Source of the DNA: Caenorhabditis elegans
Taxonomy: Eukaryota; Nematoda; Chromadorea; Rhabditida; Rhabditidae
Direction of reading: 5' to 3'
Assembly (NCBI RefSeq): GCF_000002985.6
Contig: NC_003279.8
Span: 10,168,001-10,232,000 of the forward strand
Length of the DNA: 64,000 nucleotides
Positions within the stretch are counted from its first letter, which is position 1; each line of letters opens with the position of its first letter. Of the stretch, positions 1 to 64,000 are shown in pieces. The notes below the pieces were generated by a model that ran no database searches, was not told the origin of the DNA, and was given only the letters and a program-made list of their open reading frames with translations. The position numbers and the translations under genes were made by a program.

Positions 1-999
1 AAATTAGTTTGAAAAAATGTCTGATGAGCGGAAATTCTCACAGCTCGGTCACACTCAATTGGCTCCGCCCATTGTTCCAAAAGAAGCCCGCCCACAAAGA
101 GCAGATGCATCCCGAATAAAAAACTGTGAATTCTTCTCATTATTTGAATTTCACAAAAGGACAGATGTACTTTATGAGCCATGAGTCGAGAGACTCATTT
201 GGTGACTGTAAAGTGATCAGATTTGAAAGTACAATGATCTCATTATGGAGTATTTTTGGATGTTTATTGAGATGATAATGTGCACAATTGAGAACATTTT
301 CGAATGAAGTTTAATAGGGATTTTTTGAATTTTTGAACAACTAAATTTTTTTTTAGAAATTATGTAACTTTCATTTTCACCTTTTTTTGAGTTCACAATG
401 CACCTTTACACTCAATGTTTTGTAGTAATCCATTTATGAAAACTTGATTTAACTGAAATAAGTCTGGAAGTCCAACAGTAAGCTCAATCTCTTTTCATGT
501 TAGACCCATTTTCAACTCTGAAAACTCCAAAAAACAAAAAATTTCAAATCAAATTGTCCAAAAGTAAAAGAAGTCACTGTAGCAGAAGTCGTATTAGTTG
601 TGTGAACAGAAAGATATCAATAAAGTATAATGTTTTCATAAAATCCAAAAACATTTGGAAGAGGAGATTATGTGTGTGACGTGGCAATTCAAATCTAAAA
701 ACTACAAACTAAACTTTTTTTTGGGGGTGAAACAGTTGAAATCTATGGCAACTGATACTTTAATTGAAGATTTGAAATTGGATACGGTAGATGTGAACAC
801 ATTTGCAATAAGTTGCGCAATTCGAATTGACATGGGAACCTTCGTGATTTTTATTTGAAAAAAAAATTTGTTGTTACATTTGAAGCAGGGAGTTTCCATG
901 TTTTCGCAATCGAACCACGGTTTGTTTGGAAGTTTCGCCACGTGGCAAAAATTGAAGATATTGTTACGGATGTTACGTTGGAAACTATTTAAAATGCGA
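1..999. other. AT-rich intergenic sequence, no gene seen
   Basis: No reading frame here has coding character or a set of splice sites that builds a protein. The short open frames are A/T-driven. The first 120 bases are less AT-rich and could belong to the promoter of a gene to the left of the window. Confidence 0.5.
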
Positions 1000-1210
1000 T
1001 TTTTACGCCAAAAATACTGTACCCGGTCTCGACACGATAATTTTTGTAAATTACAAACGGGCGCGCGCCTTTAAGTGAGTACTGTTTTAACGGATATATC
1101 TAAAATTTTGAAACTACAGTACTCTTTGAGGCGCACACCCGTTTGTATTTAACAAAAAATTGTCGTGACGAGACCAGGAACGGTATTTTTGGTGCCAAAA
1201 TTTTTTATTG
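1000..1210. mobile_element. Foldback (inverted-repeat) MITE-like element
   Basis: Two arms of about 85 bp are reverse complements of each other: the left arm runs from 'ccaaaaatactgtacccgg' to 'gagtactgt', the right arm from 'acagtactctttgaggcg' to 'ggtatttttggtgcc'. A short spacer around 1085-1115 separates them. There is no coding capacity. The same motif set ('ggtctcgacacg', 'gcgcctttaa', 'agtactgta') recurs in introns at 26.6 and 61.9 kb, so this is a dispersed non-autonomous family. The arms differ by several substitutions, which suggests an old insertion. Confidence 0.75.
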
Positions 1211-1873
1211 CCGGTTTTGAAATAAAAACAATTAATTTTTAAAAAAATTGATATAACAGTACTCGTTATAAAGCAGAATTCAGAATCCTTCTCCAAAAGC
1301 CTCAAGGTACCGTAATCCAGAGAAAGGCGTCAAAAATGAAAACATAGACAAACGAAAGAAAGTTGTGAGCATACAAATAGACACACACAATGCTCATCAT
1401 CGTTTTCTCAGCAACAAAGGATTCTTCATGGGCGTGACTATCTTTTGCTCATGAAGGAGAGAGACGTCTTCAAAACGCAATTAAGGGCATACGGTAAAAC
1501 GTTTGAGCAGCAGTTGTCGCGCGCAAATCAGATTGCGTGAAGCTCTTGTTTGATGCGGGACACACATGCTAAATTGTCTTCTGAATAGCACCTCAAATTG
1601 TGCGGCGCTCATCTGAAGACACACTTGTCACGTCATTTATTATTAAAACTTTTATTTGTCACCATCCTGCCAGAGGAAAATATGAGAAATAGTTTTAGAG
1701 TGATGAAAATGAGGAAGATGTTTTAAATTATTGAGATTCCGTTGACAAGGAAGCCTTTTTAAAGGGATAAGGAAGGATAGAGATGGAGAAAAAACGGATA
1801 AAATAAAGATAATAGATGATGATTCAAGAGAAACGTGAGAAGTTTCAAATACAAATATAACAGGGGGAATGAA
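1211..1873. other. Intergenic sequence with the 3' end of the hnRNP M-like gene
   Basis: This stretch should contain the 3' UTR of the minus-strand RRM gene that stops at 1874. Minus-strand AATAAA motifs (TTTATT on +) lie at 1651-1656 and 1636-1641, giving a 3' UTR of roughly 220-240 nt. I see no other gene. Confidence 0.5.
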
Positions 1874-4567
1874 TTAGGCGTAGTCAACGCTGATCATGCG
1901 GCCTTCGACAGTGGATCCATAGAGGGCAGCACGAGCACGTTCAGCGTCTTGGAAAGTTGCAAAACGAATGCGAGCAGCTCCTGGCGCCATCATATCAACA
2001 GAGTCGACTTCTCCGAAGTTTCGAACACGGTCACGGACAATTTGCCAGGTATAATCGCTTGGAAGCTGAATAACAGATCATAAATGAGAACAAATTGAAA
2101 TTTGAATTGAAAACTTACGTTGCGAATGATAATAACCCTTGTTGCCTGGGGTGTCGCAGCACCGGCGAGTCCACCAGCTCCATTGACACCAAAGACGTCA
2201 GGTTGAGCAAATGTGGCTCCACCAGCACCACCAACACCAGCATTTCCTCCAAATGGTCCATTGTTCATGACGGATCGGGCAAAGTTGGCTTGTTCAACGA
2301 CTCCTCCAAAACCACCAGCCGAAACAACTTGTGGTCCACCTACGAATGGGGCAGCTGGAGCTGTGAACTGAAATATAGATAATTAAATTAACTTTTAAAA
2401 ATTTTATAATTGAGTATTTGTTATCAAGAGTTTCATCGAACATTTTTTGTGCTTTTTTCAGAGAAAGTTCCGTTTGTTCTGAAAATCGAAAAACATGTTT
2501 AGCAAATTGGAATATAAAAACCCATTTTTGTATTAAGTTTTCAGATTGTTGATGGGGAAAAACATAAGAAAACATATCGTTTTCTTATAAAAGGCCATTT
2601 TTCGAAAAATCAAAATGTTGGAAACCCGAAAATTTCTGTTTAAAAAAAATTAATTTTTCGATTTAAAAAAATCTAAAACCACCATTGAATGCTAGTATAT
2701 ACCACACCGATGAAATTTGTTTTAAATCGCTTACCGGCACTGAAGCATCTCCTGGGAACATTCCATGAACATTGGAAAGTGGTGCTCCTTCTGCTCCAAG
2801 ACCCATTCCGATTGACTCAAGACCTCGTGGAAGTCCACCTTCTTTGTGCTCCAGTTCCTTATCGAATCTATCCATTTTCACAACCAGATTTCGATCAAAA
2901 AGTCGCTGACCATTGAGCATCGAAACGGCTTGTACGGCTTCAATTGGGTGAGTGTATTGAATTACGCATACTCCCTGGAAGACACCATTTATATTTTATA
3001 GGAACTATAAATATTAACAAACCTTTGACTTTCCTTCTTTATCAATGCGGAAGTCCATCCAGGTGATTTTACCGGCCATACCGAAGACTTCGTAAAGCTT
3101 ATCGGTTCCGACATTGAAAGCCAACTGAAAATGTTTGATTAATAATATTGTCTTGGAAACAGAAGTGGAATTTCGGAAATTCTATAAAATGACATATTTC
3201 GCCATGTTAAATATAGAAAATCACTTTTTTAAATCTGAAAATAACACTTATTTCAGATAAAACACTTGGAAAAGCGCTTCAAAAATACCAGGATGTTGCA
3301 AATTGCCGATCATCAAATTGTTGAATTATCGTTTCTCGGCAAATGGCAACTTTTGGTCATTTTCGCGCACTTTTCCAAATGTTTAAAACGAGATAATTTT
3401 TTTTTAATTTTCAGATAAATCAAGTGATTATCTACATTTTCAGACTAATTTTTGATGAAAACTTTTGAAAAAAACATGTCGCAATAGGTCATTTTGTAGC
3501 ATTTCCGAAAATAATTGCCAACCACCTCTGATTGGGAACTAAGAATGGTATTTAGTAACTGAATTAGTGATGCTATATTTTATTCGTATGATACTGAGAG
3601 ATCTACCCGGAGGATGCAACTGTCTGAACAAACTATAATAAGCACTGATTCCATTTTGTTGTATATAATTCCACGTAGAAAGCTTCCTACTACTATTCCG
3701 TTTAAAAACACCAAAATGAAAAATTGCATTTATTTCTCCCATTCGAATAATTTCATATCTCAAAACTGAGATAAAGACCCAGCAAGTGAACGTGGTCTAG
3801 ATGTGGAGCCCTTCGAGAAGAAGAATATTTGAAACCTACATTGGCGATGAAGATGCGCTCACAGAGTGGCGGTTCAATGTTGTGTTGGCGAAGGAATTCC
3901 ATATTGAGACCGAATAAATCATAAGTTCCAGTTCGAGTAGGGCGATCAAGATCTTTTGGTGGAGGACCTCGTCCTCCTGCACCACCACCTCCGGTACGAG
4001 ACAAGTAATCAATGCCTGTTTCAGTTTTGATGGTTCGGAAGAAAGCATTCGGATCCTACAGAAAAAATAAAAAATGGATGAAAATTTCTGAATGTGAGTG
4101 TCAAAATTAAATAGATACGGACCCGAATTTCTTTGGCGATGATGGTTCTTCCCTTCCAGTCGAACTTTTGTAGATTCTCAACGCATTTTTCGGCACCCTC
4201 ACGAGTTTCGAACTCAACCACAGCGTTACCCTTTGGCTTGCCGTTACGGTCTTCGAGCAACTCGCAGAAAGCGACTTCACCTCCTTTCTCGCGAACTAGA
4301 CTTTTCAAATCGACCCAACGAGCCTCATAGGCGATATTGGTGATAAAAACCATTCGGTTGTTCGATGATGAGTTCCCATTGTTACTTCCAACAGCAGCGC
4401 CGATACGACCTTAAGGAAATGGAAAATAGAGAAGGATTTCTATGGAAAAAATGGTGGAAACGGGAATGAAGAATATCAAAAACTATACTTCTTCTTGGAC
4501 TTCTGGATCGGCTCCGACGCTCTCGCTTAACATCACGCTGTGGTCCGTCTCGACGATTTCTGTTCAT
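1874..4567 (-). CDS. hnRNP M-like RNA-binding protein with three RRMs
   Basis: Seven exons (4567-4489, 4409-4120, 4055-3840, 3124-3023, 2974-2735, 2367-2119, 2065-1874) join in frame to about 455 aa. An arginine/serine-rich N-terminus is followed by RRM1 at about residues 45-120 (RNP2-like 'MVFITNIAYEARW', RNP1-like 'GNAVVEF'). RRM2 is built across exons 3-5 ('RIFIANLAFNV', then 'GVCVIQY'). A glycine/alanine-rich linker precedes a C-terminal RRM that ends the protein in '..GRMISVDYA'. This layout matches the hnRNP M/MYEF2 family, nuclear proteins of pre-mRNA splicing and mRNA metabolism. A spliced-leader acceptor (TTCAG) ends at 4604, 37 nt upstream of the ATG. I believe this is C25A1.4. Function is inferred from the family. 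Confidence 0.88.
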
Positions 4568-4603
4568 GTTGGCTGATGGAACACGGATCTTGGATTAAGC
4601 TTT

Positions 4604-7600
4604 CTGAATGAGTTGAACTAGAATCAATTAGACGATAAGCAAATGTTTTCATATAACAACGGGCTTCTTTAAAAAACAATTGAAATTTTATTTCCATTTT
4701 GATTGCTAACAAGTCGAAAATTAATTGTAACTAAAATAATCTGCTCGCTGAGTGGCCCATTTTTATTGTTGAAAGAGATAAAAGATTATTTACTGAACTG
4801 TCTCGCCAATGTAATACTTGATTTGACATCGAATTGAAAAACTATGTTACAACAATGATCGAAAACTTATGCACAGATGAGTAAAAAGTTTTGTGATCGC
4901 ACCTTATTTGCTTCTTTACTTACAAATAGGCCACTCGAGCAAAATTTGACTTGATATCTTACAGAAAGACTAGAATGCTCTAAACTCTCTTAAAATTCCC
5001 GAACCGAAAATTAAGTTTTCAAAAAGAGGAACAATTTCGAAATTTATCTATCGGAGCAATTCTCTGAAACATCTTGGAGATTTTCCGACTGATAATGCAT
5101 ATTTAAGCCGCGAGAACCATTTAGCAAATTTTAAAACAAAAAAACGTTTGATTTAACGAAGAAAATAAAGAAAAATAAATACGATAAAAGAGAGAAAAAT
5201 CGAAATTCGAAAAGAAGAGACGGCGGCAAACACAAGTGTGCATTTGTGCGTCGAGACGAGCCGCACAGCCGACATCAGATTTGACGCCACAAATCGCCGC
5301 GAAAAGTGAAGGCTTTTTCTTTGCTGCTAAGCCAGTATTCTGGATCTTTTACGATTTTTTTTTCATTTTCGATAGCATGGTTCTGTGAAACAAGATCTCT
5401 GTTCTCTTTGAAACACTCTATTCTATAATTTATTTTATTCTTCAATTGTTTCTTCCATGTTTCCCTAAAAATAATTTTGTTCGTTAATTGTCAATAGGAT
5501 TTTTATGAACTGAATTCAGTGTCAAATTTCGGAGAAAGAATAGAAAACGTTTTTTGTGAGATAAGCTGCCTCTCGTTTTGTTTTGCCTCCGCATGACAGA
5601 TTTATTCTCAATTTCACACTAAAAATTATTAATAATTGTACAATTTAGTTTTGCTTCAAGTTCTATAACAACGCGTTTTTGTTTTTTTTTCACAATTCAT
5701 GCGCTAGCTGTCCAAAAATATTCAAAATGTTTATAGAATAGGTGATTCAACACCAACATTTCAAACTATCGTTCACAAGTCACATTCCAAATGACTAACG
5801 TCCATATAAAGTTTCTGATATTGCTCCAATCGTCCCAAATGTCTTATCATATACACTTCATGACGTGTTTTCCCTATTCTTTCTCTTTTCCCGCCGATGA
5901 CCATGTCTCTCCCTTCTATTCCTCTAGGTTTCACCATACGAATATCAAATCGTATATACATTTAAAAGCCGACGCCTTCTACCATGTCGAACAGTAATCG
6001 CATGGAACTAGTTAGTCTTTTCCCAATCGCCGTCATTTCCCTCACTTTTATTCCTTACACTAGATTTTATTATTGATAGAACTGAAATCTTGGTCTTATG
6101 TTAACGACAAAAATCGTGCCTCGTTTCATTTTAAATGCAAAACTACCTGCCGTTTATTGCCGCCGTCAAGAGAACAATTCGCACTAGGTTGAGAAGGGCA
6201 AAGGTCTTTTATGACCTTTTACGCCCGGGAAGTGAGAAATACCAGAAATCACCTTTTATTTCGATCTATAACTCGAACTTTTAATTTTTCATCTTTAACC
6301 AGTGTAGGTTTATTTATTGAATAGATTTGTGTTCCACTCATCTCTTCGGTCAACAGATTTGTTTTCCCCCTGTTTCAAATTTAGCGTGAAGTTTCTACAA
6401 CAAGACATCGAAATTCCAATTTTATTTCAGTCATATGATTATATATGTTTATGAAAATAGACCTAGTGCCCTGATTGAGAAGACTATATGTTTGTTTTGC
6501 TATTGTTTCTATTGTATTTTGCTCGGAAACGTTCTAGATGTCTACAAAGTACAACTATAGTGACTGTAGTTTCGGTTTGCAAAAAAAGAAGATCAAAGCA
6601 AACAAGATTTGTCGAAGTGGTCGTTTTGTCCACTGGTCCTAGTTAATTTAAACAAGGCTAGGCGGTAATTTCCGAAAAGTTTGAAATTTCGAAAAAAAAA
6701 TGTTGCAAACAGTTTTGTTTCAAAATTTTTGAAGTATTTTTTCGTATTTTTTTTAAAGAAAAAAGAAGTGACACTTGCATAAATGCTGAACTATTGGATA
6801 GTTTGCAAAATAAAATCATGTTTGCATGATCTTCATCTCTAGACTGTACTCTCCGAATTTATCCATCTTCCCAAAAAGTCCACTCTCTGCCTCTCTGTCT
6901 CCCTCTCTGCACACAGTGATTCGCACGTTTTTACGAAACTAACACGGCGCCGGCTTATCATCATATAATGGCTAGGCAGGTTTTATATGTTCAGACGCAA
7001 TATATGAGTGACACTCTGACTCATTTTATGCCTTTCTTGAAGCAAACATTTTCAATTTCGCGTTTCTTTTTTTTTCCTTTTCTTCGACGCCGCGTCGTAT
7101 TCTTCTCAACTAAATTAGTTTCCCGTCGAATGAGTTTCCTTCTTACTCTTTGAAAATAAGAAGACAATGCGGTGGTTTCTATGGTTTAACTGCATGGCTC
7201 CAAGAGTCCAAGTCCATTCTTTTGTGTATGTTTGTCAATGGTTACAAAGTTCTCGTCTCGTTTCCCGCGCGCTCAGTGTTTTCCTTCCGTCGCCCAGAGA
7301 AGCTTAAAAGCCTCTCTTGAGCTGGAGGAGCACACGCCGCCGCCGGCTCCGCACTCCTCGCAATTTTGGAAATTGCATGAGCCTCTTCTTTCCTTCCTTC
7401 CTTTCCCGCCACGCCCCTTTCCTCCCCCGTTTTCCATTTCATCGAACTGACTGACGGGAGAGGAAGGATGGACGATAGACGGGGTGGCAAAATATTCAAC
7501 CCCATTGTTTGCCCCCGTTTCTGACGAAGAGCCCGTGCACATACATAGGCTCGCACTCTCATTCCGCACATTTTATCTCGTTGAATTCAATTCAATTAGG

Positions 7601-8632
7601 TCACTTGCTCTAGTTTGCTCTTTCAATCTCTACTCTTTTAACCCGGGTGCTATGATACTTTAAATCAAACTTCCATCACCTTCCATATAGATTAACTCTT
7701 CAGATTCCACACTAACATCCTTAAAAATTACAAAAATATTTAAATGCTCCAGAATGACATCCTGGACAATTTTTGAATATTTCATCCTCAGCGTCTGCCA
7801 TCTCCGCTTAAATAGGAAAAGGCTCACACAATTTGCAAATATATATTTATAAAGGCTCGGTTTATTTGAGATGGCACATTTTTCATTAAGTATTCGTACC
7901 AACGGGCACAATTGTGCCCGATTTGTGTCTAGAAAAACTAGGAAAATCGTGGGAAAATGACAGTTTGTTTGCCAGAAAACTCTTCAGTCTTCTATATAAT
8001 CGTAGTTGTGGTAGTTCCAAAACTTGTGTTTTCATATATTTTAACTCGTATTTTAACTGCTGCAAGATTTCTAAATTAAATTATATTAAACCGAGAAATT
8101 TCGAAGCTCAGAAACTATGATTACTTGAGGCAGATATGTCTCAATTGTTCCAATGTTTTTAACTAGACTCAGGCCAACACAAAGACCAAGTGCAACATAT
8201 CAAAATTACACATTTGATGTCCAATGCACATGTTTCAAATTTGCTCAGAAACCCTTCACCTTCATCTCCTGCTCCACCACCCACCTCTCTTGTGTCGGCT
8301 CTCTCCTATGCTATTATATGTATGTGCTCTGAATCCCTTGCAGAATTCATGTAATACTATGTTTTCCCGTTTCGTCTACTTGCTTCCCTTTTCTTTCGGT
8401 GTTGATTTACCTAATTAAATGAGAACCTACGTGCATTTCCTGCTCCGACTCAGAGAGAGAGAGAAATTATTCAATATAGCAATGTAGCAGAGATTTTTAT
8501 TCTATTTTCAGTTGTTTTCAAGTATTTCCAGCTATCAATCATCACTTTTCTGAAGCAGGTGAATACTGAAAAACAATCCATTCTGCAATCTCGTTATACC
8601 TTTTTTGATTCGAACAGCTCCTTCACTCGTGA
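4604..8632. other. Long intergenic region between divergent genes
   Basis: Four kilobases separate the 5' ends of the RRM gene (-) and fath-1 (+). No frame assembles into a credible protein. A GC-richer, strongly pyrimidine-biased patch at about 7240-7460 contains CT runs and the perfect palindrome at 'caattttggaaattg'. Oriented toward fath-1, this could be promoter or outron sequence. The region 5220-5300 is also locally GC-richer, just upstream of the RRM gene. No RNA gene was recognised. Confidence 0.45.
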
Positions 8633-9000
8633 TATTATGAGGACGCAGAAACATGATACGCTCCGCCCCCAAACCATGGGTCTCGTTAGGTATTTGACGG
8701 AAAAACCTTCAATCGAAACGTTTTAATAGTGTTTTTCGTTTTTTTATTATGTTGTTTTTAAAGATTTTGATGCTGAAATTCTGACATGAATTTTTAGTCA
8801 AATGAAACAACATTAATTTCTTAAACAAGAAATCTTTAAAATCAACTTAAAACATAACAAAAATTTTTTAATATGAAACTAATTGAAAAACGTCTGAATT
8901 AATGAGTTCTGCCGCCAACTTCCTACCGAGACCCATGGCCCGGAGGCGGCGCGCTTTGCACTTCAATTTGAATAGGTATTTTTTCTGCGTCCCCATAATA
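8633..9000. mobile_element. MITE with 19-bp terminal inverted repeats
   Basis: The left end TATTATGAGGACGCAGAAA (8633-8651) and the right end TTTCTGCGTCCCCATAATA (8982-9000) are reverse complements except for one base. Subterminal arms also pair: 'accatgggtctcgttaggta' on the left against 'taccgagacccatgg' on the right. The interior is AT-rich with no coding capacity. It lies just upstream of the fath-1 trans-splice site, so it is within the fath-1 promoter or outron. The family name was not determined. Confidence 0.8.
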
Positions 9001-9188
9001 TACCCTAACCTCAATTCATATGGCTGCTTTTCTTGACCGGAAAATGACGTTTTCTGGTGAATGTGCTCATTTCCTTTTGCTACTTATTTTTCTACTATGA
9101 GATCATGATCATATTGCTTTCCCCGTTTCATATTTTCTATATTTATAACGTTTCGTAATTTATAATTTTCTATATTTCAGTGGAAAAT

Positions 9189-10574
9189 ATGGGGATAGGA
9201 GCAGATGAGAAGAAGCCGTTGCTAGTACAACTCGACGGGCAATATTATGACATTGCTGATTTTGCGCCTAAACATCCGGGAGGTGCCAAGGTAACTTTTT
9301 TTCAAGTTTTAGGATATTTTACTAATCTCAAACTTTTTATAGGTTCTGAATCGTTTGGCTGGAGAAGAAATTGGAGAATTTATCAGAGGAGAAAAAAGGA
9401 TAATGGGTGTACGTCATGAGCACTCGGAAGCCGCTTATAATATGCTCGAGAGATATAATGTGAATGCAATTCAAAAAGTTCGTTCCTTCCATCAAATCTA
9501 ATTATTAATATTTCTAAAATTCTAGGGTGATCCATTGATTGAGTCTAAATCCGGAATGCTTTTCAAAGTTGGATCTCTTGGCTCTGAATATTGGCATTGG
9601 ATTCATCAACCATATGATGGAACTTTAAGGTATTGATGATCTCGACTTTTCAATGCAAATTTTCACTTTTTTTCAGACTTTTCGATTCGGATGTGTTGGA
9701 AAGCATGACAAGAACAGCTTGGTGGGTGGTCCCTGCTGTTTGGATGCCGATCGTCATTACTTTTTCTATCCTCTCAGTGCTCTCATTTTCAACATCCACC
9801 GATGTTTATAACTCGATTCTCCTGTGGTCTGCCTGGTTCGTCATTGGAGTTTTGACATGGACTCTCACTGAATACAGTCTTCATCGATGGGTTTTCCATT
9901 GGAAGCCGTCTCCAGATTCGCCGAATCAGATTCTTCTTCATTTCTTGGCTCATGGACTTCACCATAAAACACCGATGGACGGAGACCGCCTTGTGTTCCC
10001 TCCGGTTCCAGCTACTTTGATTGTTGGAATTTTCTATTTAATCTACTCCAATACCTTCCAATGGTCAGTATTAAACCTTTCCTGGTTCCCATATTCAGTT
10101 AATCGTTTTAGGCCAGTGTTTTGCGCGTTTGGCGCTGGAAAGTTATTTGGATATGTAACCTACGATATGGTACACTATTATTTACATCACGGAAGTCCTC
10201 GTCCACGCAGCAATTTACATTTTAGAAAAGTATATCATCATAATCACCACTTCAAAAACTTTGACGTCGGTAAGTTACATTTAACGGGATTTTGTTTAAA
10301 AATCAATTTTTAATTTGTTATTTTTAAGTCAAGAACATTAAAAACTGTTTTTTAATTGAGATTTTCTATAATCTGCAAATTGTCGTGAAATATAATGTTC
10401 TCTGACGGAAAATTACACAGATTTGCGATGGAGCGCGTTTGCACTTTCATTTTCGCAATCGAAATTTTTCTATCATTTTCCCTATTTCAGGCCTATTTTC
10501 ATTTTTCAGGCTTCGGAATTTCGACTTCTCTTTGGGATTATGTTTTCCACACACTCGGAATGGGCCCATTATAA
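9189..10574 (+). CDS. fath-1: Fatty acid 2-hydroxylase (cytochrome b5-hydroxylase fusion)
   Basis: Six exons (9189-9290, 9343-9477, 9526-9629, 9677-10063, 10112-10269, 10510-10574) give about 316 aa. The acceptor TTTCAG ending at 9180 is a likely trans-splice site, and the first ATG is at 9189. Residues 1-95 are a cytochrome b5 domain with the haem motif HPGG. They are followed by membrane segments and an iron-binding histidine-box hydroxylase: HRWVFH, 'HFLAHGLHH', 'HYYLHHG' and 'VYHHNHHF'. This is the FA2H/Scs7 layout. The enzyme adds a 2-hydroxyl to fatty acids for sphingolipids in the endoplasmic reticulum, using electrons delivered by its own b5 domain. Length and all metal-binding clusters look intact. 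Confidence 0.95.
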
Positions 10575-11017
10575 TAATACATAGATGTTTTTTCGGAAAA
10601 TTTGTTGTTTATTGAGTGAACTCTGCCTCACGTTTTTTATCTCTAAGTCTCTTGTCCCGATTCACTTTTCTCACGATCCACTATACCCGTTGTACATATA
10701 TATTTATCGATTTACCTTTTCTTTTCTCGTACGCCAGATTAGTTCAACTTGTTTTCACATTTTATCTATATAGATCAGCTACTCAGCACGTGCCTATTAT
10801 CCTCACTTCTTACCGGTTTCCATCAAACATTTTGTGATATTCCTTCTTGTTTTGTTTTCTTTCTGTTATGCGTGAAATTTGGAATAATTTTTAAAAATAT
10901 CTAATGAAATCACCCCTTCATTCTTTCTCGCTAATTCTTTTTTTCGTTGCAATGCGCCGTATTTATTTCATATTTCTCTATAGTTTCAGAAGTTTTAGAA
11001 ATCATTGATAGTTTCAG
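10575..11017 (+). other. fath-1 3' region and outron of the nola-3 cluster
   Basis: T-rich sequence without a gene. It should hold the fath-1 3' UTR and the region before the nola-3 trans-splice acceptor (TTTCAG ending at 11018). The spacing of about 440 nt is longer than typical for worm operons, so I cannot tell whether fath-1 heads the same operon. Confidence 0.5.
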
Positions 11018-11041
11018 AACTCAGTCTACTTTCAACGGACA

Positions 11042-11236
11042 ATGTTCTTGAGATACTTCTTGGACGAGAACCAACAAAGAGTGTACACTTTGAAGAGAAC
11101 TGCTCCATCTGGAGAGCAAACTCTTACCGCTCATCCAGCTCGCTTTTCGCCGGAAGACAAGAACTCCAAATATCGCATCATCATCAAGAAGCGCTTCGGA
11201 CTCTTGCCAACCCAGAAGGCAAAGACCGTTTGCTAA
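11042..11236 (+). CDS. nola-3: H/ACA snoRNP subunit NOP10
   Basis: Single exon, 64 aa, from the ATG at 11042 to TAA at 11234-11236. The protein begins [11 protein letters not shown] and contains 'RVYTLK', '[17 protein letters not shown]' and a basic C-terminus, which is the full-length NOP10/Nola3 signature. NOP10 is the smallest core protein of H/ACA ribonucleoproteins, bridging the pseudouridine synthase dyskerin (Cbf5), and acts in rRNA pseudouridylation in the nucleolus. A trans-splice acceptor ends at 11018, 23 nt before the start. The next reading frame starts one base after this stop on what looks like the same mRNA. Confidence 0.95.
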
Positions 11237-11237
11237 A

Positions 11238-11644
11238 ATGCTGGTTTGGGAGTGGCGCCGCATGTTGCGGCAAAAAATCCGCTCTTTCACCCCCAATAAA
11301 CCTATCAATTATCAACAGGTAATTTACAAATCTCGCATTTTTCCAAACGATATTTTATAATTTCAGGTGTCTCGTCGTCGTATCATCGTCTCTTTTGTTC
11401 TTTTCTTCGTTGGATGGAAAGCTTTTGGTTATACTCTCAACGATATGTTCCTTTGGACTGTCGATGAGCAAACTATGCAAGGTCGCTTTTTAACTCCACA
11501 AGAAGGCAAAGATCGAAGGTTTGTGTAAATTGAAAAAATCATTGATAATATTTTCATGGTTTCAGAGAGGCCCTAGAACGACAACGAGATCCCAAGTTAC
11601 GCATCAAACCCCCAATTGTTTCGAAATACGATCTTGACGACTAG
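11238..11644 (+). CDS. Small single-pass membrane protein, second cistron of the nola-3 mRNA
   Basis: The ATG at 11238 lies one nucleotide after the nola-3 stop. Three exons (11238-11318, 11367-11518, 11566-11644) join in frame to 103 aa. A basic N-terminus ('EWRRMLRQKIRSF') precedes 'SRRRIIVSFVLFFVGWKAFG', a hydrophobic segment at about residues 28-48. A charged C-terminal half follows ('REALERQRDPKLRIKPP'), ending YDLDD. Consistent exon phases and conserved-looking splice sites support real coding. I do not recognise the family; the basic N-terminus plus one membrane helix would fit a mitochondrial inner-membrane or ER protein, but that is only a guess. No separate trans-splice acceptor is visible, so it probably relies on the nola-3 transcript. 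Confidence 0.75.
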
Positions 11645-11725
11645 CTTTTAGTCTTTTTTCCACCGTTTTCTCTTATTCTTTTTGTACTATTCTTGTTGTT
11701 TTCTTCTCATTGTTGTTGTCTCTCA

Positions 11726-11731
11726 AATAAA
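11726..11731 (+). terminator. Poly(A) signal AATAAA of the nola-3/small membrane protein mRNA
   Basis: AATAAA lies 82 nt after the stop at 11644. Candidate trans-splice acceptors for the next gene (ending at 11793 and 11830) follow 60-100 nt later, the normal spacing between cistrons in a worm operon. Confidence 0.75.
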
Positions 11732-12224
11732 GTATGAAATGTTGAAAAAGTGAGGAATTGTATTGCAAGTTGAATCCTCATTACAAATACTTCAGGTTTA
11801 AATTAGATTTCTTCGAATTTGATTCTGTCAGGTTTACAGGGTTGATGAGTTTCAAAGATTTTTCTTTCGAGTTCAACGGAGAACCAATTCACTTTTCGAT
11901 AACCTCGCATCCCGACAAAGATCTTGTGCACTTCAATTCAACAGGAAGAATCGGACAAGTAATCGAAGTTATTCAGCCACCAGAGATTCTATCTAGCCAG
12001 CTCTCCGATCAACAAAGAGTCGAATACGAGTTGAAGAGCTTGCTGGGAAATCCTGAATTGGTATGAATAGATGATTTTGATGTTGAAACGGTTCAATTCT
12101 TTACAGCCCGGCGTTGAGTTATTCATTCGTAGATTTGTGATCCATTTCGCAGGAACAAACCAGAGGAAGAGTGCTCTTTTTGTTTTCGGTAAATCTTGAA
12201 ATAGTAAATAGTTTTTTACAATCA

Positions 12225-12236
12225 ATTTTTCTATAG
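12225..12236 (+). promoter_or_regulatory. 3' splice acceptor used by two genes (cis for the chaperone, trans for irs-2)
   Basis: The sequence TTTTTCTATAG ends at 12236. Cis-splicing from 12188 here gives the last exon of the PSMG3-like protein. Trans-splicing of a spliced leader to the same site would give an mRNA whose first ATG (12249) opens the irs-2 frame. The dual use is inferred from frame analysis. Confidence 0.55.
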
Positions 12237-12248
12237 GAATCGATCTTG

Positions 12249-15932
<3,684 letters not shown>

Positions 15933-15989
15933 ATTAGATGATTTTTGTAGAACATTGTAATTTGATTTATTTTAGGAAAGTAAATGTTT

Positions 15990-16370
15990 TAATTTAGAGG
16001 CGCCACGTTTTCAAGATCTGTTCAAAAACAAGATTTACGAAAACAAGATCCACCAAAACAAGATCTACATTTTCAAGATCTACCAAAACAAGATCTACGT
16101 TTTCAAGATCTGGCACCGTGCCAACTGTGGTTTTCTCGAAGAAAACCAAACAACGATGCTCCGATGTTACGCGTCGCGTGTTGTTTAGCGTTCAAACGAA
16201 TATTTTTTGAAATTTTCTTCTAGAATTTACGCTTAGCAACACGCGACGCGTAGAGAAAACCGCAGTTGGCACGGTGCCAGATCCTGAAAACGTAGATCTT
16301 GTTTTGGCGGATCTTGTTTTCGTAGATCTTGTTTTTGAACAGATCTTGAAAACGTGGTGCCTCTTAATTT
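15990..16370. mobile_element. Long near-perfect foldback element between irs-2 and clec-87
   Basis: About 140 bp on the left, from 'aatttagaggcgccacg' through 'aagatctggcaccgtgcca', is the reverse complement of about 130 bp on the right, from 'tggcacggtgccagatc' through 'gtggtgcctcttaattt'. Inside each arm the words 'aaacaagatctac' and 'ttttcaagatct' repeat several times. No coding capacity. It lies between the convergent 3' ends of irs-2 and clec-87, and transcripts reading through could form a long hairpin. Confidence 0.85.
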
Positions 16371-16645
16371 ATGTTTGCACATCAATTTCCCGAAACACCA
16401 ACTTCTAGCAAGAAAAACTTGACGTCATGCTCGACTTGCTTCAAGCAAAAGAGGTCCTCAGATAGAAAACAGGATTTGATGTTGAAAATTTATTTTCCGA
16501 TATAAATACATAACGTCTCAAAATTTATAAAGTGAGTGCAATGATTGTCAAACGTAAGGGGGATGGAACCCGGTGACAAATAATAAACGATTAGTTGTGG
16601 ATGATTGTTTACATGATTAGATTGGTGTCAGAAGTACAGAAGGCT

Positions 16646-17446
16646 TCACTGCAACGCGTTGACGATGGTCGAATTGCGTTCACAAATGGAGTACAGCATA
16701 TACGTGCACGGGTAGAAGTACGTGTATGATGCCGATTCCAGGGATGATGGTGATTTGTAGCTGGCAGCACAATTGGCGAGTGATGACCAACCGTTGAAGA
16801 GTGGCTTGTATGGTTTGATGAGCCAGTTGCTGAAAAAATTAAATTTAGAAGCAATCAATTGTTGTTGACAAAACCTACATTTTGGTTGGATTGAGAGCTC
16901 CTTCAGTCTGCCATCTTGGCAACTGCTCCAACTTCTCGTAATGGGTGAATCTGACAAGTCCGATCCACGAAAAGAAGGCTTCCTTGGCTTGAACACGAAT
17001 TGCGTCCCACTCTTCAATCGAATTGGCCACGAACAGTGTTGACTGCTTCTCGAAGCAATTTCTCTCGGCCTTGGCGAATCCAAGAAGCTCCTTCTCGATC
17101 CAGTAGCACGAATCGGCGAACCGAAGCCATCCATCGGGACACTTCTCAGTCTGATTGACGAAGGCTGGCGGCTGTCGAGCTGGGAACGAGATGTCTTCGA
17201 ATGCCGTTGTGCCGAGATCCTTGTAGTCCCAGTTGTAGAACGTCACTGAAATTTGTTACTTTTAACGAAAATTTAAAGATTTCAAAGAAACTTACGTCGT
17301 TGATGCGGCTGTTCGTCGTTTTGAACCAATGGTGATGTTTCTGGAGCTTCACCACTAGCTTCAGGAAGCTCGGTTGAAGAAGTCGGAGCTGCATGAACGA
17401 GGAATAGCCCAGGAAGGATGAAAGCAACGAGAAGGCAAAAACGCAT
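16646..17446 (-). CDS. clec-87: Secreted C-type lectin-domain protein
   Basis: Three exons (17446-17296, 17245-16879, 16829-16646) give about 233 aa. The start at 17446 opens a clear signal peptide (MRFCLLVAFILPGLFLVHAA). An acidic/Ser-Thr-rich linker with 'ELPEASGEAPE' follows, then a C-type lectin-like domain: 'CPDGWLRFADSCYWIEKE', 'AERNCFEKQSTL', 'SWIGLVRF', and the final cysteines near 'YFYPCTYMLYSICER'. A trans-splice acceptor (CCTCAG) ends at 17463. The acidic-flanked Ser-Gly in the linker is the kind of site that carries chondroitin chains, so it may be a proteoglycan; that is inference. Calcium-binding EPN/QPD motifs are not evident. Confidence 0.9.
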
Positions 17447-17877
17447 GATGAGCAGTGAAGACTGAGGAAATGAACGTTTCGTTCTCCTTTTATGCACATT
17501 TTTGCCGCCGTTTCCTGAAATTTTCACAAATGCGCGCCGCTAATAGACAGAGATCAAATAATAATTTCAAAACAAATCAAGTCTAGAAATATCCTAAACT
17601 TCATTTCTGAACTGGTGTTATGAATTTGAAGCACGGATGATGGTTTAAATGTTCTGTAGCACACTGCAGATTTTCATTTATGAAAATATTTAACTTTTAA
17701 AAGGGCAAGATCTTGTTTTAAAAAATTGTAATTAATTTTGAAAATTATATTTTGAATAGCCGCCCTTGATATTAACAAAATATGCAGTGGAGCGCACTTA
17801 ATGCGCCCATTTTCAACAGAAAATAACGCTCGAGATTCGAATTCAATTCTCTCCTCCCTTGCAATTTTCGTGTCACT

Positions 17878-19472
17878 ATGCCAACCGACGAACCTTCGAA
17901 GCGAAAATCCATTTTACCAACGATTCCAACATCCCTGATGTTGAAGAAAAGTAACGAAGCATTGAGTGACTTCGAACGTGAGTTGGGTTCAGCGAAAATG
18001 TATTATTCAGCGGTATTATCTTTCAGGAACATTTAATGATCGAGTTATGGATATATTTGCCGAAAATCGAAGAATAGATGTAGAGGAGTTTAAAAAAAAT
18101 GCCGAATGCTTTTTAAACATCATTCGATCGAACAAAATCGATTTAAATTGGGGTGAAGGGGGAGAAAGTAGATATGTGACGATAACTCGATTAATGGTAA
18201 GGTTCTCGGTGAATTCAATAATTAAGAATGTGCAATTATTCAGAAAATACTCAAAACTTCACCACAATCAATCAAAGATCTACTTCCACATAACACAGTG
18301 TCGAATTTCGTTAAAATAACCAATTATAATTTAACAATTGATATCACTCTTTTAGGTTTGTGCAAAGCAGGGAGTTCTTATTATAAAGAATTTGAATTTC
18401 AGAGGAGCTTGTACGAACAGTCATTCACGCTGAGGAGTCCTACATCAAACTTCTTCCATTTTCAGAAAATAGCACAGAGATTTCCAGTTATGTAAGTATC
18501 TTATTTCTACTCTAAAAGCTATTATCCTGACACTATTTTCAGAGTCTCCAAGACTTTGTGGCCACACATTTTATTCCAATTATGATTGAAGAACCGGAAA
18601 ATCCTGTCTATTATACAGCTTACGCAGTTGGAACAATATTTTTCCTATTGGGTGCTCGACGGCGAGACTGTGTATATTTGAAGGATTTACTTGCTTCAAC
18701 ACTTCTACTACAACTCGAAGAGTGTATTCATGCAGAGAATCATTGCTTATCACCTCCGAAAATTGATGTGTATGATTTATCAGTGCCATAAATTGCTTCA
18801 AAAAGTCTTTTTTCAGATTCACCGTCGCTCAATTTCGAACCACTTTATCAGAATTCCGATTCCTTGACTCCCAACGAAAGGGATTGTTGGCGCCAGCGGA
18901 CTTGAAATTTTTCAGAGAGTATGAAGAAATTATTTTTCAGTCTATAAATCCTATTTTTCAGCGGAATCTTCAATGAGGTTTTCACCAAGCGAATCTTCGA
19001 AATTTCAATAACCTATGAAGATGGACGTATTGATTTCAAAGCGTTCGTTGATTTTGTCACCGCTCTAAAGTTCCGTCATGTAAGCGATTTTTTAATCAGA
19101 ACCAAAAAATTGTTCTAAAAAATAAATTTCCAGACCACTGCCTCCGCCAAATACCATTTCGAAATTCTGGATCTAAAGGATGATGGACTGTTGGATGAGG
19201 AAGAAATTCGATCAATAGTGAGTAAAACTCTCCAAGAACACTTTCTCATCGCTTAAAAGTCATCATTTCAGCTTCAAAACCTGCCAGATTACGTCCCGGA
19301 AGATAATAGTGTGAACCCGGAAGTAGCAACTGCCGAACTGAGAGATATGATGCGTCTGAATCAGAATGGAATTACATTGGAAGAGTTTCTTGCTAATCGG
19401 ATGAACTCGACGTTTGCTGGATTCCTCTCCAATTCCGATGATTACATGAAGTACGAACGACGCGAGCAATAG
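17878..19472 (+). CDS. rsa-1: PP2A B''-type regulatory subunit, regulator of spindle assembly
   Basis: Nine exons (17878-17977, 18027-18196, 18244-18355, 18403-18491, 18543-18769, 18817-18918, 18962-19079, 19134-19217, 19272-19472) join to 400 aa. The C-terminal half resembles PPP2R3C/G5PR: 'YYTAYAVGTIFFLLGARR', 'RIFEISITYEDGRIDFKAF' and an EF-hand loop 'DLKDDGLLDEEE' at about residue 320. RSA-1 brings protein phosphatase 2A to centrosomes, where it controls microtubule outgrowth and spindle assembly in embryos (known for C. elegans). The intron at 18356-18402 was chosen because only donor GTTTGT restores the phase into 'EELVRTVIHAEE'. AATAAA follows at 19532. Confidence 0.92.
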
Positions 19473-19531
19473 CAGTCCCGCTAATTTTATTTTTAAAACT
19501 ATTCTAACCACTCATTTCGGCCTGCAAGGGT

Positions 19532-19537
19532 AATAAA
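19532..19537 (+). terminator. rsa-1: rsa-1 poly(A) signal
   Basis: AATAAA 60 nt downstream of the rsa-1 stop codon. The convergent dao-5 gene stops at 19772, so the two 3' ends lie within 300 nt. Confidence 0.8.
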
Positions 19538-19771
19538 CAGCTTTTGGACCAAACATTTTATGGATGAGACAAGAGGGAGAAAAACGGAAACATAACAAGT
19601 TATATTTGAAGTAACAAAAGTATACAAAACATTTGTTTTGGATCAACTCAGGATTATAAATTTAAAGGGGAAACAAAAAGGAAAGCAACAGACAACAGAT
19701 AAAAAACGAAGTGTAGACGGGGGTGAGAAACAATTTTGGAAACAAATTAACTTAAGGATAAAGTTAAGAAA

Positions 19772-22700
19772 CTAATCGTCAGAGTCAGAGAACTTGATAG
19801 AATTAATAGATTGGTTGATTGGACCACCTCCGTAGCTTCCCTTCTTCTTCTTAGTTTTCTCATGACGGAATGCTTTTCCAACAACTTTTCCTAGGCTTTC
19901 ATTGGCACGCTGTCCCCATTGATCGAAGTGCTGAAAATAAATCGAGTTAAACTTTGTTCGTAGTCGCTATATGTTTACCGAATCATGCTGGTTGTTTCTA
20001 AATTTTTCAGAAACGCTATCCTTTGTCATTTGCACGCGTCGGAATGGTGAAGACTTTCTTTTTCGGTTTTCATAGACCGCCTTTTCAGTCGAGGTAGCCA
20101 ATGGTTTTGCCTTCAAAGCCGGTGTTCTTGAACTGCTCTCCTCGGTCTCGGCGGATTCTTCAGAGTCAGCACGTTGTGGTCTTGGAGTGACAGCCTTAGA
20201 TGGTTTTGGAAGATCTTCGTCGTCATCAGAGGAATCAGAAGATTCAGCTTTCTTTAGTGCAGTCTTTGGAGTTGATTTTGCTGGTGTGGTGGCAGACTTC
20301 TTTTTCGTTTTCTCATCATCCGAAGAATCGTCTGACGATGAAGAGGCTTCTTTTTTCACAGCGGTTTTTGCAGGTGTTGACTTGGCTGGTGTCTTCTTAG
20401 CCGGTGCCTCGTCATCAGAAGAATCATCGGATGAATCAGCTTTTTTGGCAGATTGCTTAGGAGTAGCTTTTGGTGTTGGCTTGGCAGTCGGCTTCTTTTC
20501 ATCGTCAGAAGAATCATCTGAACTTGAAGCCGCTTTCTCTTTTTTCGGGACAACGTTAGGAGTTTGTTTCACCACTGGTTTCTTTTCATCATCGGATGAG
20601 TCCGAAGACGATGCTGCTGCTTTCTTTGTAACTGACTTCGGGGTGACTTTGACAGGAGTTGCCTTTGTAGGCTTCTTCTCATCATCGGATGAATCAGAAG
20701 ACGAATCAACTTTCTTCGCTACAATCTTGACTGGAGTTGGCTTAACTGGAGTCTTTTTCGCTGGAGCCTCATCATCAGAAGAATCAGAAGATGAATCGGC
20801 CTTCTTGGCAGCAGGCTTTGGAGTTGCTTTAGCTGATGTTGGCTTGGCAACTGGTTTCTTCTCGTCGTCGGAGGAATCAGAAGATGAGGAGGCGGCCTTC
20901 TTGGCAGTAGGCTTTGGAGTGGTCTTAGCCGGTGTTGACTTGGCAGCTGGCTTCTCGTCATCGGATGAATCCGAAGAGGATTCGGCCTTCTTGGAAGCAG
21001 GCTTTGGAGCAGCTTTAGCTGGAGTCTTTTTCGCTGGAGCTTCATCATCAGAAAAATCAGAAGATAAATCGGCCTTCTTGGCAGCAGGCTTTGGAGTTGC
21101 TTTAGCTGATGTTGGCTTGGCAACTGGTTTCTTCTCGTCATCGCTTGAATCCGAAGAGGACTCGGCCTTCTTGGCAACAGGCTTTGGAGTAGCGTTGGCT
21201 GGAGTTGGCTTGGCAGCTGGTTTTTTCTCGTCGTCGGAGGAATCAGAAGATGAGGAGGCGACCTTCTTGGCAGTAGGCTTTGGAGTGATCTTAGCCGGTG
21301 TTGACTTGGCAGCTGGCTTCTCGTCATCGGATGAATCCGAAGAGGATTCGGCCTTCTTGGAAGCAGGCTTTGGAGCAGCTTTAGCTGGAGTCTTTTTCGC
21401 TGGAGCTTCATCATCAGAAGAATCAGAAGATGAATCGGCCTTCTTGGCAGCAGGCTTTGGAGTTGCTTTAGCTGATGTTGGCTTGGCAACTGGTTTCTTC
21501 TCGTCATCGGATGAATCCGAAGAGGATTCGGCCTTCTTTGCAACAGGCTTTGGAGTAGCTTTAGCCGGCGTTGGCTTGGCAGCTGGCTTCTTCTCGTCAT
21601 CGCTTGAATCCGAAGAGGACTCGGCCTTCTTGGCAACAGGCTTTGGAGTAGCTTTAGCTGGTGCTGGCTTGGCAACTGGTTTCTTCTCGTCATCGGATGA
21701 ATCCGAAGAGGATTCGGCCTTCTTTGCAACAGGCTTTGGAGTAGCTTTAGCCGGCGTTGGCTTGGCAGCTGGCTTCTTCTCGTCATCGCTTGAATCCGAA
21801 GAGGACTCGGCCTTCTTGGCAACAGGCTTTGGAGCAGCTTTAGCTGGAGTCTTTTTCGCTGGAGCTTCATCATCAGAAGAATCAGAAGATGAATCGGCCT
21901 TCTTGGCAGCAGGCTTTGGAGTTGCTTTAGCTGGTGCTGGCTTGGCAACTGGCTTCTTCTCGTCATCGCTTGAATCCGAAGAGGACTCGGCCTTCTTGAC
22001 AACAGGCTTTGGAGTAGGTTTAGCTGGAGTTGGTTTGGCAGCTGGCTTCTTTTCGTCGTCAGAGGAATCGGAAGATGAAGAAGCGGCTTTCTTGGCAACA
22101 ACTTTCTGGAGAACATTCGCAACTGGAGTAACCTGTAAAAATAATTGATATTTTAAAATATTCGTATGATGAATTTCGTACCTTTACTGGATTTGCTTTC
22201 TTGCTTTTGCCATCGTCGCTATCCTCGCTATCACTGTCGGAATCACTGGTATCCTGCTTCTTTGCCATTGGCTTTGGAGCAACTTTGGTTGTAACAGCTG
22301 GAGCTTTCTTCGGAGGTTCATCATCGCTATCGCTATCAGAGCTTGACGCAGCTTTCTTCTGTGCAGGAGTTTGGGCCGGTTTCTTAACTGGAGTCAATTT
22401 CTTGGCAGGAGCATCACTATCCGAACTGCTGCTAGATTCAGCCTTCTTTTGAACAGGAGTCGCCGATTTTTTGGCCGCAACATTGACAGGTTTTTGCACA
22501 CCATTCTTCTGGAATTCTTGATTAATTTTTAAAACTTTTTTAGAAATCTGTACTACCTTCACAGCTCCATCGTCTGAAGAATCTGAGTCAGACGAGTCCT
22601 TTGCTGCCATTTTTTTAACAGGTGGCTCGTTTCCGGAAGAAGAAGCTATACGCTTTCTCTTCTTGAATACATTGTCGGTGACGATGTCTTTGAGCTTTGG

Positions 22701-22880
22701 CGCTTCATTGTCTTTTAACTGAAATTTGTTCATTATAATTACAATAAATGACTAAATAACACTCACAAACGCATCCAACTTTTTCCGTGTTGCTTCATTG
22801 AACATTTTCGATACCAACTCCGGGTTTCTTTGTGAAATTTCGCTGTAGAGAACAGCATTCGCATACAAGTCGGAACTCAT
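19772..22880 (-). CDS. dao-5: Nucleolar phosphoprotein Nopp140/NOLC1 homologue
   Basis: Five exons (22880-22767, 22718-22557, 22508-22182, 22132-19979, 19930-19772) give about 971 aa. The N-terminus has a LisH-like start ('[20 protein letters not shown]'). The central exon codes more than twenty alternating acidic serine clusters (SSSDSSDDE, likely casein kinase II sites) and basic Lys/Pro/Ala spacers ([16 protein letters not shown]). The C-terminus is the SRP40 domain: '[10 protein letters not shown]'-equivalent exon end, then '[29 protein letters not shown]' in pieces, ending KFSDSDD. Nopp140 proteins act in nucleolar rDNA transcription and snoRNP traffic. The short intron 22556-22509 is open in frame, so its retention would add 16 residues. 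A trans-splice acceptor ends near 22897. Confidence 0.93.
20200..22110 (-). repeat. dao-5: Coding tandem repeats of dao-5 (about 93-bp modules)
   Basis: The large dao-5 exon is a run of related modules coding [17 protein letters not shown] followed by [14 protein letters not shown]. Copies at 20930-21180, 21290-21540 and others are nearly identical at the DNA level, in blocks such as 'ggaagcaggctttggagcag', which points to recent unequal exchange within the exon. Repeat number may vary between strains. Confidence 0.85.
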
Positions 22881-22897
22881 AGCGATCAGGGGTACCC

Positions 22898-23498
22898 TAA
22901 AAACACTTAAATGGTATATAAGACATTGAATATTGATTTAGCGCAATAAAAACTACAATTTTTCTCTAAAAAATCGATAAAAAGATTGATAAAATAGAAA
23001 AAATGGCTTTAAAACTATCGAACTACGAAAAAAAAGTTGCAGATAACAATCGTGGCGGGACCCACCATTCGACAAACCACGCGCGCCTTTAAGAAAAAGG
23101 GGCGGTTATTCAAATACGAGTTTTTCTACTTTGATTTTTTCGAATTATGCAGACTTTTCTGTAAAACGAAAATTTAAAAAATAAGTTGATTGTCTTTGGA
23201 CTATCAACATGACTCAATAATTGTTCATTCAACAAACCTCCTGGGTGAAAGGAAGTACTTCATCAATGAGTAAATAGGGTCTGTGAGTTAATAAGAATGA
23301 CGGATTGTTAAAACATTTATGGCTGACTGGAGAAGTAAGAGGCAATTTCACAGAAAATGTACAAATTTGATCAAACATGAAAGATACAAATAAAAGGCAC
23401 TTAATTTTGTCTCGAACTAGACAAGATTAGAGAAAACTATGAAGTTTCTAAAAAAAAAGTTAGCTTATATACAATACATTAAAGAAGATTGATGCTGC
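22898..23498. other. Spacer between lid-1 and dao-5
   Basis: About 600 nt between the lid-1 stop and the dao-5 trans-splice acceptor. It contains part of a dispersed repeat near 23040-23110 ('cgtggcgggacccacc', 'cgcgcgcctttaag'). No gene is seen. The distance is long for an operon. Confidence 0.5.
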
Positions 23499-24832
23499 TT
23501 AATCCGAATGACAACACTCCTCAATCTCGAAATCATTTGAAGGATTCGAAAGCCGTCCTTCTACAACATCCGATACAATTTCATTGAAAGCTGCCGGATC
23601 ATCTGCATAGACATGAGTTCCAGCACCTCTGACAATCTTAATATCCACATATGCATTCTCTCGAGTTGATTGAATATCGATTGCCGGTCCTGGATCAATC
23701 CAACTCTTGCTGCCGTAGATAAACGAAACGCCTACGTTTTTATCAATTCCATTGAATCTGAAATTATTTTTAAACTATATTTCGAGTACTCATCAGCCGA
23801 AACCTTTTGATCATTGGTCTTTTTGCCCAACCGACTGGCAATGTCATATTCATGAAAGCAGTTTCTCCAGTTGGATTGGGAAGATTCAGATAATACACAT
23901 ATTTGTAAATATCATAGTCATGAAGTCCGGGGAATCGGAGTAAAAGATCTGGACGCAACTTTTTGACAATTGCCGGCGCTGAAAAAAAATCTTTTAAGTT
24001 AAATAATTAAGATTGAACAGCTAACCATATGGCCCCATCCATCGCATCGGCGAGAATGGATTGAAGTATCCGGCAACTCCTCCAAGGAAGGACATCCAAG
24101 CATAAGGTTTAATCTGAAGCCATGTATTCTGATTATTAGCATCAGAAGCTCTTAAACAATACATTCTTACCAGTTTCTCAGTTGTTTCAACTTTTTCAGC
24201 GAATCCCCATGGATCTACTAGAATCAGATGAGCAACTCTTGATGGATTCTCGAGAGCATAAGCACTCGCCAAATATCCTCCAAATGCGTGTCCTATAATG
24301 TACATTTTCTCAATTCCCATGGCTTTTCGCCAGTCTTCCATCACTTCAACCATTTCCAACTCGGCGATGGCATTGTCGTCACTGAACCTCGATCGCGATG
24401 ATCTTCCGAAACCTAGTGGATCAAATGAATGCACAGCATGATTTTTGGCGCAGCTGTTGAAATTTGCCGTGAACATTGCAACACCAGCGCCCAATCCAGG
24501 AATGAAAACTATTGCTTCGCCGTTTAGGTTTTCAGCTTCTCTGGGCCTCACTGTCACCGTGTACACTTCGCCTCTTTTGAATCTGACCTGAAAAAGACAC
24601 TCCAGACCAGAGAAACAAATATTTCTCACTCACCGGGACATATTTGGCTTCGTATGATACTTCGCAAGACTGAAACAGACGTCCCTCGACAATTTTTAGT
24701 TGTTCCTTCGAGTCATCCGTGAATGTCATCCAATTCATTCTGAAAACCGTAGTTTTATTTGAACAGCAAGCATCAAATATTAATAAATACTTACATTGTT
24801 GTTAATGCAGTTTTTGTCGTTGCAATTGCCAT
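23499..24832 (-). CDS. lid-1: ABHD5/CGI-58-like lipid droplet protein
   Basis: Six exons (24832-24795, 24739-24634, 24587-24171, 24113-24026, 23978-23804, 23757-23499) give 360 aa with an alpha/beta-hydrolase fold: '[13 protein letters not shown]', '[13 protein letters not shown]', '[17 protein letters not shown]' and '[12 protein letters not shown]'. The nucleophile elbow reads GHAFGG, with alanine in place of the catalytic serine, as expected for ABHD5-type co-activators rather than active lipases. The HxxxxD motif is partly kept. Worm LID-1 works with the lipase ATGL-1 on lipid droplets during fasting (known). A TTTCAG acceptor sits directly before the ATG, so the spliced leader would join at the start codon. 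The gene is divergent from the mL43 gene, with ATGs 409 bp apart. Confidence 0.93.
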
Positions 24833-24835
24833 CTG

Positions 24836-25236
24836 AAAACAAAAAAATGTTGGCTAGAGTGTGGCTAAATAGGGGGCAAAGTGCAATAACAAGAAGAAAT
24901 CACAGGAAAAAAATTTTGTCCTCGTGTACGACACGGCCGTGGCCTAGAATTCTCGGAGCTTCAAATGGAATTTATTAATTTTTTGGCTCGATATTTTCAA
25001 CAAAATCTCTTGATATGTGATGATTAGTCACGTTTTTTCTATTTTAATGAAATTTGTTTGTGTAAATAACCTCGCGAAACCTGTTTTCGCATCAGCTGTC
25101 GTCGCTTTTGAACAAGACGCTCGTATTCTTTTCATTAGAGCGCCGTTGCCTTTCTTCATTTTGCCAATTTAACAGTACGATTTCTTATATTCTATTTCAA
25201 TATTATACTTAAAGTTTATTTTATCAAACTCTCATT
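24836..25236. promoter_or_regulatory. Shared divergent promoter region of lid-1 and the mL43 gene
   Basis: About 400 bp between two trans-splice acceptors that face away from each other. It includes the dispersed word 'acggccgtggcctagaat' at 24930-24947 and a GC-richer patch at 25080-25150 ('gcatcagctgtcgtcgc'), a plausible core promoter for either gene. No TATA box stands out. Assignment as a promoter is by position. Confidence 0.5.
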
Positions 25237-25241
25237 TTTAG

Positions 25242-25906
25242 ATGCCATCGGTTCCACGTGTTGATCGCCTCAAACCCATTTACACAGCCGCAAAAGCTCT
25301 GAACTTTGGATGGCGATTTTCTGATTTTCTGAAAATTCCGGCTTATAATGGAATCTCGCGTTACACCAACCAACTTCATCGCATCACTGTCAGGTTTTGC
25401 AAACAAAGTGAATCCAGTGTCGGAGTTCGCAATTTTATTGAGAATCAACTCGTTGAAATCGGTAAGAATTTCTGTCTACGATCAAAAAATTAATAGAGAA
25501 TCTAAATTAAAAGCTTCATTTTTTTTTAAATAAAGAAGGAAATCCGTTTTTTTCAGGCCGTAAAAACCCATCAGTTGTGATCTATGCCCAGCCTGTGCGA
25601 AACTCGAACCCATCAATCCGCGCAGAATATGGAAATGGTCGGACTCTACAGATCAATGCAAAAAACATGACACAAGACGAAGTGAGCAAAGATGTGCATT
25701 TGTTATTCTCAAGAAGCGGCGAACCAGTTGTGAAGCTAGAGAGTCGTCAAAGTGCATTGGTTCCTTCTATTCAAGGTCAATGGACACCGATAACATGGCT
25801 TCCAACAGAAATGAACACGGAACAACTTCCAGCGAAACAGTTCTCAAAGCACAAGTCAACGGCAACGTCGGCGACGGAATATATTCTTCAAAATCCACCA
25901 AAATAA
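25242..25906 (+). CDS. mrpl-34: Mitochondrial large ribosomal subunit protein mL43 (MRPL43 family)
   Basis: Two exons (25242-25461, 25557-25906) give 189 aa. 'NGISRYTNQLHRITVRFC' and 'GVRNFIENQL', then 'GRKNPSVVIYAQPVR' and 'IRAEYGNGR', match the thioredoxin-like L51/S25/CI-B8 domain of MRPL43, and 'SIQGQWTPITWLP' matches the family's C-terminal signature. It is a structural protein of the mitochondrial large ribosomal subunit. The acceptor TTTTTAG is directly followed by the ATG, so trans-splicing leaves almost no 5' UTR. The symbol follows my memory of worm naming (C25A1.13); by family it is mL43, not bL34. AATAAA follows at 25981. Confidence 0.88.
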
Positions 25907-25980
25907 GCAATAATCCGTTATTTTATAGTTGTTTTCATTTATTCGTTGTTTTCTTTTGATTTTTTGACAATATTATTAGT

Positions 25981-25986
25981 AATAAA
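25981..25986 (+). terminator. mL43 gene poly(A) signal
   Basis: AATAAA 75 nt after the stop. The convergent aha-1 gene stops at 26159 and has a minus-strand AATAAA at 25943-25938, so the two 3' UTRs probably overlap. Confidence 0.75.
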
Positions 25987-26158
25987 ATTTAGTGTTCAGA
26001 ATGAGTTGAATAACTCGTTGGTCCAGAAAAAAGGAAAAATACTGAACAGAAAAGTTAAGGAAATTGAAAAAAAAAGAAAACTTTTCAAGAAGTAGATAGA
26101 AATGAGAATCATTGGAATAGGCTTCAAAAAAAAATATATCAATTTCTAGAAATTATAA

Positions 26159-28990
26159 TCACTGGTTATATCCATTCATCGGGTCCCATTGCCATTGTGC
26201 CTGTGGTGCTCCTTGAGCTTCAGGTCTCCATCCTCCACTACTCGATTGTCCGTAATCCACAGCACTTGGAGCACCGCCGAGCTCTCCAAATTCACTGGCT
26301 TGAGGTTGAGGAACAGTTGGTGCAGTGACCCAATTATTAATATCTTCTTGTGGAGCAATTTGATGTGTTGCAACCACGTATTCGAACTGTTCCGAGTATG
26401 GATTCATGAATTTGTATGCAGACACAGTACATGGAATGTAATCAGTACTGGTACGTACTCGAATATTTATTCTCATTGGTTGGTCACTGAAATGGAAATG
26501 TTTTTATTTAGTTAACATGGAATCTACTGCTATAGGTTTAAAGGAAAGTACATTTTTCGAAATGGTCCCGCCACGAATATTATTCGTGAAAAATTCGCCT
26601 GAAAATATTCCCTAGAACCGCGAAAATTACGATTAAAAAACTACGGTACCTGGTCTCGACAAGACAAATGTTTGTTTAATGAAAAAGGTTTGAGCCTTTA
26701 AAAAGTACGGTAATTTTAATGTTTCTACTCAATTCTCTTTGGTTTTTCATAGTTTTTTTGATAAAGGTATATTTATTTGTTTAAAAACTCACATAAGACA
26801 ACATGTATTTTTACAAATAGTGAGAAAAACTATGAAAAATCGACGAAAATTCTACAGAGTAGAAAGTTTGAAATTGCAGTACTCTTTAAAACCGCACACA
26901 CTCTTGAAAGCAGGTAATATGAAATTTGATGGACGCAAATTGTTCAAAAAGGTTTTTTTACGAAAACTTACCTTAAAAGAGCCACAAATGAGTCTTGAAG
27001 GGTCTTCTCATCTGCTGGATGTGCAAGATTCCACCAATATCTTCCGATAAGTTGATCACTGCTCAAACCAATTAAATCACTAACCCTCGCATCAATAAAT
27101 GTCATTTTTCCATCTTCCGAAACACGAACCGAAAATTGATTTGTTGATGTTGGATCAGCACAGACCGGCATTGATGCTACCTTTAATTAAATCACGTTTA
27201 TCTGCATCGTAAACTATTCTAACCTGTAACCTGGCAATTGCCACCAAACAAGATGAAGCTGGAGCATTAATTCCCTGTGGTGGAGCATTTTTGATATATC
27301 CTGTGCAATGCATCACAACGTAATTTTGACCAGCATGTTGGAATAAGGGACGGCGATTTCTGAGACGATGAAGTGGTTCAAGGGCTCCGACACGCATTCG
27401 ACAGATGAATCCACGACGACATGACATATGAACTCGTGTTGATGCTCCTTCGCGTTTCACTGATCCTAAAATTCAATGATTTTGATAGTTAACTTGAAGT
27501 GGGTTACTGTACTTTTAAAGATACACACATTTTAAGAGCGAGCAGATACCTTTTTGACGGAAAATCACAAATTTTGGGCATGCCAAAATCTAGTGAAATT
27601 ACAATAGATGCTTTTAAAACAAATACTACTTAATTCGATTGACTGAAGTAAGTGGTTATTACTGTAAACGGTTCCAAGTTATATGACTACTTTGGAAAAA
27701 ATTCAAAAAATCCTTGAATCTCTCCTCTTCTCTTTTTATGATAACTCACCAGATTTCAAATCGAGAACTTTATTAACTGATACTTCACTTCCACACAATT
27801 GATCTCTAATTTTATCTTGATCATCTGGATGTATGAGTTCATTCAAATTTCTTTGAAGCCAATCTTCCTAAAAATTAATATTTATATTTCAATAATGAAA
27901 GATTCAAATCTTGCTCACCTGCTTCAAATTAAGTACGGGAGTAATTGAATCAGCAACATATAACACTTTTCCAGTCTGACAACAAACAACAAAAAGAAAT
28001 CCATTCGCTGCTTCTAGAATCAAATGTTTCAATTCTTGATCCGTAAGAAATGATGGTTTATATGAAGTTTCATCTTGTGCCGTATGTCCTCGAATTCCTT
28101 TCATGTGTGATACTGCCATTCGGAGAATCGTTAGTTTATCGGGTTTACGTCCAAGTGATGCACATTGTGGAACCATTTCGGCTAATTCATTTATGTAATG
28201 AGTCATTTTGTTACGGCGACGTCGCTCAATCTAAAACGTTTTCAGTTGAATTTGAAGCAAGAAATTTTACTTTTTCCATATTGAATTTTGATTTCAGAAA
28301 TTTCAACCAAAGGGTTGGTAAATTGCCAAATTTTTAAACTTTTAGTTTTTAGTTTAATACTTGCAGAAAGAAAGATTTTTCGGTCGGCTTCCGAATTCAT
28401 GATATGTGAAACTCTAAAATTGTGCCTATTTGAATTTTAATTATACAGTTTGAAATAATTTTTTAAAAAGTTCTCTATGACTCGATAATTTTAGCACCAT
28501 ATGTAGAAATTTTTAAAAAATTTAAAATCGCTGGAAATTTAATTTTGAGTTGTGTTACGTCCCATGAAAATTGCAGTTTTACAGGTCAAACAATACCCAG
28601 AGTATCGTACTTTTTATTTGAATTAATGAAACATAGCAGTATAAATTTTCAGATATAAATGTTCAAAACCTCACCTCTGAATGATTTTCCCTTGCAAATC
28701 TTTCCTTATTCTCTCCCATTTCATCTTCCATTCGAGCATATTTTCCAGATGGCATGCCCATATCTTCATCTTCCATTGCGAAGCTGAAATTATTTAAAAT
28801 TTAAAATATAAGTTTAGAAGTATCCAAAAATAACCAGCAATAAGCATATCTGAATAGTTGTATTGCATAGAAAACCAATTTTAATCAACACATTTTTTGC
28901 AATAAAAAGCCATAACTTAAGCTAATAATGTCACACTATGCCTTACCTCGTCGCCGATTGCCATGGATCCATAAATATATCCTGAGCCAT
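26159..28990 (-). CDS. aha-1: ARNT/HIF-1beta homologue, bHLH-PAS transcription factor
   Basis: Eight exons (28990-28947, 28783-28675, 28230-27919, 27867-27750, 27465-27224, 27180-26972, 26486-26159 plus the junction set implied) join in frame to 453 aa; seven are listed because all coding is accounted for by them. The basic helix-loop-helix starts at about residue 45 ('RFARENHSE', then '[19 protein letters not shown]', '[16 protein letters not shown]'). PAS-A contains '[20 protein letters not shown]'. PAS-B contains '[14 protein letters not shown]'-like sequence and '[14 protein letters not shown]'. The tail is Gln/Pro/Gly-rich. AHA-1 is the common partner of HIF-1, AHR-1 and CKY-1 in C. elegans. 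A TTTTCAG acceptor lies one base before the ATG. Confidence 0.95.
26630..26905. mobile_element. Foldback element in the last aha-1 intron
   Basis: Outer arms: 'ggtacctggtctcgacaag' and 'gcctttaaaaagtacgg' on the left against 'gcagtactctttaaaaccg' on the right. Inner arms: 'tttttcatagttttttt' at about 26741 against 'gagaaaaactatgaaaaat' at about 26822. It belongs to the same dispersed family as the elements at 1.0 and 61.9 kb and accounts for most of the 485-nt intron. Confidence 0.7.
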
Positions 28991-28992
28991 TC

Positions 28993-30285
28993 TGAAAACT
29001 ATAAAGAAAAGTTTTTTTCTGTCGAAAAGAAGAATTGAAAGACACCAAAACAAATTATAGGCAATTGAATATATTAGGTGAAGAATTTAAAAAATTGAAT
29101 TTTAAAACAAGTTGTGCAATGGATCGAGAGTAAATCAATTAATTATGTAAATCGTCGCTTCCTTGCCCGATGAGAGAGAAAGTATGGAAAATCTAGAGTA
29201 AGATGCGTCAGAGAATACTCTCCATTGTAGACACAATGTCTTTAAACACGCGATACGTATGTCTGAGTCTCCATTTTTCATATACTCTCACCAATCAATA
29301 TTTCTTTAGGATGATGGGGGATGGGAAAGGAATGGTGTGAGAGAGAGGGGCGTGCGCGCTTTTTCTATTTGTCCAGTACCTCGTCACCAAACACCGTTGA
29401 GGACCGTATTATTACTATGAAGAGAGAAAGAAATGAAAAGAAATTGAGAGTGACCCCCCTACATATGGTCACTGGATATTTGAGAGAAGAAGCAACAGAT
29501 GGAATTAGAGGGGAGAGACTTTTTAAGGATGATGAAGGAGGAAACGGAAAAAAATTAGAAGATGATGGATGGATGATAGGGCATATAAAAATGTGATAGT
29601 GATAATGCAAGAAAATAAGTGAAATAATGCACGCATTTATAGTGTGACCAGTATTTGAAAGTTGAATGACCACAATTGATTGATCAAATTTTTTTAACTT
29701 TCACACTCTCAATTAAAATCATTTTTTATTTGAAAGAAAACCTTTTGCATAGGCCCCTATAAAACATTCTGCTACATGCCTCGCACTTTGAACTAAAAAA
29801 TATCGACCTGAAAACTGTTCCTTGGATGTTTCCAACTTTCGAGTTTTGTGAAATTGTTCCAAAAGTGTAGTTTTTTATCAAGTTAAAGTTTTCTTTCTAA
29901 AAAAACACACATAATTCAAGCTTTCAGAATGTTTGTTTCAGATCGACTTTTCCACTCGGCCTTTTGTAGATTTAGAATGCACTAGAGTTTGGCATAAGTT
30001 TGATTTTATTCATGTCAAACTTTGACCCAAACCTTTCTTGTATTGTTTTAAACTGTTGAAAAAAATATTGTCGCTGCCAAATTCTGGCAAAAAGTTGGTG
30101 TACAATGCCAAGCAGTCCAAGGCGCTCTTCGCCAGAGGAGCCATAGGACGAAACTCCATATTCAAATTAGTTATGCTTCTAAAAAGACAGATATAGTGAC
30201 ATATATTTCAATTTGGAGACCCCATTCAGAACTGTTCATATATTACAAAATTGATAATCTAAATATCAGTGCTCTTTTCTCGAAT
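28993..30285. other. aha-1 upstream region and 3' flank of the GSK3-like kinase gene
   Basis: No gene seen. A purine-rich, GC-richer stretch at 29290-29560 ('gagagaggggcgtgcgcgc') lies about 350-550 bp upstream of aha-1 and may be promoter sequence. A minus-strand poly(A) motif (TTTATT on +) near 30007 could serve the kinase gene. Confidence 0.45.
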
Positions 30286-31907
30286 TCAACTCGTCTGCTC
30301 AACCGATTCATTCGTCAAAGTTGTATCTCCAGATTTCACGGATTGTAAGTCGACTGCAGAAAGACACAAAATCTTCTTTTTATTGAATCTCACCGTTTTC
30401 TCGTTGAATAACTAAAATCATTATGTTAGGTGACAATCATAAGGTTCAGATAAACTTACCACATTAAAGTACGGATGAGTGAGAATCTCAATTCCAGAGA
30501 GACGCTTGTTCGGATTGTAGACAAGGATTTGAAGAAGAACTGCTACTGACTCTTTCATGTCATCTTGCTCAATTTTCTGAAAAACAACTCTCTGGAGGTT
30601 TTCTTAAAGCTTTTTGCCTGAAACCGATTTGATTCCACATGCGCCTTATCGTTTGGTGCCTACTCTGTGCCTATCTTGTACCTAGCTTGTGCCGCGCAAT
30701 CAATAACAGACTAGTGGTACATCAAATCGGTTTCAAATGTTAAGATGGTTCCGAATGTAGCACTTAAAACCGGTCGCTGATGAAAATTGTCTGAATTTTC
30801 AATGAACTCGTTCTTCGTATAATAATTACCGTATTATAGACTGTAGTTCTCCGATCCTTCTGATAAATGACTGTCTGTGTGTAGAGATAAGTCAAGTCGG
30901 CAGTTGTCTTCGATTTATTATATTCATATGAATCCAAAACTTCCTGCAACTTCGTGCTGCTCACTTTCATTGATGACACATCAGAATCTGTTGGGTATCC
31001 GAGCATATCGAAAATGACCTCCGCTTGATTGTTCGATGATTTTCCAGCCAAGATGATTCCGCCTTTCAGTAGCTCTCCAAATACACATCCGCAAGACCAC
31101 GTGTCTGAAAAATTATATTCTAGCAAAAAACTCCAAGACTTGCTCAAGGTAACTAATAGTAAACTTGGGCTTAGTAAGAATTCACCAACAAGCATCTAAC
31201 AAAATTATCAGATAATTTGAATATTTTTTCAGAATTTTCTTACCAATTTTGCATCCATAGTACTTGGAGCCTAAAATCAATTCTGGTGGTCTGTAGTATC
31301 TCGTGACATGATAACTTTGCTGTGGTGATTTTGTAGATTGGATGGACGATGAGCCAAAATCAGATATTTTCAGCAGACCTGTTTCGGCGTTGTAGAGTAG
31401 ATTTTGAGGCTTGATGTCTCTGTGACAAATGTCAGCCTTAAAATTCCAGATTGAATGGGAGACATATTCAAAAAAATAACTGCACCTTCTCCAAATGTGC
31501 TTGTCCTCGAAACAATTGCCAGACAATAAGCTTCACTTCTACAATGTCAATCCGGCGGTTTTTGTCTTTTAGAAACTGATAAAGATTCAATGGAATGTAC
31601 TCGAAAATCAGAGCAAGACAAATACGACCTGAATATTTGTAATTTGCTTATTATTCTATCAACTAAGCGTGCTCACACCTTCATGTTGTTTCTGATAGCT
31701 GTACAACAAACGAACAATATTCCGATGCTTCAACTTTCCCAACTGTCCAAGAATCTTCACTTCCATTGGACATCCTTTGTGACGCGGCCAGGTCTTTTTG
31801 ATCACAATATCGATTTCCTGATTGGATTCTGTTTGAGCAACTCCACGGTAGACATTGGAAAATGCTCCAGTAGCAAACAGATTCATATGATGAAGATTGA
31901 GATGCAT
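30286..31907 (-). CDS. GSK3-family serine/threonine kinase
   Basis: Six exons (31907-31679, 31628-31486, 31436-31244, 31104-30830, 30576-30460, 30411-30286) give 360 aa. Kinase motifs in order: glycine loop 'GAFSNVYRG', lysine in 'DIVIKKTW', helix C region 'PMEVKILGQLGKLKHRNIV', catalytic 'CHRDIKPQNLLY', 'KISDFGSSS', and the GSK3-type activation loop 'SYHVTRYYRPPELILG' with the tandem tyrosine. 'DTWSCGCVFGELL' and 'ILTHPYFN' complete the lobe. All catalytic residues are present. It lacks long N- and C-terminal extensions and is more diverged than the canonical worm GSK-3, matching the nematode-expanded GSK3-like group often expressed in the male germ line (expression is inference). I believe this is Y106G6E.1. 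The ATG directly follows a TTTCAG acceptor. Confidence 0.88.
30619..30736. mobile_element. Short MITE-like inverted repeat in a kinase intron
   Basis: TGAAACCGATTTGAT at 30619-30633 and ATCAAATCGGTTTCA at 30721-30735 are perfect 15-bp inverted repeats around about 87 bp rich in 'gtgcctat/gtacctag' words. Non-coding, inside the intron 30577-30829. Confidence 0.65.
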
Positions 31908-31910
31908 CTG

Positions 31911-33057
31911 AAAAATTCAAATGTTCCGATGAAGTTGCAAGAAACTTGAAGCTCTTTCACACTTTTTTTGTAATGTTTCCATCAATAGGTTAATTGTACT
32001 GAGGCATTATGCGCACATGACACAGTTACCTACCGACTACTAGACAGTTTTTGATTTTCAAAAATTCAATGTTCCTAATATGATCATTTGATCACAAGAT
32101 CTCGGCATTTGCGCATTAACTTGTCCAAATTGTTCAGAAGTTGGCAAACGAGTAATTGGGCAAGACTTGGCCCAATCTGTTCCTAGCGTGAAACTTGACT
32201 TATGTCGTTTTGGCAGTGATTCTCAAGGATCGGATCAAACTTGGGCCATCAAGTCTTGCCAAACTTTTGCTCAAGCTTTGCCAATTTCCAAGCCAAATGC
32301 ATATTTTAATATCCAACTTGGGCAAGGAGTTGTCACGCAAACTGTAGACAAGAAGCTGTCAAATTCCCGTCAAATACATCTTTTCCATCCTCCAATCGTT
32401 GAGCGACAATTTCATCAGTAGTTCTATAGATGTTTGGCATTTTTTTTTATTTCGATTCTTCTCAAGCCCTTTTGCAAGCAAATTGTGAGCTCGTATTCAA
32501 ATTGAGTTTTTAACAAGTAGAAATGAATTGTTCAGAATTGAAACTATTGAATCAAAATTTTAACGAGCATCAGTGTTTGGCGTGTCCCACTTTTTTTGTT
32601 GGCCTCTGCAAACTTGTTGATTGGTCGATTCTGAAATAATAAAAAATAAAATATAAAAAATATAAAAACCCTGAAGATTCTACGTTAGATAAGAAAATAA
32701 AAAAACAATCACAAACTCGTCGATAAATTCAGTTTCGAATTTACGAAGGACGAATTCATCCCTTTTCATCTTCAGACACGTGTCACATTGACTGGTGAGT
32801 TTTAAATTTCAGATGCTTGCTTTTGAAGTAGTAGAGTGGGATTGCTAGCCTGTTGACTGAACTTGCACATCTAGAAGAATTCACTCTCAAAATTTGGGAG
32901 AAAACTTTCTGCCACACATTTCCAACTTGCCAACTTATTTGAGCAGATTTTAGTAAAACTCCAAATTTTTGGCAGAAAGTTTCCAACGTTTGGTAAGAGG
33001 TTGCCCCAAAACGTCGCCAGTTTTTATTACTGTGAAACAAAAATAATATTGTTTCAG
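31911..33057. other. Intergenic region with several short inverted repeats
   Basis: No gene assembles. Two inverted repeats stand out: 'gggcaagacttggcccaa' near 32159 against 'ttgggccatcaagtcttgcc' near 32244, and 'gggagaaaactttctgcca' near 32896 against 'tggcagaaagtttcc' near 32970. Both look like remnants of small foldback elements. The region should also hold the promoters of the kinase (-) and the following plus-strand gene. Confidence 0.55.
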
Positions 33058-33091
33058 ATTGGAATCAACAAAAAGTCAGCACCAAAAACCA

Positions 33092-33808
33092 ATGATCGTG
33101 TACGCCCTACTGGCAATTGTCGCTGTTCTGGCCTACTTCTACTTCAAGAACAGTGAGAATGGCAAGAATGCAACGACATCTCAAAGAAGTTCAAGAAGCA
33201 CTCGTTCCACAAAAAGCTCGAGATCATCTCCGAAGACTGTGCCTGTTACTGAACAGCCTGCAGCTGCTCAACCTCAACAACTCGAACAACCGACCCCTGC
33301 ACCTGCTCCGGAATCTGCTCCTGCTCCAGTTCAATGCCCGGAACCAACTCCTGAAGTCCCTCAGCAACCAACACAAGTGTCCGCTCCAGTTCAAGAAATC
33401 ACTCAAGGTGCTCCTGCTCCAATCCCCGAGCCAACTCCAGTCACTGCAGAACAGCCAACTCCAGTTGATCCTTTGAGCTCTCCAATTAAACCAATTGGTA
33501 GAGACTCTGTATTGTTGGCGCCGAAGGACAATGTTCATGCAGGAATTGGTGGAAAATCCGAGAGGATGGCTCCAACTGAGAATGCTTCTGGAGGTGGAAA
33601 CTCGGTTATTTTGGGCCCAAAGGATAATACTTCCAATGGTGTTGGTGGAAAATCGGAGAGATTGGCTGTGGATTCTGGACCTGCTTCATCTGATCAATCA
33701 TCTTCTGCTCCTGCTTCTACCGAATCGAAGAAATCCCACACCCCTGGACCACACTATTCGAACATTTTGGCCAATTTTAACCTCACTAAGCAGGCTGGAG
33801 GCCTGTGA
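33092..33808 (+). CDS. Unknown single-pass membrane protein with Pro/Ala-rich stalk and internal repeat
   Basis: An acceptor TTTCAG ends at 33057; the first ATG downstream is at 33092 and gives 238 aa to TGA at 33806-33808 without introns. It opens with a signal-anchor helix (MIVYALLAIVAVLAYFYF). A Ser/Arg/Lys patch follows, then a long Pro/Ala/Glu/Gln-rich low-complexity stalk. Near the C-terminus there are two copies of a roughly 30-residue unit: 'DSVLLAPKDNVHAGIGGKSE' and 'NSVILGPKDNTSNGVGGKSE'. Codon periodicity and the repeated unit argue for real coding. I do not recognise the family. The last 24 codons lie inside copy 1 of the direct duplication that recurs at 52.0 kb. Confidence 0.65.
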   Translation: MIVYALLAIVAVLAYFYFKNSENGKNATTSQRSSRSTRSTKSSRSSPKTVPVTEQPAAAQPQQLEQPTPAPAPESAPAPVQCPEPTPEVPQQPTQVSAPVQEITQGAPAPIPEPTPVTAEQPTPVDPLSSPIKPIGRDSVLLAPKDNVHAGIGGKSERMAPTENASGGGNSVILGPKDNTSNGVGGKSERLAVDSGPASSDQSSSAPASTESKKSHTPGPHYSNILANFNLTKQAGGL

Positions 33809-34208
33809 TGCTATTGTATTTACCTCAAACCCAAAAATCAGGGATTAGAGCCGCCCTCTTACTCTTAGAAACTTTGAGTCACTTGCATCCCTACTCCCAG
33901 CAGAGCAGACCGGAAGCCTTCTATGAGACGTATGTTTCTATAACTACGTCTGTTTTTGGAAAGAACAGTCAATCCGGATTGAGGGCCGCAGGCCCGAATA
34001 CACATAGAAGTGTTGGACAATCGTTGAACCTACTCTAAGCCCAATAAATCAGGTTGAGGGCCGCAGGCCCGAATACACTTAAAAAAGACCCAGAAAAAAA
34101 ATTATCTTCAAATGACCATGGCTCAGTCAATTTTGGTTCAAAATGATCCAAAATTTCCCCAGTTTACCAACTTAATTTACTGCGAAGCCTAGCGCGTTTG
34201 ACGCGCTA
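33735..34208. repeat. Direct duplication, copy 1 (left border of the array block)
   Basis: The sequence from 'cacacccctggacc' (33738) to 'gacgcgctagtca' (34200-34212) recurs at 52000-52456 in the same orientation at roughly 85-90% identity by eye. It starts within the coding end of the upstream gene. It is rich in short triloop or near-perfect palindromes: AATCCGGATT at 33971, GGGCCGCAGGCCC at 33983 and again at 34058, and TAGCGCG/CGCGCTA at 34190-34208. Confidence 0.85.
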
Positions 34209-35240
34209 GTCACTCCCACTATTCAAATGTCTTGTGATGTTCATTTTCAAACTTTTTTTCAGTTTCGATGTTGCTAAACGCTTCCTAAATTAAGTTTATC
34301 CAAGAGTATTTGCATATCAGGCCGTCGGCCTGCTTGGTTAAAGGTTGACTGCGTCTTCTAAGAATAAGAGTGCCTACGGCACTCAATCCAGACAATCTGG
34401 GCTTGAAACAGTTGTAATAGGCATACCAGGCCTCCGACATGCGATGTATATGTTTAAAGTGGACTGAATATTCTTAGAGTTAGAGTGGGACCTTTCTATG
34501 TTTTTTTGTGAAGAAAACAATTTACAGCCACCTGCACGCATGCACCCTCTTGTGAGGAGAAGCGTCCTGTGAGGAGTGGTGCACTAAAACTTCAATCCGT
34601 CATAACTTTGCCCAGAGTGGGAGTTTGAGAAAAATAGAACTATTTTTGAAATTGGCATAAACAGTAAAGGACTATGGCGTTAATTATTTCAAAACATAAC
34701 AAAAACTGAAACATTTCATCTTTTGGGAAGGGCTGCAGCTCAAAACATCTCTAAGTGTGCTGTTAGTTTAGTTTGTTAACCTTTCTTTAGTAAAAATTAT
34801 TAAATTTAAAACATAATTTGGAAGAATAGTTGAGAACTGGTTCAGGAACAGAAAACCACTGAATTTTTAAGGGCAAAAATTAAATACAAAAAATGTTCCA
34901 CAAATATTTTGATAGTTATGAAAGGATCCAGGTGAGAAAAAAGTTCAAGTCGGAGCTTTGAATGCATATCCTTTGCGCTGACACTCTCCGAAACAACTGG
35001 TTTAATCTGAATTATAGCCCGAAATGGTACGCCCAAATTGAAACAAAGTTTAAAAATGAATATAATGAGACATTTCATAAAAGTGAGGTCGCGGGGAAAA
35101 TAGTAAACTCGATGAAATTTAAATTTAAAGGAAAGTTCAATCACGTTCTAAAAATGTTATCCTAAAAAAGTATAAACGATCTTTATAAAAAAATCGTGAC
35201 CGCCTAATCCAATAACCTCACTTAACTCCGCCCACCCACC
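34209..35240. other. Non-coding stretch with further palindromes
   Basis: Three more perfect short palindromes follow copy 1: CAGGCCgtcGGCCTG at 34318-34332, AGTGCCtacGGCACT at 34369-34383 and CCAGAcaaTCTGG at 34388-34400. They are of the same style as those in the duplication, so the parent element may extend to about 34450. The rest is AT-rich with no gene. Confidence 0.5.
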
Positions 35241-35252
35241 CCAGCTGCAATA

Positions 35253-35791
35253 TAAAAGGCGGGAAAACAGTATAAAATTCAGTCCGAGGTTTTGGAAACC
35301 TCTCATCTTCTGTCATGGTCAATGGTGGATACCAATGGTGGATTCGATAGGCAAGACAATGGTTGGCAACATGGAACTGCAGTGAGCAGGGATCAGTGGA
35401 GACCAGTGAGGAGAGGTGTGCTGAGGGAAGACAAGGATGCATTGGAAAGACCTGGCTGAGCAAGTGGATTGGTCGAAGCAGGCAGCCGAGGATGGAGCAC
35501 TCAAGGAAAAACCAGGTACACATGTTTGAAAATTCGCAAGTTGAAAAAGTTCACCTTAAACTTCAAATTTCAAAATTTGAAAAACATTTTTGTTTTCTTA
35601 AAATTAATATTTTTTATTTGATTCAATATAATATTTTTTCAGAATTTGTGGTCGATTCAATTGGCGGGACACTGATGGACAGCATGGAGCAGCAGGGATC
35701 AGCAGGGACCAGTGTGGTTGGATGGAGCTGGCGGAGGACGTGAAATGAAGGGAGCAGGCTGCCAAAGATGGAGCACCAAAGGAGGAGCCAG
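35253..35791 (+). pseudogene. Decayed gene with a duplicated exon module
   Basis: A TATA-like box (TATAAAAGG) is at 35252-35260. Two related modules follow: A, about 35335-35515, and B, 35643-35791. Each ends in a good splice donor (CCAG|GTACAC, CCAG|GTATAT), and B starts after TTTTTTCAG. Translated, A and B share 'QHGTAVSRDQ' / 'QHGAAGISRDQ' and 'LAEQVDWSKQAAEDGALKEKP' (split) / 'LAEDVK-stop-REQAAKDGAPKEEP'. Module A needs a frameshift to join its two conserved parts; B has an in-frame TGA. The introns after A and B are also similar, so exon plus intron was duplicated. I know no family for it. It could instead be a live gene with different exon ends. Confidence 0.45.
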
Positions 35792-35880
35792 GTATATACA
35801 AAAATCAAAGTTTACTTGAAAAATTGCAAGTTTAACTTCAAATTTTAAAATTTAGAAACAAAAAATAATCATTTGAATTA

Positions 35881-36105
35881 AATGATTCAAACACTTTTTT
35901 TCAAAAAATTCAAAAAAAATGCATGTTTCAAATACCAACGGCAATTTAAAAAAAGGATTTTCGTATTGATGAGTGGAAGTTTTAAATTTTATTCAACTTC
36001 ACTTTTTTGAACTTCACTTTTTTGATTCAATACAAAATCTTTTTTTTTCAAAAACTCAAAAAAAAATTGCCTGTTTCAAATACCAACGGCAAATAAAAAA
36101 AGGAT
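35881..36105. repeat. Short direct repeat at the left edge of the array
   Basis: About 80 bp at 35881-35960 ('tgtttcaaataccaacggca', then 'aaaaaaaggatttt') is repeated at 36023-36105 just before the first array unit. The second copy runs straight into the satellite through 'ggatttttgttaaaag'. Confidence 0.75.
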
Positions 36106-39100
36106 TTTTGTTAAAAGAAAACCATTGCCAACTGAATAGGTTGATTTGTGTTTTCTTTCTGAAATTCTAAGAATTTTGGTAAAAGAAAACCATTGTCAAC
36201 TGAATAGGTTGATTTGTGTTTTCTTTCTGAAATTCTAAGAATTTTGTTAAAAGAAAACCATTGTCAACTGAATAGGTTATTTGTGTTTTCTTTCTGAAAT
36301 TCTAAGAATTTTGGTAAAAGAAAACCATTGTCAACTGAATAGGTTGATTTGTGTTTTCTTTCTGAAATTCTAAGAATTTTGTTAAAAGAAAACCATTGTC
36401 AACTGAATAGGTTGATTTGTGTTTTCTTTCTGAAATTCTAAGAATTTTGGTAAAAGAAAACCATTGTCAACTGAATAGGTTGATTTGTGTTTTCTTTCTG
36501 AAATTCTAAGAATTTTGGTAAAAGAAAACCATTGTCAACTGAATAGGTTGATTTGTGTTTTCTTTCTGAAATTCTAAGAATTTTGGTAAAAGAAAACCAT
36601 TGTCAACTGAATAGGTTGATTTGTGTTTTCTTTAAAATTTTAAAAAATTTGGTAAAAGAAAACCATTGTCAACTGAATAGGTTGATTTGTGTTTTCTTTC
36701 TGAAATTCTAAGAATTTTGTTAAAAGAAAACCATTGTCAACTGAATAGGTTGATTTGTGTTTTCTTTAAAATTTTACAAAATTTGGTAAAAGAAAACCAT
36801 TGTCAACTGAATAGGTTGATTTGTGTTTTCTTTCTGAAATTCTAAGAATTTTGGTAAAAGAAAACCATTGTCAACTGAATAGGTTGATTTGTGTTTTCTT
36901 TAAAATTTTAAAAAATTTGGTAAAAGAAAACCATTGTCAACTGAATAGGTTGATTTGTGTTTTCTTTCTGAAATTCTAAGAATTTTGGTAAAAGAAAACC
37001 ATTGTCAACTGAATAGGTTGATTTATGTTTTCTTTCTGAAATTCTAAGAATTTTGTTAAAAGAAAACCATTGTCAACTGAATAGGTTGATTTGTGTTTTC
37101 TTTCTGAAATTCTAAGAATTTTGGTAAAAGAAAACCATTGTCAACTGAATAGGTTGATTTGTGTTTTCTTTCTGAAATTCTAAGAATTTTGGTAAAAGAA
37201 AACCATTGTCAACTGAATAGGTTGATTTGTGTTTTCTTTCTGAAATTCTAAGAATTTTGTTAAAAGAAACCATTGTCAACTGAATAGGTTGATTTGTGTT
37301 TTCTTTCTGAAATTCTAAGAATTTTGGTAAAAGAAAACCATTGTCAACTGAATAGGTTGATTTGTGTTTTCTTTAAAATTTTACAAAATTTGTTAAAAGA
37401 AAACCATTGTCAACTGAATAGGTGATTTGTGTTTTCTTTCTGAAATTCTAAGAATTTTGTCAAAAGAAACATTGTCAACTGAATAGGTTGATTGTGTTTT
37501 CTTTCTGAAATTCTAAGAACTTTGTTAAAAGAAAACCATTGTCAACTGAATAGGTTGATTTGTGTTTTCTTTAAAATTTTACAAAATTTGGTAAAAGAAA
37601 ACCATTGTCAACTGAATAGGTTGATTTGTGTTTTCTTTCTGAAATTCTAAGAATTTTGTTAAAAGAAAACCATTGTCAACTGAATAGGTTGATTTGTGTT
37701 TTCTTTAAAATTTTAAAAAATTTGGTAAAAGAAAACCATTGTCAACTGAATAGGTTGATTTGTGTTTTCTTTCTGAAATTCTAAGAATTTTGTTAAAAGA
37801 AAACCATTGTCAACTGAATAGGTTGATTTGTGTTTTCTTTAAAATTTTAAAAAATTTGGTAAAAGAAAACCATTGTCAACTGAATAGGTTGATTTGTGTT
37901 TTCTTTAAAATTTTAAAAAATTTGGTAAAAGAAAACCATTGTCAACTGAATAGGTTGATTTGTGTTTTCTTTCTGAAATTCTAAGAATTTTGTTAAAAGA
38001 AAACCATTGTCAACTGAATAGGTTGATTTGTGTTTTCTTTAAAATTTTAAAAAATTTGGTAAAAGAAAACCATTGTCAACTGAATAGGTTGATTTGTGTT
38101 TTCTTTAAAATTTTACGGAATTTGTTAAAAAAAAACCATTGTCGACTGGGGAGGTTGATTTGTGTTTTCTTTCTGAAATTCTAAGAATTTTGTTAAAAGA
38201 AACCATTGTCAACTGAATAGGTTGATTTGTGTTTTCTTTCTGAAATTCTAAGAATTTTGGTAAAAGAAAACCATTGTCAACTGAATAGGTTGATTTGTGT
38301 TTTCTTTAAAATTTTACAAAATTTGTTAAAAGAAAACCATTGTCAACTGAATAGGTTGATTTGTGTTTTCTTTCTGAAATTCTAAGAATTTTGGTAAAAG
38401 AAAACCATTGTCAACTGAATAGGTTGATTTGTGTTTTCTTTCTGAAATTCTAAGAATTTTGGTAAAAGAAAACCATTGTCAACTGAATAGGTTGATTTGT
38501 GTTTTCTTTCTGAAATTCTAAGAATTTTGGTAAAAGAAAACCATTGTCAACTGAATAGGTTGATTTGTGTTTTCTTTAAAATTTTACAAAATTTGTTAAA
38601 AGAAAACCATTGTCAACTGAATAGGTTGATTTGTGTTTTCTTTCTGAAATTCTAAGAATTTTGTTAAAAGAAAACCATTGTCAACTGAATAGGTTGATTT
38701 GTGTTTTCTTTCTGAAATTCTAAGAATTTTGGTAAAAGAAAACCATTGTCAACTGAATAGGTTGATTTGTGTTTTCTTTCTGAAATTCTAAGAATTTTGG
38801 TAAAAGAAAACCATTGTCAACTGAATAGGTTGATTTGTGTTTTCTTTAAAATTTTACAAAATTTGGTAAAAGAAAACCATTGTCAACTGAATAGGTTGAT
38901 TTGTGTTTTCTTTCTGAAATTCTAAGAATTTTGGTAAAAGAAAACCATTGTCAACTGAATAGGTTGATTTGTGTTTTCTTTAAAATTTTACAAAATTTGT
39001 TAAAAGAAAACCATTGTCAACTGAATAGGTTGATTTGTGTTTTCTTTCTGAAATTCTAAGAATTTTGGTAAAAGAAAACCATTGTCAACTGAATAGGTTG

Positions 39101-42100
39101 ATTTGTGTTTTCTTTCTGAAATTCTAAGAATTTTGGTAAAAGAAAACCATTGTCAACTGAATAGGTTGATTTGTGTTTTCTTTAAAATTTTAAAAAAATT
39201 TGGTAAAAGAAAACCATTGTCAACTGAATAGGTTGATTTGTGTTTTCTTTAAAATTTTAAAAAATTTGGTAAAAGAAAACCATTGTCAACTGAATAGGTT
39301 GATTTGTGTTTTCTTTAAAATTTTACAAAATTTGGTAAAAGAAAACCATTGTCAACTGAATAGGTTGATTTGTGTTTTCTTTAAAATTTTACAAAATTTG
39401 GTAAAAGAAAACCATTGTCTACTGAATAGGTTGATTTGTGTGTTCTTTAAAATTTTACAAAATTTGGTAAAAGACAACCATTGTCAACTGAATAGGTTGA
39501 TTTGTGTGTTCTTTAAAATTTTACAAAATTTGGTAAAAGACAACCATTGTCAACTGAATAGGTTGATTTGTGTTGTCTTCTAAATTTTAAAAAATTTGGT
39601 AAAAGAAAACCATTGTCAACTGAATAGGTTGATTTGTGTTTTCTTTAAAATTTTAAAAAATTTGGTAAAAGAAAACCATTGTCAACTGAATAGGTTGATT
39701 TGTGTTTTCTTTAAAATTTTAAAAAAATTTGGTAAAAGAAAACCATTGTCAACTGAATAGGTTGATTTGTGTTTTCTTTCTGAAATTCTAAGAATTTTGT
39801 TAAAAGAAAACCATTGTCAACTGAATAGGTTGATTTGTGTTTTCTTTCTGAAATTCTAAGAATTTTGGTAAAAGAAAACCATTGTCAACTGAATAGGTTG
39901 ATTTGTGTTTTCTTTCTGAAATTCTGACACCTTTGTTAAAACAAAACCATTGTCAACTGAATAGGTTGATTTGTGTTTTCTTTCTGAAATTCTAACAATT
40001 TTGGTAAAACAAAACCATTGTCAACTGAATAGGTTGATTTGTGTTTTCTTTAAAATTTTACAAAATTTGGTAAAAGAAAACCATTGTCAACTGAATAGGT
40101 TGATTTGTGTTTTCTTTCTGAAATTCTAAGAATTTTGGTAAAAGAAAACCATTGTCAACTGAATAGGTTGATTTGTGTTTTCTTTAAAATTTTACAAAAT
40201 TTGTAAAAAGAAAACCATTGTCAACTGAATAGGTTGATTTGTGTTTTCTTTAAAATTTTACAAAATTTGGTAAAAGAAAACCATTGTCAACTGAATAGGT
40301 TGATTTGTGTTTTCTTTCTGAAATTCTAAGAATTTTGTTAAAAGAAAACCATTGTCAACTGAATAGGTTGATTTGTGTTTTCTTTCTGAAATTCTAAGAA
40401 TTTTGGTAAAAGAAAACCATTGTCAACTGAATAGGTTGATTTGTGTTTTCTTTAAAATTTTACAAAATTTGGTAAAAGAAAACCATTGTCAACTGAATAG
40501 GTTGATTTGTGTTTTCTTTAAAATTTTACAAAATTTGGTAAAAGAAAACCATTGTCAACTGAATAGGTTGATTTGTGTTTTCTTTCTGAAATTCTAAGAA
40601 TTTTGGTAAAAGAAAACCATTGTCAACTGAATAGGTTGATTTGTGTTTTCTTTAAAATTTTAAAAAATTTGGTAAAAGAAAACCATTGTCAACTGAATAG
40701 GTTGATTTGTGTTTTCTTTCTGAAATTCTAAGAATTTTGTTAAAAGAAAACCATTGTCAACTGAATAGGTTGATTTGTGTTTTCTTTAAAATTTTACAAA
40801 ATTTGGTAAAAGAAAACCATTGTCAACTGAATAGGTTGATTTGTGTTTTCTTTCTGAAATTCTAAGAATTTTGGTAAAAGAAAACCATTGTCAACTGAAT
40901 AGGTTGATTTGTGTTTTCTTTCTGAAATTCTAAGAATTTTGGTAAAAGAAAACCATTGTCAACTGAATAGGTTGATTTGTGTTTTCTTTCTGAAATTCTA
41001 AGAATTTTGGTAAAAGAAAACCATTGTCAACTGAATAGGTTGATTTGTGTTTTCTTTCTGAAATTCTAAGAATTTTGTTAAAAGAAAACCATTGTCAACT
41101 GAATAGGTTGATTTGTGTTTTCTTTCTGAAATTCTAAGAATTTTGGTAAAAGAAAACCATTGTCAACTGAATAGGTTGATTTGTGTTTTCTTTCTGAAAT
41201 TCTAAGAATTTTGGTAAAAGAAAACCATTGTCAACTGAATAGGTTGATTTGTGTTTTCTTTCTGAAATTCTAAGAATTTTGTTAAAAGAAAACCATTGTC
41301 AACTGAATAGGTTGATTTGTGTTTTCTTTAAAATTTTACAAAATTTGGTAAAAGAAAACCATTGTCAACTGAATAGGTTGATTTGTGTTTTCTTTCTGAA
41401 ATTCTAAGAATTTTGGTAAAAAAAAACCATTGTCAACTGAATAGGTTGATTTATGTTTTCTTTCTGAAATTCTAAGAATTTTGGTAAAAGAAAACCATTG
41501 TCAACTGAATAGGTTGATTTGTGTTTTCTTTCTGAAATTCTAAGAATTTTGGTAAAAGAAAACCATTGTCAACTGAATAGGTTGATTTATGTTTTCTTTC
41601 TGAAATTCTAAGAATTTTGTTAAAAGAAAACCATTGTCAACTGAATAGGTTGATTTGTGTTTTCTTTCTGAAATTCTAAGAATTTTGGTAAAAGAAAACC
41701 ATTGTCAACTGAATAGGTTGATTTATGTTTTCTTTCTGAAATTCTAAGAATTTTGTTAAAAGAAAACCATTGTCAACTGAATAGGTTGATTTATGTTTTC
41801 TTTCTGAAATTCTAAGAATTTGTTAAAAGAAAACCATTGTCAACTGAATAGGTTGATTTGTGTTTTCTTTCTGAAATTCTAAGAATTTTGGTAAAAGAAA
41901 ACCATTGTCAACTGAATAGGTTGATTTATGTTTTCTTTCTGAAATTCTAAGAATTTTGTTAAAAGAAAACCATTGTCAACTGAATAGGTGGATTTATGTT
42001 TTCTTTCTGAAATTCTAAGAATTTTGGTAAAAGAAAACCATTGTCAACTGAATAGGTTGATTTATGTTTTCTTTCTGAAATTCTAAGAATTTTGTTAAAA

Positions 42101-45100
42101 GAAAACCATTGTCAACTGAATAGGTTGATTTGTGTTTTCTTTCTGAAATTCTAAGAATTTTGTTAAAAGAAAACCATTGTCAACTGAATAGGTTGATTTG
42201 TGTTTTCTTTCTGAAATTCTAAGAATTTTGGTAAAAGAAAACCATTGTCAACTGAATAGGTTGATTTATGTTTTCTTTCTGAAATTCTAAGAATTTTGTT
42301 AAAAGAAAACCATTGTCAACTGAATAGGTTGATTTATGTTTTCTTTCTGAAATTCTAAGAATTTTGTTAAAAGAAAACCATTGTCAACTGAATAGGTTGA
42401 TTTATGTTTTCTTTCTGAAATTCTAAGAATTTTGGTAAAAGAAAACCATTGTCAACTGAATAGGTTGATTTGTGTTTTCTTTCTGAAATTCTAAGAATTT
42501 TGTTAAAAGAAAACCATTGTCAACTGAATAGGTTGATTTGTGTTTTCTTTCTGAAATTCTAAGAATTTTGGTAAAAGAAAACCATTGTCAACTGAATAGG
42601 TTGATTTGTGTTTTCTTTAAAATTTTTAAAAATTTGGTAAAAGAAAACCATTGTCAACTGAATAGGTTGATTTATGTTTTCTTTCTGAAATTCTAAGAAT
42701 TTTGTTAAAAGAAAACCATTGTCAACTGAATAGGTTGATTTATGTTTTCTTTCTGAAATTCTAAGAATTTTGGTAAAAGAAAACCATTGTCAACTGAATA
42801 GGTTGATTTATGTTTTCTTTCTGAAATTCTAAGAATTTTGTTAAAAGAAAACCATTGTCAACTGAATAGGTTGATTTATGTTTTCTTTCTGAAATTCTAA
42901 GAATTTTGTTAAAAGAAAACCATTGTCAACTGAATAGGTTGATTTGTGTTTTCTTTAAAATTTTACAAAATTTGTTAAAAGAAAACCATTGTCAACTGAA
43001 TAGGTTGATTTGTGTTTTCTTTCTGAAATTCTAAGAATTTTGGTAAAAGAAAACCATTGTCAACTGAATAGGTTGATTTGTGTTTTCTTTAAAATTTTAA
43101 AAAATTTGGTAAAAGAAAACCATTGTCAACTGAATAGGTTGATTTGTGTTTTCTTTAAAATTTTACAAAATTTGGTAAAAGAAAACCATTGTCAACTGAA
43201 TAGGTTGATTTATGTTTTCTTTCTGAAATTCTAAGAATTTTGTTAAAAGAAAACCATTGTCAACTGAATAGGTTGATTTATGTTTTCTTTCTGAAATTCT
43301 AAGAATTTTGTTAAAAGAAAACCATTGTCAACTGAATAGGTTGATTTATGTTTTCTTTCTGAAATTCTAAGAATTTTGGTAAAAGAAAACCATTGTCAAC
43401 TGAATAGGTTGATTTATGTTTTCTTTCTGAAATTCTAAGAATTTTGGTAAAAGAAAACCATTGTCAACTGAATAGGTTGATTTGTGTTTTCTTTCTGAAA
43501 TTCTAAGAATTTTGTTAAAAGAAAACCATTGTCAACTGAATAGGTTGATTTGTGTTTTCTTTAAAATTTTAAAAAATTTGGTAAAAGAAAACCATTGTCA
43601 ACTGAATAGGTTGATTTGTGTTTTCTTTAAAATTTTAAAAAATTTGGTAAAAGAAAACCATTGTCAACTGAATAGGTTGATTTGTGTTTTCTTTCTGAAA
43701 TTCTAAGAATTTTGGTAAAAGAAAACCATTGTCAACTGAATAGGTTGATTTGTGTTTTCTTTCTGAAATTCTAAGAATTTTGTTAAAAGAAAACCATTGT
43801 CAACTGAATAGGTTGATTTGTGTTTTCTTTCTGAAATTCTAAGAATTTTGGTAAAAGAAAACCATTGTCAACTGAATAGGTTGATTTATGTTTTCTTTCT
43901 GAAATTCTAAGAATTTTGTTAAAAGAAAACCATTGTCAACTGAATAGGTTGATTTATGTTTTCTTTCTGAAATTCTAAGAATTTTGGTAAAAGAAAACCA
44001 TTGTCAACTGAATAGGTTGATTTATGTTTTCTTTCTGAAATTCTAAGAATTTTGTTAAAAGAAAACCATTGTCAACTGAATAGGTTGATTTATGTTTTCT
44101 TTCTGAAATTCTAAGAATTTTGGTAAAAGAAAACCATTGTCAACTGAATAGGTTGATTTATGTTTTCTTTCTGAAATTCTAAGAATTTTGTTAAAAGAAA
44201 ACCATTGTCAACTGAATAGGTTGATTTATGTTTTCTTTCTGAAATTCTAAGAATTTTGTTAAAAGAAAACCATTGTCAACTGAATAGGTTGATTTATGTT
44301 TTCTTTCTGAAATTCTAAGAATTTTGGTAAAAGAAAACCATTGTCAACTGAATAGGTTGATTTGTGTTTTCTTTCTGAAATTCTAAGAATTTTGTTAAAA
44401 GAAAACCATTGTCAACTGAATAGGTTGATTTGTGTTTTCTTTAAAATTTTACAAAATTTGTTAAAAGAAAACCATTGTCAACTGAATAGGTTGATTTGTG
44501 TTTTCTTTCTGAAATTCTAAGAATTTTGGTAAAAGAAAACCATTGTCAACTGAATAGGTTGATTTGTGTTTTCTTTCTGAAATTCTAAGAATTTTGGTAA
44601 AAGAAAACCATTGTCAACTGAATAGGTTGATTTGTGTTTTCTTTAAAATTTTAAAAAATTTGGTAAAAGAAAACCATTGTCAACTGAATAGGTTGATTTG
44701 TGTTTTCTTTCTGAAATTCTAAGAATTTTGGTAAAAGAAAACCATTGTCAACTGAATAGGTTGATTTGTGTTTTCTTTAAAATTTTACAAAATTTGTTAA
44801 AAGAAAACCATTGTCAACTGAATAGGTTGATTTGTGTTTTCTTTCTGAAATTCTAAGAATTTTGTTAAAAGAAAACCATTGTCAACTGAATAGGTTGATT
44901 TGTGTTTTCTTTCTGAAATTCTAAGAATTTTGGTAAAAGAAAACCATTGTCAACTGAATAGGTTGATTTGTGTTTTCTTTCTGAAATTCTAAGAATTTTG
45001 TTAAAAGAAAACCATTGTCAACTGAATAGGTTGATTTGTGTTTTCTTTCTGAAATTCTAAGAATTTTGGTAAAAGAAAACCATTGTCAACTGAATAGGTT

Positions 45101-48100
45101 GATTTGTGTTTTCTTTCTGAAATTCTAAGAATTTTGTTAAAAGAAAACCATTGTCAACTGAATAGGTTGATTTGTGTTTTCTTTCTGAAATTCTAAGAAT
45201 TTTGTTAAAAGAAAACCATTGTCAACTGAATAGGTTGATTTGTGTTTTCTTTAAAATTTTAAAAAATTTGGTAAAAGAAAACCATTGTCAACTGAATAGG
45301 TTGATTTGTGTTTTCTTTCTGAAATTCTAAGAATTTTGTTAAAAGAAAACCATTGTCAACTGAATAGGTTGATTTGTGTTTTCTTTCTGAAATTCTAAGA
45401 ATTTTGGTAAAAGAAAACCATTGTCAACTGAATAGGTTGATTTGTGTTTTCTTTAAAATTTTAAAAAATTTGGTAAAAGAAAACCATTGTCAACTGAATA
45501 GGTTGATTTGTGTTTTCTTTCTGAAATTCTAAGAATTTTGGTAAAAGAAAACCATTGTCAACTGAATAGGTTGATTTGTGTTTTCTTTCTGAAATTCTAA
45601 GAACTTTGTTAAAAGAAAACCATTGTCAACTGAATAGGTTGATTTGTGTTTTCTTTCTGAAATTCTAAGAACTTTGTTAAAAGAAAACCATTGTCAACTG
45701 AATAGGTTGATTTGTGTTTTCTTTCTGAAATTCTAAGAACTTTGTTAAAAGAAAACCATTGTCAACTGAATAGGTTGATTTGTGTTTTCTTTCTGAAATT
45801 CTAAGAACTTTGTTAAAAGAAAACCATTGTCAACTGAATAGGTTGATTTGTGTTTTCTTTAAAATTTTAAAAAATTTGGTAAAAGAAAACCATTGTCAAC
45901 TGAATAGGTTGATTTGTGTTTTCTTTCTGAAATTCTAAGAATTTTGGTAAAAGAAAACCATTGTCAACTGAATAGGTTGATTTGTGTTTTCTTTCTGAAA
46001 TTCTAAGAACTTTGTTAAAAGAAAACCATTGTCAACTGAATAGGTTGATTTGTGTTTTCTTTCTGAAATTCTAAGAACTTTGTTAAAAGAAAACCATTGT
46101 CAACTGAATAGGTTGATTTGTGTTTTCTTTCTGAAATTCTAAGAACTTTGTTAAAAGAAAACCATTGTCAACTGAATAGGTTGATTTGTGTTTTCTTTCT
46201 GAAATTCTAAGAACTTTGTTAAAAGAAAACCATTGTCAACTGAATAGGTTGATTTGTGTTTTCTTTAAAATTTTAAAAAATTTGGTAAAAGAAAACCATT
46301 GTCAACTGAATAGGTTGATTTGTGTTTTCTTTCTGAAATTCTAAGAATTTTGTTAAAAGAAAACCATTGTCAACTGAATAGGTTGATTTGTGTTTTCTTT
46401 AAAATTTTAAAAAATTTGGTAAAAGAAAACCATTGTCAACTGAATAGGTTGATTTGTGTTTTCTTTAAAATTTTAAAAAATTTGGTAAAAGAAAACCATT
46501 GTCAACTGAATAGGTTGATTTGTGTTTTCTTTCTGAAATTCTAAGAATTTTGTTAAAAGAAAACCATTGTCAACTGAATAGGTTGATTTGTGTTTTCTTT
46601 AAAATTTTAAAAAATTTGGTAAAAGAAAACCATTGTCAACTGAATAGGTTGATTTGTGTTTTCTTTCTGAAATTCTAAGAATTTTGTTAAAAGAAAACCA
46701 TTGTCAACTGAATAGGTTGATTTGTGTTTTCTTTAAAATTTTAAAAAATTTGGTAAAAGAAAACCATTGTCAACTGAATAGGTTGATTTGTGTTTTCTTT
46801 AAAATTTTAAAAAATTTGGTAAAAGAAAACCATTGTCAACTGAATAGGTTGATTTGTGTTTTCTTTCTGAAATTCTAAGAATTTTGGTAAAAGAAAACCA
46901 TTGTCAACTGAATAGGTTGATTTGTGTTTTCTTTCTGAAATTCTAAGAATTTTGGTAAAAGAAAACCATTGTCAACTGAATAGGTTGATGTGTGTTCTCT
47001 TTAAAATTTTAAAAAATTTGGTAAAAGAAAACCATTGTCAACTGAATAGGTTGATTTGTGTTTTCTTTCTGAAATTCTAAGAATTTTGGTAAAAGAAAAC
47101 CATTGTCAACTGAATAGGTTGATGTGTGTTTTCTTTAAAATTTTACAAAATTTGGTAAAAGAAAACCATTGTCAACTGAATAGGTTGATTTGTGTTTTCT
47201 TTCTGAAATTCTAAGAATTTTGGTAAAAGAAAACCATTGTCAACTGAATAGGTTGATTTGTGTTTTCTTTAAAATTTTACAAAATTTGGTAAAAGAAAAC
47301 CATTGTCAACTGAATAGGTTGATTTGTGTTTTCTTTCTGAAATTCTAAGAATTTTGGTAAAAGAAAACCATTGTCAACTGAATAGGTTGATTTGTGTTTT
47401 CTTTAAAATTTTACAAAATTTGGTAAAAGAAAACCATTGTCAACTGAATAGGTTGATTTGTGTTTTCTTTCTGAAATTCTAAGAATTTTGTTAAAAGAAA
47501 ACCATTGTCAACTGAATAGGTTGATTTGTGTTTTCTTTAAAATTTTAAAAAATTTGGTAAAAGAAAACCATTGTCAACTGAATAGGTTGATTTGTGTTTT
47601 CTTTCTGAAATTCTAAGAATTTTGTTAAAAGAAAACCATTGTCAACTGAATAGGTTGATTTGTGTTTTCTTTAAAATTTTACAAAATTTGGTAAAAGAAA
47701 ACCATTGTCAACTGAATAGGTTGATTTGTGTTTTCTTTAAAATTTTACAAAATTTGGTAAAAGAAAACCATTGTCAACTGAATAGGTTGATTTGTGTTTT
47801 CTTTAAAATTTTAAAAAATTTGGTAAAAGAAAACCATTGTCAACTGAATAGGTTGATTTGTGTTTTCTTTAAAATTTTAAAAAATTTGGTAAAAGAAAAC
47901 CATTGTCAACTGAATAGGTTGATTTGTGTTTTCTTTAAAATTTTAAAAAATTTGGTAAAAGAAAACCATTGTCAACTGAATAGGTTGATTTGTGTTTTCT
48001 TTAAAATTTTAAAAAATTTGGTAAAAGAAAACCATTGTCAACTGAATAGGTTGATTTGTGTTTTCTTTCTGAAATTCTAAGAATTTTGGTAAAAGAAAAC

Positions 48101-51100
48101 CATTGTCAACTGAATAGGTTGATTTGTGTTTTCTTTCTGAAATTCTAAGAATTTTGGTAAAAGAAAACCATTGTCAACTGAATAGGTTGATTTATGTTTT
48201 CTTTCTGAAATTCTAAGAATTTTGTTAAAAGAACACCATTGTCAACTGAATAGGTTGATTTATGTTTTCTTTCTGAAATTCTAAGAATTTTGTTAAAAGA
48301 AAACCATTGTCAACTGAATAGGTTGATTTGTGTTTTCTTTAAAATTTTAAAAAATTTGGTGAAAGAAAACCATTGTCAACTGAATAGGTTGATTTGTGTT
48401 TTCTTTAAAATTTTACAAAATTTGGTAAAAGAAAACCATTGTCAACTGAATAGGTTGATTTGTGTTTTCTTTCTGAAATTCTAAGAATTTTGGTAAAAGA
48501 AAACCATTGTCAACTGAATAGGTTGATTTATGTTTTCTTTCTGAAATTCTAAGAATTTTGTTAAAAGAAAACCATTGTCAACTGAATAGGTTGATTTATG
48601 TTTTCTTTCTGAAATTCTAAGAATTTTGGTAAAAGAAAACCATTGTCAACTGAATAGGTTGATTTATGTTTTCTTTCTGAAATTCTAAGAATTTTGTTAA
48701 AAGAAAACCATTGTCAACTGAATAGGTTGATTTGTGTTTTCTTTAAAATTTTACAAAATTTGGTAAAAGAAAACCATTGTCAACTGAATAGGTTGATTTG
48801 TGTTTTCTTTAAAATTTTACAAAATTTGGTAAAAGAAAACCATTGTCAACTGAATAGGTTGATTTGTGTTTTCTTTAAAATTTTACAAAATTTGGTAAAA
48901 GAAAACCATTGTCAACTGAATAGGTTGATTTGTGTTTTCTTTCTGAAATTCTAAGAATTTTGGTAAAAGAAAACCATTGTCAACTGAATAGGTTGATTTG
49001 TGTTTTCTTTAAAATTTTAAAAAATTTGGTAAAAGAAAACCATTGTCAACTGAATAGGTTGATTTGTGTTTTCTTTAAAATTTTACAAAATTTGGTAAAA
49101 GAAAACCATTGTCAACTGAATAGGTTGATTTGTGTTTTCTTTCTGAAATTCTAAGAATTTTGTTAAAAGAAAACCATTGTCAACTGAATAGGTTGATTTG
49201 TGTTTTCTTTAAAATTTTAAAAAATTTGGTAAAAGAAAACCATTGTCAACTGAATAGGTTGATTTGTGTTTTCTTTCTGAAATTCTAAGAATTTTGTTAA
49301 AAGAAAACCATTGTCAACTGAATAGGTTGATTTGTGTTTTCTTTAAAATTTTACAAAATTTGTTAAAAGAAAACCATTGTCAACTGAATAGGTTGATTTG
49401 TGTTTTCTTTCTGAAATTCTAAGAATTTTGTTAAAAGAAAACCATTGTCAACTGAATAGGTTGATTTGTGTTTTCTTTCTGAAATTCTAAGAATTTTGGT
49501 AAAAGAAAACCATTGTCAACTGAATAGGTTGATTTGTGTTTTCTTTCTGAAATTCTAAGAATTTTGTTAAAAGAAAACCATTGTCAACTGAATAGGTTGA
49601 TTTGTGTTTTCTTTCTGAAATTCTAAGAATTTTGTTAAAAGAAAACCATTGTCAACTGAATAGGTTGATTTATGTTTTCTTTCTGAAATTCTAAGAATTT
49701 TGGTAAAAGAAAACCATTGTCAACTGAATAGGTTGATTTGTGTTTTCTTTCTGAAATTCTAAGAATTTTGTTAAAAGAAAACCATTGTCAACTGAATAGG
49801 TTGATTTGTGTTTTCTTTCTGAAATTCTAAGAATTTTGTTAAAAGAAAACCATTGTCAACTGAATAGGTTGATTTGTGTTTTCTTTAAAATTTTACAAAA
49901 TTTGGTAAAAGAAAACCATTGTCAACTGAATAGGTTGATTTGTGTTTTCTTTCTGAAATTCTAAGAATTTTGTTAAAAGAAAACCATTGTCAACTGAATA
50001 GGTTGATTTGTGTTTTCTTTTTGAAATTCTAAGAATTTTGGTAAAAGAAAACCATTGTCAACTGAATAGGTTGATTTGTGTTTTCTTTAAAATTTTACAA
50101 AATTTGGTAAAAGAAAACCATTGTCAACTGAATAGGTTGATTTGTGTTTTCTTTAAAATTTTACAAAATTTGGTAAAAGAAAACCATTGTCAACTGAATA
50201 GGTTGATTTGTGTTTTCTTTCTGAAATTCTAAGAATTTTGGTAAAAGAAAACCATTGTCAACTGAATAGGTTGATTTGTGTTTTCTTTAAAATTTTAAAA
50301 AATTTGGTAAAAGAAAACCATTGTCAACTGAATAGGTTGATTTGTGTTTTCTTTCTGAAATTCTAAGAATTTTGTTAAAAGAAAACCATTGTCAACTGAA
50401 TAGGTTGATTTGTGTTTTCTTTAAAATTTTACAAAATTTGGTAAAAGAAAACCATTGTCAACTGAATAGGTTGATTTGTGTTTTCTTTCTGAAATTCTAA
50501 GAATTTTGGTAAAAGAAAACCATTGTCAACTGAATAGGTTGATTTGTGTTTTCTTTCTGAAATTCTAAGAATTTTGGTAAAAGAAAACCATTGTCAACTG
50601 AATAGGTTGATTTGTGTTTTCTTTAAAATTTTACAAAATTTGGTAAAAGAAAACCATTGTCAACTGAATAGGTTGATTTGTGTTTTCTTTCTGAAATTCT
50701 AAGAATTTTGTTAAAAGAAAACCATTGTCAACTGAATAGGTTGATTTGTGTTTTCTTTCTGAAATTCTAAGAATTTTGGTAAAAGAAAACCATTGTCAAC
50801 TGAATAGGTTGATTTGTGTTTTCTTTAAAATTTTACAAAATTTGGTAAAAGAAAACCATTGTCAACTGAATAGGTTGATTTGTGTTTTCTTTCTGAAATT
50901 CTAAGAATTTTGTTAAAAGAAAACCATTGTCAACTGAATAGGTTGATTTGTGTTTTCTTTCTGAAATTCTAAGAATTTTGGTAAAAGAAAACCATTGTCA
51001 ACTGAATAGGTTGATTTGTGTTTTCTTTCTGAAATTCTAAGAATTTTGTTAAAAGAAAACCATTGTCAACTGAATAGGTTGATTTGTGTTTTCTTTAAAA

Positions 51101-51226
51101 TTTTTAAAAATTTGGTAAAAGAAAACCATTGTCAACTGAATAGGTTGATTTGTGTTTTCTTTAAAATTTTTAAAAATTTGGTAAAAGAAAACCATTGTCA
51201 ACTGAATAGGTTGATTTGGGTTTTCT
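36106..51226. repeat. Tandem satellite array, about 15 kb of mixed 68-bp and 66-bp units
   Basis: Every unit shares 'aaaaccattgtcaactgaat' followed by 'aggttgatttgtgttttctt'. Two core types alternate irregularly: type A (68 bp) has CTGAAATTCTAAGAATTTT, type B (66 bp) has AAAATTTTAAAAAATTT or AAAATTTTACAAAATTT. Length divided by unit size gives about 225 copies. Further variants are TTTTGG versus TTTTGT before 'taaaag', GATTTATG for GATTTGTG (type A only, clustered at 41.4-44.3 and 48.2-48.7 kb), and AAGAACTTT for AAGAATTTT (two blocks of four, 45.6-46.2 kb). Units are nearly identical, which indicates recent or ongoing homogenisation. Edge units are slightly diverged ('ccattgccaactg' on the left, 'gatttgggttttctgcc' on the right). 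Open frames inside are an effect of the 66-bp period. Confidence 0.97.
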
Positions 51227-51821
51227 GCCTCTTCCTATATTAAATCCTGAAATTGCATTCTTGACAGAAATAAAAAATAACTGCAACTTTTCGACACGTG
51301 AGTGTCCGACAAAAATGTACAAACTTTGAGCTTTAATAACTTGGCTCATAGCTGGCGCTTTTGCATTCACTAAGTGCGAATGACTCAAAAATAGTTGCCC
51401 CACCATGGTCATTATTGAGGGGATTGGTTTGGGAAGGGTAGAACACTGATTTGCGCGGGTTTCTGGAGACCGCGAAAATTGAATATTTTCTTTGTACTGA
51501 AGAGTTTTATATTTTTCAATTCCATACGAGCAGTTTTTCTGACATTTAGTTCCAATTTGAGCACAAGAGAGAACTTCGAATTACCAATTTTTTGAAACTA
51601 TTTTGAAAAAATTGACCAACTTTCCAAATGTAGGCCATCATTCAAATTTTGCAAAATTAAAAATGTGGATTAAACGTGAAAAACTTTCCTACCACTCCCT
51701 CTCTCTCTATTTTGGGGATGAATTCGATCATTTTCATTTCTTATTTTTATAACGTGAGGAGAATTTAATTTTTAAGATATTTCGAGATTTCTACTTTTTT
51801 CTAATCCTATTGAAAATCGCA
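51227..51821. other. Unique AT-rich sequence right of the array
   Basis: No gene is supported. A 'ccctctctctctatttt' pyrimidine tract lies near 51696-51712. The short minus-strand frame crossing the array edge has no coding character. Confidence 0.5.
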
Positions 51822-52009
51822 CCAGGGGTGTGCGGCAAATTTGCCAAAATTGCCGAGCTCGGCAATTTTTGAACTTTGCCGCACACGTAAAAAATTTGGC
51901 AGTGCAATTTTGACAAAAACTATTGGTCTACAAAAATTTTGTAAAATGGCACAAAATTGAGTTATAGTGATGGTTAATCAAAATTTTGAGATTTGCCGCA
52001 CACCCCTGG
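51822..52009. mobile_element. MITE with perfect 19-bp terminal inverted repeats
   Basis: CCAGGGGTGTGCGGCAAAT at 51822-51840 is exactly reverse-complementary to ATTTGCCGCACACCCCTGG at 51991-52009. The interior has the palindrome TTGCCGAGCTCGGCAA near 51850 and further 'gccgcacac' words. Non-coding. Its right end overlaps the start of duplication copy 2 through the shared word CACACCCCTGGACC. Confidence 0.85.
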
Positions 52010-52456
52010 ACCGCACTATTCGAAACTTTTAACCTCACTTCCAGCTGGGCAGGCCGGAGGCCTGCGATGCTATTGTATTTCGCTCAAACCCAAAAATCAG
52101 GGATTAGGGCCGCCTTCTTACTCTTAGAAACTTTAAGTCATTTCTATCCCTACTCCCAGCAGAGCAGGCCGGAGGCCTCCTATGAGACTACGTCTGTTTT
52201 TGGAAAGGCCAGTTAATCCGGATTGAGGGCCGCAGGCCCGAATACACATAGAAGTGTTGGACAATCGTTAAACCTACTCTAAGCCCAATAAATCAGGATG
52301 AGTGCCGCAGGCCCGAACACACTTAAACAAGACCCAGAAAAAATATTATCTTCAAATGGCCATGGCTCAGTCAATTTTGGTTAAAAAAGATCCAAATTTT
52401 CCCCAGTTTACCAACTTAATCTACTGCGAAGCCTGGCGCGCTTGACGCGCTAGTCA
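52000..52456. repeat. Direct duplication, copy 2 (right border of the array block)
   Basis: Same sequence and orientation as 33738-34212. In this copy several palindromes are perfect where copy 1 is not: CAGGCCggaGGCCTG at 52050-52064 and AGGCCggaGGCCT at 52166-52178. GGGCCGCAGGCCC is kept at about 52226-52238. The coding end of the upstream gene is shifted and shortened here, so this copy is not functional as that exon. Confidence 0.85.
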
Positions 52457-52620
52457 GGAGAGCTTCTTACAAATTATTGTAAAATGTTTTCCAATTGCAA
52501 CGTTCATCCTTTTCGCGGCATTTTGTGTAAGTTTATCCATACAATTCATTGATTGAAACTTCATATTTTCAGGCAAGTAAACCAAAAGAAGTTAGAAGAA
52601 GCCCAGCGAGAAAACTGACA

Positions 52621-53252
52621 ATGTCAACTTCTACTTTGGAATCTGAAAAGGAGGAATTGAACAGTGTTGAGATGGTTTTGGCGGAAGAGATCAAGAAGGA
52701 GGAAAAGGAACCTGAAAAACCATTGATTAATGAGACAATGTCAGAAGATAGAAGTGTTGCATGTGGAAATAAAAGTGATTCAAAGGAACTAAAAGAAATG
52801 GCATCTCCAGATAAGGAAAAGAAAAAAGAAGACTCGAAAGCAGAGCAAGAATTCGTCCTCGATGAAACCAATCCACATTTTGCTTTTCTTCTTGCTGGAG
52901 AAAACAGAGATCCTGCTCAATCAGTTCTTCACGCAAAAAATGCATTTGAACACTCGAATGGATTCATGTGGACAATGAAGAAGAGATTGGCTTTTGATGA
53001 AGGTTGCTGGAAACACTTGAGCCGTAGAATTGGAGCTATTAGAGCAGAGGTATGTAGAGTATATGATATATGATAATGTTCCACCTTTCAAGCTTTCCAG
53101 GGATTCGAAGTCAGAGTGACCACTCGTCAAGCAAGGGAGAAAAAGCAAAGGTATGTTGATCATGATAACCTTTTTGAAATAATAATATTTGCAGTGCGGA
53201 TCGGGAGACCAAAATTGACCTCGTGTTCAACAAGTTTGAGAGTGAACAATGA
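52621..53252 (+). CDS. Unknown charged protein; possible start-less signal-peptide exon upstream
   Basis: An acceptor (TTTTCAG) ends at 52572. The exons 52573-53049, 53101-53150 and 53195-53252 join in frame; the first ATG at 52621 gives about 178 aa. The N-terminal half is Glu/Lys/Ser-rich and probably disordered. The second half is more ordered: 'NPHFAFLLAGENRDP', 'SVLHAKNAFEHSNGFMWTMK', 'RLAFDEGCWKHLSRR', 'TTRQAREKKQRS', 'KIDLVFNKFESEQ'. I do not recognise it. A good donor at 52526/52527 would attach an exon coding 'KCFPIATFILFAAFC' in the same phase, a typical signal-peptide core, but no ATG lies between it and the in-frame TGA at 52443. The protein may have lost its secretion signal, or the true first exon is elsewhere. 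Confidence 0.6.
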
Positions 53253-53789
53253 TTACTATGTATTGACTTTAAATGAATATTTTTGTTCAGTTTCGTGTAG
53301 TTGCTCTTCATGTAAATTACAGGGCTTCTATCATATATCGATTTAACTACATCAGTCCTCATCTCGGTCTATCTGAACTGTGTGATATTAGTGAAACCAT
53401 TGAATGTATCTAATTTTTGCTAATTAATGTCTTCAGGCCTTTGAATCCTTTCGTTTTGTGTGAGCAAGTTTTCAGATATATTTACAGGCTTTTGGGACAA
53501 TGCTATGCAGTTCTATGGGGCATTTCAGAACATCTCCACAAGTTTTCGTGGTGGGACCTAAAATTGAAACACCTCGGAAGGCTAGAATGCTTCTAACTAA
53601 TGACTGAATAATCTATGAAAAAATTATATATAACTGTAGTTCAAAAAAGTTTATTCAGTTAACAAATGCAAGAAATTGTATCACAAAACCATTTGAGGAA
53701 TGTCTGAAAAATCACTTATAAATTGGCGAGAGAAATTTAAAAAAAAATCTCAATATCACAATCGGGAATATTATTTAGAGTGTGAAGCC
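53253..53789. other. Spacer between convergent genes
   Basis: 3' flanks of the unknown charged protein gene (+) and the cyclo-ligase gene (-). No further gene seen. Confidence 0.5.
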
Positions 53790-54778
53790 TTAAATAGTAT
53801 CAAAAATAATAGTTTCTCCTTCATAGATAACCTCATCAAGTTCAACATCAGTTTCAGAAATAGGAATTGTACCAATAATTTGCTCACGAAGAGCCAATCC
53901 TATCTTTTTTGGGGAGTTTTCTGGAAAATGTTTGTGATGAGTGGAGAAGAAGCGATCGTAATATCCTTTTCCATGACCACAACGAAGTCCATATGGTGAG
54001 AAGGCAACGCCGGGTGCAAGGATCAAATCCAGTGGTCCTGTAAGTACTTATAAATTGGAGTTATATTATTAAAAAGCAGTCACACCTGTTTCATGATAGC
54101 TTTGCCATTTCCATTTCGGTTCTGGCTGTCTGATTCCCCAAAGTGTTGAAGGAAGATTGTCAAAAGCAGTTTGATCCGGAACTCGAACCATATCCATTGC
54201 AGTTGAGCCCTTCGTGAACTGAAATTTTTACATTTGTGACTTCAATAAATTATACTTGCTGTACGTGCCTGTCTCCCTGGATTCATATATAATATCTGCC
54301 TAGGTACTAATTGCCTGCCTACTACAAACGATTACAGCCTTCATGTCTAGGGGCCTACTTTACGCCTACCTCGCAAGTGCCTTAGTTCTGCCTGGCTACG
54401 TGCCTGCCTGCCTTTATTCATAGCTCATATCTGCCTACTTCTTGTCGGCCTACCTGCTTTATTTCTGCCTGCCTATGTGCCTACCTACATGCCTACATCT
54501 TAACATCTATTGCGCATCTGTTTCAAAATAAATTTTACCTGTGGAATGAAAACTTCTTTTCCCATTTCCAACGCTTTTTGAATAATCGAATCAGTTTGTA
54601 TTTCTCCCGATGTACTAACATAAACTGACAATCTCTTGCTCTCTTGAAACCATTTCGATTCAATTATTTTTTCAAAAACCGCCTCTGTTTGACGTTGAGT
54701 TTCTTCTTTCGAAATTTTTCCGAGCAATGTCTTCATAAACTGCCTGAGCTCTGATTTTACCTCTTTTATAGCACTCAT
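53790..54778 (-). CDS. 5-formyltetrahydrofolate cyclo-ligase (MTHFS)
   Basis: Three exons (54778-54539, 54218-54086, 54037-53790) give 206 aa, close to the usual length of about 200. N-terminal 'EVKSELRQFMK' and 'SKRLSVYVSTSGEIQT' precede 'KEVFIPQ'. The family signature 'PGVAFSPYGLRCGHGKGYYDR' (in parts: LAPGVAF, RCGHGKGYYDRF) binds ATP and substrate. The enzyme converts 5-formyl-THF to 5,10-methenyl-THF with ATP, in cytosolic one-carbon metabolism. The ATG directly follows a TTTTCAG acceptor at 54779, 194 nt downstream of the ced-12 stop and about 120 nt after the ced-12 poly(A) signal. That is the standard spacing for SL2 trans-splicing, so it is probably the second gene of an operon. I believe it is Y106G6E.4. 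Confidence 0.93.
54245..54505. repeat. Degenerate tandem repeat of TGCCTAC/TGCCTGCC words in a cyclo-ligase intron
   Basis: Intron 1 contains about 25 copies of 'tgcctac', 'tgcctgcc' and 'gcctacct' variants separated by a few bases. Similar 'gtgcctac' words occur in the kinase intron at 30.65 kb. It is a low-complexity element with strand bias. Confidence 0.7.
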
Positions 54779-54897
54779 CTGAAAATGTTGGTCAAAAATT
54801 TGTTTTCAAGAGATTCAGAAAACTGTTAGTGGCCTGTAGTTAATGGCTCGTTATTCAAATTAAGTTAAATACACAGTAATAGGCATAAATTACAAAA

Positions 54898-54903
54898 TTT
54901 ATT
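54898..54903 (-). terminator. ced-12: ced-12 poly(A) signal
   Basis: AATAAA on the minus strand, 70 nt downstream of the ced-12 stop at 54973 and about 119 nt upstream of the next trans-splice acceptor at 54779. Confidence 0.75.
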
Positions 54904-54972
54904 ATGCACATGGAAATGTTTTGCCTTTCAATATGGTAAAATGCACGTAAGAATGATAAAGCTTGAATATGA

Positions 54973-57900
54973 TTAAAACTTTGAAATAAAGCTTTTGATA
55001 TCGTCAGGGATCGGTGGAATTTCTGGTTTCTCCTCGGGGTTCGTGAGTTTCACATTGAGAAGGCGAACTCGTAGCTCCATTTTCAGCATTCGTTCAACCA
55101 TTGCATCGGTTTCACTGAAAATATTTCAATTGGTATTTTCGGGGCTTCCTATTCTTCAGGTTACTGTAACTACAGTAACCAATGTCTAGATACCTTTTAA
55201 CTGCCTTGCTCCCAATCAATTCAGCAAGACCTTCAAGCCATATAACAGATTGAGTTTCATCGGATGTCAATGCCATTAAAACTTCGCCTTCTTTCATATC
55301 ATTTGTTGTTTTTAATTGTACACGAATCCCTCTTAACATTTGTGTAGATGGAGAAGAAGTGAATCGAGATGAGCTTGCTTTTCTATCAATCTCATCATTA
55401 TTTGTTACATCAGCAATATCTTTGATCCAAACTGAAAATAAATTAATTTATTATTTGAGAACTAATTCAATATTCCCCCAACCTTGCCGAATATCATCTC
55501 TCTGCACACCTTCCACATAGTTCTCACCATCACATCCAGTTATAGTGAGCATTTTCTCCGATGCATCGAGCTTCCAATGCCAGAAGGCGAGCTTTGCGAG
55601 GGATTTACTTTTCTGTGGTTTTCGAAAAACGGCGCCTAACTTCAAATAGTTTAGATGATTTATTCGAACCAATTCCTCCATTTTTGGCCGCAATTTCGAT
55701 TTTAGTTGTCTGAAAATATGTATACGAATAAGTTATTGGAATTTTCAGACTTACATCACAGCTTCACTATGTAATTGAATATTTTCCTTTCCCAATTGTT
55801 CCTCTCTCCAAATTTCTTGCATTGCCCTATACGAAAAAGTCTCCAAATCCGCAGATAGTTCTTCTACATCTTGTATTTCCCGTCTTTTCAGCACATGCCG
55901 TAACTGTTCCAGTACAACACACGCAACTTTCTCCATTTCACCTCCTTTTGCCTGCATCTCACGCCATGTTCGATGGAAAAGGTGTACAATACATGCGAAT
56001 ACAGCTGGAAATGGAGTCTCCGTGGAAAAGAGAACTACAATCAAACGATCCAACTCATCACGACCAGGTATTACTCTGAACAATTCTGCGGCAATGTCAC
56101 AGCACCTGAATTTAAAAAATCATCAGAACATCTTTACGTTTGCAAAAAAACCTCATCCACATTGGAATCAGTTGCCATTTTCCTCCTTCAATCCTCATTG
56201 TATTCTCCGAAATTAGCATTCTCAGATCTTGCGGACTTTTTTCTGCAAATTGAACCATCGAAATTGCAGCCAACCGTCCACATCGGTGTTCCCCAATTTG
56301 TGATTTCCACATTTCTCTGATCTCCTCGGAAACATCCTCACTGGATTCAATATCAAGAATTTTCTGAACTTCAGCATCAGTAGGAGGTGAAGTTTCATAT
56401 GCACTAATCAGACTCCTTTGAACCTCAACAAGTTGTTCAATAGCATTCAGATTTCGAACACCACCACCACCACGTAGAAGAGAACTGTGTACAGCATTAC
56501 GGAATGGAACGACTTCTAAAGATTTAATAAGTTCAAATCGTTTTTCATCATCAGGACATCTTCTTATCATTGAATTCATTAGTGAAAGTGCACAAAGAGC
56601 AATTCGTTCATCTGATTTTTCAACGTGTCGAATGAGAGTCTCTATTGGAACTTCTTCGAGAATCCAATCACGAGTTGTATCGTCACTGTAAATTATACAA
56701 TAAATAGAAAAATGGTACTTCTAATTTCTTTTGTACTTTGGAGTTGTTTTGTTGATTTTTTTGGATTAAAAAAATTGGAAAAATCTATATTTTAAGTATT
56801 TTAAGCTAAACTGATAGGTTTTTTTTTGGCAAAAATGAATTTTTGGAATTTTTGTTGATGAAGTTGATTTTTATGTTTTTGTTTTGAAAAATGTATGATT
56901 GTGACTTTTTTTCGGTATTATATTTAGCAAAAAATTTTTTTTCTTGGTTTTATTTCTATGTGAAGAGGATTAAATAGTTAGTTTTTTTTTGGCTAAAATT
57001 AATTTTTTTGCAAATTTTTTTTTCTGATGGTTTGTGATTTTTTCTTCCGTTTTTTTTGTAAAATAAAAGATTGTTCGGTAGTTTTGGTGTGAAATTGTAT
57101 TTTGAAATTTTTTTCTAGAAAAATGGTTTTTTTTGGGGAAAATCCGATTTTTGGATTTTTTGTTGGAATTCTTGATATTCTTTTTAAAAAGTAGTTTTTT
57201 TTTTAGAAAATAGAAAGTTTTAGTCATTCGTGTTTTTTGAAAGATTGTAATTTTTGAAAAAATGGATTATTTTCGTTTCTTGTGAAAAAAGTTTTTGGTT
57301 TTTTTTCTGGAAAAAATAAAAATTTTTTAAATAAAACTTACCCGATAACAAGCTGTTCGAGCATCTGAAGAGCAGCTAACAACGTGTTCGCTTCTTCTCG
57401 TTTCGCTTTTCCAGTTACCAATGATGCCATAGACACAACTACATCATTTGGTACTGATTTCCATGTAAAATCTCCTACAGCTAATTCCAGCATACTTGAA
57501 AGTGCACGAAGACATGTTGAAAGAAGTGTTGAGCTCATACAAACTCGATCATCACGAATTAAACTGAACAAGAGTTCAAGAGATGAGCATCGATAAAAGG
57601 CTTCAATTAGAGCGGGATCCTGAAATTTAAATGAAAAAAATATTAGGAAAATGTGGTTGTAGATTGGGGGCAAGGGTGCCGGTTTTCCATGATTTTTTTT
57701 TTGCAAATTTTCGAAAATTTTGGCTTTTTCTTCAACATAAAACAAAATTTTAGAACAAATTGAATTTTTTTTTTACATTCTAAGTTTTTTTTTTCGTTTT
57801 TTTTGTCGAAAAAGTTTCGTTTTTTCAAGTAAAACAAAAATCGAAAAACCGACAGGCCAGCTTGGAACCGGGCACTGTACTTTTGGAGTAAAATTTTCAT

Positions 57901-58993
57901 AATGATGGATATTTTAGACTGCTGATTTTTCTGGTAAATTGAAATAAAAAATCTTACCAGAGAAAACTCATCGAGAGTTTTCACAGCATTTTCCATTTGT
58001 GAAATATTATTTCCTTCTGTCAATATTTCAGTAATCCGTTTAACATAATGATCCGGTGATGCACAAAGTGTTAATATGAAACCACTTCCTAATGAATTCA
58101 AATTATCATCAGTTATGAATCTTTTCGGTTTATCAGCCATCAATCCATACGAATCATCTTCTGATAAATTCATTGATCGAGCTGCCATTTTCACGACATC
58201 CGTCAGTTTTTGTTCCAATAAATTGATTGTTATGAATACTGTGTGAAGAGCATTTGATGGAATTACAGCTCGATGATTCCATATTGTAAATTCTTTGTCA
58301 ATCACTACGGCACCCTGAAATTTGGATTCTTTTGTTTTCAAGTCAAACAATTTATTCAAAATTGAAAATTCTTTTTTTTTCCGAAGGTAACCAACCTCTC
58401 TTGAAAAATCTAGCGTAGCTCCTGAACTCCTCGGGGAGTACAGGAGCGGCTTAAATCGACAAATACTTGTGACACAGACACATAGTTGTGCTAGATTTTG
58501 TACGGCCACTATTCAAATTTCAAGTATAAGGAAGTTTTTTTAAAAATTAAATTTTATCTGCAAAAATTAAACAATTTGAATAGTTTTCGGTATTTGTTTC
58601 AAAGGAATTGTATTAATTTTTTCTAATCGAAGTACACTTATTTGTTTATTTTAAAAAATTCTATAGTTTCCAGAATATTTAATCGATTTAAAAAAATCGA
58701 AAATTTCTGTTTCAGTTTTTTGATATTTTATTTAAATATTCTGGAAAAATTTCATCTTTCAAATAATTTTTTGATGGGATTTTCTTCATTTTAAATTTAC
58801 TCTGGGAATATATTTTTGATAAATCTCTAGTTTTCAGCGTATTTTTATTATTATTATTATTCAATTTTCCTTTAAAAAAAAATTTTCTCAGAACTCCCTT
58901 TACCTTGACAACGTGCTCCGGAAGTGATGTGTCAACTGGTTGTAACTCCTTTAATGGCATATGGAACGCCATCTGAGTATAGGAAGATGGCAT
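54973..58993 (-). CDS. ced-12: ELMO homologue, engulfment and Rac GEF subunit
   Basis: Eight exons (58993-58904, 58314-57958, 57619-57342, 56685-56152, 56105-55755, 55709-55483, 55431-55194, 55114-54973) join to 738 aa from the ATG at 58993; the second ATG at 58972 would give 731 aa, which I recall as the published length. The armadillo-like/ELMO region spans the first ~500 residues ('DDTTRDWILEEVP', 'HLFHRTWREMQAKGGEM'). A PH-like domain follows ('AFWHWKLDASEKMLTITG', 'MALTSDETQSVIWLEGL'), and the tail has a PxxP motif ('EKPEIPPIPDD'). CED-12 binds CED-5 (Dock180) to activate the Rac CED-10 in corpse engulfment and cell migration. Introns 1, 2 and 3 are longer and very T-rich. Confidence 0.95.
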
Positions 58994-60219
58994 TTTATCG
59001 ATTAATGATGATCAAATGATTCTTCTCGGGGACAACACACAAGAGTGCTGTGAGAAATAGAGATAAGAAGACAGTGAGTCACATAAACACATCATCTAGA
59101 ACATTAAATTCTACACAAAAAAAAAACACAACAACGACATTAAAATATGCAACAATAGGTCATTCACATGGATGGAATTCATTCTTTTTGTCACATAAAT
59201 AATATAAAATATATAATAATAAAATAATCATAGTGATAGGTGAGAAAAAGTCAGGGTGTTTGTGGGGGGAATTTGGGGGCAAAAATTGGGGATCTGAGAA
59301 AAAAAGAAAAGAAAAACCATAAGAAATCGATAAAAATCCAGTAAATTATGAATCTTGAAGTTTTGTGTGTTTGTTGAGAATTGGAGAAGACACGAAAAAA
59401 CAAAAAAAAAATTAGCTGCAATATTGAATGAGCGAGCAAAAAAAAGTTTTTTTTTTAATTCCAAAGGTGTGTGTGTGTGTGTGGAAAAACTGATGAAAAA
59501 GGAAATAGGAAAGAACAGAAAAAGAGTTAAATAATGCAAAATCACAAGTTTTTTCACCACGCTATATTGGTTGAGAATTGAAGACGTATATAAAATATAT
59601 GGAAGAATTGGGTAAAAAGTAACTGGTGGGGGAATCCGGGGTAAAACGATTGATGATGAGGATGAAATTGAAATAATTGAAGAAGAAGAATGGAGTGGAT
59701 TTTGGGTGGGTGTGGGAACGTACATCGGTTTCTTTTGCTTTTTTTCTTTGGAAAACAACACTTTGATAGGTTTAATTCGAGTGGGGGGATGCTTGGGGTA
59801 CTTAAAGATATATATGCAATAATTGAATGTATTTGGAAGAGTAAAAATTCAAATCCGATTACTATTCCTGAAGGAAGAGTTTCTCCATTTCGAACTATAT
59901 CGGATGTGCATCAGTGTGAGCAACTAGAAGAGGAGTAGAAAATTATCGAAAATGAATAGAAAAGAAACAAACAATAAACAAATGTGTACCTGAAGACGGG
60001 GGAGCAACCTTTCTTGAAATAGAAGAATGAATAAAATTATAAAAAAAAGAAGAGCAAAGAAAGAAAGTCGTCTTGGTGCACACACTTTGAATCATCACAG
60101 ATACGGAAATGATGACGGGGAAAGTATTTTCGAGGCGCGCGGGGGAGCATGGGGACGAAGAATGTGGATAGTGGGGTGGGATAATTGAGATGGAATGGCA
60201 TCTATCCGTTTAGCTTGTG
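58994..60219. other. Intergenic region between csnk-1 and ced-12
   Basis: About 1.2 kb, AT-rich, containing the csnk-1 3' UTR and ced-12 upstream sequence. A short GT microsatellite lies at 59467-59483. A GC-richer patch at 60120-60180 precedes the csnk-1 stop. No gene seen. Confidence 0.5.
59467..59483. repeat. (GT)n microsatellite
   Basis: Eight and a half uninterrupted GT dinucleotides between csnk-1 and ced-12. Confidence 0.9.
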
Positions 60220-63144
60220 CTATTTTTGTGTAGCTGGGGTCGCATTGTTGTGCTTCCTCCGACGTCTCCTGAAGCAACAGCATTTCACTTCTCCACTTGA
60301 ATTGTCTCCTGCAGCTGTTCGTCCTTCCGTATTTCGACTCTCTTCAACAACTTCACCGGCATTCGAGTTAATCACCTGAAATTATAAATACATGAGTTTT
60401 ATATTTTTATATTTCAAAAAAAAATTGTAAAGTGAAAAATTTTAATTAAAAAACCTTTTTAATTTAATAATTTTAGACTTTTTTCTCGAAGAACGACGAT
60501 CTCTTTTTTTTTTGAAGCAGAAATTGGTTTTTCTTTTCAACAAACAAAATTTCATGAAAAATTAAAAAAAATTTTTCTAAAGTAAGCATTATTTCGATCT
60601 TTCGACTTTCTATGAAAAAACCAGAAGTTCCTTTTTTCGTTTTCGAAATTTTTTTTTTCATATTGAAACAATTTTAATAGATTTCCACTGTTTTAGTTTG
60701 AAAAAATTTGCAAAAACCTAGTCATCCAAAATACGAACCTGAGTAGATCCAAATTGAGCATGAGCAGCTGCTTGACTGACTTTCAGCTCTCCACGGTCTG
60801 AAAATTCAGCTTATTGAGGAGATTATTCAATTAAAATCAAATCTTACCAGTCCTTTTCACATCTTTCGATTCTGACGTATGAAGGGAACCAGAAGGCGTC
60901 GACTGGAAAATAAATATTAGAAAATTTAGTGCAATTTATTTCAATTAAAAAACTTACAACATTGTTGAGCTTTGGCGTCCAGTCAAATTCGTAGTCATAA
61001 GTAGCACCTAGTCGATCAAGTACAGATTTGAAAAGATTATAGCAGAAATCATAATCAGGAGTCTCAAAGAAATCAAGGCGACGAGCATAACGAAGATATT
61101 GAGCAAATTCATCAGGGAATCCTTCACACAAAACTTCTACAGCTGTCTGTCGTTTCGTATCACCAATCTTTTGATATCGTTCTTTCAGTGTATCGGCTTT
61201 CAAACCTTGCCATGGAAGACTTCCTCTCAAAAAGTACATAAACATGTGACCGAGAGCTTCGAGATCATCTCGTCGTGACTGCTCTTTGCCGAGATGAGTA
61301 TTAATCGACATGTATCGTGCAGTACCCGTCAGCGACTTGTGTTCCCTGTACGCGATGTGTTTTCCTGCAAATTTTAGTTCGGTAAATTTTTTTTGAAAAA
61401 TCGTAATAGTCGGCTAAAGATGATAATTTTCGGCATATATTAAGCTCATGGGCCTCGGCACGCAAACAATGAGATACTGTAACTCGTCTCAATGCACAAC
61501 TTTTTTCAAATCAAATAAACAATTTCTGAGAATATTTTCTAAAATAAAATGAAATAAATCCGTGCGCCTTTAAAAAGACATTTCAAAATCTTGTGAAGTT
61601 ACGATATGTGAATATTTATATAAAATGCTTACCCGTATCACAATCAATGTACTCCTTTGCAAGTCCAAAGTCAATGATGTGAAGAACATGCTGTTTGCGT
61701 GTTGAATAACGTCCGATCAGAAAGTTTTCCGGTTTCACATCACGGTAGATTAAGTGTTTTGTGTGCACGTATTCGATTCTTCGGATCTGAAAAAATGTAC
61801 TTACGTTTGCGTTTTAAATAATACTTTTTCAGAAAAGATAGAAAAAAAACATCCAGGAATTTATCTAGAGCCGCAAAATTTTGCTTATTTTTGATCAAAA
61901 ATAAGGTACCCGGTCTCGGCACGAAAACTTTTGTGAAAGGGTGTGCGCCTTTAAAGATAGTACTGTAACTTCAAATTTTTATAGATATTTCAGTTTTTCG
62001 TTTGAAATTGACGTATTTATTAAGCATTTGAATTTGAACAAAATATTTTTTTTAATCAACGAAAAAGAAATTACAGTACTTTTAAAGTGTACATATTTTA
62101 ACATTTAACAAAAGTATGTCGTGCCGAGAACGGGTACCGTATTTTTGGAGCAAAAATCGCGAAAATTGAACCTTTTTTTAAATATTTGTCCCGTTTTTCA
62201 AGCGAATTCTCCGTTTTTTGTCCGGTAAAGGATAATTGAACAAAATTATATATTTTTAATATAAAAATAAGCTTACCAACTGCATAGCCACCATGGCAAC
62301 TGTTTTGAGTGAGAAATGTCGATCACATAAATCAAAAAGATCTTCAAGTGAATGTCCAAGCAATTCCATAACTAATGCATTATATTTTCCACATGGTCCA
62401 AAGTAATGCACTTGTGGAAGACCCTCTGTAACCGGTTGTTCTGATGGCGTTAACTAGTCTGTCATTGAATAACTAAACCCTACCTGCTTGCCCGAGTAAT
62501 TTGTAAAATCGATACTCAAGATGTAATTGTGGTGCTTTACTTTTCATCGGTTCCAGCTTGATTGCCACGTGCTCGTTGTTGTACAGGTTTTTTCCGAGCC
62601 GCAGTTCACCGAAATTTCCACATCCAATTTTCTTGCCGACCTGGAAGAATTTGAATTTTTATTTTATTTGAGAAATCGAAACTTTTTATTTATTTTTATT
62701 CTTTTATCGACACTTTTTTTCTGCAAAATACCGTCTTGTTATTGAGTAAATCTGTTTCGCAACAAAGTGGGTGACGACATGTAAAAACAAGGAAATAAAG
62801 GTGAGCAAACTAAATGTCTAATCCGTCGCAAAAATCTTCAAAAGCACACAGAAAGAAGCCTTTTTCAAAGTTTAAGGATTAATGTTAAATTGTAACGAAC
62901 TATTTACGAAATTTTTAGATTTTTTTTTCAAAACTGATGGAAAACAATTTTTAAAGTTAGTTTTCGGAAAAACGGGATTAAAAAAAAATTTTTTAACATA
63001 TCATTTCAGATGATTCTTTTTTCAATTTAAAACAATTTTTGCAAAATAAAAACTCACCTTAAAATTGGGTCCGACCATAAGCACTCCCTGCGAGTTGGTG
63101 GTACTCGCCGAAGTGGCCGAATTGCTCCCGCGTGTGTTCGTCAT
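60220..63144 (-). CDS. csnk-1: Casein kinase I gamma
   Basis: Eight exons (63144-63058, 62640-62484, 62425-62277, 61786-61633, 61364-60958, 60902-60848, 60797-60739, 60375-60220) join to 407 aa. The kinase domain shows '[18 protein letters not shown]', '[19 protein letters not shown]', '[14 protein letters not shown]', '[12 protein letters not shown]', '[18 protein letters not shown]' and '[15 protein letters not shown]', all diagnostic for CK1. The tail ends '[14 protein letters not shown]', a cysteine-plus-basic cluster typical of the palmitoylated membrane anchor of CK1 gamma. Worm CSNK-1 works at the cortex in spindle positioning and PIP2/cortical polarity. The start at 63144 was chosen as the first ATG after the acceptor ending at 63215; the same frame stays open upstream to that acceptor, so an extra 5' exon with an earlier ATG is possible. 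Confidence 0.94.
61881..62160. mobile_element. Foldback element in csnk-1 intron 3
   Basis: 'ggtacccggtctcggcacg' and 'tgtgcgcctttaaaga' with 'agtactgtaa' on the left pair with 'ttacagtacttttaaagtg' and 'gtcgtgccgagaacgggta' on the right. Same family as the elements at 1.0 and 26.6 kb. It fills most of the intron 61787-62276. Confidence 0.75.
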
Positions 63145-63217
63145 TGCGGAAGGTGCCCAGTGTGAGAGGCCAGATAGGATTGCCTGACGAGGCCGCGTCG
63201 ACGTCGACACCCGTCTG

Positions 63218-64000
63218 AAAATGACAATTTAGAGATACGGGGCAAAGGAAATTGGCAGCGGCGGATCAATAAAGCAGGACGACGAAACGAGACGAGACAA
63301 GAAAAAACTAACAATTCAAGTCAGCTCAACACGGCTTAATACAATTTTCCACTATATTGGACAATTGAAGAGATAAAGCTCATTGAACTAAACATATTTA
63401 AAATTCAGAAAACCAAATCAACCTCAAAACAAACAATTCACAAATTTCAATAATTTTATCTGGATAAATTCTTTTTTTCTGGAAACAAACGAGTCAAACA
63501 CAAGTACAATAAAACAATATAAGCGGAGAGTTGGATATTGCAATTTTAATCAAGATAGTTAAGTACAATTCTCATTTCCGATGAGAGGGGTTAAACCGGA
63601 AATAAAAGTAATCAATATGTGTTCCCCCAGATAAAAAACCCCTGATTCTTCTATTATTCATACTTTTTGTGTCATTTACTCATGGGGTTTTTTTTGGGGG
63701 TTGGTGGGAGGTGACAGGTAGGCGGACACTGACAATAAATCGACCGAATCAAGAATGAAAATGAGAAAAAGAGAGAAAAAGGACAGAGACATTGATTTCG
63801 ACGGGTTTCCTTTCTTATCAGAACGAATAGAGGAGAAAGGTGTGCTCTATTTATCTCTATCACCCTCTTCTTCCAAACAAGACATGTGTGTATGTATGTA
63901 TGGACTGGGTGGGACACTATCAATATGCATTGAGCATGATATACGTGCCAGCAGCCGTGTGTGAGTGCTGTGAAAATCAAAAATGTATAACCACGGCCCA
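63218..64000. other. csnk-1 upstream region, end of window
   Basis: AT-rich DNA upstream of the csnk-1 acceptor. It may include a 5' exon or promoter. No second gene is supported; short frames such as the minus one at 63672-63980 lack coding features. Confidence 0.45.

Follow-up and report, generated by a model that had tools for sequence, protein, structure and literature searches.

A known 15-kb satellite on chromosome I of Caenorhabditis elegans has two kinds of unit and shares its flank with arrays at other loci

The long tandem array near 10.20 Mb of C. elegans chromosome I is a known satellite whose seed probably moved together with transposon-like debris and then grew by local duplication, without acquiring a sequence-specific function. 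We analysed it in a window of 64,000 nucleotides (NC_003279.8, positions 10,168,001 to 10,232,000, forward strand), to which coordinates without a chromosome refer. The array itself is already known; our additions are the two lineages of its units, a probable reason for the specificity of a published FISH probe, the sister loci and a shared flank, none of which we found in print in the open-licence literature.

Based on TRF (mismatch 5), the array is a single tandem block of 224.8 copies with a period of 68 (or 134) and 94% matches, placed at 10204106-10219226 of chromosome I. An anchor search returned 225 units at spacings of 68 (n = 140), 66 (n = 76), 67 (n = 7) and 65 bases (n = 1). The two methods agree with each other and with an earlier note on this DNA, made from its letters, which had described one array of ~15 kb with ~225 units of two kinds, 68 and 66 bp long. 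The following features of the array are used below:

36106-51226, plus strand: 68/66-bp satellite array of ~225 units (TRF, anchor search, position in Table 1 of PMC4595182)
37206-40217, plus strand: stretch in which 11 of the 21 singletons lie, several of them with odd bases in clusters (unit typing)
40420-40955, plus strand: eight-unit word that recurs 143 units later, at 50055 (unit-word search)
45421-46233, plus strand: six-unit block present twice in tandem, ~406 bp each (self-comparison of unit types)

Classing of the units one by one, which the note had proposed alongside a repeat finder, gave ~146 A and ~78 B units. A first classifier called 146 A (68 bp), 77 B (66 bp) and 2 unclassed cores (n = 225), and a second called 145 A, 78 B and 1 unclassed (n = 224 full units). 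The part that does not vary between the kinds comes to ~49 bp (68 minus 19, or 66 minus 17) rather than the 45 bp first proposed. The full units fell into 31 sequence types, with 203 of the 224 belonging to types seen at least twice and the other 21 being singletons, 13 of which lay in the first third of the array (binomial p 0.009). The cluster of singletons at 37206-40217 is perhaps low-quality reference sequence. We also considered a gene within the array and rejected it: B units hold the reading frame, with ORFs of at most 164 aa, and A units break it.

Adjacent units were of unlike class in 45.7% of pairs, which matches the expectation for a random order at the observed A and B frequencies, so that a strict dimer is absent. 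Stretches of consecutive A units or consecutive B units also occurred, and unit order and self-comparison together ruled out both a strict dimer and a higher-order repeat. The earlier statements that the order of A and B is irregular and that the array did not grow from one AB dimer are therefore upheld. At short range, unit types were clustered: 19.9% of pairs at lags 1 to 6 were of the same type (mean of the six lags) compared to 13.6% after shuffling, a value reached by 0 of 2,000 shuffles, with lags 4 and 6 unexceptional when taken alone (337 and 206 of 2,000 shuffles). Agreement in A/B class was elevated at lag 2 (3 of 2,000 shuffles) and lag 19 (11 of 2,000), uncorrected for the 20 lags examined. 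The strongest self-match was the tandem pair of six-unit blocks (score 18.7, a level found in none of 100 global shuffles and in 2 of 100 local ones), which is evidence of multi-unit duplication. An eight-unit word was reached by 0 of 200 global shuffles and a seven-unit word by 5 of 200. Because the order of units in the Sanger reference could be wrong, part of this clustering may be an assembly effect.

The variants inside the units were unevenly divided between the two kinds. At the second variable site, 32 of the 146 A units and none of the 78 B units carried TTTATG (Fisher p 3.7e-7), and the GTTAAA linker occurred in 72 of 146 A units versus 9 of 78 B units. Since TTTATG is tied to the core, A and B propagate mostly as whole units, that is, as two lineages whose cores are seldom exchanged. 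The earlier picture of a mosaic of swapped cores thus holds for the two interleaved kinds but not for frequent shuffling of cores between them.

Subirana, Alba and Messeguer catalogued this satellite in 2015. Table 1 of their paper (PMC4595182) lists a satellite at I:10204118 of 15,081 bp, with a unit of 68 and 223 repeats, which agrees with the array in the window in position, length, unit size and number. It ranks sixth by length among the 27 satellites of that table, the heading of which presents them as species-specific, so the array is not new, and the view of the earlier note that so long a block is unusual is not supported. In the outline, abstract, Results and early Discussion of that paper, neither the two kinds of unit nor the sister arrays nor the common flank are mentioned. 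A text search of the open-licence literature with three pieces of the unit, on one strand, led to a second paper (PMC9258534, published in 2022), in which the coordinates of FISH target I-1 in the long-read VC2010 assembly are 10374806-10387363. The complete I-1 motif given there is identical to the 68-bp TRF consensus of our array, which likewise lies on chromosome I and forms the single major cluster. According to the same paper, FISH gave a signal at chromosome I in N2/VC2010, and in the Hawaiian strain CB4856 the signal of probe I-1 was reliable and that of I-2 was not, with the data not shown there. The array is real, published and serviceable as a marker of chromosome I.

Related units occur at three other loci. 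Genome-wide, the 22-base anchor (with up to 3 mismatches) matched at 303 sites (225 forward, 78 reverse), of which 224 fall in the window, 24 in the array at I:9.82 Mb, 49 in that at IV:17.06 Mb and 4 in that at IV:5.27 Mb, with 2 unplaced; the three sister arrays are all on the minus strand. The array at IV:17.06 Mb consists of B units only (48 full units), the one at I:9.82 Mb mixes 6 A with 17 B among its 23 full units, and the one at IV:5.27 Mb holds 2 B and 1 A as full units. Identical unit types were shared between the window and I:9.82 Mb (two) and between the window and IV:17.06 Mb (one). Because the arrays at I:9.82 and IV:5.27 Mb are mixed, the A/B dimorphism is probably older than the large array. 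The A core (up to 2 mismatches) had 158 matches genome-wide, 145 of them in the window, 6 at I:9.82 Mb, 1 at IV:5.27 Mb and 0 at IV:17.06 Mb, with 6 unplaced. The FISH oligo I-1 spans the A core only, and the window has 143 exact sites for it, compared to 2 at I:9.82 Mb, 1 at IV:5.27 Mb and none at IV:17.06 Mb. The A-specificity of the oligo, combined with the B-only array at IV:17.06 Mb, probably explains why probe I-1 lights up a single locus.

The array in the window is bordered by three further segments, one of which, a repeat here called X, is present on both sides:

33737-34212, plus strand: repeat X, partial copy (query positions 800-1257), with a hairpin and CTAG at the 3' end
34213-35028, plus strand: 'core', present at IV:17.06 Mb and absent from I:9.82 Mb (sequence comparison)
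35029-36105, plus strand: 'arm', the left flank that recurs beside the arrays at I:9.82 and IV:17.06 Mb (blastn)
51224-52456, plus strand: repeat X, near-full copy, directly adjoining the last satellite unit

The arm is common to three of the four arrays. Compared with the window copy by blastn, the left flank reached 97.0% over 1,099 bp at I:9.82 Mb and 96.0% over 1,919 bp at IV:17.06 Mb, and the array at IV:5.27 Mb had no blastn match to the arm. Because three of the four arrays have this flank in common, the seed seems to have moved within a larger segment. At IV:17.06 Mb there is a second, inverted copy of the flank (93.6% over 1,196 bp) around a core, with no array on that side. In the window, the segment made of core, arm and array sits between the partial and the near-full copy of X, which has at least 13 other near-full copies, a count from 40 scored out of 461 candidates. 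Positions 34275-34887 of the core match a dispersed family of repeats, whose longer copies reach 77-80%, and 34225-34265 pairs with 35035-35075 as an imperfect inverted repeat of 41 bp (83%) at the ends of the core. The arm contains a TATA-like stretch and exon-like GA-rich blocks, both recognized by eye, and a ~147-bp tandem pair that adjoins the array.

Several observations were made alongside these comparisons. Within the arm, the TATA-like stretch followed by the GA-rich blocks occupies 35164-35860 and has a relative at I:4552871-4553271 (minus strand, 76-78%), with 35164-35506 matching I:4552923-4553271 at 76%; the arm and this relative are possibly a non-coding gene caught in a repeat. 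The element at IV:17.06 Mb (IV:17058442-17066761) has 196-bp direct repeats (97%) on both sides, and a 366-bp inverted repeat (94.5%) is found at IV:17058634-17058997. To the left of the array, a plus-strand ORF at 33047-33808 enters X at 33737, and X provides its last codons and its stop, a possible transposon-derived protein tail.

The surroundings of the sister array at I:9.82 Mb bear on how the segment moved. There, a 200-bp satellite halts near 9819731 and resumes near 9824074 in the same orientation with ~30 bp lost, as an insertion would leave, and its two parts are separated by repeats of 15, 20 and 11/123 bp, by the 66/68 array and by the arm. The interruption looks like one inserted block, or possibly the outcome of stepwise insertion. 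The region as a whole (I:9816830-9824412) is a nest of satellites, in which the interrupted 200-bp satellite is 98% alike.

Helitrons are marked by TC at the 5' end, a hairpin and a CTRR end at the 3' side, and insertion between A and T. Hairpins at the 3' ends of X and of the I:9.82 block were seen by eye, and by comparison with this motif two of the three loci sharing the arm appear to adjoin repeats with Helitron-like ends. X copies with an intact 5' end start with TC after varied bases, and in those with an intact 3' end CTAG is always followed by TC; at I:9.82 Mb, the outer 5' end of the block lacks TC. Neither the block nor X thus shows the combination of a 5' TC and insertion between A and T, and because the block lacks the 5' TC, a standard Helitron insertion is unsupported at I:9.82 Mb. 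For the arm-array segment, no whole element with matched ends and a target-site duplication was found at the three loci, and its three copies have different end points on both sides. The array at I:9.82 Mb adjoins repeats of 15 and 11 bp, which may be akin to the Helitron-associated satellite families of PMC4595182 (4_11, 5_15 and 7_40), and a 20-bp repeat that holds AGAANNTTCT, the motif given in that paper for family 7_40. In contrast, the 68/66-bp unit of the window is longer and falls outside the six Helitron families named there. A composite Helitron with the array as its passenger, formed by rolling-circle read-through from the X end at 34212 via core, arm and array to the X end at 52456, is also suggested by the Helitron-like block that interrupts the 200-bp satellite at I:9.82 Mb, but we regard it as unlikely. 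If true, Helitron read-through would seed long satellites at new loci, and local duplication would then enlarge them.

Eleven open stretches of the window were compared with Pfam, giving 6 matches above the cut-off, 1 below it only and 4 without a match:

27904-28227, minus strand: HLH (Pfam, above cut-off)
30764-31195, minus strand: kinase (Pfam, below cut-off only)
31182-31529, minus strand: protein kinase (Pfam, above cut-off)
54503-54805 and 53790-54047, minus strand: 5-FTHF cyclo-ligase (Pfam, above cut-off)
56115-56720, minus strand: ELMO_ARM (Pfam, above cut-off)
61616-61813, minus strand: protein kinase (Pfam, above cut-off)

Because these matches flank it on both sides, the array lies between conserved genes, as the earlier note had said. 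At 10.2 of 15.07 Mb it presumably sits near the border of the central region of chromosome I, which makes the note's label of a chromosome arm doubtful. Elsewhere in the window, a minus-strand ORF of 738 aa at 19967-22183 carries Ser/Asp/Glu and Lys/Ala/Pro repeats with a DNA period of 93 bp, a composition that we take to resemble nucleolar phosphoproteins, and a long imperfect inverted repeat at 15991-16369 contains recurring 15-base units bearing AGATCT.

Could the array be far shorter in the animal, or absent from it? The unit order of a Sanger assembly is not fully trustworthy, singletons are concentrated in the first third, and a comparison of satellites across three assemblies (PMC6210790) found that those above 4 kb mostly differ in length. 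Nonetheless, the long reads of VC2010 assemble I-1 as a span of 12.58 kb, FISH gives a signal for it in two strains (PMC9258534), including the Hawaiian one, and as to the presence and approximate size of the array an assembly artefact is therefore already contradicted; we consider it extremely improbable. The much shorter array in long reads that the earlier note had named as a sign of an artefact is not what the VC2010 figure gives, and its suggestion that assemblies under-represent the array runs against the same figure, which is 2.5 kb below the 15.1 kb of the reference. This gap, measured with TRF mismatch 7 in VC2010 and mismatch 5 here, may reflect a real difference in length, a fault in either assembly or a division of the array by the finder at mismatch 7. 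We saw no sign that the reference compresses the array. Of the 174 satellites longer than 4 kb that PMC6210790 counts in a Nanopore assembly, only 3 fell short of their reference length. The idea that a single AB dimer was amplified could draw on the TRF period of 134 bp, which scores the same as 68, and on the raised agreement at lag 2, but the random-like class switches and the runs of one kind already contradict it in the reference order, and we give it almost no credence.

Readings that assign the array a role fare little better. A centromere-like satellite would attract CENP-A and promote kinetochore formation on the holocentric chromosome, and in PMC4595182 the array scores 1.262 for CENP-A where the median is 0.922, all satellites above 7 kb with units above 40 bases are said to have high CENP-A affinity, and centromere-like satellites are proposed to act at the kinetochore. 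However, the section on these concerns units of 151-226 bp (above 150 bp, compared to 66-68 bp here), the same paper finds satellites uncorrelated with Steiner and Henikoff's 708 CENP-A positions, and a 2022 review (PMC9071541) states that repeats are not associated with CENP-A and that centromere activity depends little on sequence, all of which makes this role improbable. Alternatively, transcribed hairpin units might be a source of structured or double-stranded RNA, a regulatory satellite RNA with a promoter-like arm alongside. The 45 nt common to A and B do form an imperfect hairpin (z -4.33 with DNA parameters, 0 of 200 shuffles as good), and the TATA-like stretch and exon-like blocks of the arm, with their 76-78% relative at I:4.55 Mb, point into the array. 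But the swapped cores lack a convincing dyad, the fold of the A core being marginal (z -2.40, 12 of 200 shuffles) and that of the B core ordinary (z -0.58, 96 of 200), and the whole window held 0 Rfam families at the gathering threshold; we judge this reading very improbable. A palindrome kept by compensating change between the A and B cores was also rejected, as just a single pair differs and shuffled sequences fold as well as the B core. Subirana and colleagues suggested that palindromes may favour satellite expansion (PMC4595182), and for the shared hairpin we claim no more than that it may help slippage.

The account that we favour is that of a mobile seed followed by local growth. A short seed with both kinds of unit would have travelled with the ~1.1-kb arm, in transposon-like debris, to a few loci and, at I:10.20 Mb, between two copies of X, would have expanded to ~225 units. 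We infer that growth proceeded by repeated local duplication, chiefly of blocks of a few units and through unequal exchange or replication slippage, while the share of A units would have climbed to two thirds at this locus. Most likely the array is selectively unimportant satellite DNA for which a function is unlikely, and as a member of its class it would be expected to be silenced by H3K9me2, a mark that a 2018 review (PMC5788517) associates with satellite repeats and with part of the DNA transposons. With a seed that would have moved before it grew locally, the shared flank offers a case for following the birth of a satellite in a model animal.
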